From the NCBI GenBank assembly GCA_030052745.1, contig JANBVO010000048.1:186001-250000 (forward strand): a stretch of 64,000 nucleotides of DNA, given 5' to 3'. Position numbers and translations under genes: made by a program. Positions 1-64,000 of the stretch are shown here, piece by piece. A model generated the notes under the pieces. That model saw only the letters and a program-made list of their open reading frames with translations, was not told the DNA's origin and searched no databases. The stretch's first letter is position 1, and each line of letters opens with the position of its first letter. The DNA is from Pleurostoma richardsiae (Eukaryota > Ascomycota > Sordariomycetes > Calosphaeriales > Pleurostomataceae).

Positions 1-1090
1 CCGAGGAAGGAAGATATTGCTTGATCGCACTGCGGAGACCCGAGCGTGGTTGTCAGCTCCAAGATCTTTCGCGCCCCGTGCAAGTGGACAGTCCAGCCGC
101 TCTGGGTCTTGCGACTCAGGCTCTCGCGGAAACGCGTATTGAAGTAGTCGAAGAAGCACAGCATCAAAATCGCTCCCAGGATCTCTGTTTTGGTGGCGAC
201 CATTGTCGAGATCTGCCCACTGCTCAGAAAGGCGATCTGCCGGTGCAACGACCTGAGACAGGATCCGCGGTGTTTGAGCGCCGCCTCGGAATAGGACGAG
301 TGATGATGACGGATCTGGTTCGCCGCCGCCGCCAGGCACGACTGGAGGACTAGTTGAGAATGGAACGAGATCTGGATGATGACTCGCCGGTAGGGGTTCG
401 AGTTGCCGTCCAGCAAGGCACATTTTGTGCACATGTTGTTTGCATCTGTTACGTTAAGATTATATTAGACGGCAACATCTCAGCAGCGCACAAAGACACA
501 CCTACAGTAGCTGAATATGAACCTGTCGATGTGAGGCACACGGGAAGGAGGGTATTTAGGTGATATCGACGGTTGGTGATGTAACAACGGCAGCGTGGCC
601 TTCCGCAGCTGTCGAGATGCCGGCCGTCCCAGCGGGACTGTATCTCGCGTTTCCTGAGTTGATCCGCCTGCGAGGATTCGGAAATCATCATAGGTGGTGT
701 TGAGGAACATAGCCTGATGCAAAGCGGCGATGCAGGTCGACAGCTGCCTCTGCATCAACGGGGGCTGCTCGTCCTCAACCTTACACCTAGCAGCCCTGCC
801 TGGCCCGGTCCAGTTGATCTTGAGACCGTACTCGCATGCTCTGCCGCCGTCTCGGCACCGCCGGCACCTTGGGCGTTCCTCTGCGGGGTTTCTGGGTCAG
901 TAGCAGTTCCTGAGGAGTGAGTTTCCACTCATCTTACCGCCGCATTTGACTGCGATATCGGGGCAGTTAATACAGAGTGGCCAAGAAACGCTCTCCGGGG
1001 GCTGTAGCACTTACCCTTGCGATCACGACACGTCAGACAGCCAGTTCGGGTGCGAGGGGTCTTTGTCCGGCCGTAGAAGTTCCTCGTCAT
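1..1090 (-). CDS. Zn2Cys6 transcription factor, N-terminal part (runs off the window)
   Basis: Nuclear fungal regulator, cut by the left edge. Model: exons 1015-1090, 938-949, 506-880 and 445 down to 1, about 302 residues visible. The start at 1090 gives a short basic leader followed by a complete binuclear zinc cluster, Cys18, 21, 28, 35, 38 and 45 (spacing C-x2-C-x6-C-x6-C-x2-C-x6-C). That pattern appears only if a 12-nt exon (938-949, encoding the VKCG stretch) is spliced between two introns; both flanks have GTAAG donors and CAG acceptors. The downstream part, with an NPYRR segment and the helices after it, resembles the Fungal_trans_2 (PF11951) regulatory domain. It lies next to the permease at 1545 in the same orientation, so it may control that permease and the D-amino-acid oxidase; this is inference. 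The zinc cluster is certain; exact exon ends are likely. Confidence 0.83.
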
Positions 1091-1544
1091 CGCTTCGACC
1101 GCCTGGGTTTGATGAGGGATTCGGGGTCAGAATAGGCGAGATACCGGCTGGCGTGACCCGGGGTTCTTAAGTAGGGGCTTTTATCAGCAATGTGGGGATT
1201 CCTCCTGCATACGGAGCACGCTAAGTTCATGTTGACTAGTAGATGATCTCCGTGATAGCGCAGTTATCATCTTGGCGGGCACGCGGGGACAGGGGCTAAG
1301 ACGGGCAGGCCTGCACAAGTTCTTTTTCGAGGCCCAGCTTTCTCCGTACGCTGGTTGGTGTGAGGGAGTACTGCCAATGCAAGTCAAGAATACGAGTCTG
1401 AAGGCGTGGTCCATCTCACAGGAAGAATTGGCTTTTCAGCAACGTGTGCTTCGTTGATAACTGTGACTCTGGTACTCTTGAATACCACTACCTATCTTGA
1501 TCAAGAGGATTACCTATCGGGCGGTAAGATTTGTTTCCGCTGTA
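1091..1544. other. Intergenic, no gene seen
   Basis: Space between the start of the zinc-cluster regulator and the stop of the MFS permease. It should hold the regulator's promoter and the permease's 3' end. No open frame here shows coding character. Confidence 0.5.
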
Positions 1545-3307
1545 TCAAGTAGCGTATCTGAACAGAGGGCTCCGATCACCCATATCCGCCAGATCTTCTT
1601 CGGTGTAAGCTGCTGCGATCTCTTCTATAGACAACCGATCCCTCTGGGCGTTGATGCGCTTCAGAATCGCCCAGTATATAACGGGCCAGATCACTCCAAT
1701 CACGACAAGCATTCCCAGGCATATACCAAACCCGATCGAGTACACAGGTGCCTCCCGCGCGAGGAAGATGTTAGACCCAACAATCTAACGCGGTTAGTTT
1801 GTACAGGACAAGGCGGCAGTAGGGGGTTAGACTTACGCCGCCGAGCTGGCCGATCGACACCATGATGGCCATGCTGACTCCGCGCTTCATGTCTCCAGCC
1901 TGGTTGAGGGCAATCCAGGCCATTGTCGCGGGGGACAAGCACTGGAGACCAGCAGCCATGAAGAATATGCCGAGATACGTCACACCCGGGACGGATGAGT
2001 ACCTGACCGATGCAATGATGATTACGAGCCCAACACAAGCGACAATGTTGGGAATGACCTGTGCCAGCATGCGTTTCTGGTACCGATCCGCCGCCCATCC
2101 AGAGAAGAAGACGGCGACACAGGCGAAGACGTACGGAGGAGCGGTCATGGCCTGCGCCTTCAGAGCCGAATAGCCTAGCAAGGAGATAACGGTCGGGAGG
2201 ACGAACGAGATGCCGTACACCACGACGCAGACCGTGAATTCGATTATGCCGACGGAATAGACGTGGAAGGACCTGAAGGACTCTCTGGCATGCTTCCAGG
2301 AGAACTTCTCGTCCTCGCCGACGCCTGAGTTGCCGATGCGGGCAAACCGGTTCCGCAAGACAAGGAATCGCTTCTCCTCTTCGGTAAGCCAGCCGCTTGC
2401 CTTCTCCGGGCTGGGGCAGAGGACAAAGAAGTATATGAGGCCCACGCAGATCGACAAGAGACCCTCAATCACGTAGATGAACCGCCAGCCCCGGTAGCCC
2501 CAGGTGTGGTCCAGGTGGCCAATTGCGTATGCCAGCAGCCCCGAGAAGGCGGTCGCCAGGGAGGCACCTGAGTAGAATACCGTCATGCGCCGGTGGACTT
2601 CCTCGGGCGCGTACCAACTGGTCAAGACGTAGCTGCACCCGGGGTATACGCCGGCCTCAACCAGGCCCAGCAGGAGGCGGAGAGATACCAGGCCGGCCAT
2701 GTTGTTCAGGAGTCCATGGAAGACGTCGAGGAGACCACAGACGGTGAGCAGGATCGGGAGCCAGAGATTCGGTCCCAGCCGCTTGAGGGCGATGTTGGAA
2801 GGGACGCCGCCGAGGGAATACGTGGCGAAGAAGACGCACATGGCCGTGTTCCAATCCTGGCCGGACAACTTGAGGTCGTCCAGAGCACCGAAGAGCTTGA
2901 CATTTCCTACCAGAGTGTGAGCGTCACCGAACGTACCACGACACAAGAAGCCGGGGACGCTGACCAGCATTAGATCGATCGATGTAGCAGAGCAGATAGA
3001 GAAGGATGAGCTGGGGCAGGATCCGGATACTGTTATCACAAGGTCAGCCACCATCCTCGCATATAGATGCAATGCGACGAAAGAATCCGGTAAGCGGGAT
3101 GGCAAAGGGAACTCACTCTATCTTTCTGGTCAACTTCTCGAGCCTCTCCCCTTGAAAGACTTCCTGTAGCCCCAGGTATTCATCATAGTCCGAGGAGACT
3201 AAGTTTTTCACCTCCCCTTGGTTGATCGACATGGCCCGCACTGGAGCCGCGGTCTCGATGTCGGGGGCTTCAGTCTTGTCCGCAACCTTTCCCGCTTGGT
3301 CCGCCAT
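1545..3307 (-). CDS. MFS permease, anion:cation symporter (allantoate/nicotinate permease-like)
   Basis: Plasma-membrane transporter of the fungal ACS family (Dal5/Tna1 type), which takes up small organic anions such as allantoate, nicotinate, vitamins or amino-acid derivatives. Model: exons 3117-3307, 2965-3029, 1837-2906 and 1545-1784; introns of 87, 58 and 52 nt; 521 aa. Splicing restores the family's TM1 block with YIDRSNAGN and, at the last junction, GGIVGSN. About twelve membrane helices are visible, with the usual GAGVYPG-like stretch written here as EAGVYPGCSY, and a long cytoplasmic central loop. The second intron uses a weak GTCAGC donor. The start at 3307 is the first ATG after a non-ATG extension. 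It is divergent from the D-amino-acid oxidase across 764 bp, which suggests joint control and a nitrogenous substrate. Family confident; substrate unknown. Confidence 0.88.
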
Positions 3308-4071
3308 AGTTGACGAGTCTGTATTGAGCAAAGGGATGGTGCGACGAAGAAGAAATGTGGTCTGATGGTTCTGGCCTGATCATTCTGCCCAGGTAGAAAC
3401 CGTGATGGTCTTATAGCCGCCTGCAGTTACGTGATGCCTTCGCTGGGCCATATTCACGGCACAGCGCTGTTATCTTCAAACCTTGCCTCAATTCCCACGC
3501 ACCGCACAGGATCTCGCCTAATCTCGCCTGCAATTGCTAGCTCCGCTCGTGTACGCTCTAGACTGCACCAAGACTAAGCCGGCAGTGACGGGAGTGGAGC
3601 ATCGAGAGCGTCATTTTAGCGCGGAATCCGGGCAGTTGGAGGCGAGATAGAAATGGCGGACCTCTCGGCTGGGCTTATCGGCCGTGGGGTCGAGCAGAGG
3701 AAGCAAGCCCAGGCGAGATCATGTTGCTGCCGTTGATCCGGGGTCCACACGAGGCATATCATCGGCCTTCGAGCCCAGGCTGGACACAAGCCTCCGTGGC
3801 CGTGGATTCCCCGACGATCCACTTTCAACTGCGACTGTTACGGGTCTCTCAACTCAATAGATGCTGAACGAAAGCCGAGAGAACCCATCGCCGGACCCTC
3901 CGATGTTCGCAGGGCATCTGCAGGCGAGCGTCAGGGGTCATAAAAGGCGCCCCTTATCTATCGAGTTGAGAGACCCTAAACAATCCTCTGTCTCTCTTCA
4001 CTGATCTTTGGAATCTCTCAGCCCTCGGAGATACTCGGCAGTCACCGCTGCAAGCTGTAGCAGCCGGTGAC
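3308..4071. promoter_or_regulatory. Divergent promoter of the permease and D-amino-acid oxidase
   Basis: The 764 bp between the two divergent ATGs contains no credible gene. It holds a long inverted repeat (separate entry) and an AT-rich TATA-like stretch near 3940. The layout allows bidirectional control by one regulator. Confidence 0.6.
3842..3976. promoter_or_regulatory. 21-bp inverted repeat upstream of the oxidase
   Basis: Arms at 3842-3862 and 3956-3976 are reverse complements at 20 of 21 positions; the core reads GGGTCTCTCAACTC on the left arm. The arms are 93 bp apart and the right arm ends 95 bp before the oxidase ATG. Possible operator pair for a dimeric regulator or a cruciform arm; function is inferred only from position. 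Confidence 0.6.
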
Positions 4072-5165
4072 ATGACTAAAGTCACCATCCTCGGAGCCGG
4101 GTAAGTTACCGCCACCTAACCACTCCTTGTTAGTGAGCCCCGTGGTCTAACGCTTGCTTCTTGTTTGTCAGTATCACCGGCCTGGTCATTGCCGCCAGTC
4201 TGCCCAAGCATTACGACATAACCGTCATCGCTAGGAACCTCCCCGGCGATCCTGACTCCCAGGAATGGGCGTCTCCCTGGGCAGGAGCAGTCTGGCTGGG
4301 CATGTTAAACTCTTCCGATGCCGACCAGAAGATCCAGCTTAAATCTCTGGCTCTCTGGCGTAACCTCGCAGAACGACATCCCGAGTCCAGCGTGCGTCGC
4401 CTGCAGCTGATCGACGTCATCGACGAAATCCCTCCCGAGGAGATATGGTACCGGAACAAAGTACCGGGCTTCCGGCCTCTGCAGAAGGAAGAGCTGCCCG
4501 GGAACGCTCCCCACGGGGCCACATTCGGCAGCATGGTTGTGACGCCGATGCATTTCCTCCCATGGCTCCGGAAGAGACTCGAGGAGACCGGGGTCAAGTT
4601 CATGAGGACCACCGTTGCTTCGCTCGACGAGCTGAAAGGGCTGGGCCACCACATCCTCATCAACGCCTCAGGAACAGGGCCCAAGTACCTGACCGACATC
4701 AAGGACGATAAGGTCTTGGAGGTGCGGGGCCAGACGGTGCTCGTCAAGTCACCCTACAACAAGTGCTTCATGCGTCGTGGGAAGGACTACACCTACCACA
4801 TCCCGAGAGGTGACGGCACTGCCATTCTGGGCGGCATCAAGGAGTACGGCTCTACCGCCAAGGAAGTCAGCGAGGCTACGCGGAACGACATCTTCCGTCG
4901 CATCCACGAGAACCTCCCCGACGTCTTCCCTTCGGCGGACCCCAAGGCCTTCCAGGTCGTTAGAGACATCGTCGGGATTCGCCCTCAGAGGGATGGAGGT
5001 GTCAGGATAGAGAAGGAGGTCCTCAACGGTCAGAGGGTCGTCCATGCGTATGGAGTTGAAGCTGGGGGCTACCTCTTCAGCTGGGGCCTGGGTCTGGAGG
5101 TAGCGGAGCTGGTGAACGATTTCGAGCTCGAGCCCACGGACTCTCCGGTGCTCTCGAAGCTGTAA
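4072..5165 (+). CDS. D-amino-acid oxidase, peroxisomal
   Basis: FAD flavoenzyme that oxidatively deaminates D-amino acids to 2-oxo acids, ammonia and hydrogen peroxide. Exons 4072-4100 and 4172-5165, intron 71 nt, 340 aa, the usual length for fungal DAAOs. The ATG at 4072 places the dinucleotide-binding motif GAGITG at residues 8-13; the first exon encodes only ten residues, so a model starting later would lose it. Other family features are the WASPWAGAVW segment, the GIRPQRDGG arginine motif and a C-terminal HAYGVEAGGY-SWG segment that lines the flavin site. The protein ends in SKL, a type 1 peroxisomal targeting signal, as expected for an enzyme that makes peroxide. Divergent from an MFS permease with an inverted repeat between them. 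High confidence. Confidence 0.93.
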
Positions 5166-7100
5166 TTAGAGTAGAGTAAACAGTCAGAATGGCCTCAGTG
5201 AGATCTCTCTCGGGGTGTCATTAGTGCCTCGAATCGACCTGACGCTGAAACTCACTCGGCCAAAAAGAGAGGATTCACGGTATTGAATGGGAATGATGCG
5301 TTATAAACAGGTTGCCTGTATGTGGTTAGTCCAACCGTCTCGCTCCGTGGCACTACGTGATACGGAAGCCATGTAGGCTCGGGGGCTCCAGGGCAGAGCA
5401 TATGGCGCTTTTGCTCAGAGACGAGTTAGCCAGCAGCCTTTCCCATCGATCTACCGCCAACGTCTGCATGGCCCGTTCTTGCCTCTGCGCTCGAAAACTT
5501 CAAAGCGTTGGCAGGAATCTATCTAGGGATGGCCTAGCGGACGTACGAGATACAAGCGTCATAAGAATAGGCAGAACCAGCCCCTCGCTCTACGGTGGCC
5601 CTCGAGCCTACCCAAGAGCACGCACCGTCAAGCAGAAGCTAGCAGCTATGATCTCTTCGTATCTCAGATGGCGCGTTGCTGATAGAGGGCGTCATCGAGT
5701 GCTGGGTCATCGAGGTCCGACTCGCGCTCAACATACATCTACGACTTCCCCAACTTCGCTGTGCCGACTATGATGGCTCCTGGCGCCAGAGATGCCAGAG
5801 GCGGCTTAACTCCTCTATTCAGTCTACGCGCAGGGGATTGGCCTGATGTTTGTTCTTCTCCCAGACCTTCACTCGCAAGAAAGTCTGTTTCCTCTCCGCC
5901 ATGCCCCCTGTCCGGTCCCGCGTCCTCCACGGCTAGATTTACCCACGCTCGCCGATGGGTTGCGCTCGACAGGTACGATAGTTCCCTCCCTCAGACATCT
6001 CAATCCTGTCTTATCCCCGGATAGCTGCTCCCAGACAAGGTCTCAAGGATCGTTGTCGTCTCGGTGACGAAAGGCGCGCCAACCAGAGCATCGAAGACTT
6101 CGCAACTGACCTCCTCTTTCTTTACGGGAGGGCCTCGCTTAGGATCACCTAAAACGACCTCGAAAGTAGGACTTGTGGTCTCCTTGGAACGTCCAAGTAA
6201 GTCACGCTGCGCGCCCCACGGCCAACCTCCCCCTGCCGTATTCCGTCTCGAAGGTACTGCCCCGCCCGTATCCCACCCATTCCCGAACATAGACAAAATG
6301 CCAAACTCTCGGCGAACGCCGGGGGGTAGTTCGAGTGAGTGCCTGTGCTGATGCTGAGTTGTCCTTGGACTACGCGCCCTTCCCTTGGTTAACGTCCCAC
6401 GTGCCGTACCTGGACCTTCAGACTGTCCTGCCATGAATTACCCCGTATCACCTGTCTCCGGTGCGGGGTTTGCTTATGCAGATCTGAGAGTCGGCCGAGA
6501 CTGGGCAGCCGGAGTCAGTGACTAATTATGGAGCGGTAGAAATTGCCGGATCTGGATGCCGGGGTCGCTCGAGATGATCTGCGGGTCGGGAGGGACTGCC
6601 CCGGGAGTGCGTGACCACACCGTCATGCTGGCCTTTTACCGGGCTATCGCCGCACGCCCTGGGATTAGTTGACGGAGTTACAATGGGCATGTGGTAGAGG
6701 CTGCCGAATCTGGACACTCGTTGTTTCTCACCAACTACTTGCCAATTACGGGGGGCTTAAACGCCTCCATGCGGGGAAGCAGGGGACGAAGAACGCGGGG
6801 ATTAAGCCCCGGCATTGGACGGGCATGACAGGGATGCCTCCCTTTCTGCAGGGTAGCCTGTGGCCGTTGTCGACATGATCAGTCTAGTTGTCATTATCGG
6901 GCCGTCCAGTGGGCGTCGGTCTTGGCCGTGTCTGCGGTCTATGCGTCACTCGTTGCCGAAGTTACATATATCTTCTCTGCGCGCACATGCCGCAACTCAC
7001 GACTTGCTACAAGTCCACCGCCTCTGTATTGCACACAATCAGTCGTGGAGGCTTGGGATTGCTAATCGCTTTGCCCTTGACTGGTATTACTGTCGTCATC
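5166..7100. other. Long intergenic region, no firm gene
   Basis: About 1.9 kb without a recognisable gene. The minus strand at 6000-6190 has a short open stretch of ordinary amino-acid composition that could be a remnant exon, but it matches no family I know and lacks a clear start. The right end is the promoter of the sugar transporter. Confidence 0.5.
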
Positions 7101-8952
7101 ATGGAGCCTCCCGTAGAGTCCCATACCGAAGTACGAAGAAAGCTCGCGTACAAGAACCGATGGAAGAACTTGGCTCACAACCCGAAACTCATCGTCATCG
7201 CTCTGTTTGCCTCGTAAGTCGATCGTCGTGCCGACCCCGCTACAAAACTTTCTGACGACTTGGACAGCATTGGCGGATTCGAATATGGCTACCAGCAGGG
7301 CGTCTTGGGCCAGTCCCTTGTGATGTACCGATTCACAGATAACTTCCCCTCGGTGGTCGCATCCTCAAGCGCAACCGGCTGGCTGACGTCGATCCTCCAG
7401 CTGGGCGGCATCGTAGGTTCGCTGTCGGCTGGAGTCCTCGGGGAGATATTCTCGCGCAAGTATACCATGTTCTCGGCCTGCTGCTGGGTCGTCCTCGGCA
7501 GCTACCTCTACTGCGGCGCCACCTACCATAGACCACAGCTGCTGTACGCTGGCCGCTTCTTCACCGGCTTGGGCGTAGGGACCTTCAGCGGCGTCGGGTG
7601 AGTCGCGGTCGTATCGCTTCTTAGGGAGGTAACTGACGAATGTCAACGCCGCAGGCCTCTGTACAACGCCGAGCTGTCAGCTCCCGAGCTTCGGGGCTTC
7701 CTGGTTTCCTTCTATCAGTTCGCGACCATCCTCGGCATCATGCTGTCCTTCTGGATAGGCTACGGCAGCAATTACATCGGCGGCCACGGCGAGACGCAAT
7801 CCAACCTGGCCTGGCGGCTCCCGTCCATCTTCCAGGGCATCCCAGCCGCCTGTCTCGCTCTTGGGATCTGGTGGCTGCCGTTCTCCCCGCGCTGGCTCAT
7901 CAAGCAAGGCCGCGACCAGAAGGCCGTCGAGACCCTCGCGTACCTGCGCAAGCTCCCAGTGGACGACGAGATGATCCAGGTCGAGTACAAGGAGATCAAG
8001 GCCGAGTGCCTCTTCGAGAACCGCGCCTTCGCAAGGGCCTTCCCCGTCCTGGCCGCCAAGGAGAGGCAGAGCGTCTGGGCGCGCGAGATCGCGCAGTACT
8101 ACAACATCATCCGCACCTGGGACAACTTCAAGCGCGTCGCCACCGCGTGGCTCGTGATGTTTTTCCAGCAGTGGAGCGGGATCGACGCCATCATCTACTA
8201 CGCGTCCAACGTGTTCGAGAGCCTGGGCCTCACCAGCGGCACCAATGCGCTCCTGGCCACCGGCGTCACCGGTGTCGTCTTCTTCGTCTCGACCCTGCCC
8301 GCCATGGCCGTCATAGACAAGGTCGGCCGCAAGCCCATGCTCCTGGTGGGGTCCCTTGTCATGTTCATCTCCATGGTCCTGGCCGGCATCATCGTCGCCA
8401 AGTTCCGCCACGACTGGAAGCACCACGCCGACGCCGGCTGGACCGCCGTGGCGTTCATCTGGATCTACGTCGGAGCCTTCGGCGCCACATGGGGCCCCGC
8501 GTCCTGGACGCTGGTCTCCGAAATCTTCCCTCTTTCCATCCGGTCCAAGGGCGCGTCCTTCGGAGCTTCGAGCAACTGGGTATGCCACCTTCTCTCCTGT
8601 GTCTAGATCCCCTCCGCCCTCTAACTCAAAACAGGTCAACAACTTTGCCGTTGCGTTCTTCGTGCCACCGATGTTCGAAGCATGGGCGTGGGGCACCTAC
8701 ATCTTTTTCGCCGTGTTTCTGGCCGGCGGCATCGTGTGGGTCTGGTTCTGCCTCCCGGAGACTAAGGGGGCCACCCTCGAGGAGATGGACCGTGTGTTTA
8801 AGAGCCACTCCGGCGAGATGGATGCGCTGTTGCTCGCCGAGGCGAGGAGGGATGTCGGGCTGGATGGGGGGTCCCTGGAGGTCACCGAAAAGGCAGCCTC
8901 GGACAATGATCAAGCAAGCCACATACAGCAGTCGCACGTTGAGAAGGTTTAG
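7101..8952 (+). CDS. MFS sugar transporter family permease
   Basis: Twelve-helix sugar:proton symporter of the fungal hexose/lactose/quinate permease family (Sugar_tr, PF00083). Exons 7101-7213, 7268-7597, 7655-8579 and 8635-8952; introns of 54, 57 and 55 nt; 561 aa. All junctions are in phase and give continuous family blocks. Signatures include FEYGYQQGV in the first helix region, GRFFTGLGVG, the loop motif SPRWL after helix 6 (PESPR in many relatives, FSPRWL here), and PETKGATLEEMD after the last helix. The start at 7101 gives a normal cytoplasmic N-terminus; the longer open frame upstream is not transporter-like. It follows the oxidase in the same direction but 1.9 kb away, so linkage in function is uncertain. 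Substrate not predictable. Confidence 0.9.
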
Positions 8953-9550
8953 CTTGGGATATGTGGGACGGAAGCAAGAGACCAGCGTTATCCTCTAGAG
9001 GTCTCTTCTGAACCTGCACCTTCCTTGATCACTCGTTTCTCCAAAGTCTCAAGCTATCAGATATTAGGCAATGAAAGCATGAGTCACTGGACGCACACGA
9101 AGCGTTCGCCACGCACGTCGTGAGACCTGGGGATTTCTGCCAATGTCATGGCCTTCGATTCATATCTGTAGGAAATTGACCCAGTGTCATCACTGCCCCA
9201 TTTATCTATGCCGCAGATTTCCTATTCAGTATGGGCGGTGGTTACTACTCTCGTACGATAGTTCGTCCCCAGTGATGCTATCAACGGCTGATATCTTAGA
9301 CTTGACAGATTTATCTAGGCTAGGGTAAAAACCATTTCTCCTCCAGCTAAGCCCATGGCGTACCTGAATCTAGATCTGAGGACGAGCTCGATGGCGACCC
9401 TACTACTCAGGGGCCTCGCGCTCGCTCGTTTCGCTCCGGAACTTGTTGTCGTATTTCATGCGGCTTCTTTCGGCTCTAATACACTCACTGTTCGTAAACT
9501 ATTTTCCGAGTCCCATAGCATAGCTTTCCCAAGTTCTGCGTGTGTAATAC
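8953..9550. other. Intergenic, no gene seen
   Basis: Downstream region of the sugar transporter leading into the minisatellite. No open frame with coding character. Confidence 0.5.
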
Positions 9551-10115
9551 CCTGCTAGTGTGTACTCTCTTCCCGGTATACGGCCTCCAGCGTGTAGTCC
9601 CTAGTGAGTAGTCTCTAGTGTATAATGTCTAACTTCTAGCATGTAGCTTCTGATTAGTATGTAAGTATGTAAGTGTGTAGTGTATAACCTCTCGTGTGTG
9701 TCTTGCTACTGTGTAAGCATGCTAGCGTGTAAAGTCCTATTAATGTATGGGTATACTTACGTGTAGTAACTTGCTAGTGTGTAGCCTCTATGCTCTTGCT
9801 GGTGTAACGGTATGCCGGTGCCTGAGCTTATATTAGTGTATAGTGTTGTTTGCTAAGTAGTATGCTAGTGTGTAGCCTTTGTCCCACCAGTGTGTAGTCA
9901 TCCCGGTCATCCTGCCGGTGTGTGGCTTCTCACTAGTGTAGCCATCTTCCCAGAGTGTAACGTCCTATCACTGTAGCTGCCAATGTGTAGCCTCTTGCTG
10001 GTGTGTAGCCTCTTACCAGTGTGTAGCTGCCAGTGCGTAGTTTATCACTAGTACGTAGCATCCTAGTGTGTAATGTCCTGCTAGTGTGTAGCCTTCAGTG
10101 TTTAGCCTCTTGTTA
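9551..10115. repeat. Degenerate GTGTAG minisatellite, left copy
   Basis: About 560 bp in which a unit close to CTAGTGTGTAGCCTCTTG recurs with much drift in length and sequence; GTGTAG or a one-base variant appears every 10-30 bp. The same unit occurs at 17041-17225, on the other side of the arsenic genes. No coding potential. Confidence 0.8.
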
Positions 10116-10243
10116 AGCTTCTATACTATCTCTTAAGTAGATTAAAAGTATATCACGGAGAGTCTGGAAAACTCGAGGCATGCTCACTCTGATCAGCACG
10201 GCGGGTAGAGGCATGCTCGGTTTAGGTAGCACAACGCGCAAAG

Positions 10244-10600
10244 TCATTTTATAAACGCATCGTCGATGTGCTCTTCTCGTGAACGACAACGTCTGTTGTC
10301 ATTCTGTAGGTGGTTGGCCGAGATGTCATCATCGCGCCCACTGTTTTGGCCAGGGAATATAGACGTTACGAATCTTACTCGCATCGGGAGGTGCAGCTTC
10401 TGCGAGGAGTGCTCGTAGATCTTGCCCATAGTTCGATTGCTTGTATCTGCTCGGAACTTCAACTCTGTCTCGTGTTGGATGGTTTCTTGATGCAGCGCCG
10501 GCGGGGCGTATCCATGGACCACGTCCGTCCTTCCACTGTCGTAGTCTCTGGCTCGTTCTTCCAGCCTTTCGTGTGAGAGCTTCGAGTGCCTCGCCATCAT
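10244..10600 (-). CDS. Hypothetical small ORF (118 codons)
   Basis: Single uninterrupted frame with two consecutive ATGs at 10600. The product is hydrophilic, rich in Arg, His and Asp, with no motif or family that I recognise. Its upstream DNA (10740-10840) has a purine-rich stretch with a GCGTCAG element loosely like the leader of the knuckle gene at 24916, which is the only hint that it could be a real or decayed gene. It may equally be chance. Confidence 0.25.
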   Translation of the reverse strand: MMARHSKLSHERLEERARDYDSGRTDVVHGYAPPALHQETIQHETELKFRADTSNRTMGKIYEHSSQKLHLPMRVRFVTSIFPGQNSGRDDDISANHLQNDNRRCRSREEHIDDAFIK

Positions 10601-11264
10601 GTCTGATAAAATGAGTGTCTTTTTTTCTTGCGGGGCTCTTTCTGAGAGTTACCGAAGCTCTTCTTTGAGTCTTTTCCAGTCATAATCGATTCTTTCTCCG
10701 AGAAGTACCAGCGGAAAGCTTCGGGGTGGTGTGAAAGGTGGGTCGAGAAGGAAGGCGGCAGAAAGGCTGTGTTGTGGTATGTATGTTAGAGGAGAGAAGT
10801 AGAAGAAGAGTAAAGCGTCAGCCGTAAATAAAGAGGATCACATTACCACAGCCTCAGACTCCTTTCTTAAGTACCCTTGTATACGCAACTCCTCGCGTTG
10901 GCTAACGGGTAGGCGTAACGCTATCATAGCTAGCTGTGCGGCGCGCTTCAACAAAGAGAGGTATGCATTTGTCATGACTGTCTCCCCGTCTTGTTGTATA
11001 TAAGGACGGACCGCTCGGTCACTCCTATCTGTTTCAGAATAATGCACCTTCGCAGTTCGTCCTTCCTTCGACTCTCTCCGGAGAATATCTCGACTTCATG
11101 AGAACATATTATAATCGGACACACTAGAGACTCTCTATGGGTTTTGATACTAATATGCGGGACCATCTCCGTCGTCCTGATGTCTAGTCCCGTGTCTATA
11201 GCGCCTGTCTGAAGATGACCGAGTTTTGGCCGTATAAGAAGGATCAGGAGGTCGTACATGATGA
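10601..11264. other. Intergenic, no gene seen
   Basis: Region downstream of the arsenite transporter. Purine-rich tracts around 10740-10840; no credible coding frame. Confidence 0.45.
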
Positions 11265-12658
11265 TCATTCCCAAGCATATCTATGTCCAATCCACCGTAC
11301 AACATAGACCAGCCCAAGTAATACCGGGACCTCAATAAGTGGTCCCACAGTCGACGCCAGGGCTTGATCGCTATCCGGGCCGAAGGTGGCAACAGCCACA
11401 GCGATGGCTAGTTCAAAATTATTGCTGGCGGCAGTGAAGCTCTGCGTAGCAGCGAGCCGGTACTGGAAACCCAGCCGGTGAGCAACCCACAGGGTAAGGA
11501 AGAAGATGGCGGCGAAGTAGACAATAAGCGGCGCAGCAACACGGACGACCGACACGATCTGGTGCACAACCTGGCGACCTTGTGACGCAAACAACACGAG
11601 AACAGTGTAGAGTAGGCCGATCAGAGACCACGGTGCTGCAAATCGAAGAAATACCCGCTCGTACCAGGCAGACCCGGCGGTTGCGCGCAACGTAAACCGC
11701 GTGATGATGGCGGCGCCTAGCGGTATGCCCAGGAACACAGCAACGCTAGTTGCAACAACGCTGTAAGATATGTCCCGCGTCCCAGTCTCGTGGCTAATGA
11801 CGCGGATAAAGAAGATGGCTAGTGGTGCAAAGAGGGCCATCTGTAGAATGGAGTTGATAGCGACGAGTATTGCACAGTACTCGTTATCCCCGCCGGCAAG
11901 GCCGTTCCAGATGAGGACCTAGGGTGACCTCCATGTTAGGTCTGGCTGACCAGCAAGCCTGAGCCGCACGAGGGGTGAACCCACCATGGCGATGCATCTT
12001 CCAAGGCCAACAAGAATCAGACCAGTACGCAGTTCACTTTTGTCCGGGAGGAAAGCCCATGCCAGGCCGAGCTTATGACTCCGTCATCAGCACATCTGTC
12101 TAATAGTCACCCAATTAGGTGCCTGGGATGCGTACCATGAGGAAAGGGGCGACGACCCAGTTGATAAACATGCTGAAGAGAATTTGTTTCCACATCGAGC
12201 GGTGCGAAAGGAGCTCGTGCAAGGACTCGTAACGTATCTTACATAAGATTGGGTACATCATGACGAGCAGGCCGACGGCTACACCGTGGGAAAGGCACCC
12301 TGGTGAGCAAGAGCAAGTAACGGTCGAGGTAGCAGACCTACTTACCAATAGGCACCGAAACGTTAACAAACTTTCCCTTTTGCAAGGTCGGGCCGGTCTC
12401 TGGAACAAAATTTCCTAGGATGACGCCGATCACCATTGCGAGAAGAATCCAGACGGCGAGGAAGCGGTCAAGGAGGCCGAGTGCCTTGAACGCTGACACC
12501 TTCTCCGGCTGTGATTTGCTTGCTCTGACATCTTGCGCCTCCGAATCCACAGCGCGGCTACGCATGGCTTGCTCTGGATGGCCGTTGTCTAGTTCGCGTG
12601 CGACGTTGGGAGAGGTATCATTGGAAGGGTCGTTGTCGGCTTTGGGTTCTTCAGTCAT
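11265..12658 (-). CDS. acr3: Arsenite efflux transporter ACR3
   Basis: Plasma-membrane permease of the ACR3 (bile/arsenite/riboflavin transporter) family that exports arsenite. Exons 12346-12658, 12136-12278, 11985-12071 and 11265-11918; introns 67, 64 and 66 nt; 398 aa. Splicing gives VSVPIAVGLL-MMYP in the first helices, the LGRCIAMV helix that carries the conserved functional cysteine, MVLIWNGLAGGDNEYC, and the hallmark SNNFELAIAV helix with its conserved glutamate. About ten membrane helices follow a roughly 80-residue charged, poorly conserved N-terminus, longer than in yeast Acr3p. It is divergent from the arsenate reductase and close to arsM and a bZIP gene, which fixes its role. The third intron has a GTGGGT donor but phase and family fit are exact. 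Confidence 0.94.
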
Positions 12659-13184
12659 GACCTCAAATCGTCCTTAACGGTGTCGTACATGTGTATGTGG
12701 ATGATAATGCAGTGTCGTGGGCTTCCAGTTGGCAGGTAAGTGCTTACTTATGGGCTTCTCGACAGAAAGAGCTGCAGATGTTCGAAGCTGCAAGTGTTTC
12801 TCGTATCGTACAAGGCACGTACCAATAGGGGGGCGAATAGCAAGTTTATTCCAAGCCGCCTCGGCTGACCAATCATAGTCGGGGCATGACACACTCCCAC
12901 GCCAACTCACGTCTACTCTCCCAGCCTCGTTTGCCTTGCCTATCGTGCTCTCCTGGGAAAACCGGCGGCTACGGGACCGCGCTAGAAAATGCAGGTGGCC
13001 TGGATTAATAGCGTGAGTCTTAAGGACTATCTAGGAACTGTGGGCTACTTTAAAGAGCGAAGCCCCCGGATCCACGCTGCTGATAATGTGCTGCCGTACA
13101 GTGACCGAGACATTCTTCAGTCTGCGTGATCCTATCTTCTTGCATCAATCCAAGGGACCCGGTCCAGGTCGTAACCCGAGGGAA
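12659..13184. promoter_or_regulatory. Divergent promoter between ACR3 and arsenate reductase
   Basis: 526 bp separating the two ATGs, expected to carry arsenic-responsive sites for both genes. A GATTAATA sequence at 13003-13010 is reminiscent of the centre of the yeast Yap8 site (TGATTAATAATCA) but lacks the second half, so it is only suggestive. Confidence 0.5.
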
Positions 13185-13799
13185 ATGACGTCGACAGCGC
13201 CTGACCCTCCAGCTCCCTGGTATGCCGCATACCCGGAGCCGAGAAACTCACAGCCGGCAGCTATAAGGCGTGAGGAGCTGGTCAAGATGATCAGGGGTGG
13301 CGAGAGCGTTGCCGGGAAGAATTTTATAATTGTCGATTTGCGGCGGAACGACTACCGGGTACGTGACTGAACAGTTCCTGTTTATGTCTCAGACGCACAC
13401 TGAGGGTACGTTACAATGCAAGATCTAATCAATATCTGTCTGTCTCTAGGGCGGCACGATTCGTGGATCTATCAATCTTCCTGCGCAGACTCTACACCCT
13501 GGGATTCCTACATTGTACAGCATGTTCAAAGCTGCTGGGATCCACACGGTTATCTGGTATTGCTGTAAGTTGGAGGGGTTTGGACTTGTAATGACAGGAT
13601 GCTCAACGAGACAGCTTCCTCCCGCGGCCGCGGTGCTCGAGCAGCTGGGTGGTTCAGCGATTATGCCGATGATCGCGGCGATAGCGACATGCATAGCCTA
13701 ATCTTGCTCGAGGGAATTAATGGTTGGGCTACCGCGGGAGGCGAGTTTGTGAGCTTCATGGATGAATATGACGCGACCGTCTGGGTAGCAAGATCATGA
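13185..13799 (+). CDS. acr2: Arsenate reductase, rhodanese/Cdc25-like (ACR2 type)
   Basis: Cytosolic enzyme expected to reduce arsenate to arsenite for export by ACR3 or methylation. Exons 13185-13358, 13450-13564 and 13615-13799; introns 91 and 50 nt; 157 aa. It is one rhodanese-like domain: IIVDLR with its aspartate, then RGGTIRGSINLPA, then the catalytic loop reading WYC-SSSRG-R, a CX5R signature that is complete only when the second intron is removed at 13614. The loop helix GARAAGWF and the C-terminal LEGINGW block are typical of fungal Acr2p/Cdc25-like proteins. I chose the ATG at 13185, not the in-frame one at 13086, because the extension has no family-like sequence and 13185 has the better context. 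Divergent from acr3. Confidence 0.9.
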
Positions 13800-13976
13800 T
13801 ACAGGGCTCGATTTCTTCACGATGTTCGCTGCTCCTGACGATCTGATCATTCTTCTCTTCTTGATGACAGTCTCGCTCCCTCTCTAGTGACGAATTCAAA
13901 CACACAAATTCGATCATGAGTCCATGTACTTGTGGGATCTCTGATACCACCGCGTGACAATCCCTCCACTTATACC

Positions 13977-15177
13977 TCAGGGCTTGACCGCGAAGATCTT
14001 GTACGAACCTAGAGGAGAATGGTCAGCTGACTGGGCAGGGCAGGAAGATCTTTAGCAGCACTTACCGACCCAGTCGTTCAGGTTAATGTCTCCAAGCTCA
14101 GCGGCCAGATTTGAAAGACCGAGGTTGTCCCCAGTCTTATCGGATGTCTTGCACCATCCATCGTCGTCGCTCTTTGAGGCGCAGCAGCCTCCCGCCTTCT
14201 TCTCTGGCGAGCAGCAAACACTATCCTGGGTCATAAGGGTGATGCAACATGCCGGCATTTGCTGATCACTAGCCTCGGCATCTTTGATCCGCTTAGAACC
14301 GTCTGGGAGGGTGTCGATATATACATTCAGGTCGCTGTCGGCCTCCTTGACGAGGACATCTGCGGGCGGCATCAACACCGTGCTTGCCGCACGACGGGTT
14401 CGTGGCGAGATTGAGGTTTACCTGCAAACCCGGCTTGTCTCAAGTACGACTGATATTGGCCAACCAGGCTGGCGCCAGCAACGCACCCAACGTACGCCGC
14501 CGCACACTTCTGTAGCTCCTCGGGAAGTGGCTTCTTGGCCAGGATGTCCGACACTGCGACTCGGCCGCCCGGCTTGAGCAGGCGGAACATCTCGTTGAAA
14601 ACCAACTGCTTCTCGTCCTCGGGGACGAGGTTGATAACACAGTTGGATATGATGGCGTCGGCGACGCCGCCGTCGAGAGGGATGCTGGTGATCCGGCTCT
14701 CGATGAACTCGACGTTGCCGGCACCAGACTTGGCCTTGTTCTTATCTGCCAAGGAGAGCATGTCCTGGAACAATAATTATTGCGGTTTCTTAGGAACATT
14801 CGAGATTCTATACCATACTCTGTTCATGTCTACGCCGATGGCGCGACCGGCCAGGCCGACCTTCCTCGCCGCGAGGAAGACATCGAAGCCTGCCCCAGAC
14901 CCCAAGTCAATAACAGTCTCCCCCTTGTATCCCGGTTAGTTGCGCTTCGTTTATTTTAGCTTCGATAATGCTGTACCTGTCGCAGGCTGGCAATAGCCAA
15001 GGGATTTCCACAGCAGAGTCCTAGGTTTGACTCGGTTGGGATGTCGACCAGTTCCTCCTTGGTGTATCCAAAGGACTGCGCAACTGACCTGCTGTAGGCA
15101 TCACTCGATTGAGCAGGATCAGATGCCAGTGCGCTATAGCGCTCGGCGACAGCGGCGTAGGCCTTCTGGGACTCCAT
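13977..15177 (-). CDS. arsM: Arsenite S-adenosylmethionine methyltransferase (ArsM/AS3MT type)
   Basis: Methylates trivalent arsenic using SAM. Exons 14977-15177, 14819-14923, 14422-14764, 14066-14359 and 13977-14008; introns 53-62 nt; 324 aa. Class I methyltransferase motif I is [11 protein letters not shown] (exon 2), followed by GVDMN. The three arsenic-binding cysteine positions of the family are recognisable in [18 protein letters not shown] and YVGCVAGA. After the core there is a Cys-rich insert (14150-14260) with CC-x-n-CC pairs, then a conserved [14 protein letters not shown] end that needs the 32-nt last exon. Head to head with the bZIP gene at 15491 and tail to tail with acr2. Volatile or soluble methylarsenicals would be the products. 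Confidence 0.92.
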
Positions 15178-15490
15178 GGTTAGTCCCTAACTTTCTAGGA
15201 TATTATGGCAGATGTTGCACGATGGTAGAAATCAGGGCTGTTACATAGTGAGGTGATAGCCGGATATGGGTTCGGGAGGATCAAGGCTTATATGATACCT
15301 CCCATAGGACAGACTGGTATCTGACGACTACCATAGACGACGCCAGGTTCGTGTAATGGTATGTCACCAGTTCGTTACCTGATCGAGTTAGCCCCGAGAC
15401 GGCCCGTTTTCCTCCCGTCATCTGAAGACAACACGGGCCGTTAGAGTTCCTTCTTCACCATCCGCCAGACCAGAAGCATTTCTCGTAAAC
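15178..15490. promoter_or_regulatory. Divergent promoter between arsM and the bZIP gene
   Basis: 313 bp shared by the two divergent genes. No perfect Yap-type site was found by eye. Confidence 0.5.
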
Positions 15491-16357
15491 ATGGAATTCT
15501 CTGGAATGACGCGGAAATGGTCCTCTAGGCCGAAAGAGTGCAGGGCAACACGCGTTCGAGAGAACCAGCGCCGCCATCGCGCGAGGACAAAGGCCTACAT
15601 TGCCGACATGGAGCGGCAGTTGGCCCAGACTCGCGCACAGCTCGACGAGGCCCTCGCACAAAATGCGGAGCTTACATCTGAGCTGCAGACGCTCCGAGCT
15701 AGCAGCGCAGGCAAAGCTGTCGCAAATCCTTCTAAGGAGGTCGTCGTTGGCCAGCCAGTGATGATGTCACTCGGCCTTTCCGAAGGCTATTCCGATACTG
15801 GACCGCCGATATCTCCACCGAATCCTCCATCAGCTACGCGGGGTGGTGAACGCCCGCCGTCGCCGCCGATTTTGCCACTGGAACTGAACGGTGCCTACAC
15901 ATCGTTCCGTACCTTGACTCCGCTTCGCCCAGCAGCGCTCCAGGCAGTGTCTTCAGCAGGCCCCATCTCGACTCCGTGGAGCGAGGAAAGTTGTCCGTGG
16001 TCACCGACGAAGACCCCAGGGCATGAGCAATCATCCAAAACTTGTCGGGCTGGAGTGTGCAGTGCGAGTTCCTGTCTCGCCCCGGTCATCCCCACCACCA
16101 CGTCCTCCGGGGACGACGCGGACCTGGCCCTACTTCGTAGCGACTGCCCGCATCTTCCGGCGCCTGCGCTGGGAGAGTCTACGATTCCATGTGCGGCCGC
16201 CTACCACATCATCAAGCAGCAAAACTACAACAGGCTGGATCTAAGTGTCATGGGAGGATTCCTCGCCCCCGGGTTCCGGCGCGCTACTGTCCAGGGTGAT
16301 GGGTGTCGGGTCGAGACCAGTCGTGTCTTCTCGGTCATCGATGCCATCAGCTCATAG
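15491..16357 (+). CDS. bZIP transcription factor of the arsenic cluster
   Basis: Probable nuclear activator of the neighbouring resistance genes. One exon, 288 aa. The basic region RVRENQRRHRARTKAY (residues 20-35) has the N-x2-QRR-x2-R core of Yap-like fungal bZIPs and runs into a leucine-containing helix to about residue 70. A Pro/Ser-rich middle follows. The C-terminus ends in a block (GESTIPC-AAYHII-QQN, later PGFRRAT-GDGCRVET) seen in fungal bZIP proteins of this kind. Several cysteines lie between the middle and this block (CRAGVCSASSC) and could sense arsenite, as cysteines do in yeast Yap8/Arr1; this is inference. Yeast also keeps ARR1 beside ARR2 and ARR3. Start at the first ATG. Confidence 0.85.
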   Translation: MEFSGMTRKWSSRPKECRATRVRENQRRHRARTKAYIADMERQLAQTRAQLDEALAQNAELTSELQTLRASSAGKAVANPSKEVVVGQPVMMSLGLSEGYSDTGPPISPPNPPSATRGGERPPSPPILPLELNGAYTSFRTLTPLRPAALQAVSSAGPISTPWSEESCPWSPTKTPGHEQSSKTCRAGVCSASSCLAPVIPTTTSSGDDADLALLRSDCPHLPAPALGESTIPCAAAYHIIKQQNYNRLDLSVMGGFLAPGFRRATVQGDGCRVETSRVFSVIDAISS

Positions 16358-17040
16358 ATGCCATCAGCTTTCTGCAATAGAGTTGTGCCATTGCGTGACA
16401 GGCTGGCCCCGATGCATACGAGGTACCAACCATAAACCGAAGGGATTTGATTCCTATGCATGGTGGACTACGAACCGAAAGAGTTTCTTTTGAATACTGT
16501 GGAGCATCCTTGTTAAACCAACCTGCCTAGAAGTTCCCTGGCAGCAGCTCTCTCCTATCCCTTTGGCAGTGAATATACAGTTCAGCCACGCAAGCCAGGT
16601 GAATTCGCTCGAGAGCTGTCGAGAGCCGGCTAGAGGTACGGTGGCTGTTTAGGTATCCATGTAGCTCTTTCAGATGTTCTATCAATCCCGGTCCGCGCGG
16701 ACTTTGGTACTGGTTTGGACCATCTACGAGACGCTGAACAGATCCCGACGATCTCAGTCTCGTCGGGCGCAGCACCCAAGATCAATCAGCGTCTCCGGGC
16801 TGCTGATCGGTGGGACGGCCGAATTGGCAACGTCCTTCGCACGGAGCGTCGTTCGGTGTCTTCGAACTCGGCGGTTTGCTTCCGTTTGTTGGTCTTCTCT
16901 CTGTCATCTCTAGGAGGAGCACCAACGCGGTATGTCCACCGTCAAAGGAACTAGAGGAGTCAGACGATGTAGTATTTGTCTCTGCTCTGCCAGTTGTCGC
17001 TTCACGTGTACCACTTCCCACCGGGTCGATCTCTAATCTC
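16358..17040. other. Intergenic, no gene seen
   Basis: Downstream of the bZIP gene and leading into the second minisatellite. No open frame of convincing composition. Confidence 0.45.
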
Positions 17041-17225
17041 TAGCCTCCAGCGTGTAGCCACTTCCTGATGCGTGAGCATGCTAGGGTGCAGCCTCTTGCC
17101 AGCTCATGAGTATGCTTGCGTGTACTTTATTACTTAGTGCGTAGCTACTCTACCGGTGTGTAGCCTCTTGCTAGTATACAGCTCATTACCAGTGTGTAGC
17201 CTTCCTGTTAGTATTTAGTCGTCTT
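17041..17225. repeat. Degenerate GTGTAG minisatellite, right copy
   Basis: About 185 bp of the same unit as at 9551-10115 (for instance GTGTGTAGCCTCTTGC near 17155-17170). Shorter and equally diverged. Together the two copies bracket the arsenic cluster. Confidence 0.75.
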
Positions 17226-18420
17226 GGATATTATACTAGTATGTGCATGTACCTACTTAACTTACATGGTCTTTGTTTCCCTACCTCGTAGCAGTATAAC
17301 TGTAACTCAACCGCAACAACGACCTCTGAGGAACCGTGATTCCCATCCATCCCGACCTCTATCTCAAACAGAGAAAGCAGAGAAAGTAGAAAGTACCATA
17401 GACACGCATCGTGTTCATTTCTCCGGCCATGAAGATGGCTATGGTGGCGAGCATGTAAATCGCCTACGTACGTACCGCGACGGAGAAAACGCGCAAAGTG
17501 CGACTGTTGCAACTCGCCAAAGGGGAAGCTGGCAGCCGAGGGCTCACCAACGAAGCCATCGAGATCTACGAAGAGCAAGAAGTCGCTCTCTGCGGGGCAT
17601 GATGGAGTTCCGGTAGCCAAGTGCCGCCGGCCACGGCTCGTCTTCAAGAAGGCGAAGGCGGAGAAATACGAATGAGACGGCGAAGAGCGGTTTCTCGGGC
17701 GACACTCAGCGACTTCAGCGAGCCGCTCGTCATCAAGCAACGCTTCGATAACACCGCGTATACAGCGGACGCTCTCTTGCGCCGCACCCAAAGCTTGATG
17801 ATCGGCGACCGGCTAGCAACCACCCCTCTAGAAGCGCGCACCAGCGGCGAGGGAGATACCCAATCCCAAGGATGTGAGGCCCCTATCAAAAAGAGACACA
17901 ATGGCCAGCGGCAAGGAGAAATCCCAGCCGGAGAAACTTGGCAGCTCCCTGTCGGGGAAAGGCATGATGGCAGTGGGCCAGTGGGAAACTCACCGTGGCT
18001 GACGTTTGTGTAGGGTACAGAGGCGTGTAGCCTTATCCCTCCTCCAATCATTGGAAACATCGACTACGCGCATTTCAGCTCCTTGGAGGAGGTACTACCT
18101 CACCTTTTTTCCTGTCGCATTGGTAAACAAATCAGACTTTAAGTCTCGATTAAGGAGTGCTCGTGATGTGATCCAAGAGAAGTCTACTAATTAGCTAACA
18201 TGTGAGAAAAAGGAGCCTGCGAATCTTGGGATATAACTAAGGATATCTATTTTACATGGTGAGTGGGCTGCCGTGAGGCAGTCGCTTGCGGCACAGGATG
18301 AGTTGATCGTCCGAAGCCCAGGGTTGATGATTGTGGTGGTTGCGATACTCAAGAGTGGAAGCTCGTGAATGGGTTTCTTTCGTGAAGTCAAGCATGATAA
18401 GCGAACTAAGCTGTTCGCTG
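17226..18420. other. Intergenic with a possible decayed gene fragment
   Basis: A plus-strand frame at 17472-17675 encodes a Lys/Ser-rich stretch with a CDCC motif and a clean stop but has no start or recognisable family. In the shifted frames after it there are more Lys/Gly/Gln-rich stretches. This could be the end of a small spliced gene or a relic; I cannot support a gene call. Confidence 0.3.
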
Positions 18421-19776
18421 TTAAGACCTTGCTAGGATACCTTTCGGGCTTGCCAACTTGGCCGCGAGGGCGAAGAAGCTACCGGCCAGGCACATAGCGC
18501 CGCTAAACATAGCCACCTCGAAGAAGCCTCCGTAATTCTTAACAAGCGCTCCATTGACCGGGGGCCCTATCAAGGCTGCAAGGGAACCGACGCCCATCCC
18601 CATGCCCATATATGTGCCGAGGTCCCGCAGGTCCCTGGGGCATGTAGAGAAGGCCGCACTGGCTCCCGAGATGATTGTTCCCGACGTGAAGCCGAACAAA
18701 ATCGAATAGACAATCAGTCCAGCAGTCGTTGTGGGCTCATTCAGACAGAAGATGGTGATAGCGGTGGCGACTCCCCCAAACGCAAACATGTTCACTCTGC
18801 CGAGTTTGTCTGCTAGGATCCCGGGAATGATACGACCGAAAGTGGACGTGGCGTTGACAATCGCAAGCAAGTACGAGGCCAGAGTAGGATTGACTCCTCT
18901 GGTGACCGCATACGACGGGATATAAAACAGTGGGGTAAACATGCCGCAGAACATGAAGAAGGTCGCGATGACGAGGAAGACGTAGTTTGGCTTCGTCCAA
19001 GCTGCCCCGATGAAGAACGTGGCTTTCCTTGGCGGCAGACGCGCCGTGATGGCCAGACAGGAGAAAACCAGAAGAGGCAGCATGATGAAGCCGACGATTC
19101 TCAATGACCACCCAAACCCGAGAGAGCTCTGGTTTAGCATCTTGGACAGTGCAATGGGGAAGACGACGCCTCCGATCGATGAACCCGATATAGCCAAGCC
19201 TAAAGCGCCAGCTCGCTTTTTGTCGAAGTATTGAGACACTGCTGCCAGTGATGGGAGCAACATGAAGCCTGTTGTCAAGCCTAGAAGAACACCTTGCGCG
19301 AGCATGAACTGCCAGTATTGGGTGCAAAGGCTAGTCATCATGATGGAGAACACGAAAAGGATTGCAGAAGGTCGGAGCATCTACCGTCATGTTAGTGGTG
19401 ATCTCAGAGGTAGGCGTGTTGAAAGACGCACCCAAGGCCCGACCCGGTCGAACAATGGCCCTGCAATGGCACCCGCTGTGAACTGAAGGCAAGTTGAAAG
19501 AGAGCCGATCCATGCAATGTCGTCGGGAGATTTGTGCTGAAGCTGGTGCGAGATGTAATATTCTTGAAAGACGCCGAAGGAGTTGGCGAAGCCCAGAGCC
19601 GAGAAAGTGATGAAGCAAGCCCCAGCTGCAACAAGCCACGCCCGCGTGCCGCCGTCTGGCACCCGCCCAAACATGGGTGCGTCTGGCGTTGGGTTCTCCT
19701 GATCAGTGGCAGACTCGCTTGTCATCTGTTCCTCCTCGCCGCGAGGCATGTCTTGTCTTGTCTCCTCAGCTCTCAT
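18421..19776 (-). CDS. MFS transporter, monocarboxylate-transporter-like (MCH family)
   Basis: Membrane permease of the fungal monocarboxylate porter homologue family (TC 2.A.1.13). Exons 19432-19776 and 18421-19380, intron 51 nt, 434 aa. The N-terminus is acidic and hydrophilic (about 45 residues), then PDGGTRAWLVAAGACF begins the first helix, as in Mch proteins (PDGGxGW). Later blocks include SQYFDKKRAGALGLAISGSSIGGVV in two pieces, and ILADKLGR between helices 8 and 9. Twelve helices fit. I took the ATG at 19776; the same frame stays open upstream to about 20016, but that part is not conserved-looking. Despite the name, fungal members rarely transport simple monocarboxylates and substrates include riboflavin and secondary metabolites. 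Divergent from a Zn2Cys6 regulator. Confidence 0.88.
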
Positions 19777-20440
19777 GTTGAAGACGCCACCTCTTTGTCG
19801 AGATAATGTATGCTGCAGGCGGATGCTTGTATTATGCCAGGTCGTGTCGAGATATGGAGACGAGTCATATAACAAGGAAATCGGACTGAAGGAAATCCAA
19901 TGTATATAAAAAGATTGCTCACATTGGGTCCTGGACTGGTAAGCTTCTCCCATTCCAGCATGGCGGTACAAGAGACATTCTGAGGAACCCAGCGGCGTCG
20001 CTGCCACCTGGGTCACTAACTGCTAAAAGGACATCGCGATTGGAAAATCAGCATGTAACTCATCCATGGGGAGGTAACTCCCCCTATTCAAGCGGCATTG
20101 ATGACTCGGGTGATCCTTCGTGCCTCTCAAGTGGAATCGGATATAACATTCGGTCGGAAAATCGGACTCGGGAATCGGGGCTTTCACCCTGGGTAATTAT
20201 GAGGTATTTGACACTAAGACCGATAAAGAGTGGAGATTCGATCGGTCTCTGGCGAGTTTAGTCATCTGAAGACCCGAGTCCGACTCTTCAACAACATTCC
20301 CGACTCCGGCAGCATTTTATTTCTGACTCTTCCGACAAAAAGAGGTAAGGACATCCGGGTTTCCTACTTCTTGATTCTAAAGCCTCCACGTGCTAGAAGA
20401 CAGGTGCGGTTCAAGGCGGCCCGAGAAAGGATAGCTAGTC
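19777..20440. promoter_or_regulatory. Divergent promoter between the MFS gene and the Zn2Cys6 gene
   Basis: 664 bp shared by the two divergent genes. Around 20140-20310 the motif CGGAAAATCGGACTCGG and related CGG/CCG-containing pieces recur (GATCGG, GACTCGGG, CCGACTC, CCGACTCCGG), the kind of CGG half-sites bound by Zn2Cys6 dimers. Confidence 0.5.
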
Positions 20441-22958
20441 ATGTCCGACCCCGAACGTGAACGTCGGCGTCGGAGGCCAGCCGTGTACGCAGGAAGCATC
20501 CCTGCCTCTTGATGTCTTCTGCTGACAGTCGACCGTACCTAGCTCATGCATGCTCTGCAGAAAGCGAAAGATCCGATGCAATAAAGAAACTCCGTGCAGT
20601 AATTGTGTGCGTTCGAGAAATGCGATCTGCATCTACGAGAACCACTCTCCTCACCAGTCCCCGCGGCAACACCTTGGCCGCGATCAAGTGACCGACCCCG
20701 GACAGGCCCAGGAGTACCTAACACAAGGGTACATGGAGGCCAATACACTGCTTCCTAGTGACCGAGCCCCCAGCACAAGCGGAACGTCGGTAACCGGAAG
20801 CCTTCTGTCGAGACCGAGCTTTCTGTCAAATTCGTTGGCTGCCAGTTCGACTCCTGTCTCCACTCCTGCTAGTGAGGGTCCTGCTCAGGAACTTGAGCTC
20901 ATGAGGAACAGAATTAAGCAGCTCGAAGAACAAGTGTCCAGAAAGAATCCTCAGCTCTCTAATCCATCTGAGTCAATCTGGACACTTAACGCCGTCCAAA
21001 CGAAGTCGAGTTTGTTCGGATCGTTCAGCTATCATGATGGATCTCGTCTATTCGGCAAATGCGAGACCATTGGGAAGGCCATTGTACACAAGACTCGACT
21101 CTCGAGTCAAAGTCACTGGAGCAATGGGCTGCTACATGTAAGGTTTCTTTGCGGGATATAAACCTCTAGCATCTAAGTATAAACCTTGACGATTTTCAGT
21201 TCCGAGATACCTTCGAGATTATTGAACCGTACGTACGGGGCGAGGCATCGAAGGCGTTCTGTGGAATGCAGCGGTGCAAAAACCTGGCAAAAGTCATCAA
21301 GGCAAGACGCGCCCCTTCCTGGCCCCCGATTCCAAGGGCAGATTTGCCCCCGAAGGACGTCGCCGACGAGCTGGTCGATTGTTATCTTCGAGCATCCGAG
21401 AGTACCCTTCGAATATTGCACGTTCCAAGTTTCCGGAAGGATTACGAGGCCCTCTGGGTGTCGCCTAATGAGCCCAACACAACGTTCTTGGTTCTTTTGA
21501 AGCTGGTCTTCGCCATTGGGGCCGTCACGTATGACGAAAAGTTCTCCCTGCGTACTTCAGCTCTGCAATGGGTGTATGAAGGGCAGCTATGGATATCAGA
21601 ACCAAATTTCAAGGCGCGCCTCAGCATCCAGGCTCTGCAGATTAATCTCCTGCTATTGCGCGCTCGAGAAGTAGTCGCCGTGGGCGGCGAGTCCATCTGG
21701 ATTGCAGCTGGGTCACTGCTGAGAACGGCAGTATATATGGGCTTGCATAGAGATCCTGGACGTCTACCGAAGAGGACAAGTCTAGCCTCCGAAATTCGAC
21801 GACGGCTATGGAACTCGGTGATTGAGCTTTCTTTGCAAGCGAGCCTGATCTTGGGTACGCCTTCCATGATCTCCCTGGACGACTTCGATACAGAGCCTCC
21901 GCACAACTTTGATGACGACCAGCTTGTCGCGGATGATGCCATGCCCAGGCCGGAAGACCACTTTACTCAGGCGTCAGTTGCGATAGCCCTCCGAAAAGCA
22001 TTTCCAATTCGTCTCGAAATCGTCAACTTCTTGAACGCTGTCGGCCCTCAAGGTACATACGAGGAAGCCCTTAGACTCGATGCAGGCTTGAGGGCAGTGT
22101 ACCAGGATATTCGGCGGAGCCTTCACGGAAGCAGTCATGGTGCTGGACAATTGCCCGCTCGATTTGACATACGCGTAATGGACTTCATCATGAACCGCTA
22201 CCTGTCATCACTGCATATCCCTTTCTTCGGTCCGTCATTACACGAGGCAGCCTACGCGTTCTCCAGGAAAGTGGTCGTCGAGACCTCCATCAAGCTTTGG
22301 TGTGCGGCATATCCAGCCTCGCCCATCGTATCTCCTCAGTCCAACAGCCAAGCGACTACTGTCTCTGGTGGAGATGACCTTGCACGGCTCGCCGTCTGCG
22401 GCTATGGGCTAATTCGCCTTGCAGCCCTACAGGCTAGCTGCCTCTTGTTGTTGGAACTCAGGACACAGGTCCAGGAAGACAACAGTTTAGGCCCTGTGCC
22501 TCTGCGCCGGGATCTGCTTTCCGTCGTGGATGACACGAAAAATTGGCAGTGGCAGTGTATTGAGTCTGGAGAAACTAATGTCAAAGGCTACATGCTGACA
22601 GCATTGGCTACTGCACAAATCGATGCCATCATGCAAGGCTCTGAGAGGACTGACATGGCAAAGAAAATGGTCAAGGCCATAGAAGCAGCCGAGGACAGAT
22701 GCTTAGCGGTCCTCGAGGAAAGGGCATCCGAGGGGCAAACAGAGGGCAGTGTAGCCGACTTCAGTCAAATGTCCCTGAACGCATCGATAGGACTAGTTGA
22801 GGACTGGGATTTCCTGGTAAGTAAGCGGCCGCGTTGGACGTGTAGTTAACGCTAAGAATTGGTGTTAGATGCCTGGCGCCCAGCCCAACTTCGGTAACTT
22901 CAGCATAATGAGCTGGAACTTCAATGAGGAGAACAACCAGGATCCATCTGTTTGGTAA
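20441..22958 (+). CDS. Zn2Cys6 transcription factor with fungal_trans domain
   Basis: Nuclear regulator, 785 aa. Exons 20441-20482, 20529-21137, 21200-22816 and 22869-22958; introns 46, 62 and 52 nt. A first exon of 14 codons gives an acidic-basic leader with six consecutive arginines, and the second starts right before the zinc cluster: Cys21, 24, 31, 37, 40 and 48 (C-x2-C-x6-C-x5-C-x2-C-x7-C). A short coiled coil (ELELMRNRIKQLEEQV) follows near residue 140. The middle is a fungal_trans (PF04082) domain, seen from AVYMGLHRDPGRLP through RRRLWNSVIELS and the GTPSMISLDDFDTEPP segment. The 29-residue last exon ends in an Asn/Glu-rich tail. Divergent from the MCH-type transporter, its likely target. 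Confidence 0.9.
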
Positions 22959-23617
22959 GCAGCTGCATCGTAAGGACGTGTTCCTCAGTATCGAGTTTGG
23001 AGACTTCTACGCGGCATGCGCTTTTAGACCCATAGCGAAGCCTGTAGCGAAAGCCATAGCGTGCCGGGTCAGCGGAGTGCGATGGGACAGATGTACGACA
23101 GGGGTGACGCCGAGCGGCTTGCGACGTGGTAGCGAGTGTGGCCCTATCCACCAAAGCACGATACTCATGTATGACGGGTGTAACGGGACAACACGGATCT
23201 CACTATGTCGGAGACGTAGCCTACGTTAGAGAAGTTTGGTTACGGCGTGACTCTCTAAGCTATCTACACGTCATTTCCAGACTGGCTGTCCCAGGATTAA
23301 AACGGCCATGGCAAGGGAGGATGGGAGAGGGTCATGTTGGATATAACACATGGGCCACAGAGTCAGGGAGAGCTTACGACATACACACACTTCTGCGTAG
23401 AAGACAAGCCTGGTCATATAAATAGGTATGTATTCTTGATTATCTACCCGAAGTTCAACTGCTCGACTTTGATGTCCAGGGTTCCGTCACTCGCTGCCAG
23501 GTTGTATCTCGTTCGTTGCCCTTAGGGTAGTGGTCGCAGTTAGCAAAGCATTACTGAGTGCTGGCATCCTGTTGCGGGTAGCCAGATCATTCCCGGTGCG
23601 GCAAACATATCGTGTGG
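22959..23617. other. Intergenic, no gene seen
   Basis: Convergent space between the Zn2Cys6 gene and the first zinc-knuckle gene. No coding frame of note. Confidence 0.5.
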
Positions 23618-24916
23618 CTAGGGCACTCGCGGAGGCGGGGGGCTCCTTGTAATATCTGCAGAGCTCTCACGAGAACGCTCGACAGGACTTCCCCACACGT
23701 CACTAGGACTTGAAGGAGGGCCCATTCTCTGGAATCTTCTCTCTTCAGGCATCATAGATGCAGTGGCACCATCGCCCATCGTCCGAGACTCCCGAGGGGC
23801 ATTGTCCTCGGGGTCCTCATCACCCCACCCCATGATATCGTTACCGTGACCCCACACATTTGGGGGGCCAGGGACAGGGTCTTCCCCAGAAGGTGGTGGA
23901 GCCGGTGCATTCATTGATGCCAGCTTGTTCCTCCTAAATTCCTCCACAGCGGCTGCAATACGACGCTCCGTTCCACGTATCAGGTGAGCGGGATCCGCGT
24001 CGACCCAGAATAGAACAAGCTCTTGGACCTCAACCAGACGTTGCATCGTTTCGATGCTCGCGGTCCTAGGATCCTTTGGGAGCGGCGTGTGACCGGGACT
24101 TTCGTAGTCGTAGGTCTTCCATAGCTCCTTCTCCCGCCATTCTGTGGCAACATATTCCATGGAGAGGGGATAGCCTCTCGAGTCGTCGGGATATTCCTCT
24201 GCCAATGGCGGAAAGCTTCGCATCAACGGAAACATCGGCTTTCTTGCCCGACGTGCAACTAAGAGGTCTTCTATCTGCCGGTCTGACATGTTCAGGACTT
24301 GGTCACATTCATCGAGGAAGTGGTCCAAGGTGTTGCAGGCTGGACAGCCTTGCATGTAGCCGCGGGCATCTGGGGGACCGACACAATCCGCAAGCTTATG
24401 GCTCGGTTGGCCACAGTTGGCGCACGGGTTTAGAAATCCGTACAATCGTGGCCAGTGGGGAGTGGTGATGGTAATGTCCACGGTACGCCCACTTTGAATG
24501 GCTTGGTCGACAGCAAATTCCGTCATTTCGAGCGCATTTTCCAAGCCCATTTCGTTGACATGTATGGTAAGCATAGGTGACTGCGCCTGAGGACCTCTTG
24601 GGTGTGGCATCTCCTCAGCGTATTCATTGACTAAGGTGGTAGTGTGGCCGTTTAAGACCACGTAGTTACTTGGCCGCTGTGCCTCGTTTGTCCTTGGAAC
24701 TTGGTATGCGGGAAGCTGGACGGTCTCGCCATCTTCTTGATCAGAACGAGCCCTCTTGGTGCTCTTGTTCATGCCGGTCTCCTTCTGGGAGTTGCCGGAG
24801 CATTCATTGTTCTTCGTGCCGGTGTCCTTTTGCGGATCGACCGGTTCGTCGCCGTCCTTGCCGGTCCCCTTCTTGGGGTTTCCGGGATGCTCCTTTTGGG
24901 AGTTCTCTCCAGTCAT
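23618..24916 (-). CDS. Double CCHC zinc-knuckle protein, family member 1 (unknown function)
   Basis: Single exon, 432 aa, start at the only ATG at the head of the frame. Residues 1-50 are low complexity with drifting repeats of the type GNSQKETG. Two canonical CX2CX4HX4C knuckles lie at Cys165-Cys178 and Cys191-Cys204, joined by a linker with GPP and GY. They are followed by a block conserved in the other two copies of this window: ARRARKP, a PDD, GYPLSMEYV, EW, KELW and KDP-T. A second conserved-looking region precedes the knuckles (TIHVNEMG). The C-terminus is Pro/Ser-rich and unstructured. Knuckles of this kind bind single-stranded RNA or DNA, so a nucleic-acid role is likely, but no family function is known to me. 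Paralogues lie at 26872 and 35284. Confidence 0.82.
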   Translation of the reverse strand: MTGENSQKEHPGNPKKGTGKDGDEPVDPQKDTGTKNNECSGNSQKETGMNKSTKRARSDQEDGETVQLPAYQVPRTNEAQRPSNYVVLNGHTTTLVNEYAEEMPHPRGPQAQSPMLTIHVNEMGLENALEMTEFAVDQAIQSGRTVDITITTPHWPRLYGFLNPCANCGQPSHKLADCVGPPDARGYMQGCPACNTLDHFLDECDQVLNMSDRQIEDLLVARRARKPMFPLMRSFPPLAEEYPDDSRGYPLSMEYVATEWREKELWKTYDYESPGHTPLPKDPRTASIETMQRLVEVQELVLFWVDADPAHLIRGTERRIAAAVEEFRRNKLASMNAPAPPPSGEDPVPGPPNVWGHGNDIMGWGDEDPEDNAPRESRTMGDGATASMMPEERRFQRMGPPSSPSDVWGSPVERSRESSADITRSPPPPRVP

Positions 24917-25160
24917 TCTTGCGTTGTTTTCCCAATGCTCAGCACCGGGGACAAGGGTTCTTCTGTGTCAGGAAGGTTAGGCAGAGCAGTGGGAGGATGG
25001 TGGCGGAAACGTTGTTGTGTTGTGGTGGAGGGGAGAAGGAAGGTGAAAGAAGAGCAGCGCGTCAGGCTGCAGGTAAACGAGCAACAGAGTGGAGCGTGCG
25101 AGTGGGCATCTGACCTGCTCAATGCTCGAGGTATCTAGGTACCTAGGTGAGATTCTAAAT
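24917..25160. promoter_or_regulatory. Promoter of knuckle gene 1, with TACCTAGGTGAG motif
   Basis: Between 25127 and 25150 the sequence reads GGTACCTAGGTGAG after a related TATCTAGG, about 215-235 bp upstream of the ATG at 24916. The helicase-like gene at 31525 has the same motif in the same orientation and distance (33918-33941). Nearer the gene is a leader with GCGTCAGGCTGCAGGTAAA (25056-25075), matched in part by GTCAGGTTGCAAAGATAAA at 33808-33826. Confidence 0.55.
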
Positions 25161-26871
25161 TTTCAGGTGAGATAAAAGTGAGACGCTCGTCGAGGTCCTC
25201 GGCCGGAACGATGAGAAGGGAAGCAAATATGTCTGATGTACCAATCTAAGCGAGGAGCATGCTATGTATCTCCAAGTCTCTATAGGAGCAGTTGTCACCG
25301 CATGCTCTTTGCCTACCGGCTGCGAGTACCTAGGCATTGACACGGTTGTGAGATGCCGCTGTCTGGACCTCGTTGGTCTAGGCTCTCGTGGTGGCCCGAC
25401 TTTGGGCTTTCGGAGAAGCGTCCAAATTGAGGCTTTTCCGGGACCTCTGCCAGCAAGCCATACAAGTGACTGTTTGGGTCAGGAAGAGGATAAAGAGCAA
25501 TTTACAGCTAAAGCCTTTGTTTATGCTGGGTTGCTCTCAGTCCCAGTCTCTGAGGGCTGTTTCTCTGTTTCTCCAAGAGCATCTTCTGGTCTTCCAGCTC
25601 CCCTCCTCCCGTCGGTCTTGGCCGTCCTGGAGCTGCCTAGCTTCCTCCTCTGAGAACAGCTCCTGGTCCCCAGGTCGCTGGCGCGAACCGGCTGAGTATG
25701 TTCCCGTTCGACCTAAGCTTGCAAGTGGTGGTTTATTTGGGAAGAGTGGCATCGTGGTACCCAGGCTGGTGGGGTAATGAGGGATGTCGAGTGGTAACGT
25801 GCCAGCTGAAAACATACAAAGTCAGGAAGGCCGACCAGGAGTGGGCTGGACACAGTAGGGTACCTTTTTGACGAACACACGAAGTCGAGAAGAAAGAAAG
25901 GAGGAGGGAAACAGCCTGCTACGTGGCAGGGCAGTTGTGCCATAATCACGCGCAGAGCACGTGATATCTACGCTCCATGATGTATCTGGCAGCCGGCCGG
26001 TTGGTATCTTCCTTCTACAACCTCGTCTGTCAGCTCGAAGGCTCCGTCTCCAGCGCATCCCAGGCCGATTGCAACGTGAGGGCCTTCCTTTGTCGTTCCG
26101 CCGCGTTTCTCACGGCCGGGGATCTTTGACCCTTCATACGAGTCATTCTGTCCGGTGTTGTTTCTTTTCTTCCCACCCCTGTGTGCATACATGTAATGTA
26201 GAATTGAATGTGAAATAGAAATGGGAATGACTGGTACGTGTCTAGACCGCTGTTGGTGGTCAAGGGCTAAAGCTGGTTGGCTTCTCGGTTTGCTCGTTCA
26301 GAATAAGGTAAGGGTTGTTGCGAGGCGATAAAGCATTGAGACTCAAATCCACCAGGAAGGAACCAGCCTCCTTTTTATACAATGCGGTCAGGATCGAAGC
26401 TAATAAAGCGAAAGTTTAATTCGCTGGAGTGAGATGGGTTTATTCAATAACTTCCAAGGACATCGGGCTGCAAAACTATGGCCAGTTGCCTGCTTGTAGA
26501 AGCCAACAAGACACGTCAAACACCCGTATCTGAGTGCCTATACAATCAGGCACACTGTTTTCCAAGCAACAAGACTCACTGTGTATCTAGTACCAAGTCC
26601 CTAGTAGGCTGAGCCACAGGTGAGTTCAGGGTGACAGAGAAGTCCCGGCTCTCAGTGGAAGCTGATGGAAAAGCTGTTGACCTGCTTGCCTCAGGCACAA
26701 ATACCAGGTGTCCCTCAGCCACTTTCTACGGTATCTCATCTTTGTCCTTTTTTATCCTTGCGCTAGAGACTCTCCACCATCACAACACCACAACACTCTG
26801 TCCTCTTCGTCCTCTCTACGAAATTCTCCGCGCGCTCTCTCACGGTCGAGAACAAAAACGATCAAGAAAAA
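25161..26871. other. Intergenic between knuckle genes 1 and 2
   Basis: About 1.7 kb. It contains one recognisable relic on the minus strand (26001-26115, separate entry). The rest has several long but unrecognised frames on both strands around 25380-25800, none convincing. The right end is the pyrimidine-rich leader of knuckle gene 2. Confidence 0.45.
26001..26115 (-). pseudogene. Frameshifted fragment of the 28813 gene
   Basis: The minus strand here aligns base for base with 28861-28975 of the two-exon unknown gene. The shared start reads VRNAAE-QRKAL and, after a one-base deletion, the next frame continues ELTDEV-E-RYQ. No start codon, no second exon and no continuation, so this is a broken partial copy in inverted orientation. 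Confidence 0.75.
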
Positions 26872-28275
26872 ATGAGCGGAGATAATCCTGACCTGGATAA
26901 TCGCGAGAACTCTGCAATGGAGTCCAGGCCAACAAACGAGGGCGAGGCTGCCCATGGGGACTCTCCAAGAGACTCTCAGCAGAATGAGAATGGCAACGTA
27001 TGGCGACAAGACAGAGATGAAGATGGAGACGTTGCTCAAGAGCCCAGAAGCGCTGTGGAGGGAGAAGAGTCCACCATGCAGTACGGTGGCATCACTGTTA
27101 CGATAGCGCGACCCACAACTAGGGACTATCTACCAGGTCCGATGCCTGCACTGGACCTCTTCAACGAGCCAGTGGATCCTAGAGTCCGGAACCAGGCATA
27201 TCGTTTTGCCAACGGCTCTTGGATCTTCATGAGAATGGAGCGCAGGCACATGGAAGATGTGATGGCCATCATAGAGCAGAACTGGCTGGACCCTGACGCG
27301 CGGCTGTCCTTTTCTGTAAACTGGACGAACGCAACGCAGGTTCCGTCCAGCCTAGAGCAGCCCGAGCAGCCCGAGCAGCCCGAGCAGCCAGGGCAGCCAG
27401 AGCAGCAAGGACAAGAAGCACAAGAACACCAAGAAGAGCAAGATGATAAATGTGCAAACTGTGGTCGCGAAGACCACAGGCTAGTTGACTGTGTCGGGCC
27501 ACCAAACAAGTACGGATACATCATAGGATGCCCGGCCTGCAATGACGTGGGTCACTTCCCAGATGACTGCTTGAAGATCGGGGCGATAGACTTCCAGAGC
27601 AGGCATGACATGTTTGTTAGACGGCGGGCCCGAAAGCCCATACTCCCGATGAGGAGCGGCTGGCTGAACATGGCCGACGCTTTCCCTGACGATGAGACAG
27701 GATACCCACTGTCTATGGAATACGTGGTCAGGGAGTGGGCAGCAAAGGAGTTGTGGAAAAACTACAACTACAGTGATTCGGCGGTAGTTCAGCTGGAGCG
27801 GGACCCGGCCACATACTCGCTCGAGGCTACGAAGGCCTCGGTCAGGAGAGGTGATATATATCTCCACTTTGTTCCCAATGTCTGGGACGAGCGCCGCCGC
27901 GGGGTCGCGGTGGCAGGCACTATTCCGCGAATGCGGCGCATTCTGAGCGAAACAGTCTGGGCGAGAAAGGCCCAAGATGCAGCTCGGAAGGCTGAAGGCG
28001 CAGACACGACAGACGCACTGTCGGGTTCGAACTCCACTACATCGGTCTCATCTGTTAACAGCCAAGCAGAACAGAGCGGCAGCCAACCCGGCGAGAAAGC
28101 CACGGGCACAGGCTCGCTCCTAGACGGTGCGATGAGCACCTCGGCGACCGCGGGTCAGGACGATTCGCTTGACGGGGTCACGCCGGGTGAGGCAGGCCTG
28201 TCTCGGCCCAAGTCAAGAAGAAATAAGCAGTGCGGAAAACTGAGGTCCAGGCACCGTAGAAAAAAGACTGATTGA
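26872..28275 (+). CDS. Double CCHC zinc-knuckle protein, family member 2 (unknown function)
   Basis: Single exon, 467 aa, with the ATG at 26872 after an A-rich leader. The first 75 residues are acidic and disordered. Residues 80-150 form a folded-looking segment with NGSWIFMRMERRHMEDVM. A Gln/Pro/Glu run of EQP repeats (residues 161-190) leads to knuckles at Cys194-Cys207 and Cys220-Cys233, each CX2CX4HX4C. The shared block follows: RRRARKP, FPDDETGYPLSMEYV, REWAAKELW, ERDPAT. The tail is Ser/Thr-rich and ends in a strongly basic stretch (RSRHRRKKTD) that could be a nuclear localisation or RNA-binding signal. Closest in the block to member 3 at 35284. Function unknown; nucleic-acid binding is inferred from the knuckles. 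Confidence 0.84.
   Translation: MSGDNPDLDNRENSAMESRPTNEGEAAHGDSPRDSQQNENGNVWRQDRDEDGDVAQEPRSAVEGEESTMQYGGITVTIARPTTRDYLPGPMPALDLFNEPVDPRVRNQAYRFANGSWIFMRMERRHMEDVMAIIEQNWLDPDARLSFSVNWTNATQVPSSLEQPEQPEQPEQPGQPEQQGQEAQEHQEEQDDKCANCGREDHRLVDCVGPPNKYGYIIGCPACNDVGHFPDDCLKIGAIDFQSRHDMFVRRRARKPILPMRSGWLNMADAFPDDETGYPLSMEYVVREWAAKELWKNYNYSDSAVVQLERDPATYSLEATKASVRRGDIYLHFVPNVWDERRRGVAVAGTIPRMRRILSETVWARKAQDAARKAEGADTTDALSGSNSTTSVSSVNSQAEQSGSQPGEKATGTGSLLDGAMSTSATAGQDDSLDGVTPGEAGLSRPKSRRNKQCGKLRSRHRRKKTD
27349..27412 (+). repeat. In-frame GAGCAGCC microsatellite-like tract
   Basis: Nine-base units (GAGCAGCCC with variants) encode the EQP run of knuckle protein 2, immediately before its first knuckle. 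Likely length-variable between strains. Confidence 0.7.
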
Positions 28276-28812
28276 TTAATATGAAACGGAAGTAAATACG
28301 GAAGAGTTCTTGCCAAGTATCCAGGGAACATGGTCTAGCACTTTCCTGAGCAGGAATTTGAAACTCTTCTCCGCCTAATGCATAGATCTCAGCGTGACCA
28401 TGCCATGTGTTATACCCCGTAACAAGTGATGGTGGCTTTGTGCCTTTGTCCATAATATGTTCCGGGCGCTATAACTAGCTAGGTGTTTCGTCAATTTAAC
28501 ACGCTGCGGCCGAGAAGTAATTCTAAGAACGAAGTGAACTCTTAGTGCAGTGCCCCGAATCTGAGAGCGAGGTAAATTCCGGGTACAAGGGTCCTCACCT
28601 ACTTAGAAGCCTGAGGCTGTGACAATCTGAATCGGTTTGTTTACGGCCGACGCCCTCTTCTCCCATTTCTCTCCTCAGAAAAACACAACCTTTCCGATTC
28701 TCTAGCCCTTGACCATCATAAACCAGACACGTACCCACCTTTTTTCTTTAATTTTCCCTTTCAATTACAGAAACAGAAAGAGAAAAAAGAAACAGAAAAA
28801 CAGGATAAAAAT
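28276..28812. other. Intergenic and leader, no gene seen
   Basis: Between knuckle gene 2 and the next gene. The last 150 bp are CT-rich then A-rich, a typical fungal promoter and leader. No other coding frame. Confidence 0.5.
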
Positions 28813-29858
28813 ATGTCATCGGACAGAGTGGCCTCAATGGAGGCTCAAGAGATTGCCGACGTGAGAAACGCGGCGGAGCAACAGAGGAAGGCCCTCATAT
28901 TCCAGTCGGCCAGAGATGCCGCTGGAGAAGGAGCCTCTGAGCTAACAGACGAGGTTCTGGAAGCCAGATATCAAAAGAAGGTTGAGGCTGTCTGCAAAGA
29001 ATGGTATGAGAAGGGACGGTACAAGCCCCCTCGATCGGCCTCAAAACTCTACTTCTTCGCCGATCTCTTTTTCTGCAAGGACAACTGTAAGCCTGCCGCC
29101 CCTTGACCGCTTCTAAGATGCTGACATTTTCTTTACCAGGCCACTCTGTTCCTTACCCGTGGAAGGAGGAGATGGCGGCGATCCACCAGCTGGACAAGCA
29201 GGCAAAGCCGCGTTCGCCAGAGTACGCAGCTTACTGGTTAGAGCGCGAGTTCACTGCCTTCAAGAATGAAGTGATTGAACAAAACAATGGCTCTGAGCCA
29301 GAGAGAGAGTTGTACGAACGGCGGCGCGCCGAAGATGGCGAAGAAGAGCGGCAGCGTGCCGAGAGAGAGCAGGGTGGCAGCAGTGCAGGCAGTGTCTGTA
29401 CGGTTGCGCGGCCATCCTGGACGATCAGGAAGGCGCACCCAGATGCTATCGTTGACCCAGCGGTTCTGGAGCATATCTGGGAGAAGCTTTTCCCCGACCG
29501 TCGGCCGGGAAGTCATCTTCAGGAGGGAACCAGGCCCTTCGAGGTTATCTTCCCAGCCTCCACGAAGAGGCTCAGGGCGCTAGCAGGCATGTTTGGCGCA
29601 GAGGCAAAGGATTTGCTACGAGATGCCCTCCCCGAAGGAGTGGTCGTCTATCATTCTCCGCCATGGAGCATTTTTGTCTCGGCGTCCAAGATGGGCGCCG
29701 ATATCTCGAAGTGCGCGTTCCTCGCGCAATGGAGCACAGTCTTCTGCGTTGTCCGAGACTGGTGCATTCATATCAGGCATAACCCCCTGACAGAATGGAC
29801 TTTGCCAGAGGCATTAGAGGCAGGGTTCTGGGACCAAGTGTCTGCAAACGCGGTCTAG
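28813..29858 (+). CDS. Two-exon gene of unknown function
   Basis: Exons 28813-29086 and 29140-29858, intron 53 nt with GTAAGC donor and CAG acceptor; 330 aa. I do not recognise the family. The N-terminal third is a charged helical region (NAAEQQRKALIFQSA) with an aromatic segment after it (ASKLYFFADLFF). An acidic/basic coiled stretch lies in the middle (ERRRAEDGEEERQRAEREQG). The C-terminal 130 residues look globular, with VVYHSPPWSIFVSASK and a Trp-rich end (WSTVFCVVRDWCIHIRH). No signal peptide or membrane segment. A broken partial copy lies at 26001-26115, so the gene belongs to a family that duplicates in this region together with the knuckle genes. Confidence 0.65.
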
Positions 29859-30567
29859 GCTGCGTCACGGCAGGATGGATATGAAAGGGGACTGGTGGAA
29901 GAGCGCCAGCGGAGAGAGACTCAAGAGTGAGTGCGAGGCAGAGCGCGTCCCGGGACGCGGCTCGCGGCAGAAATGTCCTTCGCATACTCGGGAGCACTAA
30001 GCAGATAGATGCCAAGGTGAACTCGGTCTACCTGCGCTTCCACCCCTTCCACTCCTCTCGCACAGTCGTCTATTTGTGAAAATCCCATGCTCCAATCCCG
30101 TTTCATTTCTTACTTGCTCAGAGATAAACAGGTTCGGCCACCCGCAGAGCTCGGTGACGGCATCACCAGTATTGACACGCAACCAAACCGCTCCTCGCTC
30201 AAGAGCAATGTAACTGCATTTGGCGGCCTTGATCAATCATACCCTCTTTCTCAGAGACCACCGACGTCTGAGGAAATGTGATGAGGTTCGTGCGCATTCG
30301 ACTTATGTTAATGCGAGACTTTTCCTGTCATGAAGAGGGCCCCGCAAGTTCCCGTTGCAAGTAACTGACCGTCGGATATCGTGCAAATGATTGGTTTTCT
30401 GCCTGTCATTGGTTGTAGTTACCTATCGTGCCCGGTGATTGCGGACTTAAATGCGTGGGAGCTTCTAAACTCCGCTGCACGTGTGGCATATAAAGTTCTT
30501 GGCATTCAATGAGAGCCATGCAGGTCATGACATAGCAAGTCCACACTCATCCCACCGCCAAAGCAAG
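29859..30567. other. Intergenic, no gene seen
   Basis: Space before the PEBP gene, including its promoter. No coding frame with support. Confidence 0.5.
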
Positions 30568-31150
30568 ATGCCCGCCAACGAGAGCGTCAAGAAGGCGCTG
30601 TCCCTCATCGAGGGCGACAAGTCCAAGGTGCTCGGCCTCAAGGTCGGCCAGCACATCGTCGAACCCGGCCAGTACATCCCCAAGGCTGGTAAGACTCAGG
30701 ACATTCTGTGAGAGACACCGCTGATTGGCTGCAGACGCGCAATCGCCGCCCGAGCTGTCCTTCGCCGTGCCGTCGCTCTCGGCGACCTACCTGATCATCG
30801 GCCTCGACATCGACGCCCCGTTCCCGTCACTCGACGTACTCGGACCGATTCTGCACTGGATCCAGCCAGGTCTCAAGGCGGAGCCGGCCGACGGCACGGC
30901 CCCGGTTCTAAAGGGCACAGAACCATTTGTCGCGAACTACATTGGGCCCGCTCCACCGCCAGGCAGTTCGCCGCACCGCTACATATTCTTCCTGTACGAG
31001 CAGCCGGCGGGCTTTGACGGCAAGAAGTACGCCCCCAAGGACGGGAAGCCGTTGAGCAACTGGAACCGCATGAGGGCCAGCCTGGACAGCCTGGAGAAGG
31101 AGTACAGCCTGGGGCCGGTGCTGGCGGCAAACTACTTCAAGAGCAACTGA
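30568..31150 (+). CDS. Phosphatidylethanolamine-binding (PEBP/YbhB-like) family protein
   Basis: Small cytosolic protein of the PEBP fold, 178 aa. Exons 30568-30688 and 30735-31150, intron 46 nt; the junction gives KADAQSPPEL. Family ligand-site features are present: the DIDAPFPS segment with its Asp-x-Asp-x-Pro pattern, then LHWIQPG (usually HW at this site) and, after the loop, YIGPAPPPGSSPHRYIFFLY, which matches the GPxPPxGxxHRY signature. Relatives include carboxypeptidase Y inhibitors and kinase-regulating proteins; fungal roles vary. GC-rich coding sequence with regular codon use, unlike its knuckle-gene neighbours, so it may simply be a resident gene among them. Confidence 0.92.
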
Positions 31151-31524
31151 TGCTCCGTCTCTTCTCAAATACGTCCCTGTAGCTTTTCGGTGTCTTTGTC
31201 AGCCCTTCTCACGTGTAAACTGCGCCAATGTTGAGGGCCCTCCTGAACCTTTTCGCGCAGACAATTCAACGTGTAGGAAGACAGTTCACATAGGCCGCGG
31301 CCAGATCACCCAGTCCGTCTAGACGTCACGCCTCAATTTAGCGGGCTCGGTGGAATACCTGGAAACATCTCATATCGACAAATCCCTTGAAAAGGCTGCC
31401 ATGCGCAGGCGGGTTGGAGGTAGGCGACGTGCCAATCGACAAGCTGGGAGCACAAAGGACGAAGCATTCAGGGACAGAATCCGTGCTGGTTCACAGCTAC
31501 CCTATTATCATATATCCAATAATC
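31151..31524. other. Intergenic, no gene seen
   Basis: Tail-to-tail space between the PEBP gene and the helicase-like gene. Confidence 0.5.
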
Positions 31525-33702
31525 CTATCTAGGCCCCCGGAGGATCTCCATGAGGCCAATGCCAGGTCTGTTTCGGCGGAGGACCCTAACAACGTGCTCG
31601 ACAGCATCTGCCGACACCATTGTGAGCCCACCGGTGAGGTATTCGCCACTGTGCCGGTCTCTAAAAATCCCGAACTGCAGGGCGTAGAGCTTATCCACCC
31701 GCAGTTTCTCCAACTGGCGCCAAGCGTCAAGGTAGGGGCAGCAATTGCCCAAGAACCGCCGGGAGGAGAGGTGTATCAGCCGCAGTCTGGCGTTATCGCT
31801 GTCATCATCCACGATGTCTCCGTCGATATCTATGCCGCAAAAGCAAAATTCGGTCAAGTTGAAGAAATAGGCGTGCAGTAGGCACCGCTCCACCTGTAGG
31901 ACCTCGCCGGGTGACAGCGGGGCCTCTAAGTGCCAGTGTGCCGCGTTTCCCGCTATCTGTAAATCCGTCTCAAGGGTCGTGATCAGCTGGAACGCCTCGG
32001 CAAAGTAGCGTTCTCTCACTATTACTGGATCATCTCTGCGAGTCTTTGCTCGCACGCGCCGCTCGTAGTAGACTAGGGCGGTCCAGAGCGCACCCCTGCT
32101 AGAGTGGCCCCTTAGCACGCCCTCTGCGGCGCCCTCGACTGCCTCACTGAGGTCGAGTGGAGGGTCACCTGCAGGCCCTGCCTCCTCGAGCTCGTCTTTG
32201 GGACATATCAGCATGTCCACCTTGACACGGAGGACCGCGACCATGCGGATCAGCGTCTTGGCTACACGGAGCGACATGTCTTCAATCTCAGTAATTAACG
32301 CGAACAGAAGCGCGGGTCCAAACTCTTGGACCATCTGCAGCGCCCTGAACACTCTCAACCCGAAGCCGGGCGTCAACTCATACCCGTCCGGCCCAGTAAC
32401 GACGCATCGTAGCTCCGCGAGCTGGCGCCGGGTTTCTAATGCCGCCTCTAGGCACGTTGTGGTCTCCTCGACCGGGACATCGGCGAGTCGGCGGCCCGGC
32501 CAGTACGCTATAGCCTCGAAGACCAGCTCCATCAGATCGCGCGTCGCGGCCCACGAGTGAGGCCTCTGCAGCCGATCATCTGGCCAGGCCGCAAAGACGA
32601 CAGTTCTCGTGGCATGAAATTCTGGGTTGTTCCATGCCGGGCGCGGTAATGCCAGGTACGCCCTCGTGTTTTCGAGCTCCTGCTCGGACCGGGTCACAGT
32701 AGTCAGGACTGGCTGCCTTAGCACGGTGTCCCATTCGTGCGCCTCCATATCCGCCGACACGATGATATCTATCGGCCTGCAAAGCGGGTACATCAGGCCC
32801 AGCCCGACATCCGTTTGCATGTAACCTACCCCAGCCCCGAACCTCATCATGTTCGCGATATTTTCGTGCGAAAACAAATCCAGTTGGAGATTCTCTAGCT
32901 GGAGTAGCTCACATCCACGCATTTCGTCTCTGTGTGCCTGACAGATGATGAACGCGGCGATGTGCTTACCTCTGCTGACAGCAAGAGATGCCCGTGCCTC
33001 AACGGCCGCGTCATACAGCTGACGAAACGACACCACCCGCGATTCGTGGTCAGTACTTGTTACAACCTCCTTATATTCGCAGCGGGCGACCGCCTCGGCT
33101 GGGCCAAATTCTCCCGCTTCCCCGCCTCCCAGGCAGATATGCGTTCCGAAGCTCGCCCGCATGAGGTCACCCCAGAACGATCGGTGGCGCAGCGTGGACA
33201 GTATTATGAGGTTGATAGACAGATCCTCAGGGCTGCCGCCCTCGTGTACCCTCGCCTGCGCCCAGTCGGCAAGCACACCCATGCAGAGCGCGACATTTGC
33301 ATCGTACAGCGCGGCATGTGGGTCGAGTATAACGACGAGGCGGCGGCTCAGCCGCATCTGCCGAACGAGCCGCTTGAGAAGCCTGAAGGTCATGACCTTA
33401 GTCGACCCTGCAGCCGCCCTTGCTTGGGCATAATAGCCGCAACGAAAATTCGCCTGCAGATTCAACTCGAAGACGATGCATTCGAACTCCCTCGGGAGTG
33501 CGATAATCACTTCAAACGGCCTTGTAGCCTTCGCGACCTCGCCCATGACGACGCTCGCGATTTCTGTTCTCGACCAGATGCCCGGCCGGCAGACAATGTC
33601 CATCGACATGACGCCGCCTCTGGCAAGGCGGAAGTTAAACCGCCTGCCGTCTTGCATCGACGGCTGTCCGTGCCCTTGTGGCAAGCCCTGTCCTGTATCC
33701 AT
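31525..33702 (-). CDS. DEAH-helicase-like protein lacking catalytic motifs
   Basis: Single exon of 725 aa. By eye the order of blocks follows a DEAH-box RNA helicase: TKVMTFRLLKRLVRQ where helicases have a T-x-G-x-LLR motif Ib, then VVILDPHAALYDANVAL in place of motif II (DPHA instead of DEAH), LIILSTLRHRSFWGDL in place of motif III (SAT changed to ST), KHIAAFIICQAHRDEM like motif IV, VGYMQTDVGLGLMYP like motif V, and SEQELENTRAYLAL where the arginine-finger motif VI should be. No GKT Walker A is present near the N-terminus. A helicase-associated-like helical region follows (ADVPVEE to LIRMVAVL). Family assignment is inference from pattern, not a search. ATP hydrolysis looks unlikely, suggesting a structural or binding role. 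It lies among the knuckle genes and shares a promoter motif with one. Confidence 0.6.
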   Translation of the reverse strand: MDTGQGLPQGHGQPSMQDGRRFNFRLARGGVMSMDIVCRPGIWSRTEIASVVMGEVAKATRPFEVIIALPREFECIVFELNLQANFRCGYYAQARAAAGSTKVMTFRLLKRLVRQMRLSRRLVVILDPHAALYDANVALCMGVLADWAQARVHEGGSPEDLSINLIILSTLRHRSFWGDLMRASFGTHICLGGGEAGEFGPAEAVARCEYKEVVTSTDHESRVVSFRQLYDAAVEARASLAVSRGKHIAAFIICQAHRDEMRGCELLQLENLQLDLFSHENIANMMRFGAGVGYMQTDVGLGLMYPLCRPIDIIVSADMEAHEWDTVLRQPVLTTVTRSEQELENTRAYLALPRPAWNNPEFHATRTVVFAAWPDDRLQRPHSWAATRDLMELVFEAIAYWPGRRLADVPVEETTTCLEAALETRRQLAELRCVVTGPDGYELTPGFGLRVFRALQMVQEFGPALLFALITEIEDMSLRVAKTLIRMVAVLRVKVDMLICPKDELEEAGPAGDPPLDLSEAVEGAAEGVLRGHSSRGALWTALVYYERRVRAKTRRDDPVIVRERYFAEAFQLITTLETDLQIAGNAAHWHLEAPLSPGEVLQVERCLLHAYFFNLTEFCFCGIDIDGDIVDDDSDNARLRLIHLSSRRFLGNCCPYLDAWRQLEKLRVDKLYALQFGIFRDRHSGEYLTGGLTMVSADAVEHVVRVLRRNRPGIGLMEILRGPR

Positions 33703-33960
33703 GGTTTAAGGTGCGCCTCAGAAAGTCAAATCAGGTTGCGAAACGAAAATATGGAGTGGAGGGGGATGAAGTGAGGCTGGGGAAAGGGAGAGTGGAGGGT
33801 GGAGAGAGTCAGGTTGCAAAGATAAAGGCTGGAGGGACTTGGGCGCTTGCCTGAACTGAGGAAGGTGCCGGTAAGGTGAGGGCGTGAGGCAAGGTCAGGG
33901 AAGGTACTACCTCCCTATCCAGGTACCTAAGTACCTAGGTGAGTTTAGATGAGGGTCGTG
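33703..33960. promoter_or_regulatory. Promoter of the helicase-like gene, with TACCTAGGTGAG motif
   Basis: 33920-33941 holds AGGTACCTAAGTACCTAGG followed by TGAG, about 218-240 bp upstream of the ATG at 33702. The same element occurs at the same distance before knuckle gene 1. Confidence 0.55.
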
Positions 33961-35283
33961 ATGCAACTCCCATGTGCTCCCTCGACAAGACAGGTTGCTG
34001 GCAGCAGTAGACGGCACCAGCAGCCAGTCACCTGTCAACGCCCCCGCGGCTCGTGGATACACATCACCAACTCGCGGGTGTCGCATGCCCCTCCCATCCA
34101 CCATCTGGTGCCGTCCCCATCATTACAGGGACACGTTCTCACATGAAAACGCGAGACAACAAGAGACACAGGATCAAGGCTGCCAGAGGAAGCCTGGCGA
34201 CAAGGTATGCCCACGTGGTTCGCGACGTCTGGGCCTCCTGGTACGACGATAAAGTTGGATACGGACGGCATTCGGCTCCCAACGAAGGTGTCCCGTTCCT
34301 TGATCGACTGTAGTGGAAGGATTACTGTAAGATGCGACTCGAAGTTGGCTTACCAAGTCCAGCCGCGGGAGATGCTGGCTAAACAAGCCCCGAAGACGAG
34401 GGGACAGCTACAAGAGCATTGCGGAGTGCCAACGCGGGCCTTCTCGAAATCTCATAAATACGATGTGGGCGAGGTGTGCAACTAATATCTGCTCGCAGAA
34501 CAGGGACTACCCACAAGACAGGAGGAAGAGAATCATGGCAGCTACCCAACCCACTGAGCTCATGCGAAAGCAGACCAACTCATACCACAATTCCACCATC
34601 GAGCGATTTAGGTAGCGGGAAGCCCCAGCCAATGACTACTACAGAGGCATGACAACCTCCTCCAACAGCTTCCCCAAAGCTTTTCTAGCTGAAGCTGCAG
34701 TCAGTTATGCCTCTGACGCCCCTTTGACAGCTTTAGTAGAGTCTATAATGATGATTTTCGGCGAGTGTCACCCACGCAGACCGCCATTACACAAAGAAAG
34801 CGGAGCAGCTTCTGCCATCCATCCATCCATCCATCCATCGAGAGTGCGATCCTGGTGCTGAGTGACCATTCCTCCTTGAAGTTGTCTAGCCTAGGGTAGC
34901 CCGTGATAGAGTCAACCTGAGTGTGCTGAGGTAGAAACCACTCGAGAAAGCTCGATGTCATCCTATGGTGCAGTGGCCGATCTTCCCGCTGCCATCTTGA
35001 ATCTCTGACTATGGGGCAGGTGCCGTGCAGGACGACAGTGGGCACGGGAGTCTGCTACACCCTGAGGCATCACTCTCACATCGGCTCTGCAACGCATCTG
35101 CCTAAGGTACTTTATTATTTTATTTTCGCCCGCGTCGCCCTCACCTCGCGAAAACTCTCCCACAACACAGGAGACCACACCACCCCATCTCTTTTCGCGA
35201 CATCCACCTCGACCCCATCGACAAAACCATCGCGATTTTGTAGCGCTTTCTTCCCCGGAAGAGACACGAAAATCGGAGAAGCA
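33961..35283. other. Intergenic, no firm gene
   Basis: About 1.3 kb. Frames around 34050-34490 are unrecognised. It contains a CCAT microsatellite (separate entry). An open frame from 35011 runs into knuckle gene 3, but its 91 codons upstream of 35284 have leader-like composition and are left out of the gene. Confidence 0.45.
34815..34838. repeat. (CCAT)n microsatellite
   Basis: Six tandem copies of CCAT. Possible strain marker; no other role. Confidence 0.9.
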
Positions 35284-36798
35284 ATGGAGAGAGAAAACCC
35301 GGGCAAGGACGGGCGCAGCATCTCCTGGGAGGAGTACGCGCAGAGAGAAGTCGAGGGGAGCCGTGGCACCTCCAGGAAGGACACCCGGCTGACCAACCGT
35401 GGCAACTCCGGCGAGGAGACCCTGCAGGACAACCGCGGCAGCTTCGCGCAGGAGGACGCGGAGATGGCCAAGGGCAAGAGACCCCGAGAGGTCGATGAGG
35501 TAGAGGAGGGAGAGGTGACGAGCTCCGAGGAGCAGCGCCTCGCCAAGTCATCGCGCATGGCAGCCGACCAAGCCCCCGGCAGATCCTCATTGAGGCCTGA
35601 CGGGACGGTGCAGTGGGGAGGGCTCAAGTGCAAGATGGTCGACCTTGGGACGGTGAGGCCGTCGAACATGTTCCTCGCTCGGAAGACCAATATGCCGTCG
35701 CTGGTCCCGTGCGGCCTGGGCTCACGGTCAACGGATCGAGGGATCGTGAACGAGGTCTACGGCTATGTGAGTGAGACAGGAAGTCGGTCCATGGCCGCAG
35801 TCAATGTCGAGAAGAACGTCTTCAAGGACGCGACCAGTCTGGCGGACTGGGAGATGAATGACATGCCCGAGGGCACACTGACGACCATGACGGTGCTGTA
35901 CGAGGCTCCAACAAACACTGGCGCGATGGCCCAGTTGAGGAGGCTTCGGAGATTGAGGAGGAGCGACGGGGTGTCACAGCGGCCGCGAGCCCTTGAGAGC
36001 GTCGAGCAGGCAGAGGCGCGCGACAAGTGCGCGAACTGCGGTCGAGCAGACCACGAGCTGGCAGATTGCGTTGGGCCCCCGCAGAACCGAGGGTACTTCA
36101 TCGGTTGCCCGGCTTGCAACAACCAGCGCCACTTCCCGGACGAGTGTGGAGTGGTCAACGCCATGACTTCCGAGGAGAAGTGGGATCTGTTTATCCGGTG
36201 TCGGGCCCAGAAGCCGTCTTTCCCGACGCGGCAGGGCTGGCTGGCTCTGGCACGAGAGCACCCGGACGACGAGCTAGGGTATCCACTCTCGATGGAGTTC
36301 GTGGCGAGAGAATGGGCGGCGAAGAAGTTATGGGAGGATCATAACTACGGAGCGCCCGCTGGGCCGCAGCTGGAGCGAGATCCGGCGACGGAGACACTGG
36401 CAATCACAGAGGAGTCTGTGAAGGAGGGTTGCATCAAGGTCGCTTTCGAGCCGAGCAAGCGGGATATGCAAGGCCAAATCCTACACGCGGGCACCACCGT
36501 GTACATGGATCGTATGTTGAGAGATCTCGAGGCGCAGAAGAGACAGGCGCAGAACAGCGAGGGCCAGTCCATGGCGGACGCACCCTCGGGCTCGGGCCTG
36601 GCCATGTCTGCCTGGGCAAGGCGCCCAGGAGCACAGCATCCAGGTGCCAACCGAGCCGGTCCTTCGTCTACAGGACCATGGATGTCGAGCCTCGACGGCC
36701 GGCAGCAGAACGCGCGCTTGAGAGATGTCTCGAGCATGGACGAGATTGCGGCCCAGTTGAGCGGCTGTCTGGATGCGGACACGGAAATGCAGGAGTAG
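35284..36798 (+). CDS. Double CCHC zinc-knuckle protein, family member 3 (unknown function)
   Basis: Single exon, 504 aa from the ATG at 35284; the frame is open upstream but the leader is not protein-like and 35284 matches the start position style of the paralogues. Residues 1-95 are highly charged and disordered, with a KRPRE basic patch. Knuckles are at Cys249-Cys262 and Cys275-Cys288 with the same CVGPP...GY...GCPAC linker as the others, followed by RCRAQKP, HPDDELGYPLSMEFV, REWAAKKLW and ERDPATE. A pre-knuckle segment (residues 105-215) is longer than in members 1 and 2. The tail contains Gly/Ala/Ser-rich sequence and ends acidic. High GC and strongly biased third positions, unlike member 1, so the copies are old or have evolved at different rates. 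Function unknown. Confidence 0.84.
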   Translation: MERENPGKDGRSISWEEYAQREVEGSRGTSRKDTRLTNRGNSGEETLQDNRGSFAQEDAEMAKGKRPREVDEVEEGEVTSSEEQRLAKSSRMAADQAPGRSSLRPDGTVQWGGLKCKMVDLGTVRPSNMFLARKTNMPSLVPCGLGSRSTDRGIVNEVYGYVSETGSRSMAAVNVEKNVFKDATSLADWEMNDMPEGTLTTMTVLYEAPTNTGAMAQLRRLRRLRRSDGVSQRPRALESVEQAEARDKCANCGRADHELADCVGPPQNRGYFIGCPACNNQRHFPDECGVVNAMTSEEKWDLFIRCRAQKPSFPTRQGWLALAREHPDDELGYPLSMEFVAREWAAKKLWEDHNYGAPAGPQLERDPATETLAITEESVKEGCIKVAFEPSKRDMQGQILHAGTTVYMDRMLRDLEAQKRQAQNSEGQSMADAPSGSGLAMSAWARRPGAQHPGANRAGPSSTGPWMSSLDGRQQNARLRDVSSMDEIAAQLSGCLDADTEMQE

Positions 36799-37260
36799 GC
36801 TGCTCTCCCGCACGGAGACGAAACGCCACTGCGGTGGTAGGACTACGGTCCGTTGAGCACAACGTTGTGCCTGTTTCAATAGGAAATTGAGAATGATTAC
36901 CTGTCGACCTTTAGCCTACACTTACCCGAAGCTCCCCGTGACCGCCTGTGACTGGTCGTATGTCTTCTTCCCCGCCTGAAATGCCAATCGACGTGACTCT
37001 TCTTTTCCCACTCCGGCCGGTCTGCTACCGTTGTAGTTGTTGCAGTGGGTGCCACAACTGCCAAGTCCCTTGTATATCGTTCACACCCATGGCATCAGGT
37101 TGGTATTGTAGGACTCTACTACTCAGAAAGCTTCATGTCGGCCACTAGCACATACGAGAATTTCATTGAGCCTTACACCGAGAGGCCGCCGAGACGGGTT
37201 CTTGAGTGCGCCAGACCCCTCCGTGACTCTAATCCATGGCGGCCTCCTGTGCACACATGA
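36799..37260. other. Intergenic, no gene seen
   Basis: Between knuckle gene 3 and the palindromic satellite. No coding frame with support. Confidence 0.5.
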
Positions 37261-38400
37261 CAGCTCCATGACGAGGGCCGCCGTCAAGCCTTTCAGGTAG
37301 ATAAATAAGCCGCCATGGGGCCGATTTATATAGGAAAATGATCGCCATGAACTGAAGTCATGGCGGCCCTATTCCTACCTAAAAACCCTTCATGGCGGAG
37401 GCCGCCATGAGGCCGATTTGTATGGGGAAAAGGCCTCCATCAACTAAATTCATGGCGGCCGATTTGCCAGCTAAGAAGTGGTCATGGCGGCGTCGCCATG
37501 AGCTTTAATTTTAGGTGAGAACCAAGGCGTCATGAAAGTAGTCCATGGAGGCCATTTTACCACCTAAATACCCTTCATGACGGCTACCTCCATCGGCTTA
37601 ATTCGTGTAGGCCGTAAGGCGTCATAGCCTCAGTTCAGGCTCTCGTAAAGGCCTCGCCATGAGCTCGATTTGGGTGGGAGATAGGCCGCCATGACTTTAG
37701 TTCACGGCGGCCATTTCACCACCCAAAAACCCTTGATGGCGGCTTCCGCCATGAGCTTGATTTGGGTGGGCCGGAGGCCGCCATGAGCCCGATCTAGGTC
37801 AACTATAGGCCGCCATGAACTGCTTTCATAGCGGCCTCTAGGCCACCCAAATCAGGCCCATGGCGGCCCTCGCCATGAAGGCTTTTCAGGTGGCAAAATG
37901 ACCGCCATCAACCACTTCCATGGCGGCCTAGTTTACACCTAAATCAGGCTCATGGCGCCCTCTACTTAAGACTCGCCATGACGGCTTTTAACGTAATAAA
38001 ATGGCCGCCATGACTGTGATCCATAGCGGTCTCCAGCCCATATAAACCAAGCCCATAGCGACTTCCGCTATGAAAGCTTTTTAAGTAGTAAAATCGCTGC
38101 CATAAACTACTTTCATGACGGCCTGCCGCCTACCTTAAATGCCTTCATGGCGGCCTCCGCTATGGAGCTAATTTACATAGAAGAAAGGCCGCCATAAATC
38201 ACAGTCATGGCGGCCTTTTCTCAACCTAAAAATCCGCCATGGCGTTGTAATATTAAATTATAGTGAGGCCACCATGGAGCTGATTTGTATGGGGAAAAGA
38301 CCTTCATGAACTAGAGTCATGGCGGCCTCTGGCCCACCTAAAAAGCCTTCATGGCGGCCTTGACCCTACCTACGTCAACTCCATGGAGCTTATTTTTTTT
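37261..38400. repeat. Palindromic CATGGCGG/CCGCCATG satellite, left block
   Basis: About 1.1 kb in which CCGCCATG and its complement CATGGCGG alternate every 20-45 bp. Pairs form short hairpins around an AACT-x-AGT centre (for example GCCGCCATGAACT facing AGTCATGGCGGC), set between AGGTGGGAAAA or ATTTGGGTGGG spacers and their complements. Units are 40-90 bp and much diverged. No reading frame is kept, so this is a structural repeat, not coding DNA. It ends at a poly-T of ten. Confidence 0.85.
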
Positions 38401-39296
38401 TTAAGTAGGCTACAGGCTTATACACACTGTCGACATTTTCGGCGTCAGAAGCGACGAGTTATACGCCCATGAGGGCCACAGGAAGGTAATGCTCTACGTG
38501 ATTCGAGAGCCTAAACAACGGTAATGTTACGAGGTAGAATCGCACAACTCTGGATCAATCAGAACGTGAAAGACACTACGGGCTCCCTCACAGGGCTTTC
38601 GAGAACACATGCTGCGCGAGCTAAGAATCTACTAGCCGTGCTGTCGGACTCAGCCGCGAGCGAAGTGTCCTGAACAACTGGCGGGATCAACATCTCGGAG
38701 CGTTGTATCGTAAGTGCCTTGAGGTTACTCGTAATGCGCGGCCCGGGCGTCTGATAGATAGCAGCCATATCCTAGAAAGCCCGTCATACCCAGCCAGGAG
38801 CAACGCTACAGAGACAGCGGATCCTCCCCCCTTAGAGCGCGACCACCATAGCATCGGCGCCGGCCAGGGGACAGAATCGTAGCTGCGATTGTGCGGTGTC
38901 TGCGGCACGACCACCCGACCATCCAGGACGCAGCATGCGACAGCACATTCGCCTCCTACAGGAAGGCCTCTGCTGCGCTATCAACTCCAGAGCCTAGGTG
39001 TGCCCTCCGTCGAAGTGATCGATGATAAGCTCTGACTATGGCGTGGACTTCGTTAACACGATAGCCTTCGCGACCCTCCGCTTGCTAGGTATGCCGAACG
39101 TTCACATCCGCGTAGATTATAGAATAAAAGTGAAGGAGCCAGCAGAGTTGAAGTTCCGGCCCTCGAATGCAATCTCCATACACCAGTCGCTGTATTGGAA
39201 CGGTCTATTCCTTAAGGAGCTGAGCCGCCGTTTAGACTGACACTACGCGCGTCGGAAATGAAGAAAAGCATAAGGACCGCAAGTCGGCAAAGGAGC
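38401..39296. other. Non-repeat segment inside the palindromic satellite
   Basis: About 0.9 kb of unique-looking sequence that separates the two satellite blocks. A plus-strand frame at 39022-39240 (72 codons, ATG start, ordinary composition with a Lys/Arg/Leu-rich end) is the best coding candidate but matches nothing I know. The segment could be an insertion or the original DNA that the repeat invaded. Confidence 0.4.
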
Positions 39297-39900
39297 TCAT
39301 ATAAGTCGACTTCGTGGCGGCTTTTTAGGTGGGAAAAGGGCCGCCATGAACTGAAGTCATGGCGGCCTTTTTCCTATACAATTAGCTCCATGGCGGCCTC
39401 GCCATGAAGCCTTTAAAGGTAGTAAAATGGCCGCCATGAACTACTTTTATGACGGCCTAGCTCCTACCCAAATCGAGCCTATGGCGAGACTACCATCAAG
39501 TGCATTTATGGCGGCCATTTCACTACCTAAATCAGGCCCATGGCGGCCCTCGCCATGGAGGCTTTTAAGGTGGTAAAACCGCCGCCATCAACTGCTTTCA
39601 TGGCGACCTTTTCTCCATATAAATTAGCTCCATGGCGGCCTCGCCATGAGCTTTATTTGGGTAGGTGGCAGGCCGCCATGAACCACTTTCATGGCGGCTC
39701 TTTTCCCACCTAAAAAGTCGGCATGGCGGCCGCCGCCAATGCTGCCATGGGCTTGATTTGCATGGAGTAAAGGCTTTCATAACTCAAAGTTATGGCGGCT
39801 AACTTCCTAGCTAAAGAGCCATCATGGTGCTCCTTACTAGGATTCATTCATGGGAGCTAGCAGCTAAACTTCTAACATGAGAGGCCGTCATGGCCTCCAT
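39297..39900. repeat. Palindromic CATGGCGG/CCGCCATG satellite, right block
   Basis: Same unit as at 37261-38400. The clearest hairpin is at about 39339-39373, where GGGCCGCCATGA and TCATGGCGGCC face each other across about seven bases, extended by AAAA/TTTT. The block fades out into TCATGG-only copies near 39900. Confidence 0.85.
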
Positions 39901-40377
39901 TCATGTACAGCTCAACGTTTCTATCGTCGTCCTCGACAGGTCTAGAAGAAAAGGGAGAGGCTATCTCCAGATTGACAAGAGAGGCCCGGCCGTCAAAGCT
40001 GACAGTTACAATGACAGCTTAGTCGTCTAAGTTGTTCATCAGCGGCAACGGCCTCCGAGCTGCGGTTCCGGTACACCGCGACCTGTATGCTTACCCAGAA
40101 TACATCCTTGTTAGTTGGTAGAGTTGTCGAACTAGACTTCTGCCCGAAGGGTAATCGCGAGCTCAGAAAACTTCCATACCATCTAGTCGTTGATCGCTGA
40201 AGACGGAAAGGAAGCGGAATCCGGGCCGTCGACCGTCGGCCGAGGCGGGAGAAAGGTCTGTCAAAGGCGTTGCCACCACTTGTCATGGCTGCCAAAGGGA
40301 TGAGATGGATATGGCTGAATGTCTGTATTATTCTTTAGTATAAGGCCAGCACGACCGCCAGCGCTGGTGCAGTAGTA
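39901..40377. other. Intergenic, no gene seen
   Basis: Between the satellite and the transporter fragment. A short minus frame (39993-40295) has no recognisable feature. Confidence 0.4.
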
Positions 40378-40622
40378 CCGGTGGGCGCGTCGTCGGCCGA
40401 GGGGGGTCACGCGGCCCGCCATCGCGTCCGAGAGCTCGCCGGTCAGCCAGGCGATGAGCACCGCCTGCAGGAAGGCCAACGGCGACATGCGCATAGGCGT
40501 CTCGAGGGAGGGGAGCGTGAGCGCCTCGGTCATGACGCGGTTGGTGGCGACCGTCTTGGCAACCGCCAGGACGACGCCGGCGAGAGTGAGCAGGAAGATA
40601 TTTTTGCGCTTGGCGTTTGCAT
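40378..40622 (-). pseudogene. Fragment of a TPT/nucleotide-sugar-type transporter
   Basis: A GC-rich minus-strand stretch with two hydrophobic helices, KRKNIFLLTLAGVVLAVAKT and later SPLAFLQAVLIAWL-GEL, joined by a TNRVMTEALTLPSLE loop. This pattern is that of a helix pair in fungal triose-phosphate/nucleotide-sugar transporters. Only about 80 residues are present; a full member has about ten helices. Flanking sequence does not continue the fold. Probably a relic, possibly one exon of a gene whose other exons I cannot see. Confidence 0.45.
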
Positions 40623-41748
40623 CGTTGAACCGCTCTTGGGCTTTACATAGACACCTCAGATTGTAGACTGTGCCGGGTGTCGATGTGTGCTCTGGTCCAG
40701 AAGCGAGATCGAGGTATGAACTCGTTGTCAGCCATGGAGAAGACAATGCGATACCGATTCAGTATGTAGTAGTTAAGCGGTGCTTGTCGTCGAAGTCTCA
40801 GGATAGCCGTGAGAGCTGTGAGCGGCCTGCGTGGATTTCACATCATGGCACGTGCGTGGCTCAATCATGACAAGCAGCACGTGGCCTTGATCGTGGCATC
40901 TACGTGGCCCTCCCGTTGACTGGCCGCGCGACCTTATCCAAATCGATGCCTTCCAGTGCGGCCAGTTTTCAAAACGTGAAGAAAGTTTCCAGAGCACGTA
41001 TCGAAGATATAGATAGACACTTATCAGCAAACGGTTCGGTCTGCAACTGGGTCTTTCTATATCCCTCTTTTGGTTTGGCATGGTTCGTTTAGGGCGGGAC
41101 TTGATGGACTGATGTTCCAGAAATTCGAAGACGGGACGATCGTTGTACGAATGTGGGGTCTGTAGTCGTATGAGGACTCGCTAATGCTCCAAGCAGCAGT
41201 AAGCGACCGCCTACACCTACGCCTCTCAAGCGCGCGTCGGCCCTTGCACCATGGCAAACGTGAACACACAAATCTGCGGCAAAGAAGAGGTCTTATACTG
41301 TCGACTTAGCTGATGACTCCCTGTCGAAAGAAGGACAAGAGCGATGAGAACAAGGAGACTCAGGCCCCTCAACGACACCTGTTGAGCAGGCTGGCCATAT
41401 GGGGTTTATAGTAGAGATAACTCGTGTTGGGGAGGGTGATGTCCTTATTCACCTCAGCGAGAGCAGTATCATAACCTGTCATTGACTCCCACACAGCTAG
41501 GATCTTTATTGTTGTAACCGACATGGCGGAGTAAGGATACGAAGCCCTCGCCGACCCGGCACCGTGAAGGTCGTCCAGTCCGCAATTGGCCACAGTAGAG
41601 ATGCGTTGAGAGATGGAAAAGGGCCTCGGGACATTGAGCGCGCGAAACCGGCCAGCGAATACAGAGCTGGTAGAGACACGATTTCTCGAATTCGCGGAAA
41701 GGTCCTCTGTAGAGAGGTTGTCCGCTACTAGCGACAAACTACCACGAC
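40623..41748. other. Intergenic, no firm gene
   Basis: No supported gene. A minus-strand frame overlapping the end of the DUF6601 gene (41369-42217) is an out-of-frame shadow over most of its length. Confidence 0.45.
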
Positions 41749-42699
41749 TCAGCAGCCACCCGCCATCACGTTCACCCGTCGTTCCTCCAGCAGCCGAAGG
41801 CGATCCCGGACCGCGACCCTCCATTCCGTTGCCACTTTGTACACCAAGAGCAAAGATAAAGATGCGAAAACACCGCAGAAGATCGTCATGACAGTGATGC
41901 TGAACCAGAGCGCCGCCGACCCCAGCGTCTTGTTCTGCTCGACCGCGGCGCTGACCTGCAAGCCACTCAGGACGACGGACGCGCCGCCCATGAAGAAGAG
42001 GATGGGGCCGTAGAAGCGGGCAAAGAAGGCTCCGTACTGGTAATCGACTCTCTGAAAGTGCGACCGTCCGAGGAGGAACGGCGCGTAGAAGTTCAGTCGC
42101 GTCAGCCGGATCTCGCCGTACGCATAGCGCGCAGAGACCTCTTGGTCGGTGATTCGGGCCACGTCCGAAGCGAAATCGACGAACTGCTCCCAGGTTACGT
42201 CGCTCGGTAGAAGGCACAGGCTGGGATCCTGGGCCATGCGGAAGTCAGACTCGTGTCGCACGAGATGGCAGTATGTCCTGAGGTGGCCTAGGGCGGCCGT
42301 GCGAACGCGCCTCGTCTGTGCGTCGTCGTTACACAAGTGATCTTGCCAGAACTTATACGAGCATAGATAACGCGGGAGCGGCTTGATGAAGATCCAGCCG
42401 TGGATCCACACCAAGTGTAGTTTTGGATCCTCCGTCACGACGACTACGCGCCGCTTCACTAACTGTCGATGCAGCGGGGAGATGCTAGCGCTGTCCTGCT
42501 TTGCCATCCACCAGAGCCTGTGCGCGATCCGGTCCATATCCTCGGCCCAAAGCTCTCTATCGAGACAGTCCCACAGCCCGTGTCGATCGCTGAGCCGGAC
42601 GCTGGGATGACCCGGCAGACGTTGCCTAGACAGGTCGTCCAACTCCCGCGTCAGCTGGTGCTCGAACGCGAAGGGCGGGGTCGTGCGTGAAGACGCCAT
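41749..42699 (-). CDS. DUF6601-type integral membrane protein
   Basis: Single exon, 316 aa, start at 42699. Sequence blocks fit the fungal DUF6601 family as I remember it: LHLVWIHGWIFIKPLPRYL in the first third, TAALGHLRTYCHLVRHESDF, a RYAYGEIRLTRLN segment, then QYGAFFARFYGPILFFMGG leading into two membrane helices (one through SVVLSGLQV, one through ITVMTIFCGVFASLSLLLVY). The Arg-rich cytoplasmic tail is short. Proteins of this family are common in Sordariomycetes and Eurotiomycetes, often near NLR or HET genes, with no known function. Divergent from the NLR-like gene across 303 bp. Confidence 0.78.
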   Translation of the reverse strand: MASSRTTPPFAFEHQLTRELDDLSRQRLPGHPSVRLSDRHGLWDCLDRELWAEDMDRIAHRLWWMAKQDSASISPLHRQLVKRRVVVVTEDPKLHLVWIHGWIFIKPLPRYLCSYKFWQDHLCNDDAQTRRVRTAALGHLRTYCHLVRHESDFRMAQDPSLCLLPSDVTWEQFVDFASDVARITDQEVSARYAYGEIRLTRLNFYAPFLLGRSHFQRVDYQYGAFFARFYGPILFFMGGASVVLSGLQVSAAVEQNKTLGSAALWFSITVMTIFCGVFASLSLLLVYKVATEWRVAVRDRLRLLEERRVNVMAGGC

Positions 42700-43002
42700 C
42701 CGTCGTAGTTGTCTCGAGTGCGATCAACAGTTTGGAGCCTCACGCCGCGAAGCGTTGATCACTGCGATCGCAAGGCTATGCTGAGCCCAGTGTCCATGTC
42801 ACGTGTGTTATTCATGCACAAAGCTATGCTGAAGAATCAGGCTGGAATCAGGCTGCCATCAAGCTCCGTTAAAGTCATTCCCCCCTCATTTCCTTGACCT
42901 TTTACAAACGCCTCCGCGTGATATTTTTGAAGTGGCATTAATTCCAGACTGGCTATCCCTCTTCCCTACCCTCCTGAATCCTTGTTAGAGCCGTGTCCTG
43001 CC
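42700..43002. promoter_or_regulatory. Divergent promoter between the DUF6601 and NLR-like genes
   Basis: 303 bp separate the two ATGs. Contains no recognised site. Confidence 0.45.
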
Positions 43003-46000
43003 ATGGCACTTATCAAACCGCAAGCCGAGGTTGCAGTCGCAGACCAGGTTATTCCGGGGCCCGTAGTACTGGCAAGACGGAACCTGACAGTCCGCATCGA
43101 GGGCATTCCTCTTGATCACATAGATACCTTAGAAGACAACATCCGGTCCATCGTCAACTCTGACCTGCACGACACTATTGCAACCTTGCGACGGCGCTCT
43201 CTCGTTCGCGGGCACCAGCCCGACCGCATGGCCACAGCCACTGTCACTGTCGAGACGGCCATTCTCGGAGACGAACTCTGCCGGCAGCTGGGCGAGGCTC
43301 GCGGCTCGTCCCGGTACCCGTACACCTACAGTTCTCGATTCGAGGGTATCACCCCAATGTATGAAGGCGAGGGCAACGCCGTCGTGGAGTGAGCTGCATC
43401 TCCCCACATAGACGTGTACCTGCTGACTCTTCCAGCGTCGTCGCAGTTCCCGGGCTGGCGAGCCACGCCTTCGGATCTTGGAAATCCCAGAATAATGACG
43501 ACATCTGGCTTTGCGACTACCTACCCAAAGACATTCCAGAGATTCGAGTTCTGCTCTACGGGTACGATACAAGGCTGCAGAACAATCTGTCCAAACAATC
43601 GATTGAAGATCTAGGCGTCGATTTTCTTGAAAGCCTTGTTGCGTTCCGGGCGCACGACGGCGTACGTGACCTGACACGCCTTTTGAGCAAGCTAACCATG
43701 TATCAGACATGTCGCCGCCCGATCATTTTCATCGGCCACAGCCTAGGTGGCCTGCTCATCAAAGAGGTGCGCACCCTCCTCTTATGCGTGTCCATCCTCC
43801 TAACGTCCTACAGGCACTTGTGCACTCCTTGAAGCAGACAGGTGACCCCGAAAAAGTCAATATGTCACAGAGCTGTTACGGAATGCTCTTCTTCGGTGTT
43901 CCGAACTTCGGCCTGCGGAATGAGCAGCTCATCGCCATCGTCCAGGGGCAGCCCAACGAAGCTTTGATACGTCAGCTAGTTGTCGATAGCGACATGGAAC
44001 CCTCCGCGTTCCTGCGGAGAATCTCAGAGGAGTTCTGTCGGACCTGCGAGGGTCAATACAAGGTCGTGTCCTTCTTTGAACGTAGATCTAGTCCGGTGGT
44101 TGAGGTGAGACATCCCCAGAAAAATCGGAGAGTGAAGCGCTGATCACGCATCTAGGTTTTAGACGGCAAACTGCGAAAGACAGGAAACCTGTGTCTGTTG
44201 GTGACGAAGGAGTCCGCTACAAGCATGGGCCGAGCTGCGAGCGATCAAGACAATATTCCCTTGGACACTGATCATTCAGAGCTTGTTAAGTACAGCTCGA
44301 GGAGCCAAGCCCCCTATACCATCGTTAGGCGACGCCTGGGGAACCTTATTGCTGGGGCCCAGGAAAATGTTCCCAAGCGCTTCGCAGCAGGGTGTATGTA
44401 ATCCAGAGCCAAGAATGTAGTCCGCCTTGTGCTGACCCTCGCAAGCTTCCCAACAAGCGATTGCCAAAGATTACCCTAGTATGTACCTTACTAGGCATGC
44501 CGAACCAGGACTGACGTTTGTTAAGGATTGATGGAAAGCGCGGAAGCCACAAAGACTTTTGGCGGTCAGGATCCGCCATTGATGCCAGCTTTGAAAAGTC
44601 CTGTCTCGGCAACGTACCATCATCTAGGTGACATGCCTAGCCTTGACCGCTATTACCAAGATCAGCCCAGCATTGATAATGTGATTTATGAGTTCTGTTC
44701 GTCAACCGATGAGTATCGGAGCAGGACGTTGCTTCTTCACGGATTGGCTGGAAGAGGAAAAACACAATCCTGTGTCGCATTCATGCGAAATGCGACGAAA
44801 TCAGTCGGGAGGTGATTAGAGAACGAGTTTTGCATACCCCTAGCCGTTCAGACTGTCATTGACTAACAGATATTAGGTGGTCTCGACTCATGTGGTTGAA
44901 TGCGTACAGCCCAGTGGCCTTGTTCGAGAGCCTTCGAAGCCTCCAGGAGGACCTTGAAATACCTAGGCGGCATCAGACTGCATCCGAATCAACCAGGTCT
45001 GCAGAAATATTCAAGGCGATCGGAGAGGACGTGAGGAAATGGCTGTCGTCACAGGAAAAGCCCTGGCTGATGGTGCTAGATCATCTTATTCTGGAGGAGT
45101 CTATTCTGGAGGACTCTGAGATGCGTGGGATGATCGACTCTCTGTGCAGGTCTGAGAAGGGGCGGATTATCATAACAGCACGATGTGTCTTGGACGAATG
45201 GTCCACGGACCAAGAGGCTAAACATGCTGTCAGGCCCATGGACCCGAAATCAGCCTCGGAGCTAATACGCCGCCGTTTGTCTCCTAACGATTTCTCTACC
45301 GAAGATGAACAGAACGCTAGAGAACTTTCCCGGCTTCTAGACTTTCTTCCTCATGCCATCTCCCTTGCTTGTGCCAAGATCAAGAATGAGAAGATCTCGA
45401 TCCTGTCGTATATCAAGCGCTGGCGCGAAGTTTTTGGCGAGCAACCGAAGAATATTATAAAGTCTGCTACGGACCAATCCTTGAACGGCTCCTTGAAACT
45501 GTCTTATGAGTCTCTGAAGCGGAAAAGGTCTCCTGGCGTTGAACTCGTTGCTGCAGATCTGTTCAAAATTCTGGCATGCTTTAGCGGCTCTCATATCTCA
45601 GAGGTCATCTTCCAGCGAGCCTGGGAGGTAGCGTCATTCGAAGAAAGGCAGCCTCGAGACGAGACACACGAAGAAGATACCTGGTTCAGCAAATTCTGGC
45701 AGTTCCTGCTTCAACGCCCTTGGCAGGACACTCAACCCGAAGTCATCAGAAGCAATCAAATGAGCACGCCGCTTTTGATTCGGGAGTCTGGAGAGACTCA
45801 GTGGCAAGGCTCTACTGCCCAAAGACAATTTCGTGCTGCCCTCCGAACACTGGAAGACTATTCTTTTCTCGAATTCTCAAGCGACCCGAACAATTGCGAG
45901 ATCAAGATATCGCCGTTCATTCAAGCATGGATCCGCTTAGATATCCATGCATTAGGATTAACGGAGGCTGAGGACTTTCACAAAGCCTGGCGGCAAGCGT

Positions 46001-47880
46001 CCTGCATCCTTGCGGCCTCGTTGAAATTCAATGGTGCAGAGGACCGAAAAACGAGTGTATTAAGGACTTTTCAGAGACGAGCAGCTGCACACGTTCAACA
46101 CCTTCGTCTTGTAAGCGATATTCTGGACCATCCATCTTCTGGCTTTGTCCCGGAAGGTAATTGTTCGTCGTGGACGCAGAAAGTCTTCGCACTTGAAGGC
46201 GGAGAAACAGCAGCCCACCTCTTTGCTGATGTATTGGACATTCACGGATATCCGCAGCTGGCTTTACAACTTCGGGAAGCACGCAGAGAAACGGAGAAGC
46301 CTGGAGAAAGTAGTGTCGAGGATCTAGTAAATCATCTAGTCCTTGCAAGCTCGCATGGACGAAACGGTTTTCACCGCGAGGCTCTCGATGGAAGAAAGGC
46401 TGCGGTGCGGCTTTTGCAAAGTTTACAGTTGCCGGGTCTTGAAAATGAGAGATCATCGTCTCTTAGGAAGAAATATTTGGAGCTTACGATTAAAGTTGAG
46501 ATTTCTGACAGCTACTGGCATCTTGGCCGTAGGGAAACGTCGTCCACATTAATCCAAGAGACATTAGCGGAGCTTTTGAGACTCCAGCAATGCCTGGATG
46601 ATATTGATGACGGTTCCTCAAACTCAAGCTTCAGAGACTTTTTCCAGACGATCTTGATGGAAGCCAGGTTGGACAAGACTAGATGTTTGGTGCGCCATGG
46701 TCACCATTACGACCTTGCACATGCCACGTTAGAGTCTGTGATCGCTGAGAGTGAGAAGCAATCGCAGAACAACGTTCAGTGCCGAGATCGCTATCTTCGT
46801 GCAAGAGCCTTGAATGCCGAGATTATGTCTGCCCGCGGGCAGCATAAGATGGCTTGTAGCGAGAGAGAAGATGTTCTTCAACAGTGGAAGAAGGGAGACC
46901 CGCAGATGAAACTTCTCGATACGATGATCGCGCAGATGGCGTATGCCAATAGTTTAAGCGCTACTGAGTACTATGAGGAGTCTCTCAAACTCCGCCTGGA
47001 GATCGAAGACCGTCTGCTTATGCCAGGCAGTCCCGTGCCTCCGAAACACGAGTTCATTCATCAGTCAAGACAAAATCTGGCCCGATGCTATCTGGAGGTC
47101 GCCGCCGACTCTTTCTTCGACAAGAAGCTCCGCAAATACCAGCTTGAGGGCCAAAGACTCATTTTTGAGGCTGTGGGCCTCATTCAACAGGTGTGGAAAA
47201 CTTGCAAGGATGAAGCGTGTTGGGGCCACACTCATCCCCTAACACTGGACAGTTTGACGCTGATGATCAAGTGCGAGCGACTGGCCGAAAGCTTAGAAGG
47301 AGATTATAAAATAGAGAATTTCGAAGGCTCGAGGGCTTTTTCAGAAACCAAGACTATAATGTCCTCCGAACTCACTGAGCAGGATCCTGGCATCGAAAGC
47401 GCTTGGTTCCGAGTCCAGCTCGAGGACTGTCTTGTCAAGGATCCGAAGAGAAAAGAGGAGAGACTGCGAGCCCTGGAGAGTCAAGTGAGCCTTGAGCCGA
47501 AGCTGGAGGTCCAGTATCGCATTGCTAAGGCACGTCTGGAACCCTTGTATATGTGCAGAGATCAGAAAAGGAAGCGTGAAATGAAAAGGGAAGCCCGATT
47601 CAAGGACGCAGCAGAAAGCTTGAAGGGGGTCTGGAAGCAACGCCAGAAGCTGTTAGGTCGGACGAGTTTTGCTACTTTAAGAGCACTCAGCGCCGCTACC
47701 GACGCAGAGAAAGCGACCGGTGATGGCTACGCTTTGGACTTAGAGAAGAAACTGTGTATTCTCTTTCGGGACATGTATGGGGAAGAGAGTCCGATGTCCC
47801 GCAAAGAACTGAGAAGGCTGAACAGAAGTCTATCCCAGTGGGACCAGCCGCCATTATCGTGGACTGACTTGACTAGATAG
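43003..47880 (+). CDS. NLR-like protein: alpha/beta hydrolase (SesB-type), NB-ARC, helical repeats
   Basis: STAND protein of the kind tied to fungal non-self recognition and programmed cell death. Model: exons 43003-43388, 43436-43766, 43814-44104, 44156-44391, about 44539-44811, and 44877-47880; about 1506 aa. An N-terminal region of about 128 residues precedes a SesB-like lipase/esterase domain (VVAVPGLASHAFGSW; nucleophile elbow GHSLGG near residue 230; a later FFGVPNFG). Then comes NB-ARC: Walker A GLAGRGKT, Walker B WLMVLDHL, GRIIITARC, and a GLPLA-like FLPHAISLA. The rest (residues about 700-1500) is helical, probably degenerate TPR-like repeats. The fourth intron (44392-44538) is 147 nt, much longer than the others, and its ends are uncertain: the most canonical donor there leads to a stop codon. 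Hydrolase and NTPase motifs are intact. Confidence 0.85.
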
Positions 47881-48098
47881 CGGTTGTATGCAAGCAACAC
47901 GCTTGGTATATGAAACCATCACTGAAGTAGCTTCATACGGTCGCGATGATGTATGAGACGAAAGGTTTGAATTTCAAACAGGAGTCTACGGAAACAATCT
48001 ACTCTTCACTCATAAACCTGCCACCATACATCCATGCAATCTTCCATCTTGCCGCAGACGCAATGGGAACGTTCAAGAGGTTGCAGACTGTAAACTAT

Positions 48099-48827
48099 CT
48101 ATGAAGGAGACGTTGAAGGAGACCTCGAAAGAGAGAGCTTCGAGGAATTGCGGCGGATAGCATTCATCATCAAACCAACTCTTCTGTCTTTCTCACCGGC
48201 TTTTTCGAGCGCGTGGACAAATCCATCAGGGTCTTCTTCAAACGCTTTTTTGTCGAGAGACAGATAGTCCACGTTTCCCAGTTCCTCAAGATTGCTTCGC
48301 AAAGCTTTGAAGTCGGGAGTTTGGAAGGCCTCTAAAGTTTCTTTCAATTGCTTTTCCCTTGATGAAGACCTGGAGCTCGATACATCACTATGAGACCCAG
48401 GTGGACTTCTGTCCCCGCTCAAATCGCTCCCTGTGTAGGCAGAACCACCACAATTGCACTGCAGCAATGTTTTCTTGTTAACACTCCAGTCTAAAGACAC
48501 GCGCTCCCAAGACGCTGAGACTATGGGGACGGGGCACATGCAAATATCACATGCAGGCACCCCTCGTATAAACATTTAACTCACGCAAGTGTGGCGGCTC
48601 GCGCCGCGCGCTTTGGGACACACAGTGTCCGTGCTTTCTGTGTGATTGTGACCACAAGGTTTAAGGGTCGCATAGCATTTGCAAGTGACGCGATCCCGAG
48701 TCCTTCCGCGGGAGGGCTCTTCGAACCCGATATGCGGCTGCTCTGTGAAATCACCGAGTATTCCATCTGATAGATCATCTGAGTCTTGCATGAAATCGTA
48801 GGTAAAGGTCTCTTTCATGCTACGCAT
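48099..48827 (-). CDS. Small Cys-rich hypothetical protein, splice uncertain
   Basis: Two minus-strand frames, 48576-48827 and 48099-48575, look like one gene of unknown function. The first ends with a Cys/His-rich segment (CKCYATLKPCGH, then VCPKAR and HTC) that could bind zinc. The second begins in frame near SWERVSLDWSVNKKTLLQCNCGG and continues with a Ser/Arg-rich and then helical tail that ends LSRSPSTSPS. The obvious GTGAGT donor at 48582 does not stay in phase with a canonical acceptor, so the junction near 48510-48585 is unresolved. It follows the NLR-like gene tail to tail. No family recognised. Confidence 0.5.
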
Positions 48828-49747
48828 CTTGACAGAAGTTCAAATAGCAGTGGGTCATCAAAAATGGGATGTCAGTCGAGGCAGAGGCTGGGTTTGGTTG
48901 CAGTTGATGGTTTCCCAATGGCTAAAGGCCGCCTTCCACCTGCTAACTAGGTTTATATGTACGTAAGATATGCTGAGCCTTCGTCATTGCCCACCCATAC
49001 GGTTCTAACAAGTGCTTCCGCACCTAAAGGGTGTTCAGCTTGATTATGCTGCTTCTATCACTACCAGGTAAAGTGAGATGCCACGTTGCAGAAGCGACCC
49101 TGGTAATGTGAAGTGCGAGGAGTTGCCGTGGCTGCATCAATACATGCATAGCTGAATCTAAGCGCGACGGAGTGCATGAAATCAGACTCGATATTGCGTC
49201 CCAAGTTTGCTAAATTCTTCTACCTTAGCTGGTCCCGAGGCTTGGCTTTATGACTTGATTGGAACCAAGTGGCATACTTTCTGCACCTGTGTTCGGTGTG
49301 ACAGGTCGTGCAGGAAGCTAGCCAAGCATCAGTTATCGCACCTTCAGTTTGACGCCCTTAAAGTTAGGTTCCAAAAAACCCGCGGTCCATCCCACTTGCA
49401 AACCTGCGTTTTTCTCGCCAAAATGTCTCCCCTAAATTGACGAATTGGACAGGGTGACATACTTATCTTTGACTATTGAGCCTTGGCGCTCTGGTAGAGC
49501 GGTTGCTTCGTCTTCCTCTTTTGCGATCGCAAGAACGACGACTGTCTAGCCAACAGTCATACTTGTTTGTCCGCCCATTGCTACGGAAGGGCTCTTCCAC
49601 GTCGATCGCAGTCTTTTCGGGTGTCCTGTACACAGCCAGCCAGCCAACTCAGAGCGCCTTGCCGTCTTAATTGGCCACGAAATTCTAGGACAGCCACAAA
49701 GCCTCGGGACAGTCAGTTACCGGCCGGCATCGTCAAAATAGGTATCT

Positions 49748-49784
49748 CCCCCCCCCCCCCCCCCCCCAAAAAAAAAAAAAAAAA
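49748..49784. repeat. C20-A17 homopolymer junction
   Basis: A run of 20 C is followed directly by 17 A. Length is likely unstable and may be misread by the sequencing. Confidence 0.9.
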
Positions 49785-50359
49785 GGGAGCGTTTTAAGAG
49801 ACACTCAGAATGGCACGTATATAGTCATCATGACACCCGCGAAGAATCCTCAGACCATTCGAAAGCTCGTAGCTGCAGCTGAGAACAACGAAACTCATTC
49901 AAGTTGTCCTCGGCTGTGGCGCAAATATAGCTAGATGAATTTGCCAGAAAAGAGATGGGAGAGAGTGACGAGAAACAGGTTGTTGGGACTGGTGATGTCG
50001 TATCCACGCATACCCCGGCCTCAGCCAGCCAGAGTCTTGCTAATTTATCCACGAGCCACAAGTCTTGTGCAAAGCGCCGATGAACACAAGCCGCCCATAC
50101 GCTGGCCTTTCGATTCGGGATAGCGAGGCTAGCTAGATATTGTAGATAAGAAGCACTGAGATACCGCCAATCATACTCCGCAGGAACGCATAATCGGCGC
50201 CAAGATTCATGCGGTTAATCACTAAAAGCTCCAACACTACCCATTACGGACACAGCCTCCTACAAACCAGACTGCCTACCTTGAGTACGGTACTGTGCTG
50301 CGCAATGGCAAAGTGACTTCAAGACTATGAGATCGAGGCACGTCAAACTTTTCAAATAT

Positions 50360-50378
50360 CCCCCCCCCCCCCCCCCCC
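50360..50378. repeat. C19 homopolymer
   Basis: Nineteen consecutive C about 0.6 kb from the first C run. Confidence 0.9.
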
Positions 50379-51012
50379 TCATATAGTAAGTAGCATGTTA
50401 GCCGTCCAGATGGGCTCGACACAAGCCTCTCATCAGTGAAAGGCAGTAGATTTAACAACTAAGTGGAAAGCTCAATGCTAGCACTTGAGCAGCACACCGG
50501 CATCGCCAAGATAGAATTTGGGTTGTTACACCAATAGATTGCACTAGCAGTAATCGACGCGGTGCGCCTGCGGCCACAGCCGCATGATTCCGGGGCTGTG
50601 CATGTACCTACGTAGAGATTTGACTGGCAAGGCGCACCAGCAGGCGTGCCTGCATAGGGTTTCCCCGAGTGCATTCGTATCCGGTCCAACCAACCGGGAC
50701 ATTATTCCGTATCGCCGTAACATACCTACCAATGATCTCAGTTGCTTCCTGACGATCGCCACGTTTGCGGCAAGGAGATCTGGCCTGGGATTACACAAAT
50801 AATGGCTTGATGCCCCCAACTCTCGAACCAACCAAGGTAGAGCAGCCAAGGCGTTGAGTGTGGGTGGTGGGAACTTAAGGACGCATTCAGCCCGCAAGCC
50901 CATTTCAGACACTTTCTCTCTTCACGCTTCTCCATCCAGCATTCTCACGAACGTTTTTATCTCCATTAGGATAAACACACAGTTGCGTACCATAAGACCG
51001 ACCACCATCGAT

Positions 51013-52055
51013 ATGGGGTTTTTTACCAAAATGAAAAAGAAGGTACACCAAACGATCCTGATGCCCTTGTGTGCATAGCTGAAACTGCACAGGTGCAAGG
51101 TGGTTCGCGAGTCGCTCCGCAACCGCCACCACCACCGCCACAGACCGATACAGAATACGCTCGTAGAATGCCGACGGCGACCCGCGCCCCATTCCCAGAG
51201 TCGTCTAGTGCCAGTCGTCGTGTGATAGGACCTGAGCTGTTGCAGCCAGTTACTCAAACGAGAGTATATAACCGCGACGGTCTGGTCTCCAGCGTACCAA
51301 CACACAACACAAATGCGAGAAAGGTCGCCCCACGAGAGCCGACCCAAACCCAGCAAAGGAATGGTCCCCCACTGCAACTTGTTCGCTCAGGCCCCCAAAA
51401 CAACTCCCCGCCTAGCAAGAAGACGATTCCCATGTCACCGACAAGCAACGCCAATGATATCCCGAGAACAAACGGCCGACGAGAATCGAGTCCAACACCC
51501 CGAGACTTGCAGGCTTCAGGCGAGGGCCTTGAAGACCAACGTACACATCTAAGAAAGGCAACAACCAGTCCTGAGGCGAACGTAGAGAGTGGATCGCAGT
51601 TCCGCCTCTCTATACCCCACGCATTCTCGCTGAATACCCGCCTCAGTAGCTGGAAGGAAATTTTACTAACCGTACTCATCGTGGGGCTTGTCCTTTGCTT
51701 CCTTGCTTGGTCCTTCGTCCAGTTACTTGAGTTGCTGGAGAAGGTACAAATGTATCTGTACACTCTTGTTTTCCTCGCAATTCTGGCTCCTGTCATGCGC
51801 AGTCAAATACAGGCCCAATCCCCTATGCAACGTATCCATGTGGAGCAGGCTGGTCAGACGCAGAGACATTGGGACCAACTTGAGCATCAGACACGCCAAT
51901 ACACGTTCAAGACAACATCAGATGCCAGTAACGAGCGATTGCGACTCTTGACGAGTCACGAGCAGAAGGCCTGGAAGACTAATGCTGATCATTATAAAGC
52001 TAATCCAGATCGAGCCGTGGGTCCAGTTGTGCATCACAGCTTCCGTTATAATTGA
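51013..52055 (+). CDS. Hypothetical membrane protein with disordered N-terminus
   Basis: Exons 51013-51042 and 51093-52055, intron 50 nt; 330 aa. The first exon encodes ten residues (MGFFTKMKKK); the acceptor at 51092 is in phase and removes a stop at 51076. Residues 10-180 are Pro/Arg/Ser/Thr-rich and probably disordered. A hydrophobic segment of about 50 residues (from LLTVLIVGLVLCFLAWSF to LYTLVFLAILAPV) gives two membrane helices with a short loop. The C-terminal 90 residues are hydrophilic and Gln/His-rich with a helical look. No family recognised. It is the last gene before the AT-rich repeat region and lies 3.1 kb from the NLR-like gene, so a partner role is possible but unproven. Confidence 0.6.
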
Positions 52056-52600
52056 TGTTCTTCATTCTCTCAATACTTGAACCTTGGTTGTGATACACTA
52101 GAAGAAGAAAGGAATCAGGATTCAGTCGTGGTCGACGGTTGAAGATTGCAAGAAATCTAATGACTAAAGGGTCAAGGCATACATATTTTGTCAAGGGTAA
52201 TCCCTACATGGACACCATGTCTTATCTTCGTCTAACGCACTATTACTTCAACATTTCTAATTCTTAATTTATGAGCTTTCTTATACGTTTCCTTACTTTT
52301 ATATAGAGCAGTTACATCTCCCACAGTCAAGGCCTTTTTACAATCCTCCCGGGCCAAGACCCGGAAAGCACATGTTAGTACTATGATTCGCTTGATTCAA
52401 CAAATTCGCGACAGAGGATATCCAGATACCGGGCCTTCGATTAAGAAGGGGCTCAGCCACCGGTAATATCACGAGCTCCTTGCTCGTGTAAAGGCCGACA
52501 GCAAGCTGGGTAGCTTCTTCTATGGTAGTCTTCGGTAAGTGGACATTGTATTTAGTTGGACGAAGAGAGTTGATTGAATCTGACGGGAGGTAAAATTACT
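52056..52600. other. Intergenic, border to the AT-rich region
   Basis: Downstream of the membrane protein gene. Base composition falls sharply in GC from about 52580 on. No supported gene. Confidence 0.5.
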
Positions 52601-54328
52601 ATTCAAAAGTATCCGGTCTACCCTATCATCTTTACGCGTTTTTTATGTCAGACGCGTATTCTTTTGTATTACCCTTTCTTCTTAAAATTACTATAATTTA
52701 GCTAAATGACGTTTAAATTACGTGCTTTTGGTATTGAAATATCTAAAAATCACCTAAGAGGTTATGAATTTAGTTTAATTGTTCGTACGGCTATAGTGGT
52801 TACTGTAGTATGCGGTATAAGTTAACGTAAAGTAGCTGTTAAGTTTAGTACGACGTGTTTAATAGTTTAAGATACATTTTATTATTAGAAAAAAAATAAA
52901 TCTTTCAACTCTAAACTTCGAACAAGGCGTCCGTATAAATTAAACAGGAGGTAAAAGAAGTATATTATCTCTTTATTAAAAAAAACCGTAAGATTACTTA
53001 TATAATTATTTTAGACGCGATAGAGAATTTTATATTTTAAATTGATTATCTGTAAAATCTTATAACGTTATAACTAGAGGAAATAACGTATTATAAAGAA
53101 AATTCTTATCTTTAAAGAAATAATAAAGTAAAAGTTTAAGTTTATTATTTAGTAATTGTTAATTATTAAATAATTAATATAAGTAAGAAGTTTATTTACG
53201 TAGTACTTTTAAAGTTTAATTTAAAGTATATAAACATATTCTACGGATAAATTTACAGCGTAAAATTCTATTACTAATCTAATTACTTAGTTCTTTCGTT
53301 TTACTTTTAAAAAATTTAATAAAGATTTCGTAAACTTTAAAAACTATATAAAGGTTAATATTTTGATTATAATATAAGTAATGATTTAAATAAAAAGAAG
53401 GAATTTTTTAATTATTATATAACAAAATAAAACTTTTAAACGTAATAAGTTTACTTTTTAAAGTTATATATAAGCTTTAAAAGAAGGTATATTACTTTAT
53501 TACAATAAAATAAAGTATTTTTAATAAAATAACGTAAGAATTTATATATTTAAAAAAGCTATAAAATAACTTCTAAAATATAATATAATCTTAATTAATT
53601 AACTTCTTTATAATCTAGATTCTAACTTTATTAAATACATTTAAAAAGTAATAAAAATATAATTATATAGATTATTCTTTAATTTATAAAATCTTAAAGG
53701 GAATAAACTAGATATTACGTATTTTAAGTAATATCTAAGATTTACGTAAGAAATTATTCCTTAAAACTTAGTTAATACTTTAATTCAGTTTATACTACGT
53801 AGATTTAAAGTAGTGAAAAAGGTATATAATTAATATATTAAATATTAAAGCTTAAGTCTTTAACTTTATACTATATATATTTATATAATTTTTAAGTTTA
53901 AATTAGTTAAACAATTAAATATCTTCTTATAATAGTTAAAGGAAAAAAATTAAGAATAAGTAAAGTAAACTAGAGACTTTTAAATAATACTTTTTAATTA
54001 TAATTACTATAATATTAACTAATAAAATTTTAAGTTAATTGAATAATAAACTTATTTATGTAGAACTTACGATTTAAAAATAATTTAAAATTAACTTTAT
54101 TTTATATTAAAATTAAAATTATTAAACGTATTAATATTTAAATTTATTAAGTAATATTTCTTATAATATATTTTTATATATGTAACGTTTTTTTAATCTT
54201 TTTAATGAAATTATAAAACGAACGAATAAGAAAAAAAGAAACTATACCGTTTTTAAAGTTTAAAAATAAAGAAAAAAAATAAAAAAATAAAAGAAATAAT
54301 AACTTATAAAGGAAGAAAATTAACAACT
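52601..54328. repeat. AT-rich RIP-type repeat DNA
   Basis: Almost entirely A and T, dense in TTAA and stop codons in all frames, with no open frame. Composition and context match RIP-mutated transposon DNA. No element could be named here. Confidence 0.7.
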
Positions 54329-54439
54329 TACTACAATAAATTAAAGCTTATTACTTAAGTTAATACGTAGGTAATCAAGACTAACTACGTAGAAGTTTAC
54401 ATAAACTAAAATATAACGTTCAAGTTAAGATATTAAGTA
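54329..54439 (+). repeat. LTR-like repeat B, partial copy
   Basis: About 111 bp matching the first half of the copy at 63080, with G-to-A and C-to-T changes (start TACTACAATAAA against TGCTACAATAAG). Truncated on the right. Confidence 0.8.
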
Positions 54440-54499
54440 CTGTAAGCGTAATAAGGATATTAGTAATTAGTCCTTAAAAAAGGTTGGTTTCTATTAATA

Positions 54500-54780
54500 G
54501 ATAGAATTGTTATGTGTCTAAGAAAAAACTAGAGCCAGGCCCGACTATAGGTTAAAGGCTAAGGGCCCCGGGAGTAGGGCTCTGGCGTTCTGCCGGGCAG
54601 TAAGCTAATTCTTACCTTACTTTTAAGTCCTATTTAATCTATACGTGACTTTTGGGGCCTAAGGGCTAAAGGCCCTACTGGCTACGGCTAGCTAATGGGA
54701 GCCCCCTACGGCTCCCGTAGTAAGTGCCGGGCTTTAAAACTATCGTCGTCTTCGACGATTACTTAAATAAGAAAAAGTAA
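54500..54780. repeat. GC-rich island, probably a younger repeat fragment
   Basis: A segment of near-normal GC inside the AT-rich region, with palindromes such as GGGAGCCCCCTACGGCTCCC and repeated GGCTAAGGGCC-type pieces. Because it escaped most RIP it is younger or not a RIP target. Identity unknown. Confidence 0.5.
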
Positions 54781-54994
54781 AGCTATTCCTACTTGCTAGC
54801 CTTTAGGGTCTTTCCGTTCTTAAATCGTCGGTAAAATAAGTTCTTAAACGGTTTAAATTTAATCGCTTAAAGAAAGTTTAATTATACGCTTAATTCAATG
54901 ATATTTCCTAGGCCTTTTAATTACTTAATTAGTAGGCCTTTTAACGCGTTTCCGACCGCGTTTTCCTATTAATTTTACTTATTTTCCTAAACGT

Positions 54995-55500
54995 TATTTA
55001 TAGGCCGTAATAACTTTCCGAGCGTACGAAAGTTTTTCTATTAACTTCTAATAGTTATCTTTAGCTCTATATTCTTTCTAACGTATTAGATATTCTTTCT
55101 TAGTTTTCTTGATTTTAAACTTATAATCTATAATACGTTTAATTTCGTATACCTTACCGTTAATTTTCGAATCGTTAGAGTAGTTTTCTTCTATAAAGTT
55201 AAACGGTAATAATCGTCGATTAAAGAAATCGTTAAAATAAGTATATAAAATTAGATACTAAACGTTAATTACGGAATAAATTTGAATATTATAAAGAAAT
55301 TCGAGTTCGTAAACTAAAGACGTTACTATACGTTTAATCGTATAAAGGTTTTCTCGCCGAAAGATTTTCTTTTAGTTTACTTTATTTTTTATTTTATAAA
55401 TTTTTCTAAACGTTAACTAAACTTAATCTCTTTCTTTAAATTTAACTTAACGGTAAATAATATTATATCGTCGTTTCGTAATTACGACGGATAAGTTTAT
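54995..55500 (-). mobile_element. Chromovirus (Ty3/gypsy) pol C-terminus with chromodomain, mutated
   Basis: On the minus strand 55152-54995 reads VYEIKRIIDYKFK then KKEYLIR-stop-KEYRAKDNY-stop-KLIE, a chromodomain in which tryptophan codons (TGG) have become TAG, as RIP does. The preceding stretch (to about 55500) has the look of the integrase tail before a chromodomain. Interrupted at 55555 by repeat B. Inactive fragment. Confidence 0.7.
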
Positions 55501-55554
55501 TATAAATTAAATATTATGCCGTAAATACTTTCTTATAAATCGGATATTAATAAC

Positions 55555-55801
55555 TATTATAATACTTTAAATGCTCCTTTAGGAAACACTTGGATTTATT
55601 TAGCACGTAAAGCGTTAAGCTTAACCTTATATAAAGTAGGCTTAGCAGATAGATATTTTAAATAAAGAATTAAGCTTTTACTACTATATTACTTAATATT
55701 TTAACTTAAACGTCATGCTTTAATCTATATAAACTTCTACGTAATTAGTTTTAACTACCTACGTACTAACTTAAATAATAAGCCCTAACTTATTGTAATA
55801 A
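55555..55801 (-). repeat. LTR-like repeat B, strongly RIP-mutated copy (inverted)
   Basis: 247 bp that align end to end with 63080-63325 in reverse orientation. Differences are almost all C-to-T or G-to-A relative to the 63080 copy. Confidence 0.85.
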
Positions 55802-56492
55802 ATAGTATTTATAATTAGTATTGAATTAATTCTTTCTTTAGTTTCGTTATTTTGGGAAAAATAACCTTCTTATATTAGAATTAGTTATTATAAACAATTA
55901 CGTCGATAGTAATAATTTAAAAGACGTTAAACGTAATAATATTTATTACTAAAACAATATTTAATACTATTATTATATAACCGACTTAATAACTATTATT
56001 TCTATAACATTAATTCGTTTATTCAGTTAATTAATAATTCGATAAACGTAATAGTTTTTATAATTAAATTTACGATTTAAGTTAAATTATTAAACTATCG
56101 ACTAAAAATAATAATAGGAACGTTATTATTAATGAGGTAATTAATAGTAATACTTATTAAATAATTATTTTATAATTACTTTATACTTATAACTTATTAA
56201 ATTTAAAGAAGTTTACGTTTATATTTAAGATAACTAATAAACGGTTAACGCTATAACTATCTTTAACGCCGACTGAGTTAGATTTAAAGTTATAACTTCT
56301 TTATCGGTAAATTTAAAAGGAAGTAGTTATTTATTTAAGGCTATAAAGAAATTAAAATAATTTCGAAACGTACTTTTTACGGAAGACGACGAGAAAACTA
56401 AATAAACTATCGAAGCCACTTTAATTACCTTTCGGTATTTCGAAAAATAAGAGTAAATTAAGAATCTACCGTTTAACCTTATAGAAGGACCT

Positions 56493-56583
56493 TGTAACGA
56501 TCTAAGTATCCCTTAAGGTAGGTAACCAGGTTAGGAGCTTTATATTATCAGAGAGGAAAGGGCGTACACTAAGGTAAATACTT
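56493..56583 (-). repeat. LTR-A, 91-bp shared part (3' side, less mutated)
   Basis: Begins TGTAACGATCTAAG on the plus strand; matches 62989-63079. Its GC-richer neighbour up to about 56900 is probably the rest of the LTR. Less RIP than the partner. Confidence 0.75.
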
Positions 56584-59500
56584 AGATCGTAGCTATTAAA
56601 ACTTAGTACAGGAATTAATTACTGGAAAGTTAATCTCTCTAGGAAGTTTTAAGCTATAAAATAAGTATAGTCTTATATAGACAATTTAATTTCCCTAGAT
56701 CACTTCTACGGTTCCTTAGATTACTATAATCTAAGTAATCCGTTCTATATAATAAGTAATCTAGGATCCCTTAGATCATCGTAATCTAAGTGATTTATTC
56801 TTATCTTATCTACTCGTAACCCGTAGTTCTGTCGTTTTTAACCGCCAGGCCTATTACCTAAGGGATGGCTGGCGTTATGGCCGTAATACGATATTCTTTT
56901 TTTAAGATCGATGTCCTAGAAACTTAATATTTTAAATACTTAAATATTACTTAGTAAATCTTAAAACTTTCTTCTTCATTTACGCGTAATATTAATATTA
57001 TATCGGGTCGCGTAGAGAAATCGAAATTAAAGAAAACTAAACAACGCCGTTTTCTCGCAGAAACGATTTCCTATATTAGTTTCGAAGTTATACTTTACTC
57101 TTTTCATAATAACCGTAAATAGAAATATAAGATAATTACGAACACAAAACGTTATAGTAAATACACTCGACGGAGTCGAAATTATAACAGATCGAAAGTA
57201 CTATTATCTTCTCGTAAGTAGCCACGCAGGTAGTTTCAAATAAAGATACTGACAATAATAATATCCTGGATTATTTAAAAATCGAAACGATTAAATACGG
57301 AGGAACGAAAAACTAAGGAAGTTCTTCGTTCTCGTTATAAAGATCTCTTTCGAACGTAAAAAGCTCTAGACAAAGTTTTAAGCTAGTTCGATCGTCTTCG
57401 GCGTCAACGTCGGTCGTTAGTAACAAAAGAAAGTAACATAGTTCGTCGGAATCTATAATTTTTAAATAAATTAGAAGAAAAAAATAGCGAAAGTCCGAAA
57501 CGGTAATTAGAACGTAAACTAACGGTATTTTAGACGTAGTAAATTAGGCTACGATTTTATCTAATAATATCGAAAGATAAATCGGTTAAGATTTCTTCGG
57601 TAAAACTCTTATATTAATTTTTAGTAATTTTAAAAGTTCGTAAAAGGTTCTTATATATTTTTACTATCGTCGTAACCTTTCTATTTAACTAAATATTTTA
57701 CTATTCGTTTTTCTTATTTTATATTTAAGATCTATTCGATTTCGTATTTATATTTTAAGTCGATATCGAAATCTTCGTCTTATACTATAATTCTTTTTAA
57801 AGTAAGTTCGAGTAAGGAAATATAAAAAATAAAGTATATCTTCGTATAAGGTAGTAGTTTTAATTCGTAATTATTATTCGAGATTTTAATCTTGATTTTA
57901 AAAGGTCTTAATTTTTTATAGTCTAATTTATCGTTTAATCTCTTAGTTTTAATATTTTATCGAAATAAGTAAACTCTATTTCCTTCTTTTAAAAATAGTC
58001 CCTTTATTTTTTTCTTATTATAGTAGAGTATTATTTTAACTTTAACAAAGGAAAGTTTTTTTTTTAAGGAATAATATAAGGATTATAAATCTTCTACCGT
58101 AAATTTAGCTTTTTTTAACTTAAGTCCTTTTAATATTAAGTAATTAAGTGTTAATTATAATTTATAGTTAACGTAAAATAAGTTTTATTTTATCGATTTT
58201 AATATTAATATATTATATACGAACTATATTAATAATAAGAATATAACTTAATTATTTTATTAATAGTTAACGTAATATCGTAAGTATTATTTAAGTATTT
58301 AATTAATTCGTTCTATTTGTTTGTTCGTTTATAAGTAATAAGTTGTAGATATTTTTTACTTAATTCTAAAGTATACTATAAGAAATTATTAAAATTTCGA
58401 AGTAAAAAGTTTATTTCGATCTGAGATTACTTTTTTAAGTAGTCTGTAGTTTACGATTATAATTCAGTTAAAAGTATATACGAAGTTTTTTATATTACTT
58501 AATTTTTTATATAATAAAAAATAAGCGTATTTAGTAAGTTTATTAACGATAACGAAAATACTATCGTATTTAACTTATATTAATAGTTCTTTTAACGGAA
58601 ATAGTTTAATAATAAAATCCTAAGATATTAATTCTTATAGTTAATTTAATATAAGTAATAGTTATAATTTTCCGTATAATTTATATCTATTAATCTTTAT
58701 TTTATTATACGTATCGTAGTTCTTAATATATCCTTTAATTTTTATAGTAAGTTTTAAGTAATTATAACGTCGTTTAATCTTTTAAAATATCTTAGTTATT
58801 TTTAGGTATTTATATTTTATAGTATTATAATATCGGCGTATAAGTTCTTTTTATAGTATTAGAAGTACGTAAATCTTCTTCTTATATATATATACGTTTC
58901 TTTTCTTTTAAATATTAATATTAATTAGTAATTCCTTTTTATAAGCTTAAAATAACTTATAGTACTAATTATCTGTATCTTCAATTTTTATAGTAATACT
59001 AATGTTTCGTTAGTTTTATTACAATATTCCGTTTAATTCTTAAAGTAATAATACGTACGATTTCAATAATATTTCCTAGTAGTAATCTAGTTTTCTACTA
59101 AATACGTTTACTTTATCGTTTTCTAATCCTTTACGGTATATAATTTAGAAGTTAAATTCTAAAAGTTTTTCCGACTATTTAATTTATCTTTTATTAAGTT
59201 CTTTAATTGTAGTAAAGTAAGTAAGATTCTTATAATCTATATAAATCGTAACTTCGTATATCGATTTATTAAGGTATCGTTTTTATTTTCTAAATACTTC
59301 GATAATAATTATAAATTCTTTATTGTATATAAAGTAGTTTAACTTTAATCCGTATAGTTTTTTAAAAAAAAATACTATTAAATATAGTCGTTTTTCCTTA
59401 TCTCTTTATTTTAATTATTTTCTTAAAACGTAATTAGATACGTTTATTTTAACTTTGAATAACTTTATTAGATTTAAGTTTATATATATAAGGTCCTCTA

Positions 59501-62500
59501 ATATCTTATTTTTTAAAATATTAAAGGCTTCTTATTATTTTAGTTCCTATATAAAAGTCTATAGTTCTTTTTTAGTAAGATCGGTAAGAGGTTTAACGAT
59601 TAACTTATAATTCTTAATAAACTGTCTGTAGAAATTAAGAAATCTTAGAAATCCTTTGACTTTTCGAACATTCGTTGGTATCGACTAGTTTTTAACTACG
59701 GTAATCTTAAATACTTACATTTATATTAACGAAAGTATAATAATATATTTTAGGAAATCGATTTTTTATATATAAAATATTTTTTTTAAGGTTAATTAAT
59801 AAATTAACGTCTTATAATATTTATAGTACTTAGTAAACGTATTTCTTATATTCTTTTAACGTCTTAGAATATATAAAGATATCGTCTAAATATATAATAA
59901 TAAAAATATCGAAAAACTATCGGAGTACGTAGTTAATTATACTTTAGAAGGTAACGAATACGTTAGTAAGTTCGAAGGATATAACGAAGTACTCGTAATG
60001 TTCGAATCGAGTTCTAAACGTTATCTTCTATTCTTCTCTTTTTTTAATACGAATAAGGTTATATATTCCGAATATATTAAGCGCGGTAAACTAATTAACT
60101 CCGTATAATCGATTTTATAGTTTTAATATTAAAAGTAAAGGATATCGATTTTTAATAATGATATTATTAAGTTATCTATAATTTATATATAATCGTAGGT
60201 TTTTTTTTTTCCGGAGTACGAAAAATATAAAGTATTTTACGAATAATATTGAAAGTCGTATATATTCTTTCTTAAAGTTTTTATTAAAGTATCTTTTTAA
60301 TACTTATAGTTTAATTTCGTTTAATACATAAATCTTATAAAACTTTAATATCGTCTTTAGTTTTAAAAGTATTTCGTAGTCTTATTTATTATATAAAAGT
60401 AGTTTTATTTCGAACTCTAGTTAAAATATCTTTTCGTAAACTAGGTATTTTAACGGAATACCGTCGAAACGATTCGCCTTTATTCCTTTCGTATAAAGTA
60501 ACTATTTATTATTACTTACTTCCGTAACCTATCATTACTATTTTAAACTATAAATAACTATTATTAATTTTACCCGGCCGGTAGTTTATTTTATTTAAAA
60601 GTTATATTCTTTTAATTAAAGTATTCCTAGTATTATTTAATGTTCGATTATATTAATAATATCGAAGATAATAAAGGTAATATATCCTTCGATCGTAACT
60701 TAAAAGTATATAGTTTTCTTATTAACTAGTTCGTTTCCGTAAGAAACGAACTATCTTTTTACGCTATATAATTAATATAGTCGTTCTTTTTTTTTCTAAA
60801 GTATTTTATACTTATTTATAACAATTAAAGATACGAAATTCCCTTACGCTTTACTATTTATTATAACGTTAAACGTCTACTAATTAATTCTAACGAATAT
60901 CTTTAATAATCGAAAAATATCAGCTTTTATCTCGTTTAAGAACCTATAAGATTCTTCCGTTTATCGGTTCTTTATAAACGGTTATCGTCGTTTTTTATTT
61001 CTCCGTCTTATGTAAACGATTCGTTACTATTTATTTAATCTAATAGATTTTATCGTACTATCTAGTATTTTTACTTTAAATCTAATAGGTAATAATATTT
61101 ATCTTTAATAAGGTTTTATTTTATTTTCTAAAATATCTTTATTATCGAAAGTCGATTTTCGATCTTAAAAGTTCTTCGTAATGTTTACGTAAAATAACTT
61201 TAAGAATATTATCGATATTATTTTACGATCTTCTAGGAGACGTAGTTTATACATTAAAGAGTTTTATAATTTTATAGTTTAGCGTTTAGTAGTTCGTACT
61301 TAAAAAAATAATATTTACTTTAAATAAATATAACGTAATTCGTATATTAATCAAGTAGTTATTATAAAACCTATTATACGAGTTTTATCTGATAATAAAT
61401 TTAAGAAATAGATTGATATTTTAATTGAAAAAAGAAAAATCTATAGTAAGATTTTTTTTTAAATATTTATAATATAAGTTTTCTAAATATAAAACTTATA
61501 AGATCCGTTTATAATATTAATATTTTAAATATATCCGGTAGTTGTTTTTAAATTTTAATTAATACGTTTAAAGTTTATTAATAATTATTCTTAGTATTTT
61601 TCCTTCGATATATACTTTCTTATTACTTCTTACGTCGTCGAGGTAATTATAAAGTTATTATCGTTAAGTATAAAATAAGTATAAGCTAAACTTTAATAAG
61701 GATTTAAAGAAGGTAAATGTTAACATATCGTATTATTTTTAAAGGTCCTATATAATTTATCCCTTAAGTTGTTTTAGTAAAGAGAAAGTACTATAATAAA
61801 GCGGATTATTTCCTTCGTTTTTTTCTTAAAGTAAGTAGAAACTTACTTTTTTAGTAGTAACGAAAGTTCGTCGTTTTCTTAATCAACTTAAATATTATTT
61901 AACGTTTTCTTTATTATCTCTATATATAATATAATTATTATTATAATAGTTAGTTTAATTAAAAATTTTATACTTAGCTTATATATTATTAATATTTTAA
62001 CGTAGTTCAAGTACTTTTTAATATCGTTTTTTAAAGTATTATCAGACGAAATATCTTTCCTTTCTATAATTATAACATTTTCGGAGTCTTTTAATTTTTT
62101 AAGTAACGTTTAGTTTTATAGGTTTATTATGAGATTTATATATCGTATTTTTAAGTTGTCTTTAGTAAGTAACTTTTTTTTTAATTAGTAGTATAGCGGT
62201 TATTTAGTTTTTATCTAGACGTTTTCTCTATACGTCGTTTATATAGTCGATTATCGATTCGTATAATTATATTAACGAATTTTATAAGTATTTCGAGACG
62301 ATTTAATTTTATAAATTCGTTTTTAACGTCGTTTTTAAGTTCTATATAGTAGTAGTTTATTAAGGGTTCGTCGTCTTATTTTAACTTAAATATAATTTAG
62401 TAGAATTTAACGGTATATTCCGAAATTAATCTTTTTTATTAAAAATTAACTAGTTAATATTTAGTGGTTCGTTCTTTATTAAAGTCTCCGAAAGCTCCCT

Positions 62501-62988
62501 TAAGGGTTTCTTCGAACTTATCGTATTTCTTAAAGATACGATTAGTTTTAATCTTTCGGTTGTCTTAATTATTATTCTTTAAATAGTTACGAAGAATAAG
62601 TTCGAACTAATTTAAAGCGTTTCTTAAAAGTTAATTAAAGGTAAAAAGTACTTTATTGTAATTATAAAAGAAGTTTCCTTTATATCGTTTAAAGTAAATT
62701 CTTATTTAGGTAAGGAATCCGCGTAATTTTCTTTTAATCTCGTCGTAAAGTTCTAACTTATTAAGTTTAATAAGTCCTTTTCTTCTTCTTTAATAGGTTT
62801 AAAATATAACGACTTCGTTACGAAGGCGATTAAATTCGTTTAATATATCTTAAGAAATTACTGTATTAGAAGTTAAAAAAGGAAGTTTTAAAGTAGAAGT
62901 AGAAACCGTAAATATTTAAAGGATTATAACTATAAAACGATATTATTTAACGGTATGTAGTTAACTTTCTAAATAAAAGTAATTAACG

Positions 62989-63079
62989 TATAACGATCTA
63001 AATATTTTTTAAAGTAAGTAATTAAGTTAAGAGTTTTATATTATTAAAAAAGAAAAAACGTATATTAAAATAAATACTT
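62989..63079 (-). repeat. LTR-A, 91-bp shared part (5' side, RIP-mutated, truncated)
   Basis: Same 91 bp with C-to-T and G-to-A changes (TATAACGATCTAAA). Ends exactly where repeat B begins, so the remainder of this LTR was lost or displaced. Confidence 0.75.
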
Positions 63080-63325
63080 TGCTACAATAAGTTAGTTCTT
63101 ATTGCTTAAGTTAGCACGCAGGCAGTCAAGATTGACTGCGTGGGAGTCTGCATAGACTAAAGCATGACGTTCAAGTTAGGATATTAGGTAATATAGTAGT
63201 AAGAGCTTGATTTTCTATTTGGGATATCTATCTGCTAGGCTTACTTTATATAAGGCTAGGCTTGACGCCTTACGTACTAGACAGGTCTAGGTATTCTTTA
63301 GGGGAACACTTAAAGTATTATAATA
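63080..63325 (+). repeat. LTR-like repeat B, least mutated copy
   Basis: 246 bp starting TGCTACAATAAG, with an inner palindrome CAGTCAAGATTGACTG. It has kept most of its G and C, so it is the best guide to the original repeat. Two mutated copies lie at 54329 and 55555. Confidence 0.85.
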
Positions 63326-64000
63326 TACCCTTATCTGAATAAAAAGAAAAACAACGCCCTAGTTATTTAATCTAACGAAATCCTCGCCTTACTTATCTTA
63401 TATTATGTTTCTTTCTTCTTACTAGTTTTATAACTCCTCGTTAAAGCTTATTAATTAATAATCGGGCTTAACTTTCTTTTTCTTACTTCCGTATTTATCA
63501 AAGCTATCCTCCGGAAGGCTACGTTTTATTATTAAAGTAGAAGTACTAGGAATTAATATCGTAGAGCTAATACCTCTTACCGATAGTTTCGATTTTAGCT
63601 TAAGCGCTTATTTAACTATAGAGGTAACTTCGTTAACGTTTCTTCGAAAAGTACGAATTTCGGCTTTTATTTTATTAAGGCGTACTACTACTCCGTTAAT
63701 ACTTTCAACTATATCGTATATTTTATTTATAGTTTTAACTTATGTTTATAGATTTTATATATTATTATCGTAGGTAGAGTTAAACTTCGTAACCTTCTTA
63801 TTAAAGTAGACGATGTTTTCGTTAATTATTTTAACTTCGCCGTTAAATTTTACTAAGTACCTTTTCGAAAAGCTCTTTTAATCGTTAAGATTTTTTTCGA
63901 AGCGTTTAACTTTATTCTCTGTATTTTTAACTTTTTTCTCAGTAGAAATTACTTTATTTTATAGTACTTTAATTATTTTTATTATATTAACGATTATATA
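63326..64000 (-). mobile_element. AT-rich repeat DNA with a coiled-coil-like minus-strand remnant
   Basis: From about 63960 down to 63770 the minus strand keeps a long frame with one stop, giving a Lys/Asn/Glu-rich coiled-coil-like peptide (TEKKVKNTENKVKRFEKN at its start), of the sort found at the N-terminus of some retroelement gag proteins. It runs off the window; identity uncertain. Confidence 0.4.

Follow-up and report, generated by a model that had tools for sequence, protein, structure and literature searches.

What kind of family is encoded by three neighboring genes whose proteins each carry a pair of CCHC zinc knuckles? We address this question for a stretch of 64,000 nucleotides from Pleurostoma richardsiae (contig JANBVO010000048.1, positions 186,001 to 250,000; hereafter the window), in which the genes that we call genes 1, 2 and 3 are located (Table 1). 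An earlier note on this DNA had considered that the knuckles and the clustering of the genes could mean a domesticated retroelement or a nucleic-acid-binding system of defense or genome rearrangement. In our analysis, this tempting story gives way to a testable one, that of an old fungal family with atypical knuckles.

Table 1. Genes, knuckles and neighboring reading frames of the locus, in positions of the window.
Feature	Position	Strand	Remarks
Gene 1 (P0001)	23618..24916	-	single-exon ORF, 432 aa
Gene 1 core	24062..24424	-	121 aa (knuckle pair, linker and shared block)
Gene 1 knuckle 1	24383..24424	-	CANCGQPSHKLADC
Gene 1 knuckle 2	24305..24346	-	CPACNTLDHFLDEC
Gene 2	26872..28275	+	single-exon ORF, 467 aa
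Gene 2 core	27451..27813	+	121 aa; block without knuckles, 27571-27813
Gene 2 knuckle 1	27451..27492	+	CANCGREDHRLVDC
Gene 2 knuckle 2	27529..27570	+	CPACNDVGHFPDDC
Neighbor gene behind gene 2	28813-29858	+	two exons, 330 aa; intron 29087-29139 (by eye)
725-aa ORF	31525-33702	-	no Pfam match at E <= 0.1
Gene 3 (P0002)	35284..36798	+	single-exon ORF, 504 aa
Gene 3 core	36028..36390	+	121 aa
Gene 3 knuckle 1	36028..36069	+	CANCGRADHELADC
Gene 3 knuckle 2	36106..36147	+	CPACNNQRHFPDEC
996-aa ORF	44890-47880	+	only a sub-cut-off Pfam match

The shared core and the termini of the proteins

According to our ORF check, each of the three genes reads from ATG to stop without interruption in one exon; at the gene 3 locus, the longest frame starts upstream of the gene 3 ATG, at 35011. 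The features by which the family had been recognized hold up in all three genes: the proteins possess exactly two CX2CX4HX4C knuckles, the distance from the first Cys of one knuckle to the first Cys of the other is constantly 26 residues (leaving a linker of 12 residues), and the block PDD..GYPLSMEYV..EW..KELW..DP.T is present. From knuckle 1 to DP.T, the core aligns without gaps over its entire length, with pairwise identities of 49.6% (genes 1 and 2), 52.9% (genes 1 and 3) and 61.2% (genes 2 and 3). When the core of gene 2 was searched against the whole assembly (39,432,242 bases in 136 contigs), it matched three loci, namely those of genes 1 to 3, with E values of 1.6e-53 for gene 3 and 2.1e-41 for gene 1; its block alone, comprising 81 aa after removal of the knuckles, still found both, with E values of 1.6e-26 (gene 3) and 2.4e-19 (gene 1). 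The similarity of the three cores is far beyond chance. Searches with the gene 3 core, the gene 2 block and the core of P0003, a relative introduced below, returned nothing beyond genes 1 to 3 at E <= 10 in an assembly search that scores the best candidates only and ignores introns, so that a split copy might escape it.

The termini had been described as unrelated and the GC contents as strongly different, and both descriptions are correct in part. As far as tested, the termini of gene 1 bear no relation to those of genes 2 and 3, with shuffled sequences scoring as well in 119 and 235 of 1000 cases for the N-terminal and in 603 and 993 of 1000 cases for the C-terminal parts. Genes 2 and 3, in contrast, do resemble each other outside the core, as their N-terminal score was reached in two and their C-terminal score in none of 1000 shuffles. 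Likewise, gene 3 stands apart in its GC content (0.630, with a GC3 of 0.776), whereas genes 1 and 2 hardly differ (0.558 and 0.568, with GC3 values of 0.589 and 0.618).

A beta-alpha-beta element ahead of the knuckles in genes 1 to 3 and P0003, an idea that came from a MAFFT alignment and the low-confidence secondary structure of gene 1, was dropped, as the profile scores were no better than those of shuffled sequences. A profile of genes 2 and 3 scored nothing for gene 1, and its score for P0003 was equalled by 656 of 1000 shuffles; a profile of genes 2, 3 and P0003 was equalled by 512 of 1000 shuffles when applied to gene 1, and one of gene 1 and P0003 by 592 of 1000 for gene 2 and by 620 of 1000 for gene 3.

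Age of the duplication and selection on the core

The pairwise pS values of the cores of genes 1 to 3 (0.753, 0.725 and 0.760) fall into the range obtained by random pairing of codons (0.72-0.77), while the corresponding pN values (0.324, 0.306 and 0.247) are far below those of random pairing (about 0.73). From pS at the random level and pN far below it, we infer that the duplicates are old and that the protein is under purifying selection. The earlier view that the family is no recent tandem duplicate is thus borne out by the saturation of synonymous sites in the core, and the check for purifying selection that had been proposed along with it turned out positive, with a protein that has remained conserved despite this saturation. 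Judged from their sequences, genes 1 to 3 are a paralogous family of unknown function that was duplicated anciently and locally.

Relatives of the family and its place in Pfam

Our protein database searches returned three proteins in all: P0001 (gene 1), P0002 (gene 3) and P0003, a protein of 376 aa from another genome that was found with an E value of 2.2e-19 with alignment A2 as the query. This count of relatives is a lower bound, since the sensitivity of the database searches was poor, one of them missing P0002 and another P0001 although both are in the database. The core of P0003 is 38-45% identical to those of genes 1 to 3, so that P0003 has its gene outside this assembly. None of the eight zinc ligands is lost in P0003, the signatures DCVGPP and GCPACN are retained as well, and GSPWSPEF takes the place of the GYPLSMEY or GYPLSMEF of genes 1 to 3. 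With P0003, the family reaches into another genome rather than being absent from any other species. Viral contigs (scanned twice), prokaryote genome contigs and phage and plasmid records yielded no relative of the family; as these collections are non-fungal, their null results bear only on a viral or bacterial source. The same null result was to be expected from NCBIfam, a prokaryotic library, which has no match for genes 1 to 3 or P0003, and Rfam gave no match at its gathering score within the window.

No named domain had been known for the block when the family was first noticed. Yet the precomputed Pfam label PF27939.1 is attached to all three returned proteins (gene 1, gene 3 and P0003; gene 2 was not among them), and through this label the block probably does match a named Pfam domain. 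As nothing but the core is demonstrably common to these three proteins, PF27939 most likely spans this region, and the family is probably already catalogued in Pfam under this accession. In the Pfam version that we scanned, which is without the PF27939 model, neither genes 1 to 3 nor P0003 had a match above cut-off. A literature search yielded no paper naming PF27939, and the displayed text of the papers listed by our searches contains no description of the family of genes 1 to 3.

Retroelement descent

If the gag gene of an LTR retroelement had been domesticated and retained as a host gene, the gag-like twin knuckles of the family would find an explanation, and the assembly does hold LTR-type reverse transcriptase matches elsewhere as well as a decayed element with a reverse transcriptase match on the very contig of the window (C80). 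Several findings nevertheless render this reading very improbable. No gag family in Pfam matches the three proteins at E <= 1, which leaves them without a gag or capsid domain upstream of the knuckles as far as Pfam has models for such families and these get through the HMMER filters; moreover, the conserved block sits after the knuckles, and core and block are found in the assembly at genes 1 to 3 only. The single RVT_1 match on the contig, out of 24 in the assembly, is interrupted by nine internal stops (window 59779-60210); it is the closest listed reverse transcriptase match and is about 23 kb away from gene 3. It lies in an island that starts at about 52 kb and is marked by RIP, with a TA/AT index of 1.34-1.60, whereas genes 1 to 3 are without a RIP signature (0.35-0.60). 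The contig has none of the five RVT_2 and none of the six integrase (rve) matches of the assembly. A gag search of the assembly with PF03732 was empty, but as its control search was empty too, it carries no weight here.

The other knuckle-bearing loci of the genome were examined as well. Our CCHC search of the assembly gave 30 matches, among them gene 2 and two others that do not exceed the Pfam cut-off. Thirteen CCHC loci and two reverse transcriptase loci (L037 and L038) were translated, and 11 of the 13 CCHC loci gave frames with the strict motif, which by eye we take to be Gis2-like, branchpoint-binding, Mpe1-like, Slu7-like, Air-like and helicase proteins. BLASTP comparison of these 11 loci with the three proteins produced matches at E < 1e-3 exclusively in or beside the knuckles, none of which reached the block, and a few weak ones elsewhere (E >= 0.005). 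With the three blocks as tblastn queries against 55 fetched loci, the best E value outside the loci holding genes 1 to 3 or parts of them was 0.22. The domesticated retroelement that had been contemplated for this locus hence finds neither a gag domain, nor a listed reverse transcriptase or integrase match adjoining the genes, nor further copies in our searches of the assembly. Descent of the family from gag is unlikely, and a very old descent of this kind is still conceivable.

The surrounding locus and a possible role in defense

From about 52000 to 64000, the window consists of a GC-poor island (19-27%) that has a strong RIP signature and harbors the decayed reverse transcriptase match; over the final 9.8 kb of the contig, GC has recovered to 50-61%. 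Closer to the family, an inverted and decayed copy of the 5' part of the neighbor gene behind gene 2 is found between genes 1 and 2, at 26001-26157 (79% identity over 159 alignment columns), from which it can be concluded that the locus was rearranged. The second-exon ORF of this neighbor gene has no Pfam match above cut-off. The 996-aa ORF further downstream resembles, by eye, part of a fungal NLR-like protein.

Genes 1 to 3 could be fast-evolving genes of self/non-self recognition or genome defense that are clustered by a repeat-rich region. The clustering of paralogues whose ends have diverged is compatible with such a role, as are the local rearrangement attested by the inverted 159-base piece of the neighbor gene and the RIP-marked island, but the core is conserved and displays no rapid change, no HET, NACHT or nuclease domain is present among the Pfam matches of the three proteins, and the contig end that we inspected is without a telomere-like array. 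We consider a defense function of this kind improbable, and for defense or genome rearrangement in general the analysis gave no evidence in either direction.

The chemistry of the knuckles

The CX2CX4HX4C pattern of zf-CCHC (PF00098) is satisfied twice in each of genes 1 to 3 and in P0003, and this is the classical spacing of nucleic-acid binding. PF00098 is one of the enriched domains listed in PMC5915685.

Proteins of this kind might be sequence-specific binders of RNA or ssDNA in the manner of nucleocapsid or LIN28, with both knuckles gripping short single-stranded motifs and mRNA regulation as the outcome. The exactness of the spacing, its occurrence in duplicate at a fixed distance, and the weak profile resemblance to nucleocapsid and LIN28 speak for this possibility, which we nevertheless judge to be somewhat unlikely in view of the details of the knuckles. 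All PF00098 scores stay under the curated cut-off of 20.8 bits (13.6 for gene 1, 15.9 for gene 2 and 9.7 for P0003), and for gene 3 no PF00098 match was listed at E <= 1. The best sequence matches in the PDB, obtained with alignment A8, are retroviral nucleocapsid/Gag, LIN28 and ZCCHC8, all of them non-significant (E values of 0.026-0.97). HIV-1 nucleocapsid p7 and LIN28 resemble the family in their two tandem CCHC knuckles, as seen in weak profile alignments (E values of 0.026 and 0.086, respectively), but the family differs from both by the extra conserved block behind the knuckles. In the weak alignment with p7, the family has A and P where the nucleocapsid has F and W, and its 12-residue linker is five residues longer, contains at most one basic residue and is without a basic run. 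ZCCHC8, a protein of nuclear exosome targeting, likewise provides a weak, non-significant profile match (E values of 0.034 with A1 and 0.29 with A8), whose A8 alignment covers 26 positions and thus about one knuckle only.

The eight knuckles of genes 1 to 3 and P0003 are kin by descent and hence a descriptive rather than an independent sample. Position 2 is occupied by an aromatic residue (F, Y and W, with H counted in) in none of them; the first knuckles have A there and the second ones P. Gly before the His, present in 23 of 25 other knuckles of the genome, occurs in only two of these eight, which on average contain two more acidic than basic residues; the net charge of the knuckle pair amounts to -3, -3 and -2 in genes 1 to 3. 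The 25 others, distinct strict CX2CX4HX4C motifs from the remaining loci of the assembly CCHC search, are balanced in charge, and at position 2 nine of them carry F, Y or W (12 if H is counted). As most of these are thus also devoid of F, Y or W at this position, the missing Gly and the acidity constitute the sharper differences.

The aromatic residues of nucleocapsid knuckles stack on bases. Since the knuckles of the family have no such stacking aromatics and are net acidic, nucleic-acid binding in the manner of retroviruses is not a safe inference, and the standard guess of nucleic-acid binding is thereby weakened, though not disproved.

Predicted structure and proposed mode of action

We place a probability of roughly one half on our main reading, according to which genes 1 to 3 represent a small cellular family of a filamentous ascomycete that arose by old local duplication, is kept under purifying selection and is predicted to function as an adaptor. 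Zn2Cys6 and fungal transcription-factor domains detected with Pfam, together with the RIP-marked DNA, fit such a host. A structural model of the gene 2 core attained moderate confidence (mean pLDDT of 66, pTM of 0.63) and says little because its alignment comprises four sequences only; in it, the block is mostly helical and is followed by a helix-strand-strand-helix element, and the knuckles are less confidently placed (pLDDT of about 46-61 in blocks of ten). Fold searches against solved and viral structures gave no convincing match for the core.

In the proposed adaptor, each knuckle would bind one zinc, and the two knuckles would form one stiff module together with the conserved VGPP...GY..GCPACN linker. 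The helical block behind them would complete a docking surface, while the variable, mostly unstructured ends might attach partners or set the location of the protein. Such an adaptor could work in a ribonucleoprotein or another nuclear complex, where its twin-zinc surface would hold on to either a protein or one specific RNA. Given the absence of stacking aromatics and the acidity of the knuckles, docking of proteins by the core appears about as likely as direct binding of RNA or ssDNA. A more far-reaching proposal, which we regard as rather unlikely, holds that the paired knuckles were turned from base-stacking nucleic-acid binders into a rigid acidic twin-zinc module for protein docking, which was joined to a helical block specific to fungi and underwent local expansion in a filamentous ascomycete. 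If the twin-zinc core does dock proteins, automatic labels of the type "CCHC, nucleic-acid binding" would be wrong for this family.

Sequences flanking the genes

Comparison of the 600 bases upstream of each gene gave a score for genes 1 and 2 that was reached by one of 300 shuffles, as opposed to 209 for genes 1 and 3 and 21 for genes 2 and 3; the best upstream piece of genes 1 and 2 is a simple, CACCACAACAC-like stretch 25 bases long, and we attach no weight to this similarity. On the downstream side, self-comparison of the region from 20 to 44 kb revealed an CATGGCGGCC-type array behind gene 3 but none at the other two genes. When the segment 37230-37970 was used as a DNA query, it found 13 matches, all of them within C80:223230-225738, and no relatives elsewhere in the assembly. 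The array to which this segment belongs extends from about 37134 to 39892 of the window, starts some 340-440 bases behind gene 3 and is built from units of roughly 92 bases that are rich in CATGGCGGCC in both orientations; it contains 36 of the 44 CATGGCGGCC matches of the window (with at most one mismatch), for which the mean of the shuffled whole window is 3.06.
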